DNA from: Liolophura sinensis
Lineage: Eukaryota > Mollusca > Polyplacophora > Chitonida > Chitonidae
NCBI RefSeq assembly: GCF_032854445.1
Contig: NC_088307.1
Coordinates: forward strand, 23,821,953 to 23,885,952
DNA length: 64,000 nucleotides
Direction: 5' to 3'
Within the stretch, counting starts at the first letter, position 1. Every line of letters begins with the position of its first letter. Below the pieces are notes generated by a model that saw nothing but the letters and a program-made list of their open reading frames with translations, did not search any database and was not told the DNA's origin. The position numbers and the translations under genes are program-made. Below are positions 1 through 64,000 of the stretch, in pieces.

Positions 1-897
1 TTTAGAGGTGGAGGGGAAACGGCACACGATAACGATTTTGTTTTCCTGGAGTAAGATAATGATCAAAAAGCCACATTGATCTCTCACGACTGTAAGGAAA
101 ATCTTGCTGCTGCATGCGGTGATAAAACGGGAGTACTAAAGGAAAACGAGCAGGACTTTACAGTGTCAAGATGGCCTGATGTCTCTTCCATGTAAAACAC
201 GAACCTGCTGTTAAGTCCTCGTAACGAAATGATGCAGCACTGTGTTCGGCTGTGAATTATTACCCCATGTGCCATTGAACTGCCGGTTCCCAGGGCTCGT
301 AAGAAAAAAACAGAAAAAAAATTATCAGGAGAGTTTGAGGTTTAAGAGCAAAAGGCATTTATTTTGATAGCGTCGTGTGTGATGGAGTTGGCACTTGAGC
401 ACTTTCATGGCTTCCCTCCATCCTTCCTCATTTTTCAGCACTTACCTGTGCAATTATTGTAAGGATTTTCAGTTTGATTCAGCTTAATACCAGCAGTGTC
501 ATTCGGTGTAAATTAAACAGGTAATTACCCTATATCCTCTACAAATTCAACTCATAAAGAGGAACTTTGGACACCATTTGAAGAAAAAAAATGCCCAAGA
601 TTTTGACTGAAATGTATTGTTGAGGCCTGGGCACATATAAACTTTACAGAAATGATGAGTTTTCAGAAAAAGGAGGTTTTGTAATTCACCTAAAGTTAGC
701 ATTTTTCAAGTGACACATTTGGCTCGATTCCCATCCATCCATCCACCTTAATCTAGGGCAATTAAATTAAAAGTTTTATATGAAGTTTAATTAATTTCTT
801 ATGGGAAAACTTTAAGTGATGACATGAAAAGTATCATTCCAAGGCCTTTGTGTGACTCTGAATGTGCATTTTTACCTGCCAAACTTTAGGTGAAGTA

Positions 898-1180
898 GGG
901 GCCCCCGTTGCCCAGTGGGTTAGTGCGCTAGCGCAGCGTAATGACCCAGGAGCCTCTCACCAATGCAGACGCTGTGAGTTCAAGTCCAGCTCAGGCTGGC
1001 TTCCTCTCCAGCCATATGTGGGAAGGTCTGCCAGCAACCTGCGGATGGTCGTAGGTTTTCACCAGGCTCTACCCGGTTTCCTCCCACCATAATGTTGGCC
1101 GTCGTCGTATAAGTGAAATATTCTTGAGTACGTCGTAAAACACCAATCAAGTAAATAAATAAATGAATAAATAAATAAGT
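898..1180 (+). mobile_element. tRNA-derived SINE (family A), copy 1
   Basis: Near full length. The tRNA-like head has an A-box region (ccagtgggttagtgcg) and a B-box-like gagttcaagtccagc. The body contains ccagcaacctgcggatggtcg and the tail ends gtaaaacaccaatcaag then TAAA repeats. The ortholog in copy 2 is at 15690-15972. Confidence 0.88.
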
Positions 1181-1569
1181 GAAGTACGGTATGAAAAGTA
1201 AGACTGATATTTACTAAATTTTGTTGAAGGGATAACAATGGCAGCTCAATCTTGTTGACGGACATGACTTATGTTTGCTTTATTGGCTGAAGTAATAACA
1301 TTTAACACTCATATTGGTGCGGATTAATTCCATAAGTTTGCTTGGGATCTGGTATAAGTAACAGTGTCTTGTGGATGATGGTCAAAGGACATTTGAGAAC
1401 AGTGTCATCATTGCTATAGTATAGGGTGAGATTTTCACAATGCTTATATTGTGAGTCTGAAAAAGTTACAGTTGAGACATTGGGAGTTAATCCTCTTGAT
1501 CTATAAACAGTAGACTTCTCAGACCATGTGACTATGTATAGGGTCTATACTTGGTCCTTTCAGTGTACA

Positions 1570-1961
1570 TTACATTCAGTGGTAAATGTAGATTACATTC
1601 AGTGGTAAATGTAGATTACATTCAGTGGTAAATGTAGATTACATTCACCGGTAAATATAGATTACATTCAGTGGTAAATGTAGATGACATTCAGTGGTAA
1701 ATGTAGATGACATTCAGTGGTAAATATAGATTACATTCAGTGGTAAATGTAGATGACATTCAGCGGTAAATGTAGATGACATTCAGCGGTAAATGTAGAT
1801 GACATTCAGCGGTAAATGTAGATGACATTCAGCGGTAAATGTAGATGACATTCAGTGGTAAATGTAGATGACATTCAGCGGTAAATGTAGATGACATTCA
1901 GCGGTAAATGTAGATGACATTCAGCGGTAAATGTAGATTACATTCAGTGGTAAATGTAGAT
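1570..1961 (+). repeat. 23-bp minisatellite, about 17 units (copy 1 allele)
   Basis: Unit gacattcagtggtaaatgta plus gat. Variants carry tta for gac, and cagcgg or caccgg for cagtgg. Every unit holds in-frame stops, so it is not coding. It lies in the intron before the TM3 exon. Confidence 0.95.
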
Positions 1962-2104
1962 TTAATTTTAAACCTGAATCAAGAGTTAAGTAACATGGGT
2001 CAAATGCATAACAGTTTTATGACTGGTCATAATACTCCTAGAACAGTATTTCTTCAGTTGTCAGTATGCAATATTATATAAACCATATTATATAATGTTA
2101 CATT

Positions 2105-2180
2105 ATCAATGTTAAAATATATTGTTGTATATTATCACACTGTCTTTGCTGCTCTGGGTTTACTCTTCATACATGTGTAT
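2105..2180 (+). repeat. Dispersed repeat D, copy 1 segment
   Basis: attatcacactgtctttgct then gctctgggtttactcttcat, matching the repeat D core. The ortholog in copy 2 is at 18242-18305. Confidence 0.65.
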
Positions 2181-2248
2181 GTACTTAACCTTAAATGGCC
2201 TTATTGGAGCAGGGATGCACCACCCATTCTACACTGCATGGTTGTAAG

Positions 2249-2384
2249 TGGGAAGGTCTGCCAGCAACCTGCAAATGGTCGTGGGTTTCCCGAGCCCGGT
2301 TTCCTCCCACCATAATTCTCGTCGTCGTATAAGTGTAATACTCTTGAGTAATGTGTAAAACACCAGTTAAATAAATAAATAAAT
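2249..2384 (+). mobile_element. 5'-truncated SINE A, copy 1
   Basis: Body and tail only (gggaaggtctgccagcaacc to TAAA repeats). Its 5' target-site duplicate is missing here but present in copy 2. Confidence 0.85.
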
Positions 2385-2516
2385 CTTTGGTATTCTTCGA
2401 CCTCGCCATGAAATTGTGTAGAAATAGATTTGGTGTTGCCCAGTCAGCCCCAATGTAACAGATTTAACACTTGTTTGAACTGTTTTCATAAAAACAAATT
2501 GTTTTCTTTTTTCCAG

Positions 2517-2624
2517 GCCCGTGCTTGGTTACTGTCGTTTGGTTTCACATTTGGCTATGGTTCCATGTTCTCTAAAGTCTGGACAGTCCATAGGGTAACA
2601 ACGCTAAGGAAGAAAAATAGAAGG
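2517..2624 (+). CDS. GABBR1: GABBR1 copy 1, TM3/ICL2 exon
   Basis: 108 nt, 36 codons, phase 0 to 0. The acceptor is tttttccag and the donor gtaagg. It encodes [20 protein letters not shown] and a basic intracellular loop 2 ending KKNRR. It differs from copy 2 (18676-18783) by one synonymous change. Confidence 0.9.
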
Positions 2625-3197
2625 GTAAGGGGTATAGGGTGTTTGCACAGCGTAACGGCCTAACGGCTCAACCCTTTACCGATCTGTTTCGTTTGCCTCG
2701 CGATGCTCACCTTAACGTCGTCCGTCACTCACAGCTAGTCTATTGTATTAACCGACAAGTGCCAGGTGTAAACGCTGTTCTGTGCCACTCGTCACGTGAC
2801 CTGGAAAAGAAATGCAAACAGGGGCTGTACTACACATAATTGCTTTATGCATAAACACTATTTTCAGGGTATAAATACTCATGAAAAAGGCCCTAAAAAA
2901 ATGAATTATCGCCATATCAAAATATTTTGGGGGTAATCCTGATTGGAGATTTAAAATCACATTAATCGTGCATTGGGTGTCACGTGCCTTTCACTGATAT
3001 AGTATTCACATTATTAAACCTACATGAGAAAATTCATTCACCCCATGTGAGAAAATTATCATTTTATAGTTGCCACAGATCGGTGGTTTACACCAAATTC
3101 TCTCCTGTCCTCCACCCTTATAAATGGCAGCCATACTGTATCATTCAAGTGAAAAGTGCTTGAGCACAGAGTTAAACAGAAAACCATCTATCTATCG

Positions 3198-3287
3198 AGC
3201 ACGCTAGCGCAGCGTAATACCCAGGAGTCTCTCACCAATGCGGTCACTGTGAGTTCTAGTCCAGCTCATGCTGGCTTCCTCAAGAAT
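3198..3287 (+). mobile_element. SINE A head fragment, copy 1
   Basis: Only the tRNA-like head remains (cacgctagcgcagcgtaat, cactgtgagttctagtccag). The copy 2 ortholog is near 19357-19440. Confidence 0.75.
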
Positions 3288-3341
3288 AAATGTCAAGAAT
3301 TCTAACTTTTAATTAATCCTTGTATATTTGTCTTCTCACAG

Positions 3342-3546
3342 AAAGTTCGTGTTTGGGAGTTTTACGTCGTACTTGCTTTTATCTTCGTCCTGGATGTCAT
3401 TGTCTTGACGACATGGCAAGCCGTTGACCCGATGTTCCGTGACCTTGAATATTTTCCATACGAAGATCCTCAAGACACTGACGAGGACATAAAATACCAG
3501 CCCCAACTAGAACATTGTACTTCCAATAACTTAACAGTCTGGTTAG
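3342..3546 (+). CDS. GABBR1: GABBR1 copy 1, TM4/ECL2 exon
   Basis: 205 nt, phase 0 to 1. It begins [10 protein letters not shown] (TM4), continues through WQAVDPMF and an acidic extracellular loop 2, and ends at LEHC...NLTVWLG. The LEHC cysteine is the conserved disulfide partner of the cysteine at the top of TM3. NLT is a potential N-glycosylation site. The two differences from copy 2 are synonymous. Confidence 0.9.
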
Positions 3547-3936
3547 GTAAGCAAAACGAGAGATCAATCACTCTTTTAGGGATTTTATGTAGGATGCTAC
3601 ACTGCAAAAGTTTGTAGAACTAGAAGGCACTTCGAAAGACAATCATCCACAGCTAATTGTAAATATCCACACTACAGATGAAGGGATGATGCTCTTCATT
3701 TCTGTCATATTTTTAATGAGGGGAAAATCATTTTAAAAATTCCTTCATCATATACATATTATTACCAAAATTCAGTTGGCTGGAGCCAAGAGCATGGCCA
3801 TGTATTATCCAAGGCAATATATTACATTTTCTGTAACATTGCTGACAGACAGACACACAAGTAATGCCGATAGAATCAAGTAAAGAAATATACATGTAAA
3901 ATAAAAATTTTAATAGGTGTGGCCTAACTTAGTTTG

Positions 3937-3993
3937 TTTTTCAGATATTACATTTGGTTACACAGGAGTTTGACTTACATTGAGCCTGTTTTT
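3937..3993 (+). repeat. Decoy duplicate of the GABBR1 TM5 exon start (copy 1)
   Basis: A 57-bp imperfect tandem duplicate of the next exon's polypyrimidine tract, acceptor AG and first roughly 49 nt. The decoy acceptor (AG at 3943-3944) is exactly 57 nt upstream of the real one. Reading through from the decoy gives DITFGYTGV and then TGA, so it cannot be a functional coding extension. The same structure is in copy 2. Confidence 0.8.
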
Positions 3994-4001
3994 TTTTCCA
4001 G

Positions 4002-4129
4002 GTATTACATTTGGTTACAAAGGAGTTTTACTTATATTAGGTGTGTTTTTAGCCTATGAAACGAGGAGCGTCAAAATTAAACAAATCAACGACTCTCGTT
4101 TTGTGGGTATGAGTATATACAATGTGGTG
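4002..4129 (+). CDS. GABBR1: GABBR1 copy 1, TM5/ICL3 exon
   Basis: 128 nt, phase 1 to 0, encoding [20 protein letters not shown], then the intracellular loop 3 [10 protein letters not shown] and the start of TM6 (GMSIYNVV). Identical in both copies. It is preceded by the decoy acceptor at 3944. Confidence 0.9.
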
Positions 4130-4184
4130 GTAAGTACAGCTTATTCATACGATTCTTAATATAGTTTTATATTTAATACATAAT

Positions 4185-4250
4185 CAATTAATTATTAATT
4201 AATAATTGATTAATTATAATTCATTAATCAATTCATTGATGCCATTGTGT
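4185..4250. repeat. AT-rich near-palindrome in a GABBR1 intron
   Basis: The core attattaattaataat is a perfect palindrome flanked by aatca/tgatt arms. It is duplicated near 20348-20400 in copy 2. It could form a hairpin; no function is known. Confidence 0.6.
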
Positions 4251-4961
4251 TATTAATCAGCCAGTTGACATTTATAGGTAGATAATTTATGAAATGATCC
4301 AAGACCAAAGGCACGCAAATTTGTTTATAATTGTCATTTTTATGAAAATCCTTGTCTCATATTCAGTATTTTTTTTTTTTGGGATCATTACAATATTTGT
4401 TAAAAGCATGCTTACACAGGTATAAGCGGTACTAGAATGAGCCGAGTCAGCATTTCAAGAGTCCCGCGAGTTCACACAGATATGGATGAGATGGGGTGGG
4501 GGCTCTTTCAAACTGACAGAGCTAAAATGGGAGATTTTATGGTACTTGCTAGACTGACTACCTATCTCACACAGTCAGGTCTGTCAGCCCAACGGCACCA
4601 AAAAGGAGCTGCCGTAAGAGCATGCCTTTAGCTGTATATGTTTGCGAGAGCCCCCACCCCCTGTCTCGCCTTTACATGCATGAACTTGCGAGATTCCTGA
4701 AATACCAAATCAGCTTATTCCATGAACTAGAAGCATTTGAGTCTCCATGCCCGAAGTTATATTTTTGCACACTACAAAATCAACATAAAACTTAACATCA
4801 TATGAGTGAAATGTGCTTGAATGCAAAATTCAACATACAGGTATCTCTGACTCAGTTCAAGGGGCCTTCAGGTAACAGTAAGTGGTCTACAATGCTCTTG
4901 TAGCCATTGACGCAGTCAGCATCTATTTTTGACCACTTTGTGTGCATATTTGTACGTCACA

Positions 4962-5158
4962 CGTGCAAAAGTTTGTCAGTAACTTGTCAAAGGCCGGTGG
5001 TTTAACTCTGGCATTTCAGATTCCTCCAATTCACACATAACTGCCAGCGTAATGAAAAATTCTTGAGTATGGCATAAAATTGCAGTCCGATAAATGAATA
5101 AATAAATGAATAAATCAATGAATAAATAAACGAATAAATAAATGAATAAATAAATGAA
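4962..5158 (+). mobile_element. Diverged SINE 3' part with an (AATGAATAA)-type tail, copy 1
   Basis: An older SINE type whose body reads tttgtcagtaacttgtcaaa and ends attcttgagtatggcataaa, followed by a long AATAAATG-like microsatellite. The copy 2 ortholog at 21140-21368 has a longer tail. Confidence 0.65.
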
Positions 5159-5200
5159 AAAAGCCAAATTTAATCTGGTGTTATGAATTTGTCATGACAG

Positions 5201-5329
5201 GTCATGTGTGTCATCACAGCCCCGATCACCTTGCTTATCAGCAGTCAGCAGAACGCCACTTTTGTCTTCGTCTCATTGGCTATTATTCTCTGTAGCTTTC
5301 TTTCTATTGGTCTCATTTTTATACCAAAG
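5201..5329 (+). CDS. GABBR1: GABBR1 copy 1, TM6-TM7 exon
   Basis: 129 nt, 43 codons, phase 0 to 0. It encodes [20 protein letters not shown] and a second hydrophobic stretch [19 protein letters not shown] ending in PK, the TM7/cytoplasm boundary. One synonymous difference from copy 2. Confidence 0.9.
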
Positions 5330-5470
5330 GTAAGAACAATGCATCTTTTGCATATGGTAATCAAATAAAGTTTTTGTGCTGTTGTTTTTGTGGACTTGAT
5401 TTCAAGTCATGTACATGATTGTCAGATTTGTAAGCAATCCATGCAGGAAGGCTGTAATATCTGAGGGAGA

Positions 5471-5732
5471 GGGGCTTCTATGGCCTAGAGGGTGGTGTAC
5501 TGTAGTGCAGTGCAGTGCAGTGGGCAAGGAGCCTTTCACCAATGTGATTGCTGTGAGTTCAAGTCTATATTACACTGGCTTCCTCTCCTGTCATACCAGT
5601 GAGGATCTGACAGCAACCTGCAGATGGTTGTGGGTTTTGCCCGTTTTTTTCCCACCATAATGCTGGCTGCCATGGCGTAAGTGAAATATTCTTAAATATG
5701 GCATAAAACACCAATCAGATAAATAAGTACAT
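5471..5732 (+). mobile_element. Diverged full-length SINE A, copy 1
   Basis: Head gaggggcttctatggcctag with a local gtgca expansion, B-box-like gagttcaagtc, and a tail of ataaaacaccaatcagataa. Ortholog at 21672-21933. Confidence 0.8.
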
Positions 5733-5877
5733 ATCTGAGGAAGATGTTCACATCATATGTTGATCATATGGCCAGGATGTGTGATGATTTCCGTAGCAGA
5801 TATCCTTGGATCGGGCTGTACTGTATGAAGAGAGTCTCCAACTGGTTTGCTACAGCATTAAGTAAGGATATTTGCCA

Positions 5878-6005
5878 GGTATCCATTGTGGGATAGTGGT
5901 TTCCTCCCTGTGTATCCCAGTTTCCTCTGCCCGTACATGGATTGATTGTATAAGTGAAGTAGTCTTGAGTGTGGCATAAACACTAATCAGATTAAAAACA
6001 TAAAG
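5878..6005 (+). mobile_element. Old SINE 3' fragment, copy 1
   Basis: Diverged SINE A tail: tttcctcccn-type segment, ataagtgaagtagtcttgag and cataaacactaatcagatta. Ortholog near 22078-22203. Confidence 0.5.
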
Positions 6006-6657
6006 ACAGAAAATCTTGAAAAAATCTTAAAGGGGTCGCCCATATCTCACTTAAGTCAAACCTGTAAGGGCGCACTCTTAAAACTGATGTACTACGAACT
6101 AGACACAACTGCTCTGATGGTTACATGTACCTAATTAATATAAGCCAGGCCTCTCTACAACTGCACCCCGGATGAAGCAGTTGTGACTAGTTTCCGACTA
6201 CAATGTGTAGGTAGATCTAAAAGAATCAATACCTTGTCTCATACTTCTGGCTGTTTAGCCATTGAATCCAGGTCTTGCTGTCATGGTATTCTGGGAAGTG
6301 AACTAAGCTCTTCAATTCATTTCACTTCACTGATTTTCTTCTGAGATGAGGAGTCTTGTAGGCATTAAAGTTTAACCGAAGCATTTGTCAGAGGGATCAT
6401 TAAACAGGCTGGAGTTGTAAGTCACTATATTTTTGATTGATAACATAGTGTTGGTTTTTGATTTTGTCAATGTGCACCATTTTACTTTAATATGCAATTT
6501 CTCATTTATGCAGCATGACAAATATAAAAATGTATGCTCTTTAAACTTTATGTGGGATAGTCTATACACAGGGTCTAGGGTGTCTTTTTTTTTAAGACAT
6601 ACATGTTGCAGGGGAAACTTGAATCATTGAAACACACTTTACCGTTATTGTTTACAG

Positions 6658-6798
6658 GTGATACAGCTGGTGAGGAATCCACACAAAGAGGGAATAGAAA
6701 TCAAGGCTATGTCCGACTCTATGGCCAGTCGAGAGGAAGAGGAGAGACACCAGCGCCTCCTGGTGGAGAATGAGGAACTAAAACAACACATAGCAGAG
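6658..6798 (+). CDS. GABBR1: GABBR1 copy 1, proximal tail/coiled-coil exon
   Basis: 141 nt, 47 codons, phase 0 to 0. It encodes [12 protein letters not shown] followed by a charged heptad-rich segment ([19 protein letters not shown]). This corresponds to the start of the coiled coil that pairs subunits 1 and 2 in the cytoplasm. Confidence 0.9.
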
Positions 6799-7356
6799 GT
6801 ATGACATATTATAACTGTATTTATGTACAGACAGCAAGTCTTTGCAAGTTATCATAATTGGTGGCTTTCTATCTGGTTTGTACTCTCAGGTTTAACATCA
6901 CATTTTATGCCAGGGATTGAAATTAAGGTAGTGTGGGAAGAGGGTTTTAAAATCTGTCATTCGTTTGTGTAGAAAGAATTTTGCTGCATTTTTTTTTTGT
7001 ATGTTGAGATGGCTTACATAAGTATTTTTTCTTTTCATTTTTCATTCCTGTAATATCTTGGGAGTAGATAATAACATGACTTATTATTTACATATGTTGT
7101 CCATCTGAAAAGTACATTAGCTGAAAAAAAAATGCAGTAATCATGAATTTTAAAACGGAATTCTGAGACTGGTGTAGTAAAGTTTTTTTCCATCAAATTC
7201 TTGATAACATGGCTGGGTTTACTGAGGGTGATGGCTCAGTATTTTCTGAGGGAGATCAATTACACCGTAGCTACAAAACCAACCTTTAGTCGGAGAAAAA
7301 CTGGCTATTAAGGTTATGAACTCGCACTTGTGCACAGAACTAGGTTCACTGTGTGT

Positions 7357-8097
7357 AGGTTGTCCAGTTTTGTCTCACTGTACATTCACTGTGCCATTTT
7401 GTCCAACTCTAAGCTATGCTGTTTTATTCCAGTGTTTGCTCCACTGTTTTGTCCCACAGTAAGATGTGCCATGTTTTTCCCACAGCAAGATGTGTTATAA
7501 TTTGTCCTACTGAAGTTTATGCTCTTTTGTCCCACTGTAGGTTGTGCCATTTTGTCCCACTGTAAATTGTGCCATTTTTTCCAGTTGTCAGTTCTGGCCT
7601 CTTGACCCACTCTCAGTTGTGCCATTTTGTCCCACTGTCAGTTCTGGCTTTTGGCCTATCATCAGTTGTGCCATATTTTGTCCCACTGTCAGTTCTGGCC
7701 TTTTGGCCCACTCTCAGCTGTGCCATTTTGTCCCACTGTCAGTTCTGGCCTTTTGGCCTATCATCAGTTGTGCCATATTTTGTCCCATTGTCAGTTTTGG
7801 CCTTTTGGCTCACTGCCAGTTTGCCATTTGTCCCACTGTCAGTTCTGCCTTTTGGCCCACTCTCAGCTGTGCCATTTTGTCCCACTGTCAGTTCTGGCCT
7901 TTTGGCCTATCATCAGTTGTGCCCTATTTTGTCCCATTGTCAGTTTTGGCCTTTTGACCCACTGCCAGTTTTGCCATTTGTCCCACTGTCAGTTCTGGCC
8001 TTTTGTGCCATATTTTGTTCCACTGTAAGTGGTCCTGTTTTGTCCCAGTGTATCTTGTACCATGTTGTCCCACTGTAGGTTGTGAAGTTTTGTCCGA
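7357..8097 (+). repeat. About 26/52-bp minisatellite before the last GABBR1 exon (copy 1)
   Basis: Units of the type ttttgtcccactgtcagttc followed by tggccttttggcc and tatcatcagttgtgccat. The early part uses shorter, more diverged units. It ends about 43 bp before the acceptor at 8140. Long open frames in it are a by-product of the repeat. Confidence 0.9.
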
Positions 8098-8140
8098 CAT
8101 ATGTAGAGCAATTACTAACACTTTGTACTTTTCTTTGCAG

Positions 8141-8429
8141 AGAGAGGGACAAAATCCGTGAGCTAAATCGGCGAGTGTTGAACAAATCCCAGCCAAAGTG
8201 CGTCACAATACAGACAGAAGAGAGTTCTGACATCCTGGCAGATCACAACCCACACCCAGCCAAGACAAATGCCTGTGTTGTGTCTTTTACAAACTTATCT
8301 CCCTTGACGATAGGCGGTGGCTCGCCTGATGATTTAGGCGTATCGATCGACGCCGATTCGGGCCTTGCCAGCAGTTCAATGGCAAAGAGCTCCAAAATTC
8401 TGCTTCAGGATTCGGAGCCTTACTGCTGA
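8141..8429 (+). pseudogene. GABBR1: GABBR1 copy 1, last exon, frameshifted
   Basis: Homologous to 24153-24440 but 289 nt long. An extra G near 8147 makes the spliced frame read REGQNP then stop, cutting off about 90 residues. Further along, one A is missing (around 8394) and one G added (around 8409); these compensate each other and restore the same SEPYC end. All three indels sit in short homopolymers, which points to sequencing error. Confidence 0.8.
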
Positions 8430-8944
8430 CTAGAGGCTGGGAATGTAGGACGGCTTCGGAAGGGTTGTGCGACATACAAGAATGAGACAATGGACGGTCT
8501 TTGTCTGACCCCAGGTATCCGCACGCTCCACGAAACAGATCTCTGATGACACGGCGTTTATGATGAGCGCTCGCACAGCAGCAAGGTCTTACATTCCCAC
8601 TCATATATAGGAGCTCAACAGTTGGGCAGAATAGCTCTTCAGGAATGAAGGTGGCAAAGGTTGATAGTACAAAATGTAACATTACCATGGCTTTATTGGA
8701 AAAAAAAATGTTTTGCTTAATATTCTGCAGATTCTTGATGAAAATTTTCTTGGTTTGTTGGTGGACCAAGAGATGTCTCGTGAAATCTTGAATGATGTAA
8801 AATAACCAAGGGATAAAACTTCATTACAAGATCAATGAGTTGCAAACATGGATATTATTCAGTCTCAGAAAAGGGTTTTCACATAATTTGATATAAATAT
8901 TAGCATTCTTTCTTGTCAGTATTTTTTCACCAATTAAGCCTATG

Positions 8945-9144
8945 NNNNNNNNNNNNNNNNNNNNNNNNNNNNNNNNNNNNNNNNNNNNNNNNNNNNNNNN
9001 NNNNNNNNNNNNNNNNNNNNNNNNNNNNNNNNNNNNNNNNNNNNNNNNNNNNNNNNNNNNNNNNNNNNNNNNNNNNNNNNNNNNNNNNNNNNNNNNNNNN
9101 NNNNNNNNNNNNNNNNNNNNNNNNNNNNNNNNNNNNNNNNNNNN
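8945..9144. other. Assembly gap (200 N)
   Basis: Exactly 200 N. It follows the last base of duplicated segment 1 and precedes sequence found nowhere else in the window, so it is a contig or scaffold join. Confidence 0.99.
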
Positions 9145-9427
9145 TCACATACCCAGAAGCTCCAGAAAGTGTCATTTTGTTGCCTTCCAAAAAAATTTCT
9201 TTATGCACACTGTCACCTTTAAAGTTTGTGGTTAGAACTTTCCAATTTTTTTCTACATATGACCCTGAAGGCAAATGTGATGATAACAGTAAGCTGTAAG
9301 GAATTTGCAAGTGTTTGTAGTGCATAAATGGTTCATACACACTGTTTCCAGTGCATTTAATGTCACTTTATATGTTGATCTGGCCTTGTACCTCAACCCA
9401 TTCCCTCTCATTGTTCATTAATTCATT

Positions 9428-9615
9428 TCGTTATTTCATTGGTGTTTTACGCTGAACTGAAGTATATTTCACTTATAAAGATGGCAGCCAGCATTATGGT
9501 GGAAGGAAACCGGGCACAGCCCGGGGAAACCCTCGACCATCCACAGGTTGCAGGCAGGACCTTCCCACTATGGCGGGAGAGGAAGCCAGCATGAGCTGAA
9601 CTTGACCTCACATCA
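9428..9615 (-). mobile_element. SINE A, minus orientation, partial
   Basis: Reads tttcattggtgttttacgct, ggaaaccgggcacagcccgg and gaggaagccagcatgagctg on the plus strand, the reverse complement of the SINE A tail and body. Confidence 0.85.
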
Positions 9616-9727
9616 CTGTTCATTAAAGGCCTTGGTGTCAATATAAACAGTTGATGCTCAGTGTGTGTTTGTTTGCAGTCTAATCTTCATTAAAGGCCAC
9701 TTGTTCTGCACCTTTGTTCCGTGCTTT

Positions 9728-9897
9728 TCTGTACATCAGACGTGAGAATGTTCGTCAGTAACTTGCCAGAGGTCAATGATTTATGCTGGGTATTGCAGTT
9801 TCCTCCACAAAACAACTGAACACCATCATACAGGTGAATAGTCCCTGAGTATGGTGTTAAACAACCATCAAGGAAATGAGCGTAAATAAATAAATAA
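9728..9897 (+). mobile_element. Old SINE 3' fragment
   Basis: Matches the older type at 4962-5158 (cgtcagtaacttgccagagg, ctgagtatggtgttaaacaa) with a TAAA tail. Confidence 0.55.
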
Positions 9898-9979
9898 TGT
9901 GAATTATCTGATTACAGGTGTCATCTGGCTGATACATGGTACTATGATGATCTGAAACTCTTATGTATTTTCCTGCCTC

Positions 9980-10172
9980 ACTGAAGCATGTGTCAAAGAC
10001 ACCAGGCCACACTTGACTCAACACTAATTGATTACAATACTTGTTGGTGCCTCACTGAAGCATATTGCAAAGACACCAGACGTGAACACCACACTAATTG
10101 GTCACAATATGTTGCTTCCTCACTGAAGCATATGTCACGGACTACAGATGTGACACCACATTAATTGGCCTT
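9980..10172 (+). repeat. Three-unit tandem repeat, about 70-80 bp
   Basis: Three diverged units, each with cctcactgaagcat, then aagacaccag-like and acactaattg-like segments. Located about 120 bp before the TM2 exon. Confidence 0.75.
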
Positions 10173-10290
10173 TTTTAACAAGTAGAACACAAATGCATGT
10201 GCAGAAAAATATCAGATTTACAGGGTGGCCTCAAGTTTGCACATTTATTTACCCGAGTGTCTTACCAGGTTGCTGTTGTTGTTGTTGCAG

Positions 10291-10424
10291 ATTGATAACG
10301 ATGTCACAGCCAAATGTGAACAATATAATGGTGTGTGGCTGCATCCTGTGTCTTGTGTGTATCTACTTACTGGGGCTGGACGGACAGTTTGTGTCAGTGC
10401 AAAGCTTATCCCAGACTCTGTATG
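10291..10424 (+). CDS. GABBR1: GABBR1 copy 2, TM2/ECL1 exon with a 1-base frameshift
   Basis: The acceptor is tgttgcag and the donor is tatg|gtgagt. After one phase base the frame reads [13 protein letters not shown] (intracellular loop 1) and [14 protein letters not shown] (TM2), then QFVSVQS. From the TT at 10406-10407 the expected ECL1 motif YPRLCM, carrying the conserved TM3-top cysteine, continues in a neighbouring frame and ends at the donor in the phase needed to join ARAWLL at 18676. One extra base near 10406 therefore breaks the frame. Without it, a longer read-through to a GTAAGC at 10472 is open but lacks the cysteine and is less likely. Confidence 0.75.
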
Positions 10425-13400
10425 GTGAGTACACTAGTTCAGAGTATGCTCTGGACATAAATTCTTTGAGGGTAAGCAATATAGAGCTGCTTTATTTGGC
10501 TAAAGTATTGGTCTGGGCAAGCCTGATTGGTTCTTGCCTGATTCAGTAGTTTATTGTGCCCTTTATAATTCGTGAGTTGTTTTTCTTCCTTTTTTTTTTT
10601 GTTTTTGGAGAGGGGTGGGAAGGAAGCAGTCAGATGTCATGCAGGCACTAACTTCAAAAAAAGTATCTGGTAATCTTAAGTCATGAAACCCTATGACCCT
10701 AAATAATTCAATAAATAATTAGCTTAATTTAATACCTCACAACCTGAGAGCCACTTTTTGAGAGCTAAATTCTTCAGAGTCAGCAGTTGAAGTAATCAGT
10801 TATCATGTAAATAAAGGATCAGCTACATGTATTATTGGATACCACTGCGTGTCTGGCTTGTGTAGCCATTAAGCTTGTGTAGCCATTAAGCCATAAGCTT
10901 GTGTAGCCATTAAGCCATAAGCTTGTGTAGCCATTAAGCCATAAGCTTGTGTAGCCATTAAGCTTGTGTAGCCATTAAGCTTTAAGCTTATGTAGCCATT
11001 AAGCTTGTGTAGCTATTAAGCTTTAAGCTTATGTAGCCATTAAGCTTGTGTAGCCATTAAGCTTGTGTAGCCATTAAGCTTTAAGCTTATGTAGCCATTA
11101 TGCTTGTGTAGCCATTAAGCTTGTGTAGCCATTAAGCTTGTGTAGCCATTAAGCTTGTGTAGATTTTAAGCTTGTGTAGCTATTAAGCTTGTGTAGCCAT
11201 TAAGCTTGTGTAGATTTTAAGCTTGTGTAGCCATTAAGCTTATGTAGCCATTAAACTTGTGTAGCCACTAAGCTTGTGTAGCCATTAAACTTGTGTAGCC
11301 ATAAGCTAGTGTAGCCATTAAGCTTTAAGCTTGTGTAGCCATTAGGCTTGTGTAGCTATTAAGCTTATGTAGCCATTAAACTTGTGTAGCCATAAGCTTG
11401 TGTAGCCATTAAGCTTGTTTAGCAAGTACTTGAATACAAAACCTTGAAAATCCTAGAAAAGAATTTCTTTCAGTATAAGTCCTGGAAAGTAGTTAATATT
11501 TCTTTGCTAAATGTTATTTTGTATTGTGTTATTAGACATGTACCTGTAAATAGTCTACATGTGTATGTACCAAGACGTGATGCAGCATCCTTGAAAAGCA
11601 TTTCCTGTCTTGGGTTGGAGGCCCGTAGAGAATATACTGGTTCAATCACAGACTAGCAGGAGAATGTCCTAGCAGACTATGAGCAGGTCTGATCTCAGTT
11701 ACATGGGGATACACAACTCGTCAAATAAAAACCACACCGTCTGCTGTACTTTTTTTGTTAACCGGTGCATGTGTGCTCCAAGAACTCCAGTCTTAGTTAC
11801 AAGGTTTGATACTGGATGCCCCAGATTTGTAATTGACTTACAGTATGCGGCAGTGGGGTTGAATTGAAAGGCCCTTTGATCGAGTCAACTGTACCAGTGC
11901 CCTCCCTTCTGATCAATAAGCTGGCCTTCGCCGTCAGTTCAATCGGTTTCCGCTGTGCTAGGCCATCGCCTCACCTCTATCAAATATCATAATGGACATA
12001 GATGTTGGTTTAAGTGTTGTTGTTGCATGCCAGACGGAGGTTTTGTCTGCTGAGCCAGCCTGCAAATCAAACACAGAAAAACCAACAGTCAATTGACACA
12101 ATCGTTTTCGAGGTGTTTTTTTTTTTTCTTGCGTACTGGTAGAGTAACTGGAGAAATATTCAAGAAAAGTAAGTCTCCAGTGGGAGGAGGGGAAAATGGA
12201 TTGTGGCCGAGTTGTGTAGATTGATGGTTAGTGTAAACTGTAGAGATGGACTGGCAATTATCCCCGTCTGGACCTGAGTTTAGTTTATCTGACCTATTAA
12301 AACTCGGTGAGAAAAACATGGCCCATTTCGACCGCAAATAGAGAAGAACTCTCTTCCTGATAAGGAATCGATATTGGACATCAAATTTTACCCCTCATCA
12401 ATGAAGAGAAAAAGTAGCCCCAAAGCTGGAAAGATGCAATTTATCTATGCTCAGCTGTTAAAGAGGCTACGTTGAAGATTTTCAGCCGGTAAATAGACAT
12501 GAAGAAAAAAATATATCATTCACAGAACTGAATTTTCCTGGAATTTTTTTTTTTTATGTCAGAATACGTGTAGCAAGAAAGTATCTTTATACAAGAGGAA
12601 AGGATATGCATAAATACTTGGACGTATGGAACACCAACATATGTAAATACTTGGTGTATGGAACACCAACATATGTAAATACTTGGATGTATGGAACACC
12701 AACATATCTAAATACTTGAATGTATGGAACACCAACATATGTAAATACTTGAATGTATGGAACACCAACATATGTAAATACTTGGATGTATGGAACACCA
12801 ACTTATGTAAATACTTGGATGTATGGAACACCAACATATCTAAATACTTGGATGTATGGAACACCAACCTATGTAAATACTTGGATGTATGGAACACCAA
12901 CATATGTAAATACTTGGATGTATGGATCACCAACCTATGTAAATACTTGGATGTATGGAACACCAACATATGTAAATACTTGGATGTATGGAACACCAAC
13001 ATATGTAAATACTTGGATGTATGGAACACCAACATATGTAAATACTTGGATGTATGGAACACCAACATATGTAAATACTTGGATGTATGGAACACCAACA
13101 TACGTAAATACTTGGATGTATGGAACACCAACATACGTAAATACTTGGATGTATGGAACACCAACCTACGTAAATACTTGGATGTATGGAACACCAACAT
13201 ATGTAAATACTTGAATGTATGGAACACCAACCTATGTAAACACTTGGATGTATGGAACACCAACATATGTAAATATTTGAATGTATGGAACACCAACCTA
13301 TGTAAATACTTGGATGTATGGAACACCAACATATGTAAATACTTGAATGTATGGAACACCAACATATGTAAATACTTGGATGTATGGAACACCAACATAT

Positions 13401-13628
13401 GTAAATACTTGAATGTATGGAACACCAACCTATGTAAACACTTGGATGTATGGAACACCAACATATGTAAATACTTGGATGTATGGAACACCAACCTATG
13501 TAAATACTTGGATGTATGGAACACCAACCTATGTAAATACTTGAATGTATGGAACACCAACATATGTAAAAACTTGGATGTACATAATACCAATTAAATA
13601 CCTACAATCATTTGATAATTATGTGTTA

Positions 13629-13663
<35 letters not shown>

Positions 13664-16600
13664 TTAGCCTGATGCAGGCTTTAGAATACAAATATCATTT
13701 TAAAATGGAGCTTACAATTTAGAGAAGCCCTGAAAATGTGTAACTTTTTCATTTACTCCCTGTTGTATAATCTGTTGTAAATTTGATATTTATACGTGTT
13801 ATTGATGACACAGGAAGAACATGCAGAAATGTCTCAAGATATCTTCATGTTTAGAGTTCTCAGTTCAGACCAGAATCTTTGTCCAGGACTATCTTTGTCA
13901 CCAGAAGCACCTTAAAAAGGCCTCAGAATGATGCTTTTGATGTCAGTTAAGACTTAATTTTCACAAAAATAAAAAAACTCTCAAGTTTAGCTGTTAGGTG
14001 GATGAATCCATCAGAATTAAGCAAAATGTGTCGCTTGAAAAGTGTTAAACTTTAGGTGAAATGGAGTTCTAATGTTGCCTGCATGATTCTGAGTGTGGTG
14101 GGAAAATGATATTTTATGCCCAGAATCTTGTGAGTCTAACAGTGCAGTCCAATTTAGGGGGTTGGGGGGGGGGGAGGATGGGCAGTAATTTTTAGGGCAT
14201 ACATGCAGCATTTTATCTTCATTCATTTGAGTTTGATTCTTTAGAATTGGAGGGGAAACGGCACACGATAACGATTTTGTTTTCCTGGAGTAAGATAATG
14301 ATCAAAAAGCCACATTGATCTCTCACGACTGTAAGGAAAATCTTGCTGCTGCATGCGGTGATAAAACGGGAGTACTAAAGGAAAACGAGCAGGACTTTAC
14401 AGTGTCAAGATGGCCTGATGTCTCTTCCATGTAAAACACGAACCTGCTGTTAAGTCCTCGTAACGAAATGACGCAGCACTGTGTTCGGCTGTGAATTATT
14501 ACCCCATGTGCCATTGAACTGCCGGTTCCCAGGGCTCGTAAGAAAAAAACAGAAAAAAAATTATCAGGAGAGTTTGAGGTTTGAGAGCAAAAGGCATTTA
14601 TTTTGATAGCCTCGTGTGTGATGGAGTTGGCACTTGAGCACTTTCATGGCTTCCCTCCATCCTTCCTCATTTTTCAGCACTTACCTGTGCAATTATTGTA
14701 AGGATTTTCAGTTTGATTCAGCTTAATACCAGCAGTGTCATTCGGTGTAAATTAAACAGGTAATTACCCTATATCCTCTACAAATTCAACCCGTAAAGAG
14801 GAACTTTGGACACCATTTGAAGAAAAAAATGCCCAAGATTTTGACTGAAATGTATTGTTGAGGCCTGGGCACATATAAACTTTACAGAAATGATGAAGTA
14901 ACCTGTCCAGGTCATAAAACCTTCCTCTAACATGCCAAGGTATGCACTATGCCTGTGGTTACAATTTGTTCACCCATTTACAGACAAAGAAAACAGTGGA
15001 TTTCCAGTTACATCTTTTATTCCATTTTTGCTCATGGAAGCATATGTCCAATAACAGGGAAGGTTATACACCAAATGTCCCGCTTTCCTCCCATCATAAT
15101 GCCGGTTGCCGTCATATACGTGAGATATTTTTTAATACGGCATAAAACACCAATTAAATAAATAAATAAATACTACCCTATGTCTTCTAATATTGGGACA
15201 CCCGGTCTGCTCATTGTAGCCCCTACATATGTAAGTCTAGTAGGAATATTGAGGGGTTTTTTTTCTCACATGGTCAGACCATGTAATGAACAAATATAAT
15301 ACTCATAATTTACTTTTCCTAAAGGTTGGTAAAGGAATGTAATATTGTACAATTCAGCACTACAAAAGTCTGTCCCAAATTTTGGAAGAATTAGGGTACC
15401 TGATACTCTACAGTTATAATCCTATTTATTTATTTATTTTTTTTTATTTTTTTTCAGAAAAAGGAGGTTTTGTAATTCACCTGAAGTTAGCATTTTTCAA
15501 GTGACACATTTGGCTCGATTCCCATCCATCCATCCACCTTAATCTAGGGCAATTAAATTAAAAGTTTTATATGAAGTTTAATTAATTTCTTATGGGAAAA
15601 CTTTAAGTGGTGGCATGAAAAGTATCATTCCAAGGGCCTTTGTGTGACTCTGAATGTGCATTTTTACCTGCCAAACTTTAGGTGAAGTAGGGGGCCCCGT
15701 GGCCCAGTTGGTTAGTGCGCTAGCGCAGTGTAATGACCCAGGAGCCTCTCACCAATGCAGACGCTGTGAGTTCAAGTCCAGCTCAGGCTGGCTTCCTCTC
15801 CAGCCATATGTGGGAAGGTCTGCCAGCAACCTGCGGATGGTCGTAGGTTTTCACCAGGCTCTACCCGGTTTCCTCCCACCATAATGTTGGTCTCCGTCGT
15901 ATAAGTAAAATATTCTTGAGTACATCGTAAAACACCAGTCAAGTAAATAATAAATGAAACAAATAAATAAGTGAAGTACGGTATGAAAAGTAAGACTGAT
16001 ATTTACTAAATTTTGTTGAAGGGATAACAATGGCAGCTCAATCTTGTTGACGGGCGTGACTTATGTTTGTTTTATTGGCTGAAGTAATAACATTTAACAC
16101 TCATATTGGTGCGGATTAATCCATACCTTCGCTTGGGATCTGGTATAAGTAACAGTGTCTTGTAGATAATGGTCCAGGGACATTTGAGAACAGTGTCATC
16201 ATTGCTAGAGTATAGGGTGAGATTTCACAATGCTTATATTGTGAGTCTGAAAAAGTTACAGTTGAGACAGTGGGAGCTAATCCTCTTAATCTATAAACAG
16301 TAGAATTCTCAGACCATGTGACTATGTATAGGGTCTATACTTGGTCCTTTCAGTGTACATTACATTCAGTGGTAAATGTAGATTACATTCAGTGGTAAAT
16401 GTAGATGACATTCAGTGGTAAATGTAGATGACATTCAGTGGTAAATATAGATTACATTCAGTGGTAAATGTAGATAACATTCACCGGTAAATATAGATTA
16501 CATTCAGTGGTAAATATAGATTACATTCAGTGGTAAATGTAGATGACATTCAGTGGTAAATGTAGATGACATTCAGTGGTAAATGTAGATTACATTCAGT

Positions 16601-19600
16601 GGTAAATGTAGATGACACTCAGTGGTAAATGTAGATTACATTCAGTGGTAAATGTAGATGACATTCAGTGGTAAATGTAGATGACATTCAGTGGTAAATG
16701 TAGATGACATTCAGTGGTAAATGTAGATGACATTCAGTGGTAAATGTAGATTACATTCAGTGGTAAATGTAGATGACATTCAGTGGTAAATGTAGATGAC
16801 ATTCAGTGGTAAATGTAGATTACATTCAGTGGTAAATGTAGATGACATTCAGTGGTAAATGTAGATGACATTCAGTGGTAAATGTAGATGACATTCAGTG
16901 GTAAATGTAGATGACATTCAGTGGTAAATGTAGATGACATTCAGTGGTAAATGTAGATGACATTCAGTGGTAAATGTAGATTACATTCACCAGTAAATAT
17001 AGATTACATTCAGTGGTAAATATAGGTGACATTCAGTGGTAAATGTAGATGACATTCAGTGGTAAATGTAGATGGCATTCAGTGGTAAATGTAGATGACA
17101 TTCAGCGGTAAATGTAGATGACATTCAGCGGTAAATGTAGATTACATTCAGTGGTAAATGTAGATGACATTCAGTGGTAAATGTAGATGACATTCAGTGG
17201 TAAATGTAGATGACATTCAGTGGTAAATGTAGATGACATTCAGTGGTAAATGTAGATGACATTCAGTGGTAAATGTAGATGACATTCAGTGGTAAATATA
17301 GATTACATTCAGTGGTAAATATAGGTGACATTCAGTGGTAAATGTAGATGACATTCAGTGGTAAATGTAGATGACATTCAGTGGTAAATGTAGATGACAT
17401 TCAGCGGTAAATGTAGATGACATTCAGTGGTAAATGTAGATTTACATTCAGTGGTAAATGTAGATGACATTCAGTGGTAAATGTAGATGACATTCAGTGG
17501 TAAATATAGATTACATTCAGTGGTAAATATAGGTGACATTCAGTGGTAAATGTAGATGACATTCAGTGGTAAATGTAGATGACATTCAGTGGTAAATGTA
17601 GATGACATTCAGCGGTAAATGTAGATGACATTCAGTGGTAAATGTAGATTACATTCAGTGGTAAATGTAGATGACATTCAGTGGTAAATGTAGATGACAT
17701 TCAGTGGTAAATGTAGATGACATTCAGTGGTAAATGTAGATGACATTCAGTGGTAAATGTAGATGACATTCAGTGGTAAATGTAGATTACATTCAGTGGT
17801 AAATGTAGATTACATTCAGTGGTAAATGTAGATGACATTCAGTGGTAAATGTAGATGACATTCACCGGTAAATGTAGATGACATTCACCGGTAAATGTAA
17901 ATTACATTCAGTGGTAAATGTAGATTACATTCAGTGTAAATGTAGATGACATTCAGTGGTAAATGTAGATGACATTCAGTGGTAAATGTAGATTACATTC
18001 ACCGGTAAATGTAGATTACATTCACCGGTAAATGTAGATTTAATTTTAAACCTGAATCAAGAGTTAAGTAACATGGTTCAAATGCATAACAGTTATATGA
18101 CTGGTCATAATACTCCTAAGAACAGTATTTATTCAGTTGACAGTATGCAATATTATATAATATTGCAATGTTGCAATATTATATAAACCGTATTCAATAT
18201 TATATAAACCATATTATATAATGTTACATTATCAATGTTAAAATATATTGTTGTATATTATCACACTGTCGTTGCTGCTCTGGGTTTACTCTTCATACAT
18301 GTGTATGTACTTAACCTTAAATGGCCTTATTGGAGCAGGGATGCGCCACCCATTCTACACTGTATGGTTGTGCAAGATCTTTGGTATTCTGTATGGTTGT
18401 AAGTGGGAAGGTCTTCCAGTAACCTGCAGATGGTCGTGGGTTTCCCAAGCCCGGTTTCCTCCCACCATAATGCTGGCCGTCGTCGTATAAGTGTAATATT
18501 CTTGAGTAATGTGTAAAACACCAGTTAAATAAATAAATAAATCTTTGGTATTCTCCGACCTCGCCATGAAATTGTGTAGAAATAGATTTGGTGTTGCCCA
18601 GTCAGCCCCAGTGTAACAGATTTAACACATGTTTGAACTGTTTTCATAAAAAACAAATTGTTTTCTTTTTTCCAGGCCCGTGCTTGGTTACTGTCGTTTG
18701 GTTTCACATTTGGCTATGGTTCCATGTTCTCTAAAGTCTGGACAGTCCATAGGGTAACGACGCTAAGGAAGAAAAATAGAAGGGTAAGGGGTATAGGTTT
18801 GCACAGCATAATGGCCTAATGGCTCAACCCTTTACCGATCTGTTTCGTTTGCCTCGCGATGCTCACCTTAACGTCGTCCGTCACTCACAGCTAGTCTATT
18901 GTATTAACCGACAAGCGCCAGGTGTAAACGCTGTTCTGTGCCACTCGTCACGTGACCTGGAAAAGGAAATGCAAACAGGGGCTGTACTACACATAATTGC
19001 TTTATGCATAAACACTATTTTCAGGGTATAAATACTCATGAAAAAGGCCCTAAAGGACTGAATTATCGCCATATCAAAATATTTTGGGGGTAATCCTGAT
19101 TGGGAGATTTAAAAGCACATTAATCGTGTATTGGGTGTCACATGCCATTCACGAATATGGTATTAACATTATTAAAACTACACGAGAAAATTTATTCACC
19201 CCATGTGAGAAAATTATCATTTTATAGTTGCCACAGATCGGTGGTTTACCCCAAATTCTCTCCTGTCCTCCACCCTTATAAATGGCAGCCATACTGTATC
19301 ATTCAAGTGAAAAGTGCTTGAGCACCAGAGTTAAACAGAAAACCATCTATCTATCGAGGCACGCTAGCGCAGCGTAATACCCAGGAGTCTCACCATGCGG
19401 TCACTGTGAGTTCAAGTCCAGCTCATGCTGGCTTCCTCAAGAATAAATGTCAAGAATTCTAACTTTTAATTAATCCTTGTATATTTGTCTTCTCACAGAA
19501 AGTTCGTGTTTGGGAGTTTTACGTCGTACTTGCTTTTATCTTCGTCCTGGATGTCATTGTCTTGACGACATGGCAAGCCGTTGACCCGATGTTCCGTGAC

Positions 19601-22600
19601 CTTGAATATTTTCCATACGAGGATCCTCAAGACACCGACGAGGACATAAAATACCAGCCCCAACTAGAACATTGTACTTCCAATAACTTAACAGTCTGGT
19701 TAGGTAAGCAAAACAAGAGATCAGTCAGTCTTTTAGGGATTTTATGTAGGATGCTACACTTCAAAAGTTTGTAGAACTAGAAGGCACTTCGAAAGCCAAC
19801 CATCCACAGCTAATTGTAAATATCCACACTACAGATGAAGGGATGATACTCTTCATTTCTGTCATATTTTTAATGAGGGGAAAATCATTTTAAAAATTCC
19901 TTCATCATATGCATATTATTACCAAAATTCAGTTGGCTGGAGCCAAGAGCATGGCCATGTATTATCCAAGGCAATATATTACATTTTCTGTAACATTGCT
20001 GACAGACAGACACACAAGTAATGCCGATAGAATCAAGTAAAGAAATATACATGTAAAATAAAAATTTTAATAGGTGTGGCCTAAGGAGTTTGACTTATTT
20101 TGTTTTTCAGATATTACATTTGGTTACACAGGAGTTTGACTTACATTGAGCCTGTTTTTTTTTCCAGGTATTACATTTGGTTACAAAGGAGTTTTACTTA
20201 TATTAGGTGTGTTTTTAGCCTATGAAACGAGGAGCGTCAAAATTAAACAAATCAACGACTCTCGTTTTGTGGGTATGAGTATATACAATGTGGTGGTAAG
20301 TACAGCTTATTCATACGATTCTTAATATACTTTTATATTTAATACGTAATCAATTAATTATTAATTAATAATTGATTAATTATAATTCATTAATCAATTC
20401 ATTGATGCCATTGTGTTATTAATCAGCCAGTTGACATTTATAGGTAGATAATTTATGAAATGATCAAGAACAAAGGCACGCAGATTTGTTTATAATTGTC
20501 ATTTTTATGAAAATCCTTGTATCATATTCAGTATTTTTTTTTTGTTGGGGGGGGGGGGGGGGGGGGAATCATTACAATATTTGTTAAAAGCATGCTTACA
20601 CAGGTATAAGTGGTACTAGAATGAGCCGAGTCAGCATTCAAGAGTCCCGCGAGTTCACACAGGTATGGATGAGACGGGGTGGGGGCTCTTTCAAACTGAC
20701 AGAGCTAAAATGGGAGATTTTATGGTACTTGCTAGACTGACTACCTATCTCGCACAGTCAGGTCTGTGAGCACAACGGCACCGTTAGGAGCTGCCGTAAG
20801 AGCATGCCTTTAGCTGTATATGTTTGCGAGAGCCCCCACCCCTTGTCTCGTCTCTACATGCATGAACTTGCGAGATTCCTGAAATACCAAATCAGCTTAT
20901 TCCATGAACTAGAAGCATTTGAGTCTCCATGCCCGAAGTTATATTTTTGCACACTACAAAATCAACGTAAAACTTAACATCATATGAGTGAAATCTGCTT
21001 GAATGCAAAATTCAACATACAGGTATCTCTGACTCAGTTCAAGGGGCCTTAAGGTAACAGTAAGTGGTCTACAATGCTCTTGTAGCCATTGACGCAGTCA
21101 ACAGCCATTGTTGACCACTTTTGTGTGCATATTTGTACGTCACACGTGCAAAAGTTTGTCAGTAACTTGTCAAAGGCCGGTGGTTTAACTCTGGCATTTC
21201 ACATTCCTCCAATCCACACATAACTGCCAACGTAATGAAAAATTCTTGAGTATGGCATTAAATTGCAGTCCGATAAATGAATAAATAAATGAATAAATAA
21301 ATGAATAAATAAACGAATAAATAAATGAAAAAATAAATGAATAAATAAACGAATAAATAAATGAAAAAAGCCAAATTTAATCTGGTGTTATGAATTTGTC
21401 ATGACAGGTCATGTGTGTCATCACAGCCCCGATCACCTTGCTTATCAGCAGTCAGCAGAATGCCACTTTTGTCTTCGTCTCATTGGCTATTATTCTCTGT
21501 AGCTTTCTTTCTATTGGTCTCATTTTTATACCAAAGGTAAGAAACAATGCATCTTTTGCATATTGTAATCAAATAAAGTTTTTGTGCTGTTGTTTTTGTG
21601 GACTTGATTTCAAGTCATGTACGTGATTGGCAAATTTGTAAGCAATCCATGCAGGAAGGCTGTAATAGCTGAGGAGAGGGGCTTCTATGGCCTAGAGGGT
21701 GGTGTACTGTAGTGCAGTGCAGTGGGCAAGGAGCCTTTCACCAATGTGATCGCTGTGAGTTCAAGTCTATATTACACTGGCTTCCTCTCCTGTCATACCA
21801 GTGAGGATCTGCCAGCAACCTGCAGATGGTTGTGGTTTTGCCCGTTTTTTTCCCACCATAATGCTGGCTGCCATGGTGTAAGTGAAGTATTCTTAAATAT
21901 GGCATAAAACACCAATCAGATAAATAAGTACATATCTGAGGAAGATGTTCACATCATATGTTGATCATATGGCCAGGATGTGTGATGATTTCCGTAGGAG
22001 ATATCCTTGGGATCGGGCTGTACTGTATGAAGAGAGTCTCCAACTGGTTTGCTACAGCATTAAGTAAGGGATAGTTGCCAGGTATCCATTGTGGGATAGT
22101 GGTTTCCTCCCTGTGTATCCCAGTTTCCTCTGCCCGTACATGGATTGATTGTATAAGTGAAGTAGTCTTGAGTGTTGCATAAACACTAATCAGATTAAAA
22201 ACATAAAAGACAGAAAATCTTGAAAAAATCTTAAAGGGGTCGCCCATATCTCACTTAAGTCAAACCTGTAATGGCGCACTCTTAAAACTGATGTACTACG
22301 AACTAGACATAACTGCTCTGATGGTTACATGTACCTAATTAATATAAGCCAGGCCTCTCAACAACTGCACCCCGCATGAAGCAGTTGTGACTAGTTACCG
22401 ACTACAATGTGTAGGTAGATCTAAAAGAATCAATACCTTGTCTCATACTTCTGGCTGTTTAGCCATTGAATCCAGGTCTTGCTGTCATGGTATTCTGGGA
22501 AGTGAACTAAGCTCTTCAGTTCATTTCACTTCACTGATTTTCTTCTGAGATGAGGAGTCTTGTAGGCATTAAAGTTTAACCTAAGCATTTATCATAGGGA

Positions 22601-24440
22601 TCATTAAACAGGCTGGAGTTGTAAGTCAGTATAGTTTTGATTGATAACATAGTGTTGGCTTTTGATTTTGTCAATGTGCTTCATTTTACTTTAATATGCA
22701 ATTTCTAGGGTCTAGGGTTGTCTTTTTTTTTAAAGACATACATGTTGCAGGGGAAACTTCAATCATTGAAACACACTTTACCGTTATTGTTTACAGGTGA
22801 TACAGCTGGTGAGGAATCCACACAAAGAGGGAATAGAAATCAAGGCTATGTCCGACTCTATGGCCAGTCGTGAGGAAGAGGAGAGACACCAGCGCCTCCT
22901 GGTGGAGAATGAGGAACTAAAACAACACATAGCAGAGGTATGACATATCATAACTGTATTTATGTACAGACAGCAAGTCTTTGCAACTTATCATAATTGG
23001 TGGCTTTCTATCTGGTTGTACTCTCAGGTTTAACACCACGTTTTATGCCAGGGATTGAAATTAAGGTAGTGTGGAAGAGGGTTTTAAAATCTGTCATTCG
23101 TTTGTGTAGAAAGAACTTTGCTGCATTTTTTTTTTATGTTGAGATGGCTTACATAAGTATTTTTTCTTTTCATTTTTCATTCCTGTAATATCTTGGGAGT
23201 AGATAATAACATAACTTATTATTTACATATGTTGTCCATCTGAAAAGTACATTAGCTGAAAAAAAATCCAGTAATCATAAATTTTAAAATGGAATTCTGA
23301 GAGTGGTGTAGTAAACTTTTTTTCCATCAAAGGCTTGATAACATGGCTGGGTTTACTGAGGGTGATGGCTCAGTATTTTCTGGGGGAGATCAATTACACT
23401 GTAGCTACAAAACCAACCTTTAGTCGGAGATAAACTGGCTATTAAGGTTATGAACTTGCACTTGTGCACAGAACTAGGTTCACTGTGTGTAGGTTGTCCA
23501 GTTTTGTCTCACTGTATGTTGTGCCATTTTGTCCAACTCTAAGCTATGCTGTTTTATTCCAGTGTTTGCTCCACTGTTTTGTCCCACAGTAAGATGTGCC
23601 ATGTTTTTCCCACAGCAAGATGTGTTATAATTTGTCCTACTGAAGTTTATGCTCTTTTGTCCCACTGTAGGTTGTGCCATTTTTTCCAGTTGTCAGTTCT
23701 GGCCTTTTGGCCCACCCTCAGTTGTGCCATTTTGTCCCACTGTCAGTTCTGGCCTTTTGGCCTATCATCAGCTGTGCCATATTTTGTCCCACTGTCAGTT
23801 CTGGCCTTTTGGCCTATCATCAGTTGTGCCATATTTTGTCCCACAGTCAGTTTTGGCCTTTTGGCTCACTCTCACTTGTGCCATTTTGTCCCACTGTCAG
23901 TTCTGGCCTTTTGGCCTATCATCAATTGTGCCATATTTTGTCCCACTGTCAGTTCTTGCCTTTTGGCCTATCATCAGTTGTGCCATATTTTGTCCCACTG
24001 TCAGTTCTGGCCTTTTGTGCCGTATTTTGTTCCACTGTAAGTGGTCCTGTTTTGTCCCAGTGTATCTTGTACCATGTTGTCCCACTGTAGGTTGTGAAGT
24101 TTTGTCCGACATATGTAGAGCAATTACTAACACTTTGTACTTTTCTTTGCAGAGAGAGGACAAAATCCGTGAGCTAAATCGGCGAGTGTTGAGCAAATCC
24201 CAGCCAAAGTGCGTCACAATACAGACAGAAGAGAGTTCTGACATCCTGGCAGATCACAACCCACACCCAGCCAAGACAAATGCCTGTGTTGTGTCTTTTA
24301 CAAACTTATCTCCCTTGACAATAGGCGGTGGCTCGCCTGATGATTTAGGCGTATCGATCGACGCCGATTCGGGCCTCGCCAGCAGTTCAATGGCAAAGAG
24401 CTCCAAAAATTCTGCTTCAGATTCGGAGCCTTACTGCTGA
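10291..24440 (+). CDS. GABBR1: GABA-B receptor subunit 1, 3' exons, copy 2 (main copy)
   Basis: Seven exons: 10291-10424, 18676-18783, 19499-19703, 20168-20295, 21408-21536, 22797-22937 and 24153-24440. Together they encode roughly 377 residues: TM2, ECL1, TM3 to TM7, the cytoplasmic coiled coil and the C-terminus. The receptor is a class C GPCR that binds GABA through an extracellular Venus-flytrap domain and works as a heterodimer with GABBR2. The flytrap and TM1 exons must lie outside the window or be missing from the assembly. Exons from 18676 on are all open with matching phases. The TM2 exon contains a one-base frameshift. The mammalian RSRR ER-retention motif is not visible after the coiled coil. 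The nearest match by memory is insect and molluscan GABA-B-R1. Confidence 0.85.
10855..11424 (+). repeat. 17-bp minisatellite, about 33 units
   Basis: Unit aagcttgtgtagccatt, with variants such as aagcttatgtagccatt and extra ttaagcttt spacers. Intron of GABBR1 copy 2. Confidence 0.95.
12603..13600 (+). repeat. 33-bp minisatellite, about 30 units, stop-free on both strands
   Basis: Unit gtatggaacaccaacatatg then taaatacttggat. Because 33 is a multiple of three, long open frames appear on both strands (about 304 codons plus strand, 344 minus strand, repeating 11 residues). These are not supported as genes. Confidence 0.95.
13631..13660. repeat. (AT)n microsatellite
   Basis: Uninterrupted AT dinucleotide run. 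Confidence 0.95.
14897..15450 (+). other. 554-bp indel unique to copy 2
   Basis: Copy 1 runs straight from aaatgatga to gttttcagaaaa (near 656). Copy 2 has 554 extra bases here, including a SINE 3' fragment (15052-15173) and ending in a T-rich run. No gene is visible in it. Confidence 0.85.
15052..15173 (+). mobile_element. SINE A 3' fragment inside the copy 2 indel
   Basis: Contains tttcctcccatcataatgcc, acggcataaaacaccaatta and a TAAA tail. Confidence 0.75.
15690..15972 (+). mobile_element. tRNA-derived SINE (family A), copy 2 ortholog
   Basis: Same insertion as 898-1180, with head ggccccgtggcccagttgg and a B-box-like ttcaagtccagc. It shows the insertion predates the split of the two segments. 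Confidence 0.88.
16361..18039 (+). repeat. 23-bp minisatellite, about 73 units (copy 2 allele)
   Basis: Same unit and flanks as 1570-1961 but about 1,680 bp long. Sub-blocks repeat as higher-order groups, for example those containing the variant ataggtgacattcag. Confidence 0.95.
18242..18305 (+). repeat. Dispersed repeat D, copy 2 segment
   Basis: attatcacactgtcgttgct then gctctgggtttactcttcat, the ortholog of 2105-2180. Confidence 0.65.
18391..18540 (+). mobile_element. 5'-truncated SINE A with a 14-bp target duplication
   Basis: Flanked by perfect copies of atctttggtattct at 18377-18390 and 18541-18554. The head is missing and the tail is AAATAAATAAATAA. Confidence 0.88.
18676..18783 (+). 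CDS. GABBR1: GABBR1 copy 2, TM3/ICL2 exon
   Basis: 108 nt, phase 0 to 0, with the same protein as copy 1: [33 protein letters not shown]. The intron before it is about 8.2 kb and carries the 17-bp, 33-bp and 23-bp arrays. Confidence 0.92.
19357..19440 (+). mobile_element. SINE A head fragment, copy 2
   Basis: Ortholog of 3198-3287, with gtgagttcaagtccagctca intact. Confidence 0.75.
19499..19703 (+). CDS. GABBR1: GABBR1 copy 2, TM4/ECL2 exon
   Basis: 205 nt, phase 0 to 1. It encodes TM4 ([16 protein letters not shown]), WQAVDP, an Asp/Glu-rich extracellular loop 2, the LEHC disulfide cysteine and an NLT glycosylation sequon. Confidence 0.92.
20103..20159 (+). repeat. Decoy duplicate of the GABBR1 TM5 exon start (copy 2)
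   Basis: The 57-bp duplicate seen in copy 1, with its decoy acceptor AG at 20109-20110, again 57 nt before the true exon start. Slightly more upstream exon-like sequence (ggagtttgacttat) survives here than in copy 1, suggesting a third, older unit. Confidence 0.8.
20168..20295 (+). CDS. GABBR1: GABBR1 copy 2, TM5/ICL3 exon
   Basis: 128 nt, phase 1 to 0, identical to copy 1. It encodes the [20 protein letters not shown] helix and loop, then [15 protein letters not shown]. Confidence 0.92.
21140..21368 (+). mobile_element. Diverged SINE 3' part with an expanded tail, copy 2
   Basis: Ortholog of 4962-5158. The AATAAATG/AATAAACG tail is longer, a length difference between the two copies. Confidence 0.65.
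21408..21536 (+). CDS. GABBR1: GABBR1 copy 2, TM6-TM7 exon
   Basis: 129 nt, phase 0 to 0. It encodes [15 protein letters not shown] (TM6 and ECL3) and [18 protein letters not shown] (TM7). Confidence 0.92.
21672..21933 (+). mobile_element. Diverged full-length SINE A, copy 2
   Basis: Same insertion as 5471-5732, with one fewer gtgca repeat in the head. Confidence 0.8.
22078..22203 (+). mobile_element. Old SINE 3' fragment, copy 2
   Basis: Ortholog of 5878-6005. Confidence 0.5.
22797..22937 (+). CDS. GABBR1: GABBR1 copy 2, proximal tail/coiled-coil exon
   Basis: 141 nt, phase 0 to 0. It starts at the TM7-proximal [12 protein letters not shown] and runs into the Glu/Leu-rich coiled coil ([14 protein letters not shown]), the predicted contact with GABBR2. 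Confidence 0.92.
23491..24108 (+). repeat. About 26/52-bp minisatellite before the last GABBR1 exon (copy 2)
   Basis: Allelic or paralogous counterpart of 7357-8097, about 120 bp shorter, with a different order of unit variants. Confidence 0.9.
24153..24440 (+). CDS. GABBR1: GABBR1 copy 2, last coding exon
   Basis: 288 nt including TGA at 24438-24440; 95 residues, intact. It begins [15 protein letters not shown] (end of the coiled coil) and continues with a Ser/Asp-rich tail ([17 protein letters not shown]) ending SDSEPYC. The acceptor (ttctttgcag) lies about 40 bp after a VNTR that fills the end of the preceding intron. Confidence 0.9.
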   Translation, partial: REDKIRELNRRVLSKSQPKCVTIQTEESSDILADHNPHPAKTNACVVSFTNLSPLTIGGGSPDDLGVSIDADSGLASSSMAKSSKNSASDSEPYC

Positions 24441-26860
24441 CTAGAGGCTGGGAATGTAGGACGGCTTCGGAAGGGTTGTGCGACATACAAGAATGAGACA
24501 ATGGACGGTCTTTGTCTGACCCCAGGTTTCCGCACGCTCCACGAAACGGATCTCTGATGACACAGCGTTTATGATGAGCGCTCGCACAGCAGCAAGGTCT
24601 TACATTCCCACTCATATATAGGAGCTCAACAGTTGGGCAGAATAGCTCTTCAGGAATGAAGGTGGCAAAGGTTGATAGTACAAAATGTAACATTACCATG
24701 GCTTTATTGGAGAAAAAAAATGTTTTGCTAATATTCTGCAGATTCTTGATGAAAATTTTCTTGGTTTTTGGGTAGACCAAGACATCTCTCGTGAAATCTT
24801 GAATGATGTAAAATAACCAAGGGATAAAACTTCATTACAAGATCAACGAGTTGCAAACATGGATATTATTCAGTCTCAGAAAAGGGTTTTCACCTAATTT
24901 GATATAAATATTAGCATTCTTTCTTGTCAGTATTTTTTCACCAATTAAGCCTATGGGACAAAATGAGAACACTAGGGAAATTATCAGAGCATTTAGCAAA
25001 GAGGTTGTAACAGTGGTAATCAAATTTAGCAGACAAATTATGTTTGTACAGATATGTGGTAGACTGCACTACTATCTTCTTTGCATAAGTTGGCTATATG
25101 CCAATTCTTTCCACCTTCTTTACCTCCATCCCTGGAGAAGACCATTTGAGCCCAGTTGAGCGTTCCTGCCTAGGCGCATTTGTATTTAATGTAACGAGAT
25201 TAAAGACTTGTACAGAATTGCCTTTTAATACCTAGCAGAATGTTGTCTACACAGTACGGAGTGTGTTTGATATTTCCTCCATCAACATCAATGTACAAAA
25301 ACAACAAAGCGACACAATCACGACTTACAGCTACTTTGTTGCTTGGATACATTTTCTGGATGTGGCAAATGTGTTTAGAGCTGAGACATTTACCGTGTAA
25401 CTTGTACTTGTATTAATTGGCAGTCATGTTTCTGTGTGCATGCCTATATATATATGTCGTAAAATGAATGAAGTATGAACGTGACCCTGTGCTTTCCAAG
25501 GGTCAGATGAGTCTGTCATAATAGGCTGAGTTTTTGGGATTTTATCCAGTTTTAGAATTCTAACTTAAATTTCAAAAATCCTTGTGGAAACCGCCTGTGA
25601 ATTTTTGTGCATTTAGGAAGATAATATTTCATTGTGAAATGAAATTACCTTAGTCAGCTCAATACCTGCAACTATCCAAGAGTAGTTTTGTCTTTGTTCA
25701 TGTGAGATGTTAAGAGTATTAAAAAAATAAAAATGTGTCCTTGTCAAAACTGCAAGTAGGAAAATTGGTACTAGCAACAAACGAAGAACAGCCTCATCTC
25801 CATGTATATAGGGATACAGAATATCTGCGTAGACCAATGCAAAATGGTTTGATTTTTTCTGTATGTCTTAACCCAGAAGACTACATCATTGTCAGAAAGG
25901 CTTAGTACATATAAATTGTGTTACATGGACTTTTTCGTCTTGAACAAAACTGATATCATTACGTGCAATTCCTCTGGTACTTGATTGTTCTGACTTGCAA
26001 ACTTTTTTGTCAGTATTTGTTGTTAGCGGCCGCTTTTGAACCAAAGATAACATCTAGCCATCATTAATAATTTAAAAAAGAAGTGTTCACAAAATGTGTT
26101 GTGAGTGGCAAAACTTCTTGGCAATTATTAAAGATTAACAGAATTGACTCTCTGTTAACTAGCCTACCTGTCATGGTAGAAGCCTTCATTAATGTATAAA
26201 GAATAAAAGTCAGTCACACAATCATGTAATTGTTAATCCGGTTTCAGCTGGTACAGAACTGGTTGAATTCGGTCACAACCAGTATCACTTGTAATATTAA
26301 CCTAGATATTTAACCTTTCATGCACTGAAATGGCTGCCCTGTGATGTATGCAGCAGCTGTTAAAGACTTCCCACTAAGATGAAGAAATGGGTAAAAATTG
26401 CTTGGAAATGGTGTAAAGTGGTCATCCTAAGGTACCATTAGTGTTGTAAGGTACTATTGCGGATGGTTAGATGTGCTATAATTGTTTGGATCCACGGTGA
26501 GTAATACACACATTCAGGTGGTAAAGAATGCGTATTTAATGTGTATTTAGACTCTAAATGTTTTGTAACCTTAACTGCTTTCAAACAGATTTGTGACTTT
26601 TCCTCTTTTTGAAGGAATTCATTACATGATGTTTTTTTTTTTTTTGTTTTTTTTTTTAAAGAAAAAAGGGTTCTGTATTTAACTTAGAACTTCTGTAAAG
26701 TTACAAAAGCATGGGGCGTATAAGGTAGATCCCTCTTTTAAATCCCAGTATCTGTCTCATCAGTGTCACTCAGCATTCTATATATCAGGTACATTGTAGA
26801 CACTCCCATTAGTTCCGACCATAAAGCTTGAGGTACTAAACCCCCAAGGTAAGGGCTTTA
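24441..26860 (+). other. GABBR1 3' flank, probable 3' UTR
   Basis: No coding exon is visible. AATAAA motifs at 25726-25731 and 26202-26207 are candidate polyadenylation signals for GABBR1. The duplicated part ends at 24955. Which signal is used cannot be told from sequence. Confidence 0.4.
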
Positions 26861-27265
26861 ATGCTTGGAGGATAATGTTGCATTCTTTGTTACCTGGTCA
26901 TTATCCCATCCGGGAGCCCTAGCATGCAGACGTGGCATTTCCATGCCACTGTTTCATGACTCTTTAAAGACTGACCGGCTGATCAGAGCCCACCTCACCA
27001 GACCACTAATAACCGTCTTCTGGCACTCAGACTGGATTAAGACACGCGAGCTCTTTTCTGAAGTCCATTCGCAAGGCAGCGGGAGATTTAGGTAATGGAA
27101 TGTAACACTGTTGCAATATGTATATTAGTAAATATGGATTTTTAGTGTGGATATGGACACGCCTCATTAACTAGCTTATAGAACATGAAACATCCCAGCT
27201 TTGCTTCCACATTAACATTGTATTTCTGAAAGCTAAGCTCGGGAAAATGGAACAGATGTCAGATC

Positions 27266-27640
27266 TAGCAGCATGTAAGTTTTGTTAACAGCATGCAAGC
27301 TACACTAGCAGCATGCAAGCTTTGAAAACAGCATGCAAGCTTTGAAAACAGCATGCAAGCTTTGTTAACAACAGGTAGGTTTTATCAAAAGCATGTAAGC
27401 TATATTAAAAGCTTACAAGCTTTGTTCTCGGCATGCAAGCTTGGTTAACAAGAAACAAGCAAGCGACAGGTATATTAACAGCAAGCAAGCTATACCAACA
27501 GCCAGCAATCTATCTTAACAGCATACAAGTTTTTTTAACATGCAAGTTTTAAAAGCATGTCAGCTTTAGCAGCACTCCTTCTTTAATGGAGTGCAAACTT
27601 ATACAGTGTGCAAGCGCAGGCTTTAACAGAGTGCAAACTT
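27266..27640 (+). repeat. Degenerate about 20-bp tandem array
   Basis: Unit gcatgcaagctttgaaaaca with many variants, including ttaaca and accaaca spacers. No coding signal. Confidence 0.85.
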
Positions 27641-27644
27641 TAAA

Positions 27645-27725
27645 AGCTTTTAACATGTAATACATCCATTTTAACATGTAATACATCCATTTTAACGTGT
27701 AATACATCCATTTTGACGCGTAATA
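27645..27725 (+). repeat. 21-bp tandem repeat, four units
   Basis: Unit ttttaacatgtaatacatcc plus a, directly after the 20-bp array. Confidence 0.9.
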
Positions 27726-28810
27726 AAATACCGTTTTTGTGGTAGGACTGGAAGAAGATGAACCACAGTCAAATTCACAAAGTTCTGTACGGAGATATTT
27801 TGTTTCCCTCTTGCATGAGGCCATCAGATAGCGCATGACGTCTTCTTGCTTGAAATTCTTGCAAGTTTTGTGACGGCGCAGTTTGATTTATACATTTTAT
27901 TGTCGATAGCATCATTTTATCGCTGCAAGTAGGCCTATGAGAAACACGTAAGATTTCCACCTGACACCGGGCGATTTTTCATAGTATGTGTTGAGGTGTT
28001 TCTTTAATTTTATGAGACCCTGGGTTTTAATTCCAGGTAGGTAAGAAAAATCGTGAAATGTTTGGACCGCGATGAAATATTGATGCGATTACATTCTCCA
28101 CAAATATTAACGATGACAAAAACAACAAAAATGGTGTTTTAGGCAAACTTGTAAAATTTTTCACTTTCATTCAGTGATAAGGTAAGTGTTACTGGTACTT
28201 CTTGCACCGGCTTCTTCATTTGGGGACTTGGTAGAGGCAGGACTAGAGAATTTGAAATTAGGGGTCGAATGCACATCCCAGCAGGAATTGTCACACAATA
28301 ATTTTTTGAAGGCTTATTTTTTTTAAAACAGACAAACTCGTTATTAGGTTTATATCTAGACAAATCTGTCAAAATTTGATTCCAAGGAGGTAGGACGTCT
28401 AGCAGAACCAAAGCGTTAGAATGGAAATTTAAATTTTGAATTTTTTTTTGAAAGTCATAAATGGCCTGTTGGAATCGGCTGCATGTATCTGTTTTAGCTT
28501 GCATCAAAAGAATTCTTACACTTTAGAATTGAGTCAGGCTGTATTGTCAGAAAAATACTCCTGAATGGTCTTCTGGAGAAAAAGGTCTGAATTTATTTTT
28601 GTTTTCAGATTCTATTCTGAATTTGCTTCTCATGTGTTAATGTGTTGTATCAACATTTCATTCAACTGAGCACACTTTAAAAATTTAAAATTTAAAAAAA
28701 AGTCTCCCAAGCATGCATGCGGAGATCCTTACAGGCGGATCTTTTTAGTTCTCGTGTAACATCTAAGAAAAATCTGAGATATTTACGTTAATATAATACT
28801 TATATAATAT

Positions 28811-28930
28811 TTGACGTTATCTCATGTGAGATATGATAATTTAATACATTACGTTATCTCATGTGAGATATACGACAAAGTAATACTTAACATTATCTCA
28901 GGTGAGATATACGATAATGTAATACTTAAG
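28811..28930. repeat. Three tandem units with hairpin arms
   Basis: Three units of about 38-42 bp. Each carries ttatctca-tg-tgagatat, an inverted repeat with a 2-base loop (third unit: ggtgagatat), followed by an AT-rich spacer ending aatactta-like. Confidence 0.8.
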
Positions 28931-28991
28931 CGTAATTTCCAGGGTGTATCACTTTCATAAAAAAGAACTACATCAGCTATTGGTATCTATA

Positions 28992-29150
28992 TTTTCTTTA
29001 TTTGATTGTTGTTTTACGTCGTACTCAAGATTATTTCACTTATACTACGGCAGCCAGCGTTATGGTGGGAGGAAACCGGGCACAGCCCGGAGGAAACCCA
29101 CAACCATCCACAGACCTTCCCCCGTACGGCCGGAGAGGAAGCCAACATGT
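28992..29150 (-). mobile_element. SINE A, minus orientation, partial
   Basis: Contains ttgttttacgtcgtactcaa, ggaaaccgggcacagcccgg and cggccggagaggaagccaac. Confidence 0.85.
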
Positions 29151-31560
29151 GGTATCTCTAACAACTGGTCATTTTTTAAAAGGAGTAGCAGCGGAACATA
29201 ACGGAGTAGTCAAATTTTGGTTATTATCGTTATTTTGTTGTTGTTGTTGCCTGAATGCGGAGATTGAGCATGATTTCTTAACCAGATCTTCATATTAGTG
29301 TAAGTTACATCAAAATGTCAATAATAGAGCAAGCTTTGGGCTCGTGAATTAAAACAAAGTATGAAATAAAATTTAAAAAATAAACGCTTTTAATACCGGT
29401 AATTTGGATATAACTCGTAAGTATATAGTGGGATTTTTGTCTGATATGGTTTCGTTACATTTATTTATTTTACAAGCTGCTCTTGTTACATTGTTACCTT
29501 GCTATAAATGTTACCTTGTTATGATTGGCTTTGTATACAACGTTATTTGTTGTAAATGTCTGCATTTACAGGAATTGTTTTGTGTCGACTAGTCTTTTGA
29601 TGGTATTATTTCAGATATGTTTTAATATTTAAATATTTTATTGTTATCTATAAGTTTAATGGTCAGGTGTAAACTGTTTTTCCATATTGGGTGGGCAGTG
29701 CGATTTTACCCATAAAACCGTCGTGCAATATTGGAAACTTTTACGTCTTAATACAAAAAGCCAAATGTTTATGTAAGATGATAAAAATTTACACTTTTTG
29801 CATCCCTTATTTATGATGCAATCTCACTCTTTGTAATCAAGTTATTCAACCGTTTCTTCATTTGAACAAATGATTATGGTCTAACGTTGGGATTTTTCCA
29901 GCCATATTGTGGCGATTTATTACAGGCAAAACCGGATTGTGGATTCTTATATGGACAAGCAGCTTAGCGCCACTTGCCCTTCCTTCACCTAAAAATCTGA
30001 GTGCGGCTGTGTAAGTGTCAAATTCTTCAGTGCAGCGTTAAACATCTATTATATTTAGATATACCCAGTATACTGAGCTGATTTCCCTTATATAAACAGA
30101 GGAACTTGTGCTAACAAATCATGTTGTCTTGTTGTTCAAGACAGCATGAGATCCAGACTGGGAAGGATTTGGTTTGAATCTAGAATCAGAAACCTGGACA
30201 ACATTGTGGACAATTGGCAAAAATGCTTTTTAGGGGTTCAAGTGCCACGGTTTTAAGTTTAGTGCTATACCTGTTTTATTTGGTGAAAGACTAGCCCAAT
30301 CCTGTAAAATAGAGACGAAAAAAGAAATTATTCCAAGCTAAACCCTCGAATCAGTTTTACAATACTGTGATATTTCGTATCTGTTAACATCTATCCAGTG
30401 TGGAGTTCGGACCTGTAACTTTATTCGAGCTGTATTCCATGTGTTTCGTCATTTCGTAACCATGACCACAAAGAGGCACGACCTTCAAGAGCGAGGTAAC
30501 GTGTACTAAGAAATGAACAATGTTTTAATAGATGATATGCAAAATTTCACTTTCATGCTAGTTTCGTGGAAGTGCAACGCAGGGCTAGTATACAAACAAG
30601 ACAGAATTGAAAGGAAGCATCGCATTTCTAATGGATAACAACATTTTCGCTAGTAGAAAAGAAAACAGGGCATCTCTAGGTAAATTTTCTAATGTTCATC
30701 ATGCCACGTTATCAAATGAATAACAAAAGTTGGAAGCCCCTTTGTGATGTGAAAGCTAGTTGTATATGAAAGCTGTCATAGACGCGTATATTAAACACAG
30801 TTTTCATTCAGTTGATAACGGTGTGCCGACCTTTGTATGATTCTGCATTAATTTCGTAATTTATAATTTAGTGGTGGTTTATGTTGAGCGCGGTTAATTC
30901 ACTTTTTGGAATTGGTCTTGCTATTCACATGTTTATTATGACCCTTAGATTCTACATCGAAACTGTCCTGCAAAAAAACAATACTCAACTGTAGTTATCC
31001 TTCAGAAAATAAATTCCATTAAAATATGCTCAGATGAAAAAATGTCCCTGTTGTGAAGGCTACACTTGTGCAAAAAGGATACCTGCTGAATGAAAGCCAG
31101 CCATAAAAATAATGCTGTCAGTACAGTGTTACAAGTAATAGAGTGCGATGTTTTCATTTGAACTGTTTCAGTAAATATATTATTTTAATATAATCCCAGG
31201 CATAGACCCACGAACAGCTGAGATGTGTTGATGTAGTTGGGTGGACCCATATTTTTCAAACGTCTTAAGACATATGTCAAAATTTCAGACACAGCTACAA
31301 TTAGAATGTTTCGCTCTAGAAAGTTTAAAATTTGTATACCGATTCTTTACTGCCGAGCAGTGTACAACGTGATTTTATGGCATGAATAGATGTGCTTCTA
31401 ACACTTTTAGCTCATGTGTACACTCTTTACTTGATTTGATTTGATATTTGGACTATTTGTTGAATTTGTTTATCACATTTTCAGTTGTTACGTATGGTAT
31501 GTGATTTTAATATATTTTTGTTTTCATTTTTAAAGTTTTACCGTGGTTGAATATTCTGGC
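29150..31560. other. AT-rich stretch without a recognised feature
   Basis: I see no exon with convincing splice sites, no SINE and no array in this 2.4 kb. Short open frames here look like chance. Confidence 0.5.
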
Positions 31561-31581
31561 TTACCTGTTATTGTAAATACC

Positions 31582-31593
31582 TATATATATATA

Positions 31594-31664
<71 letters not shown>
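31582..31664. repeat. (AT)n microsatellite
   Basis: About 80 bp of TA repeat with two cctatat interruptions near its start. Confidence 0.95.
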
Positions 31665-31667
<3 letters not shown>

Positions 31668-32110
31668 TTCGTAGCTTGATAGTTAAATTATTGTTATTAT
31701 GTACACTGCTACCTTTTATGATATAAAAAAAAACCTGGTGTTGGAGTTCTATACATTGGGCAACATATGTTAATAAAGACATACGTTTTCATATCCTCTC
31801 GTGGATTGTCTTTTGTTCACTACCCTTTTATTTCTCTGTTTATTTAACTATTTATGTGATTGTTGTTCGACGCAGTACTCATACCTTTTACACTTAGCAG
31901 TAAGAGTCTGGCAACAACCTGCGAATGGTTGTGGGACTTACCGTACTTCTGCCAGGTTGAAAGAAAAAATGGGGTATAAACCATCAAGCTTTGGCAAGTA
32001 GCTAAGAGACTCCCCTACATACTTGCTAGCCATATGGGTGTTGGTGGAAGATGAGTGGTCTTAACCAAATCCAACGCTGTGCAAACAGCTCTACTCAGCA
32101 CTGTTGACTA

Positions 32111-32690
32111 AGATTGGACAGTCAAGGAGCAATCGAAAAAACTCCCAAGACTGGGATTGGACAAGCAATCGAGAAACCTCCAAGACTGGGATTGGACAAT
32201 TAAGGAGCAAACGAGAAGCCTCCAAGACTAGGATTGGACAATCAAGGAGCAATCGGGAAACCTCCAACACTGGGATTGGACAAGCAATCGAGAAACCTCC
32301 AACACTGGGATTGGACAATCAAGGAGCAATCGAAACCTCCAAGACTAGGATTTGACAATCAAGGAGCAATCCAGAAACCTCCAAGACTTGTATTGGACAA
32401 TCCAGGAGCTATCGAGAAACCTCCAAGACTGGGATTGGACAATCCAGGAGCTATCGAGAAACCTCCAAGACTGGGATTGGACAATTAAGGAGCAAACGAG
32501 AAACCTCCAAGACTGGGATTTGACAATCAAGGAGCAATCGAGAAACCTCCAAGATTGGGATTAGACAATCAAGGAGCAATCGAGAAACCTCCAAGACAGG
32601 GATTGAACAATCAAGGCGCTATCGAGAAACCTCCAACACTGGGATTGGACAATCAAGGAGCAATCGAGAATCCTCCAACACTGAGATTGA
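32111..32690 (+). repeat. 42-bp minisatellite, about 14 units
   Basis: Unit cgagaaacctccaagactgg then gattggacaatcaaggagcaat. Being a multiple of three, it gives open frames on both strands (14-residue period, DNQGAIEKPPRLGL). No flanking gene signals were found. Confidence 0.93.
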
Positions 32691-33126
32691 ACTTGCACCT
32701 CGTGTACTATAGCCGTTGGTGTATCGCTGGACATTCAATGTTGTTCCCAAACATCAGAAGACAAACGTCTGCATGCAACAGACATTGTCTCTCCCTCATT
32801 TCCTCTCACGATTGTTATTCATTTGGTTGTTCTTTGAATTACTAGTATCTATTCTACTCCATTTGTCTCTGAATTCTCATTTTCCATCCCCGTTATTTTG
32901 GCATTATTCTCTTCCATTCTAAAGTATTCGACTATTGTAGTCAATATTTTTCTATATGTAATAGCCTCTAGTTTTTTCTTAATAAAAAATTCCACTGTTT
33001 TGCTAATATAAGTAGAGTGTTTATTGTTGTTTCGTTGGCTATGCCTAAAAGTACTGTGGCATTGTTAATGTTGCACGTAAACTTGCATTCCTGCCTTCGC
33101 CACCTTTCAAAAGAGGACCAGAATAT

Positions 33127-33300
33127 TTTAACTTTCACACTGGAGAACTAAATGTTCAAAGGTTTCTTATTCTTTGTTACAAAGTTCACAAACATCATCC
33201 TGTTTCCTACCAATTTTGTAAGGATACGATTTTGTAGGACATTTTGCACCGAAAATCTCTTAGTCTCGTACCTCCAGTACTTTTGAAACGAGAGAAAACA
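33127..33300 (-). pseudogene. Relic of a non-LTR retrotransposon reverse transcriptase C-terminus
   Basis: On the minus strand one frame reads KCPTKSYPYKIGRKQDDVCE, then LCNKE, a stop, and ETFEHLVLQCES. The CxxC...HxxxxC arrangement is typical of the zinc-knuckle end of LINE reverse transcriptases (zf-RVT type). The stop and short length mark it as dead. Assigned by motif only. Confidence 0.45.
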
Positions 33301-34039
33301 CTCTATCATGTCCATGTAAATGCATGAATAGTGGCAATTTACACGACCCCTAGCACCATGGCTTAAGCAGAGTTAGGTTAAAAAAACATGCAGTGATGTT
33401 AATTGCGACTTATTAGATGTCACTGGTCTAGAAAATTAGACATACATACTTTGCCCTCTACATATGTTCGTTGGCTATTTGTTTTCCTATGATTTTTAAA
33501 CCAAGGTTAACAACAATGCTCTTAAACATCATGTGTAGTTTGATCGACATTTTGGACAATTTAAGTGAGCGCAAAATAAATTTCAAGAAGAGTAGTGTTC
33601 TGCTGCCGACAATGAACGTCGATACTACTTCCCAAATAATCAAACGTCTTTGATTTTCAGCAATTAATGGCTTACGGTCGGGCCATGAATTGTCTGTAGG
33701 TTGCGGCAATAAACGGTCTGACCCAAGCAGTGTCCCGTTCGAGGTCAAAACAGCGTGTGGATCAAAATGGTTGCTTTTAGTTTACTTTGTGGTTTTCCAC
33801 ACTATTATAGTCAATGAGAAAGTCGACAAATATGGGGACAAAACTTTTGTCACCAGAATCTAGACGTCGAAACATTCGTAAACCAGCTGTCAACCATAAA
33901 GGACGTTCCTGTAGAAGTTCATTTGGTACGAGGAGTCATTAGATGTATCTACATACACTGTGTCTTCTTTTGGCAGGGCGAAAAAAGTGCCAAAGTGCCG
34001 TACAAGTTGGGGTAGATTGTGAAAGGCATTTTTGAGGCG

Positions 34040-34135
34040 TATTAAACGAAATAAAGTAAAACTAGAGCATCCACGACAGTGTGATAGTTGACAAATGGTC
34101 ATACTTAACCGGTGAAATACGGCCTCTTGAAAAGT
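34040..34135 (-). repeat. Single copy of dispersed repeat D
   Basis: On the minus strand: ggccgtatttcaccggttaa, then catttgtcaactatcacact, gtcgtggatgctctag. The same order of segments appears at 36545-36600 and 58380-58490. Confidence 0.75.
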
Positions 34136-34344
34136 TACACGCCCTCGAGTACTTTGACTTAATAATGCGGTACAAATAACGCATAGATGTTAATTGCAAT
34201 TTGTTACACGTCGCTGAGACGTCTAGAATTACTCCAAATGCCACGTTGTCATCACACTTAATAAGCAATACCATGAAAACAATGCAAAGGGACCAGGCCT
34301 TGGGGATGCCTACTTCACCAGGAATATAATATGAAGGCCAGCAG

Positions 34345-35290
34345 TCTAGAGAGTAAAAGTAGAGCAGTGACGACAGTGTGATAGTAGTACAGCATGGAGA
34401 GTAAAACCAGAGCAGCGACGACAGTGTGATAGTAGTACAGCATAGAGAGTAACACCAGAGCAGTGACGACAGTGTGATAGTAGTACAGCATAGAGAGTAA
34501 AACCAGAGCAGTGACGACAGTGTGATAGTAGTACAGCATAGAGAGTAAAACCAGAGCAGTGACGACAGTGTGATAGTAGTACAACATGGAGAGTAAAACC
34601 AGAGCAGTGACGACAGTGTGATAGTAGTAGAGCATAGAGAGTAAAACCAGGGCAGTAACGACAGTGTGATAGTGGTACAACATGGAGAGTAAAACCAGAG
34701 CAGTGACGACAGTGTGATAGTAGTACAGCATGGAGAGTAAAACCAGAGCAGTGACGACAGTGTGATAGTAGTACAGCATAGAGAGCAAAACCAGAGCAGT
34801 GACGACAGTGTGATAGTAGTACAGCATAGAGAGTAAAACCAGAGCAGTGGCGACAGTGTGATAGACGTACAGCATAGAGAGCAAAACCAGAGCAGTGACG
34901 ACAGTGTGATAGTAGTACAGCATGGAGAGTAAAACCAGAGCAGTGACGACAGTGTGATAGTAGTACAGCATAGAGAGTAAAACCAGAGCAGTGACAACAG
35001 TGTGATAGTAGTACAGCATAGAGAGTAAAACCAGAGCAGTGGCGACAGTGTGATAGACGTACAGCATAGAGAGCAAAACCAGAGCAGTGACGACAGTGTG
35101 ATAGTAGTACAGCATGGAGAGTAAAACCAGAGCAGTGACGACAGTGTGATAGTAGTACAGCATAGAGAGTAAAACCAGAGCAGTGACGACAGTGTGATAG
35201 TAGTACAGCATAGAGAGTAAAACCAGAGCAGTGACGACAGTGTGATAGTTGGCAAATGGTTAGACATATTACCAACGAACGGGGGGCAGG
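34345..35290 (-). repeat. 48-bp minisatellite, about 19 units, built from dispersed repeat D
   Basis: Minus-strand unit tatcacactgtcgtcactgct then ctggttttactctctatgctgtactac. The final unit (35220-35275) ends in the single-copy flank gatagttggcaaatggt. The open frames of 298-401 codons on the minus strand (16-residue period) follow from the multiple-of-three unit. Confidence 0.93.
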
Positions 35291-35407
35291 CTACAGTAAA
35301 CTAAATATATACAAGCCAGGAGAGCATAAAGTCGGTCTATGCTGACAATTGATAGTACAGGTATAAAAAAAATATATAGGGAAGACAAAAGCAAATATAT
35401 TTATAAT

Positions 35408-35490
35408 ATAATTAAAGACGTACAGTACATAGAGAAAAGCCAGAGCAGCGACGACAGTGCGATATCTGGCAAAAGGTCACATATTCCCAG
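35408..35490 (-). repeat. Single copy of dispersed repeat D
   Basis: Plus strand: cagtacatagagaaaagcca, gagcagcgacgacagtgcga, tatctggcaaaaggtc. Same core as the 48-bp unit, 120 bp beyond the array. Confidence 0.7.
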
Positions 35491-37046
35491 ATAAGCCAGT
35501 GAGTATAAACTTGACATCAAATAGCATTACACCACAATACTGTGTAAGCGTGATGTTAAAGCGTTTAATAAAATTAATAATTGTTAAATAAATCACGTTC
35601 GCCTTTCATTTTTGAACAAGTTACAGAAGAAACATTTTTTATATAGCGATGTGCATATAACTTTATATACGATGGAAACTGCCAAGATTAAAACATTCCT
35701 CTCATTGAAATGGTATTCAGTTGAAATGTCCGATTGTGAAACTAAGCCAAAATATTGTTAACGATTCTGCGTAAATCTTCATAAAAACTCGTATTCGCTT
35801 TGCCAACGAAAGCCGCCTCAAGCTAAAGGGGGCTTTTCAAAACGGACACGAATTACCCCTAGCCATCACTCAATACGTTTAGCCACCCACACCTCTTACA
35901 GAAGTCGCTCAGATCTGACTGGTTTATGGCACTTTCTATTGCCCCACTCTGAAAGGATGCCTAATTAACGAAGTGATAAATATCCAGATCAAAGAATACA
36001 CCGCGCCTAAACCACGACACATTGCCGCGGGCAGTTTGAGCTAATCATTCGACGATTGAAATGAAGCTACCGAACCGAATAACGGTAAAAGCAATGAATT
36101 GTCAAATCCATTGATTTTTACGACTCCTTTTTTTTATCTTAGCAGTACTTTTATCACCTTCGCACGACCCTTGTCAGTTTGTGTTTTGTTATCTTTGTAT
36201 TCTGCCGCTGGTTGTATGTGACAAACAAAATAACCTCATAGAATTAAAGCTAAGATCCAGAAATAAAGGAATGCAAACATCTCAGAAGCATGGAGAGTGC
36301 ATGACCCATGTTAAATTAATGCTGCGTCCTTGTCGCAAAGAGCATCAAAGATTTTTAAAGTAACCCGAAAGTTGGCCAGCAGATAACTACAGGGCCGGTT
36401 TTTCAAAACTGGTTTAAGCCTTAATACCAGATTTAACTTAAGCCAAGCCGTCAATTTTGTAACATTATATTAAATAGAAGAATACATTCTAGCATTTACA
36501 TAAGCAGTTAGCATAATATCCTAACGGAAGCAAATTAACAATAGGCTGGATTTCACCGGTTACTTGTGACAATTTGTCAACTATCACACTGACGTCAATA
36601 ATCGCGAGGCGAAATTCCCAAAACGACGTCTAACACAAACCTCAGAAAACCTAAGAAAGTATATGAAATACGATATTAGGGCGAAATCCTACAAAGAGAA
36701 GCAGTCAGCAGCATTCACTGATGTTGGAAAAGCGCAAGGTATGTTCTGGGCGAATGAGTGAAATCAGTATTAAAATCGTGTGACATGCTATCATATAAGT
36801 TAAAAGTATATAATAGTATATAATAAATTACGTATCTCAGTAGCACTTTAATTGCAACTGTTCATATATCGAATGTGGCGATCTACTTCAAAACGTTGGA
36901 GATACGGTCCCTAGCCTTGGGTTAAGCCGAATTAGACACAATCATGAAGTAGAGTACCAGAGATTCTGGACGCTCTGTCTTATTTACTTACAAGAGAATT
37001 ATACTCGTTGTAAAACTTAAGAAACTTAGAGTGAAGGCGATTGATT
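35490..37046. other. Non-coding stretch
   Basis: Apart from the partial repeat at 36545-36600 I see no gene, SINE or array here. Confidence 0.5.
36545..36600 (+). repeat. Partial dispersed repeat D
   Basis: Reads atttcaccggttacttgtga then caatttgtcaactatcacac tgacg. The downstream GCTCTGG core is absent. Confidence 0.65.
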
Positions 37047-37309
37047 GAATATTTATTTATTTCATTCCATTGGTGTTTTACGCCGTAAGAATATTTCACT
37101 TATACGACGGCGGCCAGTATTATGGTGGGTGGAAACCGGGCAGAGCCCGGGGGAAACCCATGACCATCCGCAGATTGCTGCATGACCTTCCCACGTACGG
37201 CCGGAGAGGAAGCCAGCATGAGCTGGACTTGAACTCACATCGACCGCATTGAGTGAGAGACTCAAGGGTGATAACGCTGCGCTAGCGCGCTAACCAACTG
37301 GGCCCAGTT
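37047..37309 (-). mobile_element. SINE A, minus orientation, full length
   Basis: Runs from a TTTATT-type tail through ggtgttttacgccgtaagaa and acggccggagaggaagccag to the tRNA-like head gcgctagcgcgctaaccaac. Confidence 0.9.
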
Positions 37310-37319
37310 TTACAAAGAT

Positions 37320-38257
37320 GTCGTGCATGTGCGATTATCGCACATATATAGGACTTAGGTACGATGAAAGTGACGTACAAAATACCGTACAACCAAGGTA
37401 CGATAAAAAAAAAATGAAACTGGGCCCAGGTGAGGATTACTCCTTAACAGTTTCTGCATATAGTCGTATTCATACGAGTACAGGTATAGGTCAACCAAAA
37501 GAGGCACAATTTGTACCCATCTGAATTTCTATGACTACGATCAACATACGATTGACAATATCCTGATTAAGTACTAAAATCTAGACTTTGTTGTGTTTTC
37601 TTTAAGCCAAAATGTTATACTTACAGATCACATTGGTTTCTTCGAAACCAGTTTATCTTTAATTTCATAGAACGAATCAAGTTATTTGTTATCGCCGAAT
37701 TCCACGAGGCGGGGTACTTTTTTCCATGTGTATGCTATACTTCTCGGTAGGCGTCGAAACTTTAACAAATCATTGAACTGCATGGTTAACGAAATTTCAC
37801 ACACGATCTTTTAACCCATAAGAACTATTTTCCTAGAAACCCTGTAAATTGCCGCCGTCTGTCTTTCTGTGATAAACAACGATGTCGGGGATGATTGCAT
37901 GATAAATTATTTGTGCAACTTAGCGATCAAAACCTGAAGAGCTTTGCGTCGGTTTTGCGACGGCACAATTTCCTGACTCAAGTCGATCTTGTGGTGTCTG
38001 GCGTTATCTATTTGACAAATAGGAGAGGAATGCTGACAAGCCCTCGTTGGAAAATAACGGCCATTGCGCGAAAAAAAAATCATCCGCCTGTTATACAAAA
38101 GCCTTCACACAGCAGCATTGATTATCTCATAAATGAATCGGATGGAGAGAAAACACGCCATACGCTGCATGTAATTCGCAATTAAAATAACACGCGAGAA
38201 AACAAATGCGATATTGCCATTTAACTCAATCCTCACAAAGATAGCCCACTGTAAATG
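37320..38257. other. Stretch without a supported gene
   Basis: An open frame at 37895-38185 (96 codons from an ATG) has no recognisable domain or splice context. I do not call it a gene. Confidence 0.4.
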
Positions 38258-38540
38258 TCGAAGTCGAGGGACCGAGGATCAAACCCGGGTATGGTCGCAC
38301 CAAAGTACATTCCTAGTTGTTGCTGTGTCGCTTGGCGCTCAGCTCTGAGAGGTTAGAGCAAGGAAACCAGTGTCATTATAATGTGACTATGTTGGGTGTC
38401 ATGTCATGGTGTCTGTGGCATGATGCATGAGTGGCGACAGCACTTTGGCGGCCTGAACTCGCCCATCAACGCGAAGACGCAGTATATGTACTGGAGGGCC
38501 CAGTTGTGGGTTTGCTGTCATATAAACGTGACGTCAAAGA
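38258..38540 (+). mobile_element. Second tRNA-derived SINE family (family B)
   Basis: B-box-like gaggatcaaacccgggt, then gcttggcgctcagctctgag, aggttagagcaaggaaacca, cactttggcggcc and an end near cgtgacgtcaaagaagg. It aligns segment by segment with 54463-54822 and not with family A. Confidence 0.75.
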
Positions 38541-39001
38541 AGGTCAGTTAACTAATTTGGCTATATCTTGAAGTTTCATTACATGGTCCATTTGATTGGC
38601 GCGTTCGGAATCTTCCATTTGCATAAATAACAATTTGAGGAGGTGAGTATCTGACTGGTTAATGATGGGTTGGAATCAATGCGTCGAAAAAGACATTCGT
38701 ATACCAGGCGTCAAGCAATAAGGAAGTTTCAGGTCAATAATCACAGGGACAATTCCCAAAACTTTCGAGTAGCCGTCGGATCAAGGTAGTCAACTAAGAG
38801 ATATATAGCAGCTTAGAGATATGCGTAGTGCACGTGTGGCTTGATTTAATAAAACTTGTAGGTGACTTGCCAGATGAACACCCAATGATCATGGAATAGT
38901 CAGGATCGCTCGAGGCTGTATTGAGGTACAAGACTCGAATCCAACGCTCGCTGCAGCCTTATATCAGGAGGTTTGTTAAGCATATATTTTATTTCAGTTT
39001 G

Positions 39002-39050
39002 TAATATTCTTGAGTACGGCATAAAACACCAATCAGATAAATAAATAAAT
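39002..39050 (+). mobile_element. Extremely truncated SINE A (about 49 bp) with a perfect target duplication
   Basis: Only the 3' end taatattcttgagtacggca...TAAA is present. It is flanked by atttcagtttg at 38991-39001 and again at 39051-39061. Confidence 0.88.
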
Positions 39051-39279
39051 ATTTCAGTTTGAACCGACCAATCAGTTGGGGAGGATTCTGTTCAAATCTG
39101 AAAATAAAGATGGAGTTTCTGAATGATATATACATCCTTATCAAAAAAGTCAAGAAGGCCATAAAGAATTTTTAAGAATGACAGGGTACTGTGTCCTTTG
39201 TTATTAATTTAGTTAACCGATTGAGATTGCTTTTTAAATATCATGTTGCTTTATGCCATTGATTTACATGGCTGAATTA

Positions 39280-39535
39280 GGGGGCCTCCGTGGCTCAGTT
39301 GGTTAGAGCGTAATGACCCAGGAGCCTCTCACTCAATGCGGTCGATGTGAGTTCAAGTCTAGCTCAGGCTGGCTTCCTCTCCGCCGTACGTGGGAAGGTC
39401 ATGCAGCAACCTGCGGATGGTCGTGGGTTTCCCCCGGGCTCTGCCCGGTTTCCACCCACCATAATACAGGCCGCCGTAGTATAAGTGAAATATTCTTGAG
39501 TACGGCGTAAAACACCAATCAAATAAATAAATAAA
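39280..39535 (+). mobile_element. SINE A, full length, with a 15-bp target duplication
   Basis: Head gggggcctccgtggctcagt with the A-box region, B-box-like gagttcaagtctagc, TAAA tail. Flanks tacatggctgaatta (39265-39279) and tacacggctgaatta (39536-39550) differ at one base. A short deletion in the head removes the usual gctagcgcagc. Confidence 0.93.
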
Positions 39536-39618
39536 TACACGGCTGAATTAAATATATAGCCATTGTAAAAGTACGTGTCGACTTTTTGTTACTTCCATCG
39601 TGATGTTCTGAAAAATGT

Positions 39619-39770
39619 TTTCATCACTGAAAACTGTTGACTGCTTCTCTTTGCATCATTCCTTCTTATTTTCGTACTTTATATACTTTCTTAGTTCTTT
39701 GGTGGTTTGTGTTATACCTCGGTTTTGGGATTATTGAGCTGGAATGTTCTCATTGGTTAACGGCTGTTGG
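39619..39770 (+). repeat. Direct repeat E, left copy
   Basis: About 150 bp sharing aactgttgactgcttctctt, tttcgtacttyatatact-like and gattattgasc-like segments with 45698-45840. The pair brackets the small gene at 41229-45446. Confidence 0.75.
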
Positions 39771-40528
39771 TTTTGACCAGCACCACACGACTCAGTACCT
39801 TTCAGCACACTACTCAGAATGAATGGACTTAAAAGTAAAGTTAAGAGCTGGAACACAACAAAGCTCCTATCACCAACTAGTGACCGGAGTATCGTATATG
39901 CAATGACAAAGATGTCCACCAGAACTTGACAATTAGCTTAAAGCTATCTCCATCTACTACCGGAAGTCAGGCGTGCTGGTCAGGAAAGCTTCACGCTGGT
40001 AGTGTTACTTAAGCTGTCCTGACTGACAAATCTCCGCATAAGCTGTCCCCCAAGGTTATCGACACCTGAATCGTCCATCTCTCTTTGTTCTCTTCCAGAC
40101 AAGATAAGAGCTTGGCCCAACACAACACAATTATGTCGTCACTAATTGATCGATGGATTGATTTATGGCTTGATTGATTGAAGTTTAACGCCGTCACTTT
40201 GGGTCACGTTTTCCAGGCTTTTCTCACCTCAGACAAGTTGATGTGCTCACGAGAATAAATGGGTCAATTAAGCCTTTTGTAGTGAGGAAGGTCCATCGGT
40301 TTATCAGTCTGCAGGGTGATAGCTGGGTGAACCGTTAACTCACATCCCTGGCTTGTCTCTGATACGTCGGGTGTGGAAGCTCAGACTATGGAGTCAATTT
40401 ATAGGCTTAAAATGAAACATTAGGCGGTAAAATATTCTTCCAAAATTTGTGTTTCATGATTTTAAACCAAACTAGTATAAAGATAACTCAAGGGAACCAA
40501 ACCTATTACAGGAATGGACAAGCCAATA

Positions 40529-40583
40529 TTTATTTATTTATTTATTTATTTATTCCATTGGTGTTATGCTGAACACCGTATGT
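40529..40583 (-). mobile_element. SINE A 3' fragment, minus orientation
   Basis: TTTA-repeat tail followed by ttccattggtgttatgctga. The body is lost. Confidence 0.6.
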
Positions 40584-41053
40584 TTTCACTCTGTCTTACA
40601 TATCTGTTAATTTTTACACAAAGCCTGTTGCCAGTGAGGCTAGAATGCACTCTGTTATTGCAGCAGATTATTCCGTTAAATATAACACGCATATTCTATT
40701 AATTAAACACGCCGGCCTTCGACTGAAAAAATATTAATCGATGTCGCTGATGGCCGACGTAAAGACTCCACAAATCAACCAACAGAATATGGTTCAAACT
40801 ACAAATACTCATTTGTGCTGACTATGTGTTAACATGTTATTGCATTAACATGTGTTATTGCTTCGAACACCAATAGACGTACATTTACAGCACAAAATAT
40901 GATACAATGCTTTGTCCATGGGCATGTTATAAATAATATTTAAATACGTCGTAGAAGCTTTCTACAACGTCATAATAAGATCTGATGTCATTCCTGCCAG
41001 TCGTCTTAAACGCCTAAAACAGTATGTTTTCATGCCATAAATATCACGACTTT

Positions 41054-41122
41054 TGACGTCATAAAGTGTGAGACGAAATTATTGACGTAATAAATGTCGG
41101 ACGTCATAAACGACTGACGTCA
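41054..41122 (+). promoter_or_regulatory. Cluster of CRE-like TGACGTCA sites
   Basis: Perfect TGACGTCA at 41054-41061 and 41115-41122, plus TGACGTAA at 41083-41090 and GGACGTCA at 41099-41106: four ATF/CREB-type sites in 69 bp, ending 107 bp before the ATG at 41229. A fifth perfect site lies in intron 1 (41540-41547). The spacing suits a promoter. CREB/ATF binding is inference from the established consensus. Confidence 0.5.
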
Positions 41123-41228
41123 TAAACATGTAGGTCTCGCTGAACAACCGAAACAGAGACCTCGAATTTGGGATCGAAACGTAACGACAGACGTGTGTTT
41201 ACCTTCCACTACGACAAACAAAAAGGCT

Positions 41229-41361
41229 ATGGAGAAAAAATTAAATCGAACAAATGAAAAAATTCCTGCGCCTTTACCTCGTAGAATCAGAGACCTGCGG
41301 CAGGAGTTCGATCACATCGACCGACCTGTGATGACGTGGAAGAGAAGGTGGAGCGTTAAAG
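41229..41361 (+). CDS. Small gene, exon 1 (coding part)
   Basis: 44 codons plus one base from ATG, donor g|gtaagg. It encodes a Lys/Arg-rich segment with PAPLPRRIRDLRQEFDHIDR. The transcription start is unknown. Confidence 0.5.
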
Positions 41362-44300
41362 GTAAGGTCAGATAATCGATGAATTGATCGGATCAGTGAG
41401 GGATAATACTTTGTGTACTAGTTATGTAAAGAACACACTGAAATGAAGTATATATCAGATGACAAATATTTCGATTTAGTTTTTTAGAATTTTTCCAACC
41501 GAGTAAAATGCCTAGAGTAAAATACCTAGAGTATATCGGTGACGTCACATCCTTATGTTTGGCATGAAAAAGTTCGTTTCAAGGTCCATTCGGTGAACGC
41601 GTTCATATTTCTGTATGTTTATGCATTTTGATTGATTATATCTAGCAGTTAATGTGTGTCACATGTCAAAAACGTGATGTGATGTCACTGGTCCCAATGT
41701 GTTCAGAAAAGGTCACCGTAGAATCCAAAGTTTCAAATGCAATGAAAAAAACGTCAAAACAAAAACAAAAAAAAAACAACTCCTTTCCTAACTAGTGTTC
41801 ATTGGACTTCAATCTGACACACACTTCGTGTTAGTGTTGTCTTTGCCTTTAAGCTGAAACTCACTTACTTATCATAAATAATCTGCATTCTCTCGTCAGT
41901 CTTTCGTACATGTAAGCCTGTATATTTATTTATGTGATTGGTAATTTACGCCGCGTACTCAAGAATATTTCATACGGCGGTGGCCAACATTATAGTTGGA
42001 GGAAACCGGACAGAGCCCAGGGGAGACGCACGACCATCCACAGCTTGCTGACATGAGCTTTCATGCATGTAACTTACTTCTTTATTTCATTTGGTGTTAA
42101 CACACTAATACAACTGTGTGTAGGCTGTTATACCAAGCAGCCTACCTAGATGTTCACTTTTGTCGAACTTTTGGTTTATATTGATTTTACATGATTTACT
42201 TTTTTTAACACAAAGAGACACATTAATGAAAGGAATTATTTATTATTAATCATTTCTTTTGATTTTTATTTGATTTAATCGTTTTCTTGAAGAACCGAGT
42301 CCGCTGTCGTTGCCCTCGAACCAAATTCAGTTTCCATTAAGATTGCCTCGTATCTCAAGTAGACCTAACTTACCGAAGCCACCCCCAAAAACCGAGTCAC
42401 ACGCACCTTTCAAAGGTAAGTGAAATAATGTGTGAGTAAAATTAACAATTCTAACCGTTACAAGACAAATGGTGAATCTTTCATGCCTGAATACGTCGGT
42501 TCCAAGCTGAACAAAAATCACACCATTCTCTACTGTTAGCAATAAACTAGCTATCTGTATCACTGTAACACAGCTACAGACATAGAGATAAAGTCACGTG
42601 TTAAAGAAAAGAATAGAATTGCACATGGGTCGGAACAACTTCGCTAAAAACATTAATCTGTTAATTTGGGACAGAAAGTCTGTTGTCTGTGTGATGTTAA
42701 AATAAGAAAAAAGTAACTCCAAATATTGAAGTGATATTATTAGTCTACATTTCGGTCACTATGCTGGTGCCATCATCAGTAAACATATATCGTGAAGAAT
42801 ATATAGGCTTATACACATTTAGCTGCGTAGGTATACAATGCATGCAGGCATAAAGACAAAACAAAGGATGGTAAGTTAGAAGAAAGGTAGGAATGTTTGA
42901 GCGTGAATTACATAATATTAAGCTGGTGTAAGAGGCATTGCATGAAATACTGAGGAAAGTAAAATAGAATGAATGGTTGAAGCCAGAGTTGAAATTGCCG
43001 GGGATTTGGGGGGTGGGTGCGTGTGTGTATCTGGGTGGGGGGAGGGGGGGTACAATGATGCAGAAATAACAAAATAAATAAAACAATAGGTATATGTGAA
43101 AAAAAAAAACAGGGAGAGTCAGGGAGACCCCCAGGTAAAACTGACAAAGGGCGATGGTTTCCTCTGGCCTCCAATTGCCCGGCTTTTCTCCACTATGATA
43201 CATTCAGTGGGAAGGTCTACCAGCAACCTGCGTATGGTCGTGGGTTTCTGCCGGGCTCTGCCCGGTTTCCTCCCATCATAATGCTGGCCGCCGTCGTACG
43301 AGTGAAATATTCTTGAATACGGCGTAGAACATCAAATAAATAAATAAATAAATAAATATTATATCTTCATAATTGCTTGATTTCGTACCGGTAGTCAAGA
43401 TTTTTTAAATTATATGATGGTGATCGTGTTAATGAAAACTTTAAAACATTCGACCTCAATCAAAAGTATATACTGCATTATGCCTTATTGTACAGCTCAC
43501 AATTTGGGTTACACCATCTTACCGCCAATTCGAAAAGAGTCTAAACGGGACCCAAGGATGAGGAGAGAAAAGAGGGCTTATGTGGACAGATGGGATGCTA
43601 ATACGGATGTAAGAGAGTCTGATACGGACGAGGAGGATCACGGCCCGACCACAGGTAAAAGCAATCAGATCAGTTCCTCTGTTTCATTCTCATTAGATAC
43701 CGTGAGCAGATTTTCTTTCTCATTTGTTACTTTGATGATACCTTGGCTGGTTCCTGCATCTGACGTCGGATGCAGGCACGCAGAGTATTGTTTTTTTTTT
43801 TGTTTTTTTCCCCCTAATTATATACTTTGAGCAAATGCTCTGTTTAGTATGCCCTAGTATACTTTGAGCAGATCCTGTGTCTACGTTTCTCACATGATAC
43901 TTTGAGCAGATCCTGTGTCTACGTTTACGCACCGTTTAGTCTCTTGATTCTGTTTTCTTTCTCACAGTATACTTTGAGTACAGCCTATTCCTATTGTTTA
44001 TTTTCTGATGAGATACTTTGAACAGACACTTTGTTTAGTTTCTCACACCAGCTGATCTTAAGAAGAGAATCGGTTTTCTTTCTCCAAGTGTATCTTGAGA
44101 AACTATTATTTTCTAATTTATTATACTGGTTTCTCACGTCAGACTTCGAGCATTTCCTCTGTCTACATTCTCACAGCATTTGAACTTTAGAACAGAATCT
44201 CCTACCTTCCTGTTTGTTATTTCAGTTATCTCAAGGTTTTATATTTAAAACCTTTCTCTTTTCATTATTCGATACTATAAACACATCATTTGTTTGTTTT

Positions 44301-45446
44301 CTCGTTTGATACTTTGAGCAAATTCTTTGCTTACTTTGTCTTGTAATACTTTAAGCGGTTCATTTCTCGTTTGATACTTTTAGCACGTTATGTTTACGTT
44401 CGTGTTTGATGCTTTGGGCAAATTTTATGCTTAATTTCTCATTTGGTACTTTGGGCAAATCTTATATATGTTTTTTTCCTATTGATGAGCACGTCATTTG
44501 TTTACTTTTTCATTAGCCACTTTAAGCAGATTTTGATACTTTGATACTCTGAGCAAACTCTCTGCTTACTCTTGTCTCGGTGTTTACGCAGCACTCAAGA
44601 ATATTTCACTGATACGGCGGTGGAAAGCATTAGGGTGAGATAAAACCGGGCTAATCCCGCTGTGCTGGTGGGCCTTCCTACGTACGACCAGAGAGGAAGC
44701 CAGCATAAGCCCTGGCACGCTAAGGTTCCACAAGTTCCATCTTCTTTTACCTACCATTCCATTTGAAACGTTAGGCAGTTCGTCAATTTATTTTCGATCT
44801 TGATACTTTGAACACATCCTCTGTTAATTTATATTTCATTTGATTTCTTGAGAATATCTTCTGATTAGGCTTTTTCACTCGTCCAAACTGGGCAAAATGA
44901 GTATTGTGGTTGCGCTCGGCGATTGCCCGTCTCGATAGTTGCTTTACACACTTTATAAGCGCGTTTAGTTTTGTATTTGATGCCTTGGGTTTTGTTTACT
45001 TTCTCATTTGATACCTTGGATTATGTTTACTCTTAAATTTGATACTTTGGATTTTGTTTACTTTCTCATTTGATACTCTGGGCTTTTCTATACTTTCTCT
45101 GTTTGATACTTTGGGTTTTGTTTACTTTCTCATTTGATACTTAGGGTTCTGTTTACTTTCTAACGTTTTCATTCGATGCTTTACGCTCTGCTTACCTTGT
45201 ATTCCATAGTTTCAATAAATTGTGTCTACCTTTCCTTTACAAATGTAAATCAAAGTCTTTAACAATATTCTAAATTAAAACTTATTAATTTTCTTAAACG
45301 GTTTCTCATGTTCTTTCAACTTTCAAACATCCTTTGCAAATGCTGTTCACGGTATAGATTTCCATATTTACATACATATACAGTCATGAAATAAAATGGA
45401 AATTTTGTTTCTTTCAGGGCTATTTTGGGACAGAGATGACGGATAA
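41229..45446 (+). CDS. Unrecognised small four-exon gene (about 147 aa)
   Basis: Exons 41229-41361, 42293-42415, 43496-43654 and 45418-45446 join with GT/AG sites, all three introns in phase 1, to give 148 codons including stop. The predicted protein has a basic N-terminus (MEKKLNRTNEK, RPVMTWKRRW), a Pro-rich middle (RPNLPKPPPK), a second basic block (RKESKRDPRMRREKRAY), an acidic segment (ESDTDEEDHG) and ends LFWDRDDG. There is no signal peptide or membrane segment; it could be nuclear or cytoplasmic. The start is the first ATG of an upstream-open frame that meets a TGA at 41115. CRE-like sites lie just before it and AATAAA at 45513-45518 follows. I do not recognise the family; the exon model is a by-eye prediction. 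Confidence 0.5.
41923..42055 (-). mobile_element. SINE A, minus, 5'-truncated, in intron 1 of the small gene
   Basis: Contains tttacgccgcgtactcaaga, ggaaaccggacagagcccag and cgaccatccacagcttgctg. Confidence 0.8.
42293..42415 (+). CDS. Small gene, exon 2
   Basis: 123 nt, phase 1 to 1, acceptor tttcttgaag and donor gtaagt. Ser/Pro-rich: PSPLSLPSNQIQFPL and RPNLPKPPPKTESH. Confidence 0.5.
43190..43358 (+). mobile_element. SINE A, 5'-truncated, in intron 2 of the small gene
   Basis: Body ccagcaacctgcgtatggtc, ctctgcccggtttcctccca and a TAAA tail. Confidence 0.85.
43496..43654 (+). CDS. Small gene, exon 3
   Basis: 159 nt, phase 1 to 1, acceptor ttattgtacag and donor gtaaaa. It encodes HNLGYTILPPIRKESKRD then a charged stretch ending DTDEEDHGPTT. 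Confidence 0.5.
43836..45200 (+). repeat. Degenerate about 30-36-bp tandem array
   Basis: Recurring ttctcatttgatactttg followed by agcaaa, ggcaaa or ggttttg and tttac-type ends, spread over 1.3 kb of intron 3. It is old, as shown by its divergence and by a SINE inserted at 44580-44718. Confidence 0.75.
44580..44718 (-). mobile_element. SINE A, minus, partial, inside the degenerate array
   Basis: Contains gcagcactcaagaatatttc, aaaccgggctaatcccgc and gaccagagaggaagccagca. Confidence 0.8.
45418..45446 (+). CDS. Small gene, exon 4 (terminal)
   Basis: Acceptor gtttctttcag is strong. In phase 1 it reads LFWDRDDG then TAA at 45444-45446. An alternative terminal exon starting near 45884 is also open in this phase. 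Confidence 0.4.
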
Positions 45447-45512
45447 GTATGCTGAGGACAACTGTATTGTTTATCCGTGTTTCATTTCAAAACATCCTGT
45501 GACTCGTGCGCC

Positions 45513-45518
45513 AATAAA
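45513..45518 (+). terminator. Candidate polyadenylation signal of the small gene
   Basis: AATAAA, 67 nt after the predicted stop, followed by a T-rich segment and an (AT)n tract. Confidence 0.45.
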
Positions 45519-45562
45519 AGAAGCTTCAACCCATTATACGCATCATGCGGCTTTGTCTTTAC

Positions 45563-45564
<2 letters not shown>

Positions 45565-45618
<54 letters not shown>
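45565..45618. repeat. (AT)n microsatellite
   Basis: Pure TA repeat. It creates an artificial YIYIYI reading frame. Confidence 0.95.
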
Positions 45619-45622
<4 letters not shown>

Positions 45623-45697
45623 ACTTTTAAACTAACATGTACAAGATTTGGATACTGATTTCATTTATTCATCTAGAAATTCCTTCGCCTTTCCAGC

Positions 45698-45840
45698 ATC
45701 AATGGAAACTGTTGACTGCTTCTCTTTGTCTTAATTTCGTACTTCATATACTGTCTTAATTTTGGTTTTTGTTGAACACTGTTTTGGAAATCGATCTTGC
45801 GATTATTGACCGGGAACTTCCATTAACTGACGGCTGAAAT
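45698..45840 (+). repeat. Direct repeat E, right copy
   Basis: Counterpart of 39619-39770 in the same orientation, about 6.1 kb away and moderately diverged. Confidence 0.75.
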
Positions 45841-46861
45841 ACCCCTAGATTTATTTTAACGATGTTGAGCATTGACGATTTCAGGACAGTATCTGTGCAT
45901 AAGAAATTTGACCATCCCATTTTTCATTTTCATTGGCTTATTTCTGAATTTGACTTTGATTCAAAGAACATGCATAGCATTAAAGAATTTTAAAAATACA
46001 CGACAACGGTCATGTGCCCGGAGAGAACCACCGCACTTTGACTTGCATCTGACGTTATCTCCTGACTTGAAACAGCAACCAATCCGGTGAAAAATGATTG
46101 GTTTGTTTTGAGCCGGCGAAGATAGAACCGGAGGACATTATGAAAGCCATCACAGCTTGCAAAGTATGTAAAGTCATAACTATCTATATGACATTCTTTG
46201 TCACATGGTGCTTTAAAAAAAACATAGACAAAAACAGAGACTGGAAAATATCGTTGTTTAATGACGTTATCAGAATGGGTCTGCACATACATATTTTACA
46301 CAGATGAAATCATGTACAACACAATTGTCTCCAAAGCTCTACCATAAGCTATATACTTCACGATCTTTATGGCAAGTAAAAAAAAGTTTACACGAAGTTT
46401 TTACAAATATACGATGCAGCAGTGTACCTTTCGCTCAAACTCCCACCCCTATACTTTCGAATGGACTCCTCCATAATGTGGTGACAACCAGAATATCCAA
46501 TGTACTATGTGGAATAGATATCCCATGTGTAGGCCACCTGTTTACAGGTGTCCGTTTACAAAACACATGACACTGTATCATATCTCTAGCGAATGTGCAA
46601 CACACAATCAAACAATGAATATTACAAGTTTTCTTTTCTTCTAGACTCTCATTCAAGGTCAAGTTTCTTGGAAAAAAAAAACAACTTGAAATTGAAACCG
46701 GTGTTAATTGATATTTTAATTGGGATGGACTTTTTTTTTTGGTAAATGTACATGTATTTAACAGCAGTTACAACTATGACTCCAATATACACTTATAGCC
46801 ATATTGAAGATCGCCAACACAGAGCCACTAGTCAACATGCAGTTCATACAAACAGTTCATA

Positions 46862-47008
46862 TTTATTTCATTTATTTGATTGGTGTTTTACACCGTACTC
46901 AAGAATATTTCACTTATACGAGGGCGGCCAGCTTTGTGGTGGGAGGAAACCGGGCAGAGCCCAAAGGGAAACCCACAACCATCCACATGTTGTTAGCCAA
47001 ACAGCTCC
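46862..47008 (-). mobile_element. 5'-truncated SINE A with a perfect 15-bp target duplication
   Basis: Flanked by tacaaacagttcata at 46847-46861 and 47009-47023. The body reads ggtgttttacaccgtactca and ggaaaccgggcagagccc. Confidence 0.9.
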
Positions 47009-47079
47009 TACAAACAGTTCATACACTGAGTAAAAACTACACATGCCTCCCGATTATAGACACGTGGATTCTTACAGAA

Positions 47080-47930
47080 AAGGCAATCCTGTAAATAGTA
47101 AATACATGGACAAGACTCTTTAAAGTTGCCACAGAATACTCCAAATATGTGTGTTCAAACTAACACGACAATTTTTCAAATAGTGAATACAGAGAGAAAG
47201 GTTTAAAGTTGCCACAGGCAATACATGCGTTCCTACCAAGAAGGCCATCTTGTAAACTGTGAATATGGACAGAAAGGTTTAAAGTTGCCACAGGCAATAC
47301 ATGCGTTCCTACCAGGAAGGCAACCTTGTAAACAGTGAACACGGACAGAAAGGTTAAAAGCTGCCACAGAAAATCCCTGTGTTCTTCCGCGAATACTTGG
47401 ACAGGAAGGTATACGGTTGCAACAGACTCTTACACAATACGTGTGCTCCTACCAGGAAGTCAATGTTGTAAACAGTGAACACTGAAAAAAAATTTTACCA
47501 CAGAAAAGGCATGTGTTCCTGCAGAAGAGTGAATAAATATAGGCTGGAAGGTTCAAAGTTGCCACAGACTGCACACAATGAAAGGTCTTAAACAGAGAAA
47601 GCAAACTTGCAAACACAGAATACATCATCAAAAAAAGTTCAATGTTGCCACATTGCCACGTTGTTCAATGACAGCACAAAACGTTTGTGCTCACAGACAG
47701 AGAAGGCAAACTTGCAAACGATGAATACCTCAACTGGATGGTTCACAGTTGCCACATAATATCCACAATGCAAGTGTCCATACAGACATGCCAGAGAAGG
47801 TAAACTTGCAAACGATGAATACCTCTACCGGATGGTTCAAAATTGCCACAGAATACCCACAATGCAAGTGTCCATACAGACATGCAGGAGACGGTAAACT
47901 TGCAAACAGTAAATACATAAAATACAGGTC
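47080..47930. repeat. Degenerate tandem array, roughly 70-90 bp period
   Basis: Repeats of aaagttgccacag then a variable segment, gttcctaccaggaaggc-like, and ttgtaaacagtgaatac-like. The open frames across it on both strands carry no recognisable domain. Confidence 0.75.
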
Positions 47931-48229
47931 GGAAAGTTCAATATTAAACGCCACCAAATATTTGCAATTAGAGGTCGTTACATGGCAACCAGTATTCCTT
48001 AGAACTAGCATACTAATTATGATATCGACTATACGTGATGACAATGTTGATATTGCATTCTTCCTACAGGTGAAACACTTATTAGCCCGAAATACATCGA
48101 ATAGGGCCTTTATATCAGCAGAAATTAAGAACATGTATCTGACATTGCTCTTTTCAAACATGTATTAATTTTTACCACAACAATGAAGATAGCTCCCAAC
48201 AATAGGCCATATCAAGATTATAAAAAAAA

Positions 48230-48290
48230 AGACTACGGCAAAACCAGAGCAGTGAAGATATTACGATAGTTGGCAAATGGTCTCAAAGAA
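48230..48290 (-). repeat. Single copy of dispersed repeat D
   Basis: Plus strand: ggcaaaaccagagcagtgaa then acgatagttggcaaatggtc, matching the core and flank of the 48-bp array. Confidence 0.7.
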
Positions 48291-48299
48291 GGATTTAGA

Positions 48300-51200
48300 A
48301 AGTTGCCATGTATATTTCGTTATAAGGTAAAAGCATAACCATATAAGGAAGTAACCAATGAAATAAACTTTCACTAACCATTTGGATTGAGCACGCATTT
48401 AATACTGGAGTGTATGGGGACCTGTCAAACACCTCGTAGCAGGACACTGCCATCATTTTACTAACGTCAATAGTTCCTCTTCCAGCTCACTGTACTGACG
48501 TCACATAAGAACAGAACGGTGTTACAGCAGAAACTGATACAATATAACATTGTAGACGTTAGGCCACAATCCAGTTTTGACATAACAATGGCTCAAAGCC
48601 CTGCTTTAAGCAAGCACCTTACGGGGTCCACCTGATGTAGACAACGCAGGGGGGTCCGCCTAATTTGGTTTCTTCCAATACTTTTAAGTTGTTTACAATG
48701 TTTTATCATCATTCAAGTGATTTTCTGAGAATTATATCATACACTTGAATACAAATTTGAAAAGAGCAAGGCCAAATCTATCAATATCTTGTTAAACAGT
48801 CTATAATTTTATTCGAAAAGGAGATAAAATTAAACCGTCCTTCAGATCTGCCAACTTCTTATCACAAAAACATGTTCACTTTGTACATACCACAAATTAT
48901 AAAAATCAGCTGTAGCATAAACTTTTTCTCTAGCTGACATACATGTAAAAGAAAACACACCCCTCTATTCACCTGTCCTTGAAATGTGACAACTGATGTG
49001 TGCAAATCTGATTTAAACAGCTAGATGAAGGAAATGATCAGTATGATGAAATGGCAAGGAAATTAGAAAACGTGAGAATCTCATCTGAGGTAATTTACTG
49101 GATACAATTGTCATGCTTGTGCGATTCTCAGGTGAAAATGCATTTGGGAGTGCAGGGTAGGGGACTAGACTGAAATACATTGTATTTCCCTTTAAATACA
49201 TGATTCCTCCTAAATTTGATGACACCTGTCAAGTGTTACTATGGCATCAATGACCCTGTTCCAGGTAATTTTTCTGTGATTTCGATCACCTGACTGCAAA
49301 CATGTCTGAATGGTTGGATGAGTATTTCGTCAAAGCTATAAAAAAATCTCCATCTAGAGTTAGCGTTTTGATTCAGTGATTATGGATTAAAACCACTTTG
49401 GCAGTACTACAACCAAAGGATGGTGAAGCTTGTCAGCTTTTTGAAGCTTGTTTTCACCTTAACATGAAAGGCAATAACACAATAAATGATGTAAGCCCAA
49501 AACAGAATCCACACATTTTACTGCTCTTCACAAGGGATAGTGGTAGTGTGTTAGGTTTACATTGTCAAATACTGTTCTTCTCTATACATACATGTACCGG
49601 TAGATGATGACGTAATTGCACATTTAGTTTTCTAGTTCTGTCAAATTCTAACATGCCAAGAATATCTTGTGCAAAAAAGTGTTTGTTCAAGAACACAATT
49701 TAAATGATTTGTTTTAACCTGTATTAAGTGTTCACAAACATCTATTTTCCTAAAATCATTTTTTAAACTCTGACTTGTATTTTGTGGATGAAATGGCAAG
49801 ATTTTATGAATCAATGAAAACTTACTACACATTTAAGCCTCATAATGAATTTAGGCTGTCCTTAAAATTATTTTCCTTGGATACAACCGAACCAACCTTC
49901 CAAAACAAGAGCCATGCTCTAAGTTTTTATTGGGTTTTTGACAAGTTTTTCTCCTAATGTTAATTTTTTAAAATTTCTGATCTTTTCCACTGGCCTTCAA
50001 AAGTTAACTACCCTACCGAGATACCTTACTTCTTCTGATAGTCAAGCAAGGAATTTGTTTTAAGAAAAGCCATAATATGTTGAGCCAATGATTTAAATAT
50101 CAACTACTGTATGGGCATGTAAAATATACTTTCTGAAGAATAAAAAGGCCTTAAAATATTACTTGCATGCCAAATTAATCAAACTTCATAAAAAAACACT
50201 ATTCAATGGCCATATAAAGTTGATGAGTTCATCATAATCAAGATTAAAATGTGTCACATGAAACATGCTAATCTTTCGGTGAAACATGGCAGTTCCATTC
50301 AGCCTGATGATGTCCTTCCAATATTAAACGAAAATATTTGAGTACATACATATCGCAATAATGCTGAAAAACAATAAATCATTACAAAATTGCTCAAAAT
50401 ATACAAACAATGCAAAAAACCTGTGTGAGTTATATATCAGCAAGTGATCAGACAAAACATACTATAAAAAAAGTCCTCACCAAAGTATGCAAATGCTTAA
50501 AACACAACCTGAGGTTTTACAGCAAAGTAATCTTTATGATCAAGCTCCTGTTGGCTGTTTCTCAAAAGGGACTTAAGACGGTCGTAGACTTACGCTCATC
50601 TTAAGTCATAACATTCACATCACCATTTCTCAAAACAAATTTACCACATGAGGCGTTGTAGGTCGGTCGTAACAATGAAAAATGTGCAAACATGGCCCAC
50701 AGACGCCGAACTAAGCACCTGCCTGGACATTATATGCACGTTTCAGTTACCCGCCAGAGAGAATGGACCGGAGAAGTAGTCGCATATATAATCGCCTTTC
50801 GTCAAAGTTTATGATGTTGTTGTTGTTGTCACTACGTCAGTGCATGTATATTTTTTTACCTTTTTTCATTGAGTTTCATTTCTTGTCCAAAACTAAATCG
50901 CTGATAGGTTGTATCAGTTACACCCGTCGGAGATATTTAAGATGTGCTTTGAGGAACTGACGAAGTCAAAAACGTTAGTCCATCGTAAATACCGTACGCT
51001 GTTGTAAAGTTGTAAAGACACTTTTCAGAAACAGCCCAAAAGACAGGAGAAAAGGCCTACATGTAATTTCACTAAGAATAGGCCTACCGGTACATGAAAT
51101 GTCTTAAAATTTTATAAAACAGGTCACAGCTATCAGGAATAGGGTTATAAATTTTAATGATTTGGATTTTTTTTTTTTTTAATGCTGTGCCAATCCAGCT

Positions 51201-53120
51201 TGGATCTGAGTCACCATTTCAGTTAGGGAAAAAAAAAAAAAAAGAGGTTCATTCACTGAGACACTTGGTATTATTACATCCTACGTGCAACACTGTCTAG
51301 GATTGAGAGCGCTAACATTACCACTATTTACTGCATGCATAATGGGATGATATGTATTCCAAATTTAATGCTTTTAAGATCACGAAGAAACCTGTTTTCA
51401 TCCCGTACACCACACTTTTGACACTTTGAGTACAGCACAGGCGACAGGGCCGAGTTCCCGGTTAGAGAATGTAACGATTCAGAGCTGTTAATATGGACAA
51501 AATACGTATGCTGGGAACATCACCAAATGATCTCAGAGCTATGGTGCCTATTCGCATGCTATGTACAATGTAAGTCACAGTCTACAAGCCTCCAACAGCT
51601 AAGCGCTACAAAAACTGCACTACAAAATTGTTAGTAAAAAGTCTTCCAAATCATTTTTTGACCTACATGCACTGTCATTCTTAATCTTTTCTCAAGTTTG
51701 CAAGGAGTTTTACAGCATTTTGTGACGGTATTATTATCTGCAAACTAATAAAATTATACTTTTTTTGAAGCTCTAAGCTGAGCAACCCAACCAATACACT
51801 CTTGTCTTCAATACCAAATTGAAAAGGTGCTTAAATTCCACAAATAGTTTATCTTTCATATGGGAAAAGGTTGAGCAATTAAGGTACTTACTGTTAAGGT
51901 ACTTAAAGCAATAACTTGACAGCAGCCGATTAAGCATAATACAACCATATACGTAAGTACGTGTCTAAAATGTACTTCCTGAAATCTGCAATAGCATTTC
52001 TTAGCTTACATATAGCACTGCATTCCCCTGCCCTAAATAACCTAAAATTTCGTCCATGGCTAAGTTGCTCATTTTTAGAGATTCTGGGAGTTGTATTGAT
52101 TTTAGAAAGGTGCTGTGAGAAGGTAGGAAGGTATCTGGAAGGTAGGATGATATCACAATGGGAAGATGTAAATTTTAGCACCAGAAGTAATATCTCATTT
52201 GCCTTCAAAAATGCTCGTTTGTGGTTGAATTTTTAGGTCATTTAGGGTATATAGATGTAGCCATATAGATGGGTGTATAGAGATATAGATTAGTGTCATA
52301 ATTAACTGGTGTTATTACTTTTTTAAGGAAAGCAGCATGAAGTTACAGACATGTAGGTACTGAATTTAGTGCATGTACATACAGCACTGGGGTACATGCA
52401 GTTCTGCATTTTTTCTCATAATTTTCAAATGGCTCCCTAGTCAGCTTTGTATAAATCTTCGTTCCTTTTTAGCTGAATAAGCTAATAGGAGCCACCAAAA
52501 GCACACTTTGATTACCCTTCCAGTTTACATGAATAGTTGGTATAAGACCAAGACAGACACCTCTGAATTGTCTTTGGTTAACCTATCAATTTGCTGAATG
52601 TACATTTCTGAGGTTGCATGAAGATAAAGACAAGACTGGGGAAAAAAACGGCCTTAATAATTCGGAGTTGTAACAAAAAATCCTTGTATAACAAATACTT
52701 TGTTACAATATATTCTGATACAATATACAACCAGTCAATTGTGTTGAACAATACAGATCATCAAATCAGTAGACGACTCTGGAAAACTAAACATCAGTCT
52801 TCAATGAAAATCTTCAAAAAGAAAACTTGCTTCGGGGAACATTCAAAAGAATCCAAAATCGGTGGAATTTTCACGTAGAACGCACAGTAATTGCATCACA
52901 GCAACATCAGGACACGCCACATGAAAAGTGCAACAAATAAAAAACACCCTTCCAAGTGAATATCACAGATGTATTTACAGGACAGAGACGGGGTCACAGA
53001 ATGTGACAAACCCACATCATGCCAATTTGCTCTCGGGGTCTCTTCAGGTATCTAAGTGACATTGGTTTGAGTAAGATTTGAAGCACAGAAAGGTCTAGCC
53101 TTAATAGATGTCTGACAGCA
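48300..53120. other. Long stretch without a supported gene, between the small gene and MEGF8
   Basis: No exon, SINE A copy or tandem array was recognised. The right end may belong to the MEGF8 3' UTR. Scattered open frames of 60-92 codons look like chance. Confidence 0.45.
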
Positions 53121-53123
53121 TCA

Positions 53124-53129
53124 TTTATT
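53124..53129 (-). terminator. Candidate MEGF8 polyadenylation signal
   Basis: Reverse complement reads AATAAA, about 150 nt after the MEGF8 stop at 53277-53279. A longer 3' UTR is possible. Confidence 0.3.
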
Positions 53130-53276
53130 CCAAGTAGACCACTCATCCAGGTCACCTCTGGACCTACATACAGACTCACTCACATAGGGGAATATTGCAT
53201 TGCCCAGAATAAGCATAAGAAACGTTGATCTAAAACAAAACCTAAAAAAAAAAAACATTAACATGTTAAAAACATG

Positions 53277-54187
53277 TTAAGCAAATGAAGCACTGTATCG
53301 CCGCCTTATATTTACTTTCTGACTATGAGTTCCTGCAGGGCCCGTATGAAGGCGCGTTGTCAGCGCAGAACCCAGCGACAGTTTTGATGGTGCGCTGTTA
53401 CCCCCTGGAAGGCGCAATATAACTGTTCCCACCGCGGCGATTCCATCGTCTGTGGGCTCCACAGCAATGGGGGCAAGGTTAAATGGGCACTCACGCCCGG
53501 GGGTTGGATTGCTCCCCGTATTCGACGGATCCACATGATTGGTGCGGATTTTGGGAAGCCGATTGTTTCTTCGTGTGAACGCTGGCTGTAGGCCTGTCAC
53601 AGGTTCTTGTTCTATGTAAACGAGGACACGTGCAAATGGTCGCGACGCCATGTGTTTCATTTCCCGGGCGCGCTGCTGGCGTGTTCGCCTGGCGTCGAAT
53701 GTCTGCTTCACTTTCCACAACAACACACATTTGGCCAAGAACAGGAAAAAACAGGAGAAAAACACTGAGAAGAACACGAAGAGATCTATATGGGGCTGAT
53801 CCTGCCTGAAGTACAAGCTCCCGAATGTCTTGTTGCTGGAAGTGATGCCGCGGCTGCGCAAAATCACATAAAACCTAGAGGAACGTAAGTTATGGACGTC
53901 CAAGGGCAGTGTGATGACCAATCGGAAAGTGACGTTCTTGACCAGCAGCAGAGTCTTGGCGTAGTCCACTGTGACAAACGTGTTGAGCTCGTTAGCCTCC
54001 ATCTCCAGCTTTCTATAACTGCTCTTGTCGTGAGAGCAGTTCACTATGTTTCGCCGCTGCCCATGGAAAACCGTGTTCTGACCGGACATTAAATGGTAGT
54101 TGGGGTCGATGAGAACTGTGTGAAACCCAAGAGGGTCAACGTCCACCAAGAATGTGTCTTCACACGGCGAGAAATACACATCTGCAG
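53277..54187 (-). CDS. MEGF8: MEGF8 last coding exon: membrane-proximal domain, TM helix, cytoplasmic tail
   Basis: 911 nt, phase 1, TAA at 53277-53279. About 145 extracellular residues start ADVYFSPCEDTFLVDVDPLG and carry sequons NCS, NVT and NKT. They are followed by RQDQPHIDLF, one membrane helix of about 23 residues, a basic stop-transfer (WKVKQTFDARRTRQQRAREM), MASRPFARV (the motif linked in this family to E3-ligase recruitment), then EPTDDGIAAVGTVILRLPGG. A continuous frame extends upstream of the acceptor, but the clean tttccttttcag and the phase match to 55317 favour the splice. Confidence 0.92.
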
Positions 54188-57100
54188 CTGAAAAGGAAAA
54201 GAAACAAACCCAAATCAGAAATGACAAGTACTTATGAGATTCTCTGATACCTGAATTGATGTACATGTAACCAAGTTTTCAGTGGCATGCCACTAGTTCT
54301 GTAGCAGATCTCTAGCATTCCACTGCTATTCACCTAGCCTTCATCTGCTGAGAGAGCAATAATACTGTAGATGGCCTTGGTGCCAATAAACAGTTAATGC
54401 CAACTGTGAGGCCATTTCTGCAGTCTATGTACTGATAATCACTCATCTTCCTCCAATATGGTTTACGGTTTCGTTGGCCCGGGGGTTAGAGCGTGCACCT
54501 CAAAGTCGGGAAATCCGGGATCAAACATGGGTGGTGTCATCCAAAATTTTACAAATGGTACTAGTTGCTGCCTGGCTTGGTGCTCAGCACTGATAGGTTA
54601 GAGCAAGGAAACAGGACTGGTTGGCACGGTGTCAGTATAATTTGACCGGGTAGGGTGTCACGTATGGCATGATAATTTGACCGGTCAGGGTGTCACGTAT
54701 GGCATGATACATGTACTTCAGTGGCAGCAGAACTTTGGCGGCACTGGACGCTGGTGCTACAAGAAGATACAGTGTATGTACACACACCTAATGACTCGAT
54801 GTCGTCATATGACTGAAATTGGGAAGTAGGACATTACACCCCAAGCATTCATTCCTCTCACATGATTTGCATATCTCTATACCACAAGTGGGAAAGTTTA
54901 TCAGTTACTCGCCAAAGGTCAATGGTTTACCACTGAAACTTAAGTTTCTTCAACTCCTAAAGCAGTCATTCTATAAAAGACAAATTCCTAAGTATGGCAT
55001 TAAACCACTATCAGAATAATTAATATGTAAGGGTAGCAGCTTTCCACTCCTCATGGGAATTTCACTTTAGCTCATCTAGTAGATCGATGAATTTTGAATG
55101 TGGAGAAAAATACCCACGTTGTCCTTGAGTATGGCATTAAACCACAATCAGATTAATAAATATGGCATGGGAGCATCTTTTCCAGCAGCAGCTAGTAGGG
55201 ATTTTCATTGTGGCTCAGTTGTTAGAGTTAGAATCCTGTTGACGTGGTGACCATAGTTCAAATCCCGGTGTGACTCACACAGCAAATCTTTCAAATATGT
55301 CACAGTCGTTACTCACCTCCCATTGTGACGTCCACAGTGATGCGGATGTTCACATTAAGGTACTTGGGTTGCACCGAGAAGAAGACGGTGCGGCCCTGGT
55401 GCAGCGGTGGGGGTTCGGGATTGCACCGATTCTGTGTGACGGGATCAAAGCAGTAGTCTTGTTCCATGGTCATGTGACGATAACACTGGTGACCGTTGAT
55501 TGGATGACCTAGGAAGTACTCCTTACAGCTCGAGCACTGGATAAAAAGAATGAAAACAATAGATATAACTATTTCTGAGTGCCCAAAATAAATAAATAAA
55601 TAAATAACCACAATGGTGAAGCAGCATATGAGGTTGCACTATAGTGTGAAGTATTTATTTATTTCATTTCATTGGTATTTTACGCCGTACTCAAGAATAT
55701 TTCACTTATACGACGATGGATAGTGTGAAGTAAGATCTGCTACATCAAGAACTGTTATTTATTTATTTATCTGATTGGTGTTTTACACCGTACTCAAGAA
55801 TATTTCACTTATGTGACGGCGGCCAACATTATGGTGGGTGGCACAGGCCGGGGGAAACCCACGACCATCCGCAGGTTGCTTGCAGACCTTCCCACTTACG
55901 GCCAGAGAGGAAGCCAGCATGCGCTGGACTTGAACTCACAGCGACCGCATTGGTGAGAGGCTCCTGGGCCATTACGCTGCGCTAGCGCGCTAACCGACTG
56001 AGCCACGGAGGCCCCCTCAAGAACTGTTAGTAGTGCAATGCCCACAATGTTACAATGCACTGGTTTCTAATGTAAGAGCACACATGTATACTGGTTTTAA
56101 TGTGATGTCATTATGATGAATTGAGAAAGGAACGTTTGATGTCAATAAAATGGCGACAGATCCTGCCTTTTGGCATACGCTGGGTTCTCAATAAAATGGC
56201 AACAGATCCTGCCGTTTGGCGTTTGCTGGGTTCTCAATAAAATGGCGACAGATTCTGCCGTTTGGCGTTCGCTGGGTTCTCAATAAAATGGCGACAGATT
56301 CTGCCGTTTGGCATTCGCTGGGTTCTCAATAAAATGGCGACAGATCCTGCCGTTTGGCATTTGCTGGGTTCCCAATAAAATGGCGACAGATCCTGCCGTT
56401 TGGCGTTTGTTGGGTTCTCAATAAAATGGCGACAGATCCTGCCGTTTGGCGTTCGCTGGGTTCCCAATAAAATGGCGACAGATCCTGTCGTTGGCGTTTG
56501 CTGGGTTCCCAATAAAATGGCGACAGATCCTGTCGTTGGCGTTTGCTGGGTTCCCAATAAAATGGCAACAGATCCTGTCGTTTGGCATACGCTGGGTTCC
56601 CAATAAAATGGCGACAGATCCTGCCGTTTGGCATTTGCTAGGTTCCCAATAAAATGGCAACAGATCCTGCCGTTTGGCATTTGCTAGGTTCCCAATAAAA
56701 TGGCAACAGATCCTGCCGTTTGGCATTTGTTGGGTTCTCAATAAAATGGCGACAGATCCTGCCGTTTGGCGTTCGCTGGGTTCTCAATAAAATGGCAACA
56801 GATCCTGCCGTTTGGCGTTTGCTGGGTTCCCAATAAAATGGCAACAGATCCTGCCGTTTGGCGTTTGCTAGGTTCCCAATAAAATGGCAACAGATCCTGC
56901 CGTTTGGCGTTTGCTAGGTTCCCAATAAAATGGCGACAGATCCTGCCGTTTGGCGTTTGCTGGGTTCCCAATAAAATGGCGACAGATCCTGTCGTTTGGC
57001 GTTCGCTGGGTTCCCAATAAAATGGCAACAGATCCTGCCATTTGGCGTTTGCTGGGTTCTCAATAAAATGGCGACAGATCCTGCCGTTTGGCGTTTGCTG

Positions 57101-60100
57101 GGTTCCCAATAAAATGGCAACAGATCCTGCCGTTTGGCGTTTGCTAGGTTCCCAATAAAATGGCGACAGATCCTGTCGTTTGGCGTTCGCTGGGTTCCCA
57201 ATAAAATGGCAACAGATCCTGCCGTTTGGCGTTTGCTAGGTTCCCAATAAAATGGCGACAGATCCTGTCGTTTGGCGTTCGCTGGGTTCCCAATAAAATG
57301 GCGGCAGATCCTGCCATTTGGCGTTTGCTGGGTTCCCAATAAAATGGAGACAGATCCTGCCGTTTGGCGTTTGCTAGGTTCCCAATAAAATGGCGACAGA
57401 TCCTGCCGTTTGGCGTTCGCTGGGTTCTCAATAAAATGGCGGCAGATCCTGCCGTTTGGCGTTCACTGGGTTCCCAATAAAATGGCAACAGATCCTGTCG
57501 TTTGGCGTTCGCTGGGTTCTCAATAAATGGCAACAGATCCTGCTGTTTGGCGTTTGCTGGGTTCCCAATAAAATGGCAACAGATCCAGCTGTTTGGCGTT
57601 TGCTGGGTTCCCAATAAAATGGCGACAGATCCTGCCGTTTGGCGTTCGCTGGGTTCTCAAAAAAATGGCAACAGATCCTGTCGTTTGGCGTTTGCTAAGT
57701 TCCCAATAAAATCAGGATGACATTACAATCCAACTGATAAACGTGTTCCTGTACATGGGATGGTCTGGCAGCAATCTGTGGATGGTCATGGGTTTCCTCT
57801 GGGCTCTACCCAGTTTCCTCCCACAATAATGTTGGCTGTCATTGTATAAGTGAAATATTCTTGAGTATTCAGTGTAAAACACAAATCAAATATGTAAATA
57901 AATTAAAGCGCTTGCCCTTCAATCCCCAAGTCACAATCCCATTCTCAAACAGAGAATTTTTTCTTAGCATTCCTCTGCTTCAGAACCTTATCAGGTAAAA
58001 ATCGGCCATTGATCAGATCTTGCATTTCACCAAAATAACATATGTCACAGGTGAGAAAGTTCACTAGTAAATCACCCTAGGTCTGCGGTTTACTCTAGTT
58101 ACCTCATGATGTAAAACTGATCACGATGGCATGAACCTATAATTAGCTTCATTACTACTTCGCTGGACATTAGCTGTCTACCATCAGAAAAACAGGTTTC
58201 CTCTGATACAGCACACATGTACAATCTGATAGTGAGAATGGTCAGCAATCTGAGTAATTCTATACCTGTAATGTCTCACAACTTGCAGTTAACATCACAG
58301 CATTTTTTTTAACCTAATTCCGCATAAGCCATCGTGCTATGCTACTATACATACATGAAACAGAATAAAACCCTAACTGAGCTAAGCTGACAAGAGGCTA
58401 TATTTCACTGGATACATCTGACAATTTGTCAACTATAACACTGCCGTTGATGCTCTGTTTTTACTCTCTTTGCTGTATTGTAAGTCTTTAATCATATGGA
58501 AAGAGTACCACACGAGTGTCTTTGACAAAGCATATCAACTGCAGGTGAGAATGGCAAGTCATGGAGAGAGTACCTCATGTCTAGCTCTTTACCTGTTTCT
58601 GCCAACACGGTTTCTTCTCCTTGCTATCCTTGTTGCAGCTCGTCTCTGTGTTGTTTCGGCAATCGCAGTCCTCACCTGTCAGCTCATTGCAGGTGGCGCT
58701 GTGCCCATTACACTGACACCTGCAATCAGGGGAGATAACAACTGCTGGTTAGCTTGATTGTTTTGGGGTTTCCAGTCGTTTTTAACATTATCTGGGTGAC
58801 ATAATTCCGTGAAGTATGGTATGCCAGTACTTAACCAGAAACAGGGCTGGATGAGTAGGTTATCTGAGTAAACACTTACTTGAGACAGGGCTGGATGGGT
58901 TTGTTATCTGAGTAAACACTTACTTGAGACAGGGCTGGATGGGTTTGTTATCTGAGTAAACACTTACTTGAGACAGGGCTGGATGGGTTTGTTATCTGAG
59001 TAAACACTTACTTGAGACAGGGCTGGATGGGTTTGTTATCTGAGGAAACACTTACTTGAGACAGGGCAGTCCGAGTTGGTTATCTGAGTAAACACTTACT
59101 TGAGACAGGTTGGATGAGTACATGCAGGTTATCTGAGTAAGCATTTAACTGAGACGGGGCTGTCCGAGTTGGTTATCTGAGTAAACACTTATTTGAGATG
59201 GGTTGGATGAGTAGGTTATCTAAGTAAAAATTTACTTGAGACAGGGCTGTCCATGTTGTCTCCCTCAGTAAACACTTACTTGAGACAGGGCTGTCTGGGT
59301 TGGGTATATGGGTAAACACTTACATGAGAAAGGGCTTTATGAGTTGATCCTCTGAGTAAACACTTACTTGAGACAGGGCTGTCTGAGTAAACACTTACTT
59401 GAGACGAACTGGATGAATAGGTCATCTGAGTAAACACTTATTTGAGACAGGTTGTATCATTAGGTTGTCCGAGTAAACACTTGCTAGACAGGGGTGGAGG
59501 AGTAGGTTATCTGAGTAAACACTTATTTGAGACAGGTTGGATCAGCAGGTTATCTGAGTAAACACTTATTTGAGACAGGTTGGATCAGTAGGTTATCTGA
59601 GTAAACACTTACTTGAGAGAGGCTGTATGAGTTAATTCTCTGAGTATACACTTGCTAGAGACAGGGGTGGAGGAGTAGGTAATCTGAGTAAACACTTATT
59701 TCAGACAGGTTGGATCAGCAGGTTATCTGAGTAAACACTTATTTGAGACAGGTTGGATCAGCAGGTTATCTGAGTAAACATTTACTTGAGAGAGGGCTGT
59801 ATGAGTTGATTTTCTGAGTAAACACTTACCAGAGACAGGGGTGGAGGAGTAGGTTATCTGAGTAAACACTTATTTCAGACAGGTTGGATCACCAGGTTAT
59901 CTGAGTAAACATTTACTTGAGAGAGGGCTGTATGAGTTGATTCTCTGAGTAAACACTTACCAGAGACAGGGGTGGAGGAGTAGGTTATCTGAGTAAACAC
60001 TTATTTCAGACAGGTTGGATCACCAGGTTATCTGAGTAAACATTTACTTGAGAGAGGGCTGTATGAGTTGATTCTCTGAGTAAACACTTACCAGAGACAG

Positions 60101-63100
60101 GGGTGGAGGAGTAGGTTAATCTGCATAAACACCTATCTGAGACAGGTTGGATGAGTAGGTTATCTGAGTAAACACTTGAGAGAGGCTGTATGAGTAGATT
60201 CTCTGAGTAAACACTTACCAGAGACAGGGGTGGAAGAGTTAGTTGTTTGAGTGAGCGCTTACTTGAGACAGGGCTTCACGGGTTGGTTGTTTGAGTACTT
60301 ACTTGAGACAGGGCTGGATGAGTTGGTTGTCCTGGCGTATCCTGAAGTATCCCACAAGGCACTTGTCACAATGTTCCATGGTTGTGTTGTGCTGACATGA
60401 CAAACACACTGCATCTTCTTCCTTGGGGCCTGTCCTTATCTTGCTCAACTGCAACAACGACACCTATAATAATTGAACACCGCATCTCCGCATGCTGTTT
60501 CATGCAACTTGATCAGTTTTACGAATGTTCTATTCCATCAAATATCTTTCACTTATTGGTACTTAACACTAAACAACTAACATTTTCAAATAAATGTTGG
60601 CAACAGTTTTCTTCCTTCTTTTGTATATCTATTCATTTATTTGATTGTTGTTTTAGGCCATACTCAAAAATATTTCACTTATATAAAGGCTACCAGCCTT
60701 ATGGTGGGAGAGTCTGGGGGAAACCCATGAACGTAAGTAGGCTGTTGGGAGGCCTTCCCAAGTTCGGGCGGGGTAAGAAGCCAGCATAAGCTGGAATTGG
60801 GAACTCATAGTGTCCGCATTGGTGGGAGACTCCTGGTTCATTGTCCCGTGCTGACGTGCTAACCCGATCAGCCACGGAGGCCCTCAGACACGGAGACCCT
60901 CAATTGAGCTTTAAGTGAATGGTCCAGATTCAAAAATTTGTTCGTTCGAAAAAGAGGCTCAAGTGATTTTACACAGATAGTGGTTGCTATTCAAATCTTG
61001 TTCTAACCAGCTTTGGGTAGACCACATTTTTTAAGTATACAGACCTGATTTTCACTAATTCTTTGTGAGGCATAGTCAAGGCCATATGCTATGCTCTCTT
61101 CATAGGTCACGCAGAAATCTGTATGGTTATTGCAGAACTCTCGACAAGAAATACACGACTTCCCATCTCTGGGATCGCCCACAAAAAATGGCTTACACAA
61201 GCTGCACTGGTGACCCTGTATTTAGAAGGATGTTCACAAAAAGGTTTAACTTCAAGAATCTAAAAATAAATGTTCTAATTTATGTTTATATTTGTTTATT
61301 TCATTGTTGCTTAATGCCACACTTAAGACTTTTTCACTTATATGATGCAAGTTTAATGGATAGAGGAAAGTAAAATACCTGGGAAATACCACAGGCCTTT
61401 GGCAAATTACTAATGAATTTTCTCACACATGATGAACGCAGTTATGCACACCATATTAATGGAGACATGTTTTTCTACTCCGTCAGTGACAAGTAAGCCC
61501 ATGATGTACAAAGACACAAACATCTGTTACCCAAGGAGGACATGTAGTTTCTAGCTTCAGGACTGTCTTACAGAGTATAGCCCAAAGCTAACCTGGACAC
61601 TCCTCCCGTAACCCCCAGCTTCGCTCATATGGACTTGCACGTGGACAATTTCAATAAAACAGTAATCCAGCCAATTAAACTTTTGAATTGGGCAAACCAA
61701 ACTAACATCTGGCATGTTTAGAATTTTTTTTTTCAACTTGGGGCAGGGTGATAAGCCGTGAAAATTTGATCCCAGCCAACATTCTGTAACAGGGAATGCA
61801 ATTCTTTTACATGCAGTTTACATACCAACATAGCAAAAATATTGTGTCCTTTAAGAATTGCATGCCCTGTAAACAGAATGTTTTCCGCAGCACATCACCC
61901 ACCCTGAAGGTGACAAAAAAATTCCAAACATGGCGGACGTTAAATTGGTTTGCCAGATTCAAAAGTTTAAATGGCTGGATTAATATTGAAAGATTGTTTA
62001 CCTATGCCGGCTTTCACGTTTACAGTCTGTTCAGTATGTTTACATCAGGGAATTGGTGGATAACAAAAATAAGGTAGGGTTCAAGCCATTGTTTTTATTG
62101 AAATTGTCTGCTGTGAAAGTCCACGTGACCCAAGCTGGGCGTTACAGTAGGAATGTCCAACTTAGCTTTGGTCTAATATAATACTGTAATTCTTCAACCT
62201 TTTCCTGTGATTGCAAGGTGCTTGTTCAAGCACATTCTGTGCAGGCTGATACAATTACACTTTTTGTAAAGCCCTGAAATTGGCCAACCTGACCAATGTA
62301 ATTTTGCAGTCAATGTAGATAATGTTATGAAACAGATACAGCAGATAAATAAGCCACTGAGAAAAACTTGCACAACACAACAACAGCAGCAACTCTTACC
62401 ATGGTATTGTTGGAACAGCCAGTACAAACAGTGGTTTCATTTTCACTTTTACAGTTGCTGTGCTTGTTACACTGACACTCCACGGAGCAGTTCCGTCCGA
62501 CCCAGCCGAAGTCACAAGCGCAGTCGTCTGGGCGGACACATCGTCCCCGGATACAGCCTTGGTTACACTGGGGTACGCACTCCAATTGACTGCAAATTAA
62601 CAAGCAAATTCAGAGCATTTAGTACATACTTGTTATATGTCAAATCTTTTGCATGGAGCAAGCTGGTTTTCAAACCTGATTTGAGGTGCTATAAAATGAA
62701 CCAGAAAAAAACATGAACAAACAATTTCCTCTTTTGAGGCTCTCAAATATCGATCCATTCTAAACATATTTGCCGTCAACGGATGAAAACTATCATAGAT
62801 CTTCAGATTTTTCTGAATTTCCTATTTTTTCAAAAGGTTTCTGATCATATAAATATGTCTTCAACAGGAAAACTTGCTTGTACAATTCAAATTTACCACA
62901 AATCAGATGATTTTTTTTTCTTTTATACCCTCCTTCGACATCGAAAAAAAAAATTGATTCTGTTCCAACAATTAAAACTGTTGTCTATAACATATTGTTT
63001 TTAATAGTGGAGCTGATGAGCCTAAAACAACAGATCACATTCAATTATGGCAGACACATTCACTGCCTACCCTTTTTACTTCCCATAACTCTCAAATACC

Positions 63101-63317
63101 CAGCCAGCTAGAAAGCTGCAGAGTTGTCTCCCTTACCCTCCGGCCTTTTCGTATCCTTGTTTACAGACACACTGGTAGGCTATGGGCGTGTCCTGGCAGT
63201 CTTCCGTTTCATTATTACAGTTATGATGGTTGTTCTCACACTCGTTCTCCGGCGGACATTTCATGAACGACCAGAATATGGGGTCAAGGAACTGTAGTGA
63301 GCGGTTTGTAGCCGCGA
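53277..63317 (-). CDS. MEGF8: MEGF8 (multiple EGF-like domains 8), seven 3'-terminal exons; gene continues past the window
   Basis: Exons in transcript order: 63317-63137, 62589-62400, 61215-61045, 60448-60303, 58719-58593, 55536-55317, 54187-53277. All introns are GT/AG with matching phases. MEGF8 is a very large single-pass membrane protein; in vertebrates it works with MOSMO and MGRN1-type ubiquitin ligases to dampen Hedgehog signalling and is needed for left-right patterning. Diagnostic features here are WSFMKCPPENEC, laminin-EGF modules rich in CxCNxHS, the helix block HIDLFVFFSVFFSCFFLFL, MASRPFA, and a tail block EPTDDGIAAVG...LPGG that matches the vertebrate C-terminus. Attractin shares MASRPFA but lacks the other two blocks. 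The large ectodomain lies upstream, beyond 64000. Confidence 0.9.
54463..54822 (+). mobile_element. SINE family B with an internal duplication
   Basis: Head cgttggcccgggggttagag and gggatcaaacatgggtg, then gcttggtgctcagcactgat and gaactttggcggc. The segment ataatttgaccgg...gtcacgtatggcatg occurs twice in tandem. It lies in the last MEGF8 intron, antisense to the gene. Confidence 0.75.
54830..55170 (+). mobile_element. Old SINE 3' fragments
   Basis: Two diverged tails (tttatcagttactcgccaaa ... aagtatggcattaaaccact and ccttgagtatggcattaaac) of the older type seen at 4962-5158. Confidence 0.45.
55201..55280 (+). mobile_element. Diverged tRNA-like SINE head
   Basis: attgtggctcagttgttaga resembles an A-box region and catagttcaaatcccggtgt a B-box. 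No body is recognised because the MEGF8 donor follows at 55316. Confidence 0.45.
55317..55536 (-). CDS. MEGF8: MEGF8 exon, cysteine-rich juxtamembrane module
   Basis: 220 nt, phase 0 to 1. It encodes CSSCKEYFLGHPINGHQCYR, then DYCFDPVTQNRC and GRTVFFSVQPKYLNVNIRIT. The GHxxNGxQCYR and VQPKxxNV blocks are shared with vertebrate MEGF8. Donor gtgagt. Confidence 0.92.
55654..55719 (-). mobile_element. Truncated SINE A with a perfect 13-bp target duplication
   Basis: Only tail and about 45 bp of body (tacgccgtactcaagaatat), flanked by atagtgtgaagta at 55641-55653 and 55720-55732. Confidence 0.9.
55758..56016 (-). mobile_element. SINE A, full length, perfect 13-bp target duplication
   Basis: 259 bp from the TTTA tail to the head ccgactgagccacggaggcc. 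Flanked by tcaagaactgtta at 55745-55757 and 56017-56029. The best-preserved reference copy in the window. Confidence 0.95.
56142..57710 (+). repeat. 46-bp minisatellite, about 34 units, in a MEGF8 intron
   Basis: Unit aataaaatggcgacagatcc then tgccgtttggcgtttgctgggttccc. Variants alter gcg/gca, gcc/gtc and gggttc/aggttc. Each unit carries AATAAA on the strand opposite MEGF8. The frames seen on either strand are repeat artefacts. Confidence 0.95.
57753..57903 (+). mobile_element. SINE A, 5'-truncated
   Basis: Contains cagcaatctgtggatggtca, ctctacccagtttcctccca and ataagtgaaatattcttgag, ending in an AAAT-rich tail. Confidence 0.8.
58380..58490 (+). repeat. Single copy of dispersed repeat D in a MEGF8 intron
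   Basis: Reads atatttcactggatacatct, gacaatttgtcaactataac, then gatgctctgtttttactctc tttgctgta. It shows the full order of segments from which the 48-bp array was made. Confidence 0.75.
58593..58719 (-). CDS. MEGF8: MEGF8 exon, EGF/laminin-type module
   Basis: 127 nt. It completes a Lys codon from the previous exon and then reads CQCNGHSATCNELTGEDCDC, RNNTETSC (sequon NNT) and PCWQKQ. Donor gtaaag; phase 0 to the next exon. Confidence 0.9.
58835..60302 (-). repeat. About 44-bp minisatellite derived from a MEGF8 exon end plus splice donor
   Basis: Minus-strand unit: ctcatccagccctgtctcaa|gtaagtgtttactcagataac. The first part equals the coding end of exon 60448-60303. About 30 units. Many keep an intact GTAAGT; others lose it (aaataagt). 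From about 59690 rightward, three units form a 131-bp higher-order repeat that contains ctg|gtaagt (sites near 59824, 59955, 60086 and 60213). Confidence 0.93.
60303..60448 (-). CDS. MEGF8: MEGF8 exon, laminin-EGF module; its 3' end seeds a minisatellite
   Basis: 146 nt, phase 0 to 2. It encodes LSKIRTGPKEEDAVCLSCQH, NTTMEHCDKCLVGYFRIR and NQLIQPCLK. The last 22 or so coding bases together with the donor (ctcaa|gtaagt) recur about 30 times in the following intron (58835-60302). Confidence 0.9.
60629..60900 (-). mobile_element. SINE A, minus, full length, diverged
   Basis: Contains tttgattgttgttttaggcc, cttatggtgggag, gtaagaagccagcataagct and the head cgatcagccacggaggccct. Confidence 0.85.
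61045..61215 (-). CDS. MEGF8: MEGF8 exon, EGF/laminin-type module
   Basis: 171 nt, phase 0 to 0. It encodes GHQCSLCKPFFVGDPRDGKS, CISCREFCNNHTDFCVTYEE (sequon NHT) and YASQRISENQ. The donor is the weaker gtctgt. Confidence 0.85.
61279..61350 (-). mobile_element. SINE A 3' fragment, minus
   Basis: tatttcattgttgcttaatg then cacacttaagactttttcac, a diverged tail and first body segment. Confidence 0.55.
61351..62399. other. MEGF8 intron without recognised elements
   Basis: No SINE A copy, array or exon is visible between 61351 and 62399. An open frame at 61796-62077 on the antisense strand has no recognisable domain. Confidence 0.5.
62400..62589 (-). CDS. MEGF8: MEGF8 exon, paired EGF modules
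   Basis: 190 nt. It encodes QLECVPQCNQGCIRGRCVRP, DDCACDFGWVGRNC and CQCNKHSNCKSENETTVCTG, ending CSNNTM. Donor gtaaga. Phase 2 in, phase 0 out. Confidence 0.92.
63137..63317 (-). CDS. MEGF8: MEGF8 exon, first in window (EGF module)
   Basis: 181 nt, entering at phase 1. It encodes AATNRSLQFLDPIFWSFMKC, PPENECENNHHNCNNETEDC and a calcium-EGF-like AYQCVCKQGYEKAGG. The upstream exon is beyond the window. Confidence 0.9.
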
Positions 63318-63689
63318 CTGAAACATATTCCCGAACAACTTTTAAAAAACTACTGTATTCAGCAATAAAAAAAAAAATCCCCCATAAAGCACATTTTTAG
63401 AAGAAATAAGGTCATAGAATATTACTTTTGGTACTCAAACTTACATCTTCATAAAGTACAATATCACAATAAAACACCTTTTTTAAATCAATAAAGAAGC
63501 CATGGACCAAAATTCAGGTTCTTTCATGTTAAACATACAGCAACCTAAATTGGCCGTGGTGATAAACAATGTAATTCTGACATGCAACCATTTTGTTCAT
63601 TCGACAAGGATGTGACAATAGTTGATGCAGTGCATTTTGTCATTGTGACACAAATTTTGAAAAAGGGAAGTAACTACTACAAATAAGGC

Positions 63690-64000
63690 CCCCATTCCAC
63701 AAAGTGATCAAAGGCTAAGCTGAGGGTAACTACTTGGAGGGAAACAGGGCCTGGTTCCACAAAGTGAGCAAAGGCTAAGCTGAATGTAACTACTCGGAGG
63801 GAAACAGGGCCTGTTTCCACAAAGTGATCAAAGGCTAAGCTGAACGTAACTACTCGGAGGGAAACAGGGCCTGGTTCCACAAAGTGAGCAAAGGCTAAGC
63901 TGAATGTAACTACTCGGAGGGAAACAGGGCCTGGTTCCACAAATTGATCAAAGGCTAAGCTGAACGTAACTACTCAGAGGGAAACAGGGCCTGGTTCCAC
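63690..64000 (-). repeat. 60-bp tandem repeat running off the window
   Basis: Unit ccacaaagtgatcaaaggct then aagctgaacgtaactactcggagg gaaacagggcctggtt (plus strand), at least five units. A 20-residue period appears as an open frame on the minus strand and is a repeat artefact. Confidence 0.9.

Follow-up and report, generated by a model that had tools for sequence, protein, structure and literature searches.

The choice of one 5' splice site among nearby look-alikes by the spliceosome is a long-standing question. In splice-donor minisatellites of the IFI6 type, the repeat unit overlaps an exon/intron border and carries the donor, and the IFI6 repeat itself reportedly lies at the exon 2/intron 2 border and is built of 12-bp units. 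In a passage of PMC4526556 on this human minisatellite, two downstream repeat units are described as used donor sites, which is a published human precedent for the exon-end donor minisatellite analyzed here. Tandem repeats reported to change splicing also include the intronic VNTR of ABCA7 and the MIR137HG VNTR (PMC5954066 and PMC6692358), and the excerpts of these papers, unlike the present case, contain no mention of donor-bearing units or of an exon-end origin of the repeats. In potato RdRp, tandem duplication is reported to have led to intron gain (PMC4974935).

The array studied here lies in a 64-kb window (the whole stretch of DNA analyzed) of Liolophura sinensis, in an intron of a gene similar to MEGF8. 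It shares with potato RdRp the shaping of gene structure by tandem duplication, but the potato duplication makes a new intron, whereas the MEGF8 array filled an existing one. Like the IFI6 repeat, it is a minisatellite with splice-donor sequence in its units, these being candidate donors in the case of MEGF8; the IFI6 units are short and reportedly used as donors, in contrast to MEGF8 units of ~44 bp that hold 29 exon bases, number 34 in the intron, and would lead to a stop on use.

Homology identifies the gene, which lies on the minus strand, as a MEGF8 orthologue, in agreement with the preliminary description of this DNA. The transmembrane/C-terminal region was recognized in the open frame 53277-54278 (match to 9qqs_B, E 6.6e-53), and an LE module (CQCNGH...) was found ahead of it (9qty_B, E 1.2e-5). 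Translation across exon 60303..60448 and the following exon joins as CLK/CQCNGH (slashes mark exon ends), and the joined exons matched Pfam EGF_LMN_ATRN (6.9e-9), with the matched residues lying within exon 60303..60448. The full MEGF8 architecture includes CUB, Kelch, and PSI domains, which are expected upstream of the window. The exon limits are putative, being read from sequence and homology (Table 1).

Table 1. Features of the MEGF8 locus and its intronic array (positions within the window)
Feature	Position	Strand	Basis and remarks
Last coding exon, MEGF8 transmembrane/C-terminal region	53277..54187, 5' limit approximate	-	9qqs_B match; acceptor read from sequence
Following coding exon, CQCNGHSATCNELTGEDC..., acceptor TTGCAG/ before it	58593..58719	-	9qty_B, E 1.2e-5
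Intronic array part: remainder of unit 0 and 34 units of ~44 bp	58829..60302	-	Wraparound alignment; TRF
Units 30-33: four identical 44-bp units	58865..59040	-	Wraparound alignment
Higher-order block: 3 near-identical copies of three-unit 131-bp block	59728..60121	-	Column identity
Strong internal donor CTG/GTAAGTGT	59824..59829	-	U1 pairing, accessibility; CLK-stop on use
Strong internal donor CTG/GTAAGTGT	59955..59960	-	U1 pairing, accessibility; CLK-stop on use
Strong internal donor CTG/GTAAGTGT	60086..60091	-	U1 pairing, accessibility; CLK-stop on use
Strong internal donor CTG/GTAAGTGT, 84 nt downstream of exon	60213..60218	-	U1 duplex -11.0; CLK-stop on use
Authentic 5' splice site CAA/GTAAGTAC	60297..60302	-	Predicted U1 duplex -7.0 kcal/mol
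Exonic part of unit 0: 29 exon-end bases homologous to array	60303..60331	-	Alignment
Coding exon, LE/EGF-like module, ...GYFRIRQDNQLIQPCLK, phase AA/G at end	60303..60448	-	Translation and Pfam

The intron after exon 60448-60303 is 1583 nt long, and 1474 nt of these are taken up by a minisatellite whose units, tens of bases each, stand head to tail. In the wraparound alignment, the array runs from 60331 to 58829 (minus strand) and has 34 intronic units (the last one partial) in addition to the exonic unit 0, which is composed of 29 exon nt and 11 intron nt; tandem-repeat periods of 43-44, 87, and 131 were detected with TRF. The repeat unit of ~44 bp consists of 29 exon-end bases and 15 intron bases, with GTAAGT among the latter; it thus spans the exon/intron border and includes the donor. 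The array with its ~44-bp unit had been correctly recognized in the preliminary description, as had the 131-bp higher-order block (three copies, units 5-7, 8-10, and 11-13, with 132/132, 129/132, and 129/132 of the alignment columns in agreement), while three of its figures needed revision: the count of about 30 copies is 34 intronic units plus the exonic one, the exon contribution of about 22 bases is 29, and the 15 or so intron bases include GTAAGT rather than follow it. All units are of common ancestry, and units 30-33 are probably the most recently homogenised part of the array.

Similarity between the exon end and the array was far above controls. The last 29 exon nt matched the best intronic unit at 26/29 positions, and the intronic units on average at 23.2/29; the best match of the 29-mer elsewhere in the window, on either strand, was 18/29, the best of 200 shuffles was 19/29, and exon segments starting at 60352 or further upstream (tested every 4 nt) reached at most 19/29. 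The resemblance thus survived careful alignment (26/29 versus controls of 19/29 or less) and, along with the MEGF8 matches, bears out the earlier proposal that amplification began at the MEGF8 exon/intron border. Exon similarity showed no drop with distance along the 34 intronic units, and the units that match the exon best (30-33, 26/29) lie near the far end, so the order of duplication is not readable from unit similarity. The placement of these most exon-like units, together with the symmetry of sequence identity on its own, would also suit an array that came first and lent its end to the exon. Such exonisation is nevertheless very improbable, considering that the exon end aligns with the LE domains of perlecan and netrin with small gaps at most, near-normal spacing, and the cysteine in place, and that the next exon carries MEGF8 on in frame; therefore, the exon probably came first. 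The array edges argue the same way: within the array, AAGTACT lacking the TGTT of most units is confined to the two edges (60300 and 58832), which fits a tandem duplication seeded at the exon/intron border and would follow from an original intron that started GTAAGTACT/GGCATACC. The array-free ancestral site would then have been exon-CAA/GTAAGTACTGGCATACC. In addition, the exon's ACAAC variant is common to units 1 and 2, which adjoin the exon, and otherwise occurs in unit 20 only.

That the array is misassembled, or is a satellite dispersed through the genome or carried by a transposon, is a similarly remote prospect. A different array of the window, built of 48-bp units, is accompanied by scattered single copies, but the unit of the MEGF8 array was found at the MEGF8 locus only in the 609-Mb genome of the species (these counts being lower bounds), its units are diverged and ordered, and the array sits within a 30-Mb contig.

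Taken as a whole, a duplication seeded at the exon/intron border that left a neutral by-product array is the likely account; the layout of the sequence, its similarity to the exon end, the identity of the gene, the stops, and a second case in this genome are shown, while event order, neutrality, and splice choice are as we infer them. A segment of ~41-44 bp straddling the MEGF8 exon end and the 5' splice site would have been tandemly duplicated into the intron, in the setting of a genome very rich in minisatellites, and slippage or unequal exchange may have expanded it to 34 intronic units, with a three-unit block also amplified. The exonic copy would be kept by coding selection while the intronic copies drift, and the array would have no selected function. 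Since every internal donor leads straight to a stop, the authentic donor is probably the one used for most transcripts, and the internal sites would contribute non-productive mRNA at a low level at most.

GTAAGT occurs 15 times among the 34 intronic units (16 times with the authentic donor), fewer than the dozens of decoys first proposed. All 15 internal sites were predicted to form a U1 duplex at least as good as that of the authentic donor, which is the weakest of the six inferred donors of the gene within the window. Predicted U1 pairing separated 11 sites about equal to the authentic one (-7.4 to -7.5 versus -7.0 kcal/mol) from four clearly stronger CTG/GTAAGTGT sites (-11.0 versus -7.0 kcal/mol), three of them in the 131-bp block, in line with the remark in the preliminary description that some variants beat the authentic donor at U1. 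Net of the cost of opening the RNA, the CTG sites were still better than the authentic donor in 4/4 cases with a 40-nt span and in 3/4 with a 100-nt span; therefore, mis-splicing may plausibly occur and might be under regulation. Use of any of the 15 internal sites would give an immediate stop after CLK. A coding array was ruled out, as reading past the authentic donor meets a stop at once. Inspection by eye for recursive (zero-length exon) splice sites in the array found only one AG/GT, a weak TAG/GTGTTT in unit 4.

The four strongly pairing sites, the stop that follows each internal GTAAGT, and the reported use of IFI6 repeat units as donors (PMC4526556) would be compatible with a splicing rheostat, in which certain tissues splice from internal donors, chiefly CTG/GTAAGTGT at 60218, to give stop-containing MEGF8 mRNA and copy number tunes protein output. 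We regard this as unlikely, since the donor positions lack special conservation: the +1 G is among the more variable columns, with another base in 30% of units (minor-base frequency, 0.30), and of the 39 six-column windows the donor window comes only 15th in conservation. These two values likewise give no support to the earlier idea of U1 competition or buffering. Exon definition would also disfavor the extended exons (357 nt or longer), which counts against the rheostat. Overall, selection on the decoys was not clearly indicated by column variation among the 34 intronic units: the donor columns (0.095) vary less than the exon-derived ones (0.153), which speaks against neutrality, although the rest of the intron part varies least (0.040); the donor position has drifted to ATAAGT in 8/34 units and to GCAAGT in 2, with GT kept in 21/34.

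Folding predictions bear on whether the decoys silence themselves, that is, whether TGTT, present in most intronic units and absent at the real donor, forms a hairpin that buries each decoy. The authentic donor was the most accessible of the 16 sites in all three folding settings, and the CTG sites form a predicted hairpin of -7.5 kcal/mol. In silico removal of TGTT raised median decoy accessibility from 0.024 to 0.070 (40-nt span) and from 0.009 to 0.020 (100-nt span), and its addition at the real donor lowered accessibility from 0.38 to 0.09 and from 0.092 to 0.006, respectively. However, the non-CTG decoys do not stand out from 44 other GTAAGT sites in the window, burial of the CTG sites is about the same without TGTT, the folding z-scores of four pieces span -1.8 to +1.8, and among the 64 possible insertions that preserve GTAAGT, TGTT ranks only 12th (11th on the CTG background), which makes self-silencing most improbable. 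The drop in predicted accessibility that TGTT causes at CAA-type sites is no greater than that expected from many random insertions, and TGTT was therefore rejected as a selected silencing feature.

By-products as they probably are, the MEGF8 look-alike donors make a good natural test of splice-site choice, the intron offering a graded natural series of 1 real donor, 11 about-equal sites, and 4 much stronger sites facing one acceptor. RNA from Liolophura sinensis would show MEGF8 donor choice directly, and a DUF4457 gene provides a second case. This gene came from a genome-wide triple-GTAAGT pattern, of which the first 100 matches listed grouped into 12 arrays (C1: 0.32-2.92 Mb); it holds the second clear exon-end array (1/12 among the matches listed), which is independent of that in MEGF8. 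Minisatellites cover 12.9% of a 200-kb genome sample (20 stretches of 10 kb; 35 arrays). Considering a genome this rich in minisatellites and a second exon-end array, the MEGF8-type array looks like a recurrent by-product of minisatellite birth, a process that can take in an exon border on more than one occasion where repeats abound. Genome-wide, the pattern gave 9467 matches (5087 + 4380) versus 20008 (9113 + 10895) for the reversed control, which was possibly inflated by ATGA-type simple repeats; therefore, donor arrays are described only as not shown to be enriched. It is unlikely that exon-end minisatellites form a recurrent class in perhaps one to a few hundred genes (an extrapolated figure), each placing next to the real donor a series of further donors, variable in copy number, that governs quantitatively how much of the mRNA is productive; if true, splicing efficiency would evolve through repeat length.

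Among the other arrays from the matches listed, seven of the 12 had no exon recognisable by eye. One (1/12) abuts a NAA60-like exon, with an ambiguous donor position because the NAA60 match stops 15 residues before the array's GTAAGT, and another is doubtful, with 20/30 positions matched and a 33-aa frame that hit nothing in PDB or Pfam. In two more arrays (L037 and L039), the 5' edge fell outside the sequence examined. Beside L037, a coding stretch lies on the opposite strand.

The array on the minus strand of the window is a real, well-preserved record of the birth of a minisatellite on an exon border. Its host gene was a MEGF8 orthologue with exons on that strand, the last of which matched solved MEGF8 chains (E = 6.6e-53), as did the exon 3' of the array (E = 1.2e-5). 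Exon 60448-60303 joins the next exon in frame (...QPCLK/CQCNGH; slashes mark exon ends), and a search of the joined pair returned the Pfam family EGF_LMN_ATRN (6.9e-9), the matched part lying within exon 60448-60303. Wraparound alignment revealed 35 units from 60331 to 58829, namely the exonic copy (unit 0) and 34 intronic units, the final one partial, and the array occupied 1,474 of the 1,583 intron bases. In the consensus unit, GATAACCTACTCATCCAGCCCTGTCTCAA/GTAAGTGTTTACTCA, 29 bases stem from the exon and 15 from the intron. The exon end matched the best unit at 26/29 positions, compared with 18/29 in the rest of the window and at most 19/29 both in 200 shuffles and for the tested control exon segments (starting at 60352 or more upstream). 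Moreover, a three-unit block present in three successive copies (132/132 and 129/132 identical columns) and units 30-33, with no differences among them, were signs of recent exchange inside the array.

The motif AAGTACT without TGTT, four bases found in most units between the array edges, occurred in this stretch at the two edges only (60300 and 58832), which fits an original intron that would have begun with GTAAGTACTGGCATACC and a first duplication that would have extended from within the exon to immediately past GTAAGTACT. Considering that the exon end aligned with perlecan and netrin LE domains with nearly normal spacing, the array more likely arose from the exon than vice versa. No fall of exon similarity with distance was found across the units, the best ones (30-33, at 26/29) lying near the far end, a result that adds nothing in favor of this origin. 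A human precedent is the IFI6 minisatellite, which is reported to provide multiple splice donors (cited in PMC4526556), and splicing-altering VNTRs are also on record (PMC5954066, PMC6692358). The MEGF8 array differs from IFI6 in unit size, unit number, its large exon part, and the immediate stop.

Fifteen internal GTAAGT decoys were counted (a per-column tally gives 16, as it ignores a T insertion in the final unit). The preliminary description held that some variants, CTG/GTAAGT, match U1 better than the authentic donor, and predicted duplexes agreed: -11.0 kcal/mol for the four CTG/GTAAGTGT decoys versus -7.0 for the authentic CAA/GTAAGTAC, with -7.5 for ten CAA/GTAAGTGT decoys and -7.4 for one CAT/GTAAGTGT decoy. 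The authentic donor was also the weakest of six inferred MEGF8 donors in the window (-7.0 to -12.4). With predicted structure-opening cost included, CTG sites exceeded it in 4/4 (40-nt span) or 3/4 (100-nt span) cases, while the 11 non-CTG decoys fell below it.

In three folding settings, the authentic donor was predicted to be the most accessible of 16. Removing TGTT from the units raised the predicted median decoy accessibility from 0.024 to 0.070 (40 nt) and from 0.009 to 0.020 (100 nt), and adding it at the authentic donor lowered accessibility from 0.38 to 0.09 and from 0.092 to 0.006, respectively. An adaptive view of decoy burial by TGTT is nevertheless weakened by the controls, since non-CTG decoys were ordinary in accessibility versus 44 further GTAAGT sites in the window, TGTT ranked 12/64 in donor burial among GTAAGT-keeping insertions, and no unusual folding versus shuffles was found in four array pieces (z, -1.8 to +1.8).

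Read-through at the authentic donor meets AAG TAA, and all 15 internal sites, when joined computationally to 58719, gave the identical truncated end, ...QPCLK and a stop. The +1 G varied in 30% of units, the donor window ranked 15/39 in conservation, and variability was 0.095 for donor columns, 0.153 for exon-derived columns, and 0.040 for the remaining intron part. Donor positions thus showed no special conservation; this variation suits drift, with no clear sign of selection for decoys. Selection against decoys may operate, and the array is most likely without function. It carries a useful built-in test of splice-site choice.

The MEGF8 array is not unique in its genome (609 Mb, 632 contigs; the window spans 23821953-23885952 of the 30-Mb contig C13). 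Minisatellites (period, 10 to 150; at least 4 copies) covered 12.9% of 20 10-kb stretches from contigs C1 to C4 only, and none of these 35 arrays contained at least three GTAAGT. Coverage was 15.8% in the window (15 arrays, the MEGF8 array alone having at least three) and 22.7% in 30 kb beyond it (7 arrays, none). Across the genome, a spaced triple-GTAAGT pattern matched 9,467 times and its reversed control 20,008 times. The 100 pattern places listed, from one end of one contig, were grouped into 12 arrays, which extrapolates to ∼1,100 such arrays genome-wide. Ten were assessable (the edges of those in C1 stretches L037 and L039 lie beyond the sequence read); by eye, no recognizable exon was found at 7 of the 12, and stretch L038 was a doubtful exon-end case. 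L036, inspected first for its coding-looking unit, was a clear second exon-end array: author-joined exons matched DUF4457 (E = 4.2e-55), presumably a KATNIP-like protein, the exon ended CTCCTGTTCTGCCTCATGTG/GTAAGT, and the 1,017-nt intron held a 42-bp array with 12 GTAAGT, the authentic one included, the 20 exon-end bases being exact in one unit and altered in the others. The L042 unit could be exon-end or wholly intronic, its donor position being ambiguous. From 1 to 3 exon-end cases among 10 assessable arrays, a small sample judged by eye, such arrays would extrapolate to one to a few hundred genes.

Locations of donor arrays and of other repeats
Feature	Location	Description
Second exon-end minisatellite	L036:1253-2104 (C1, 2771800-2774800)	DUF4457 exon end plus GTAAGT, ∼20 copies in following intron
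GTAAGT array adjoining NAA60-like acetyltransferase exon	L042:750-901 (C1, 936500-937400)	exon E = 5.2e-32
Donor-like array	L037:1-1650 (C1, 535800-537800)	strong units CTCAG/GTGAGG, CAG/GTAAGT; adjoins aminotransferase class-III coding stretch, opposite strand
Large minisatellite	window 56143-57712	46 bp, 34 copies, next MEGF8 intron
Tandem array	window 63695-64000	60 bp, minus-strand open frame, window edge, upstream of MEGF8 exons
Segmental duplication	window 2234-6502 and 18389-22706	95.9% identity; same 23-bp minisatellite before each copy (∼17 and ∼73 copies)
Minisatellite	window 34347-35249	48 bp

The 48-bp unit was also dispersed as short copies, single ones lying near 2133, 18259, 34055, 35431, and 58451, as if this minisatellite had been born within a mobile element.
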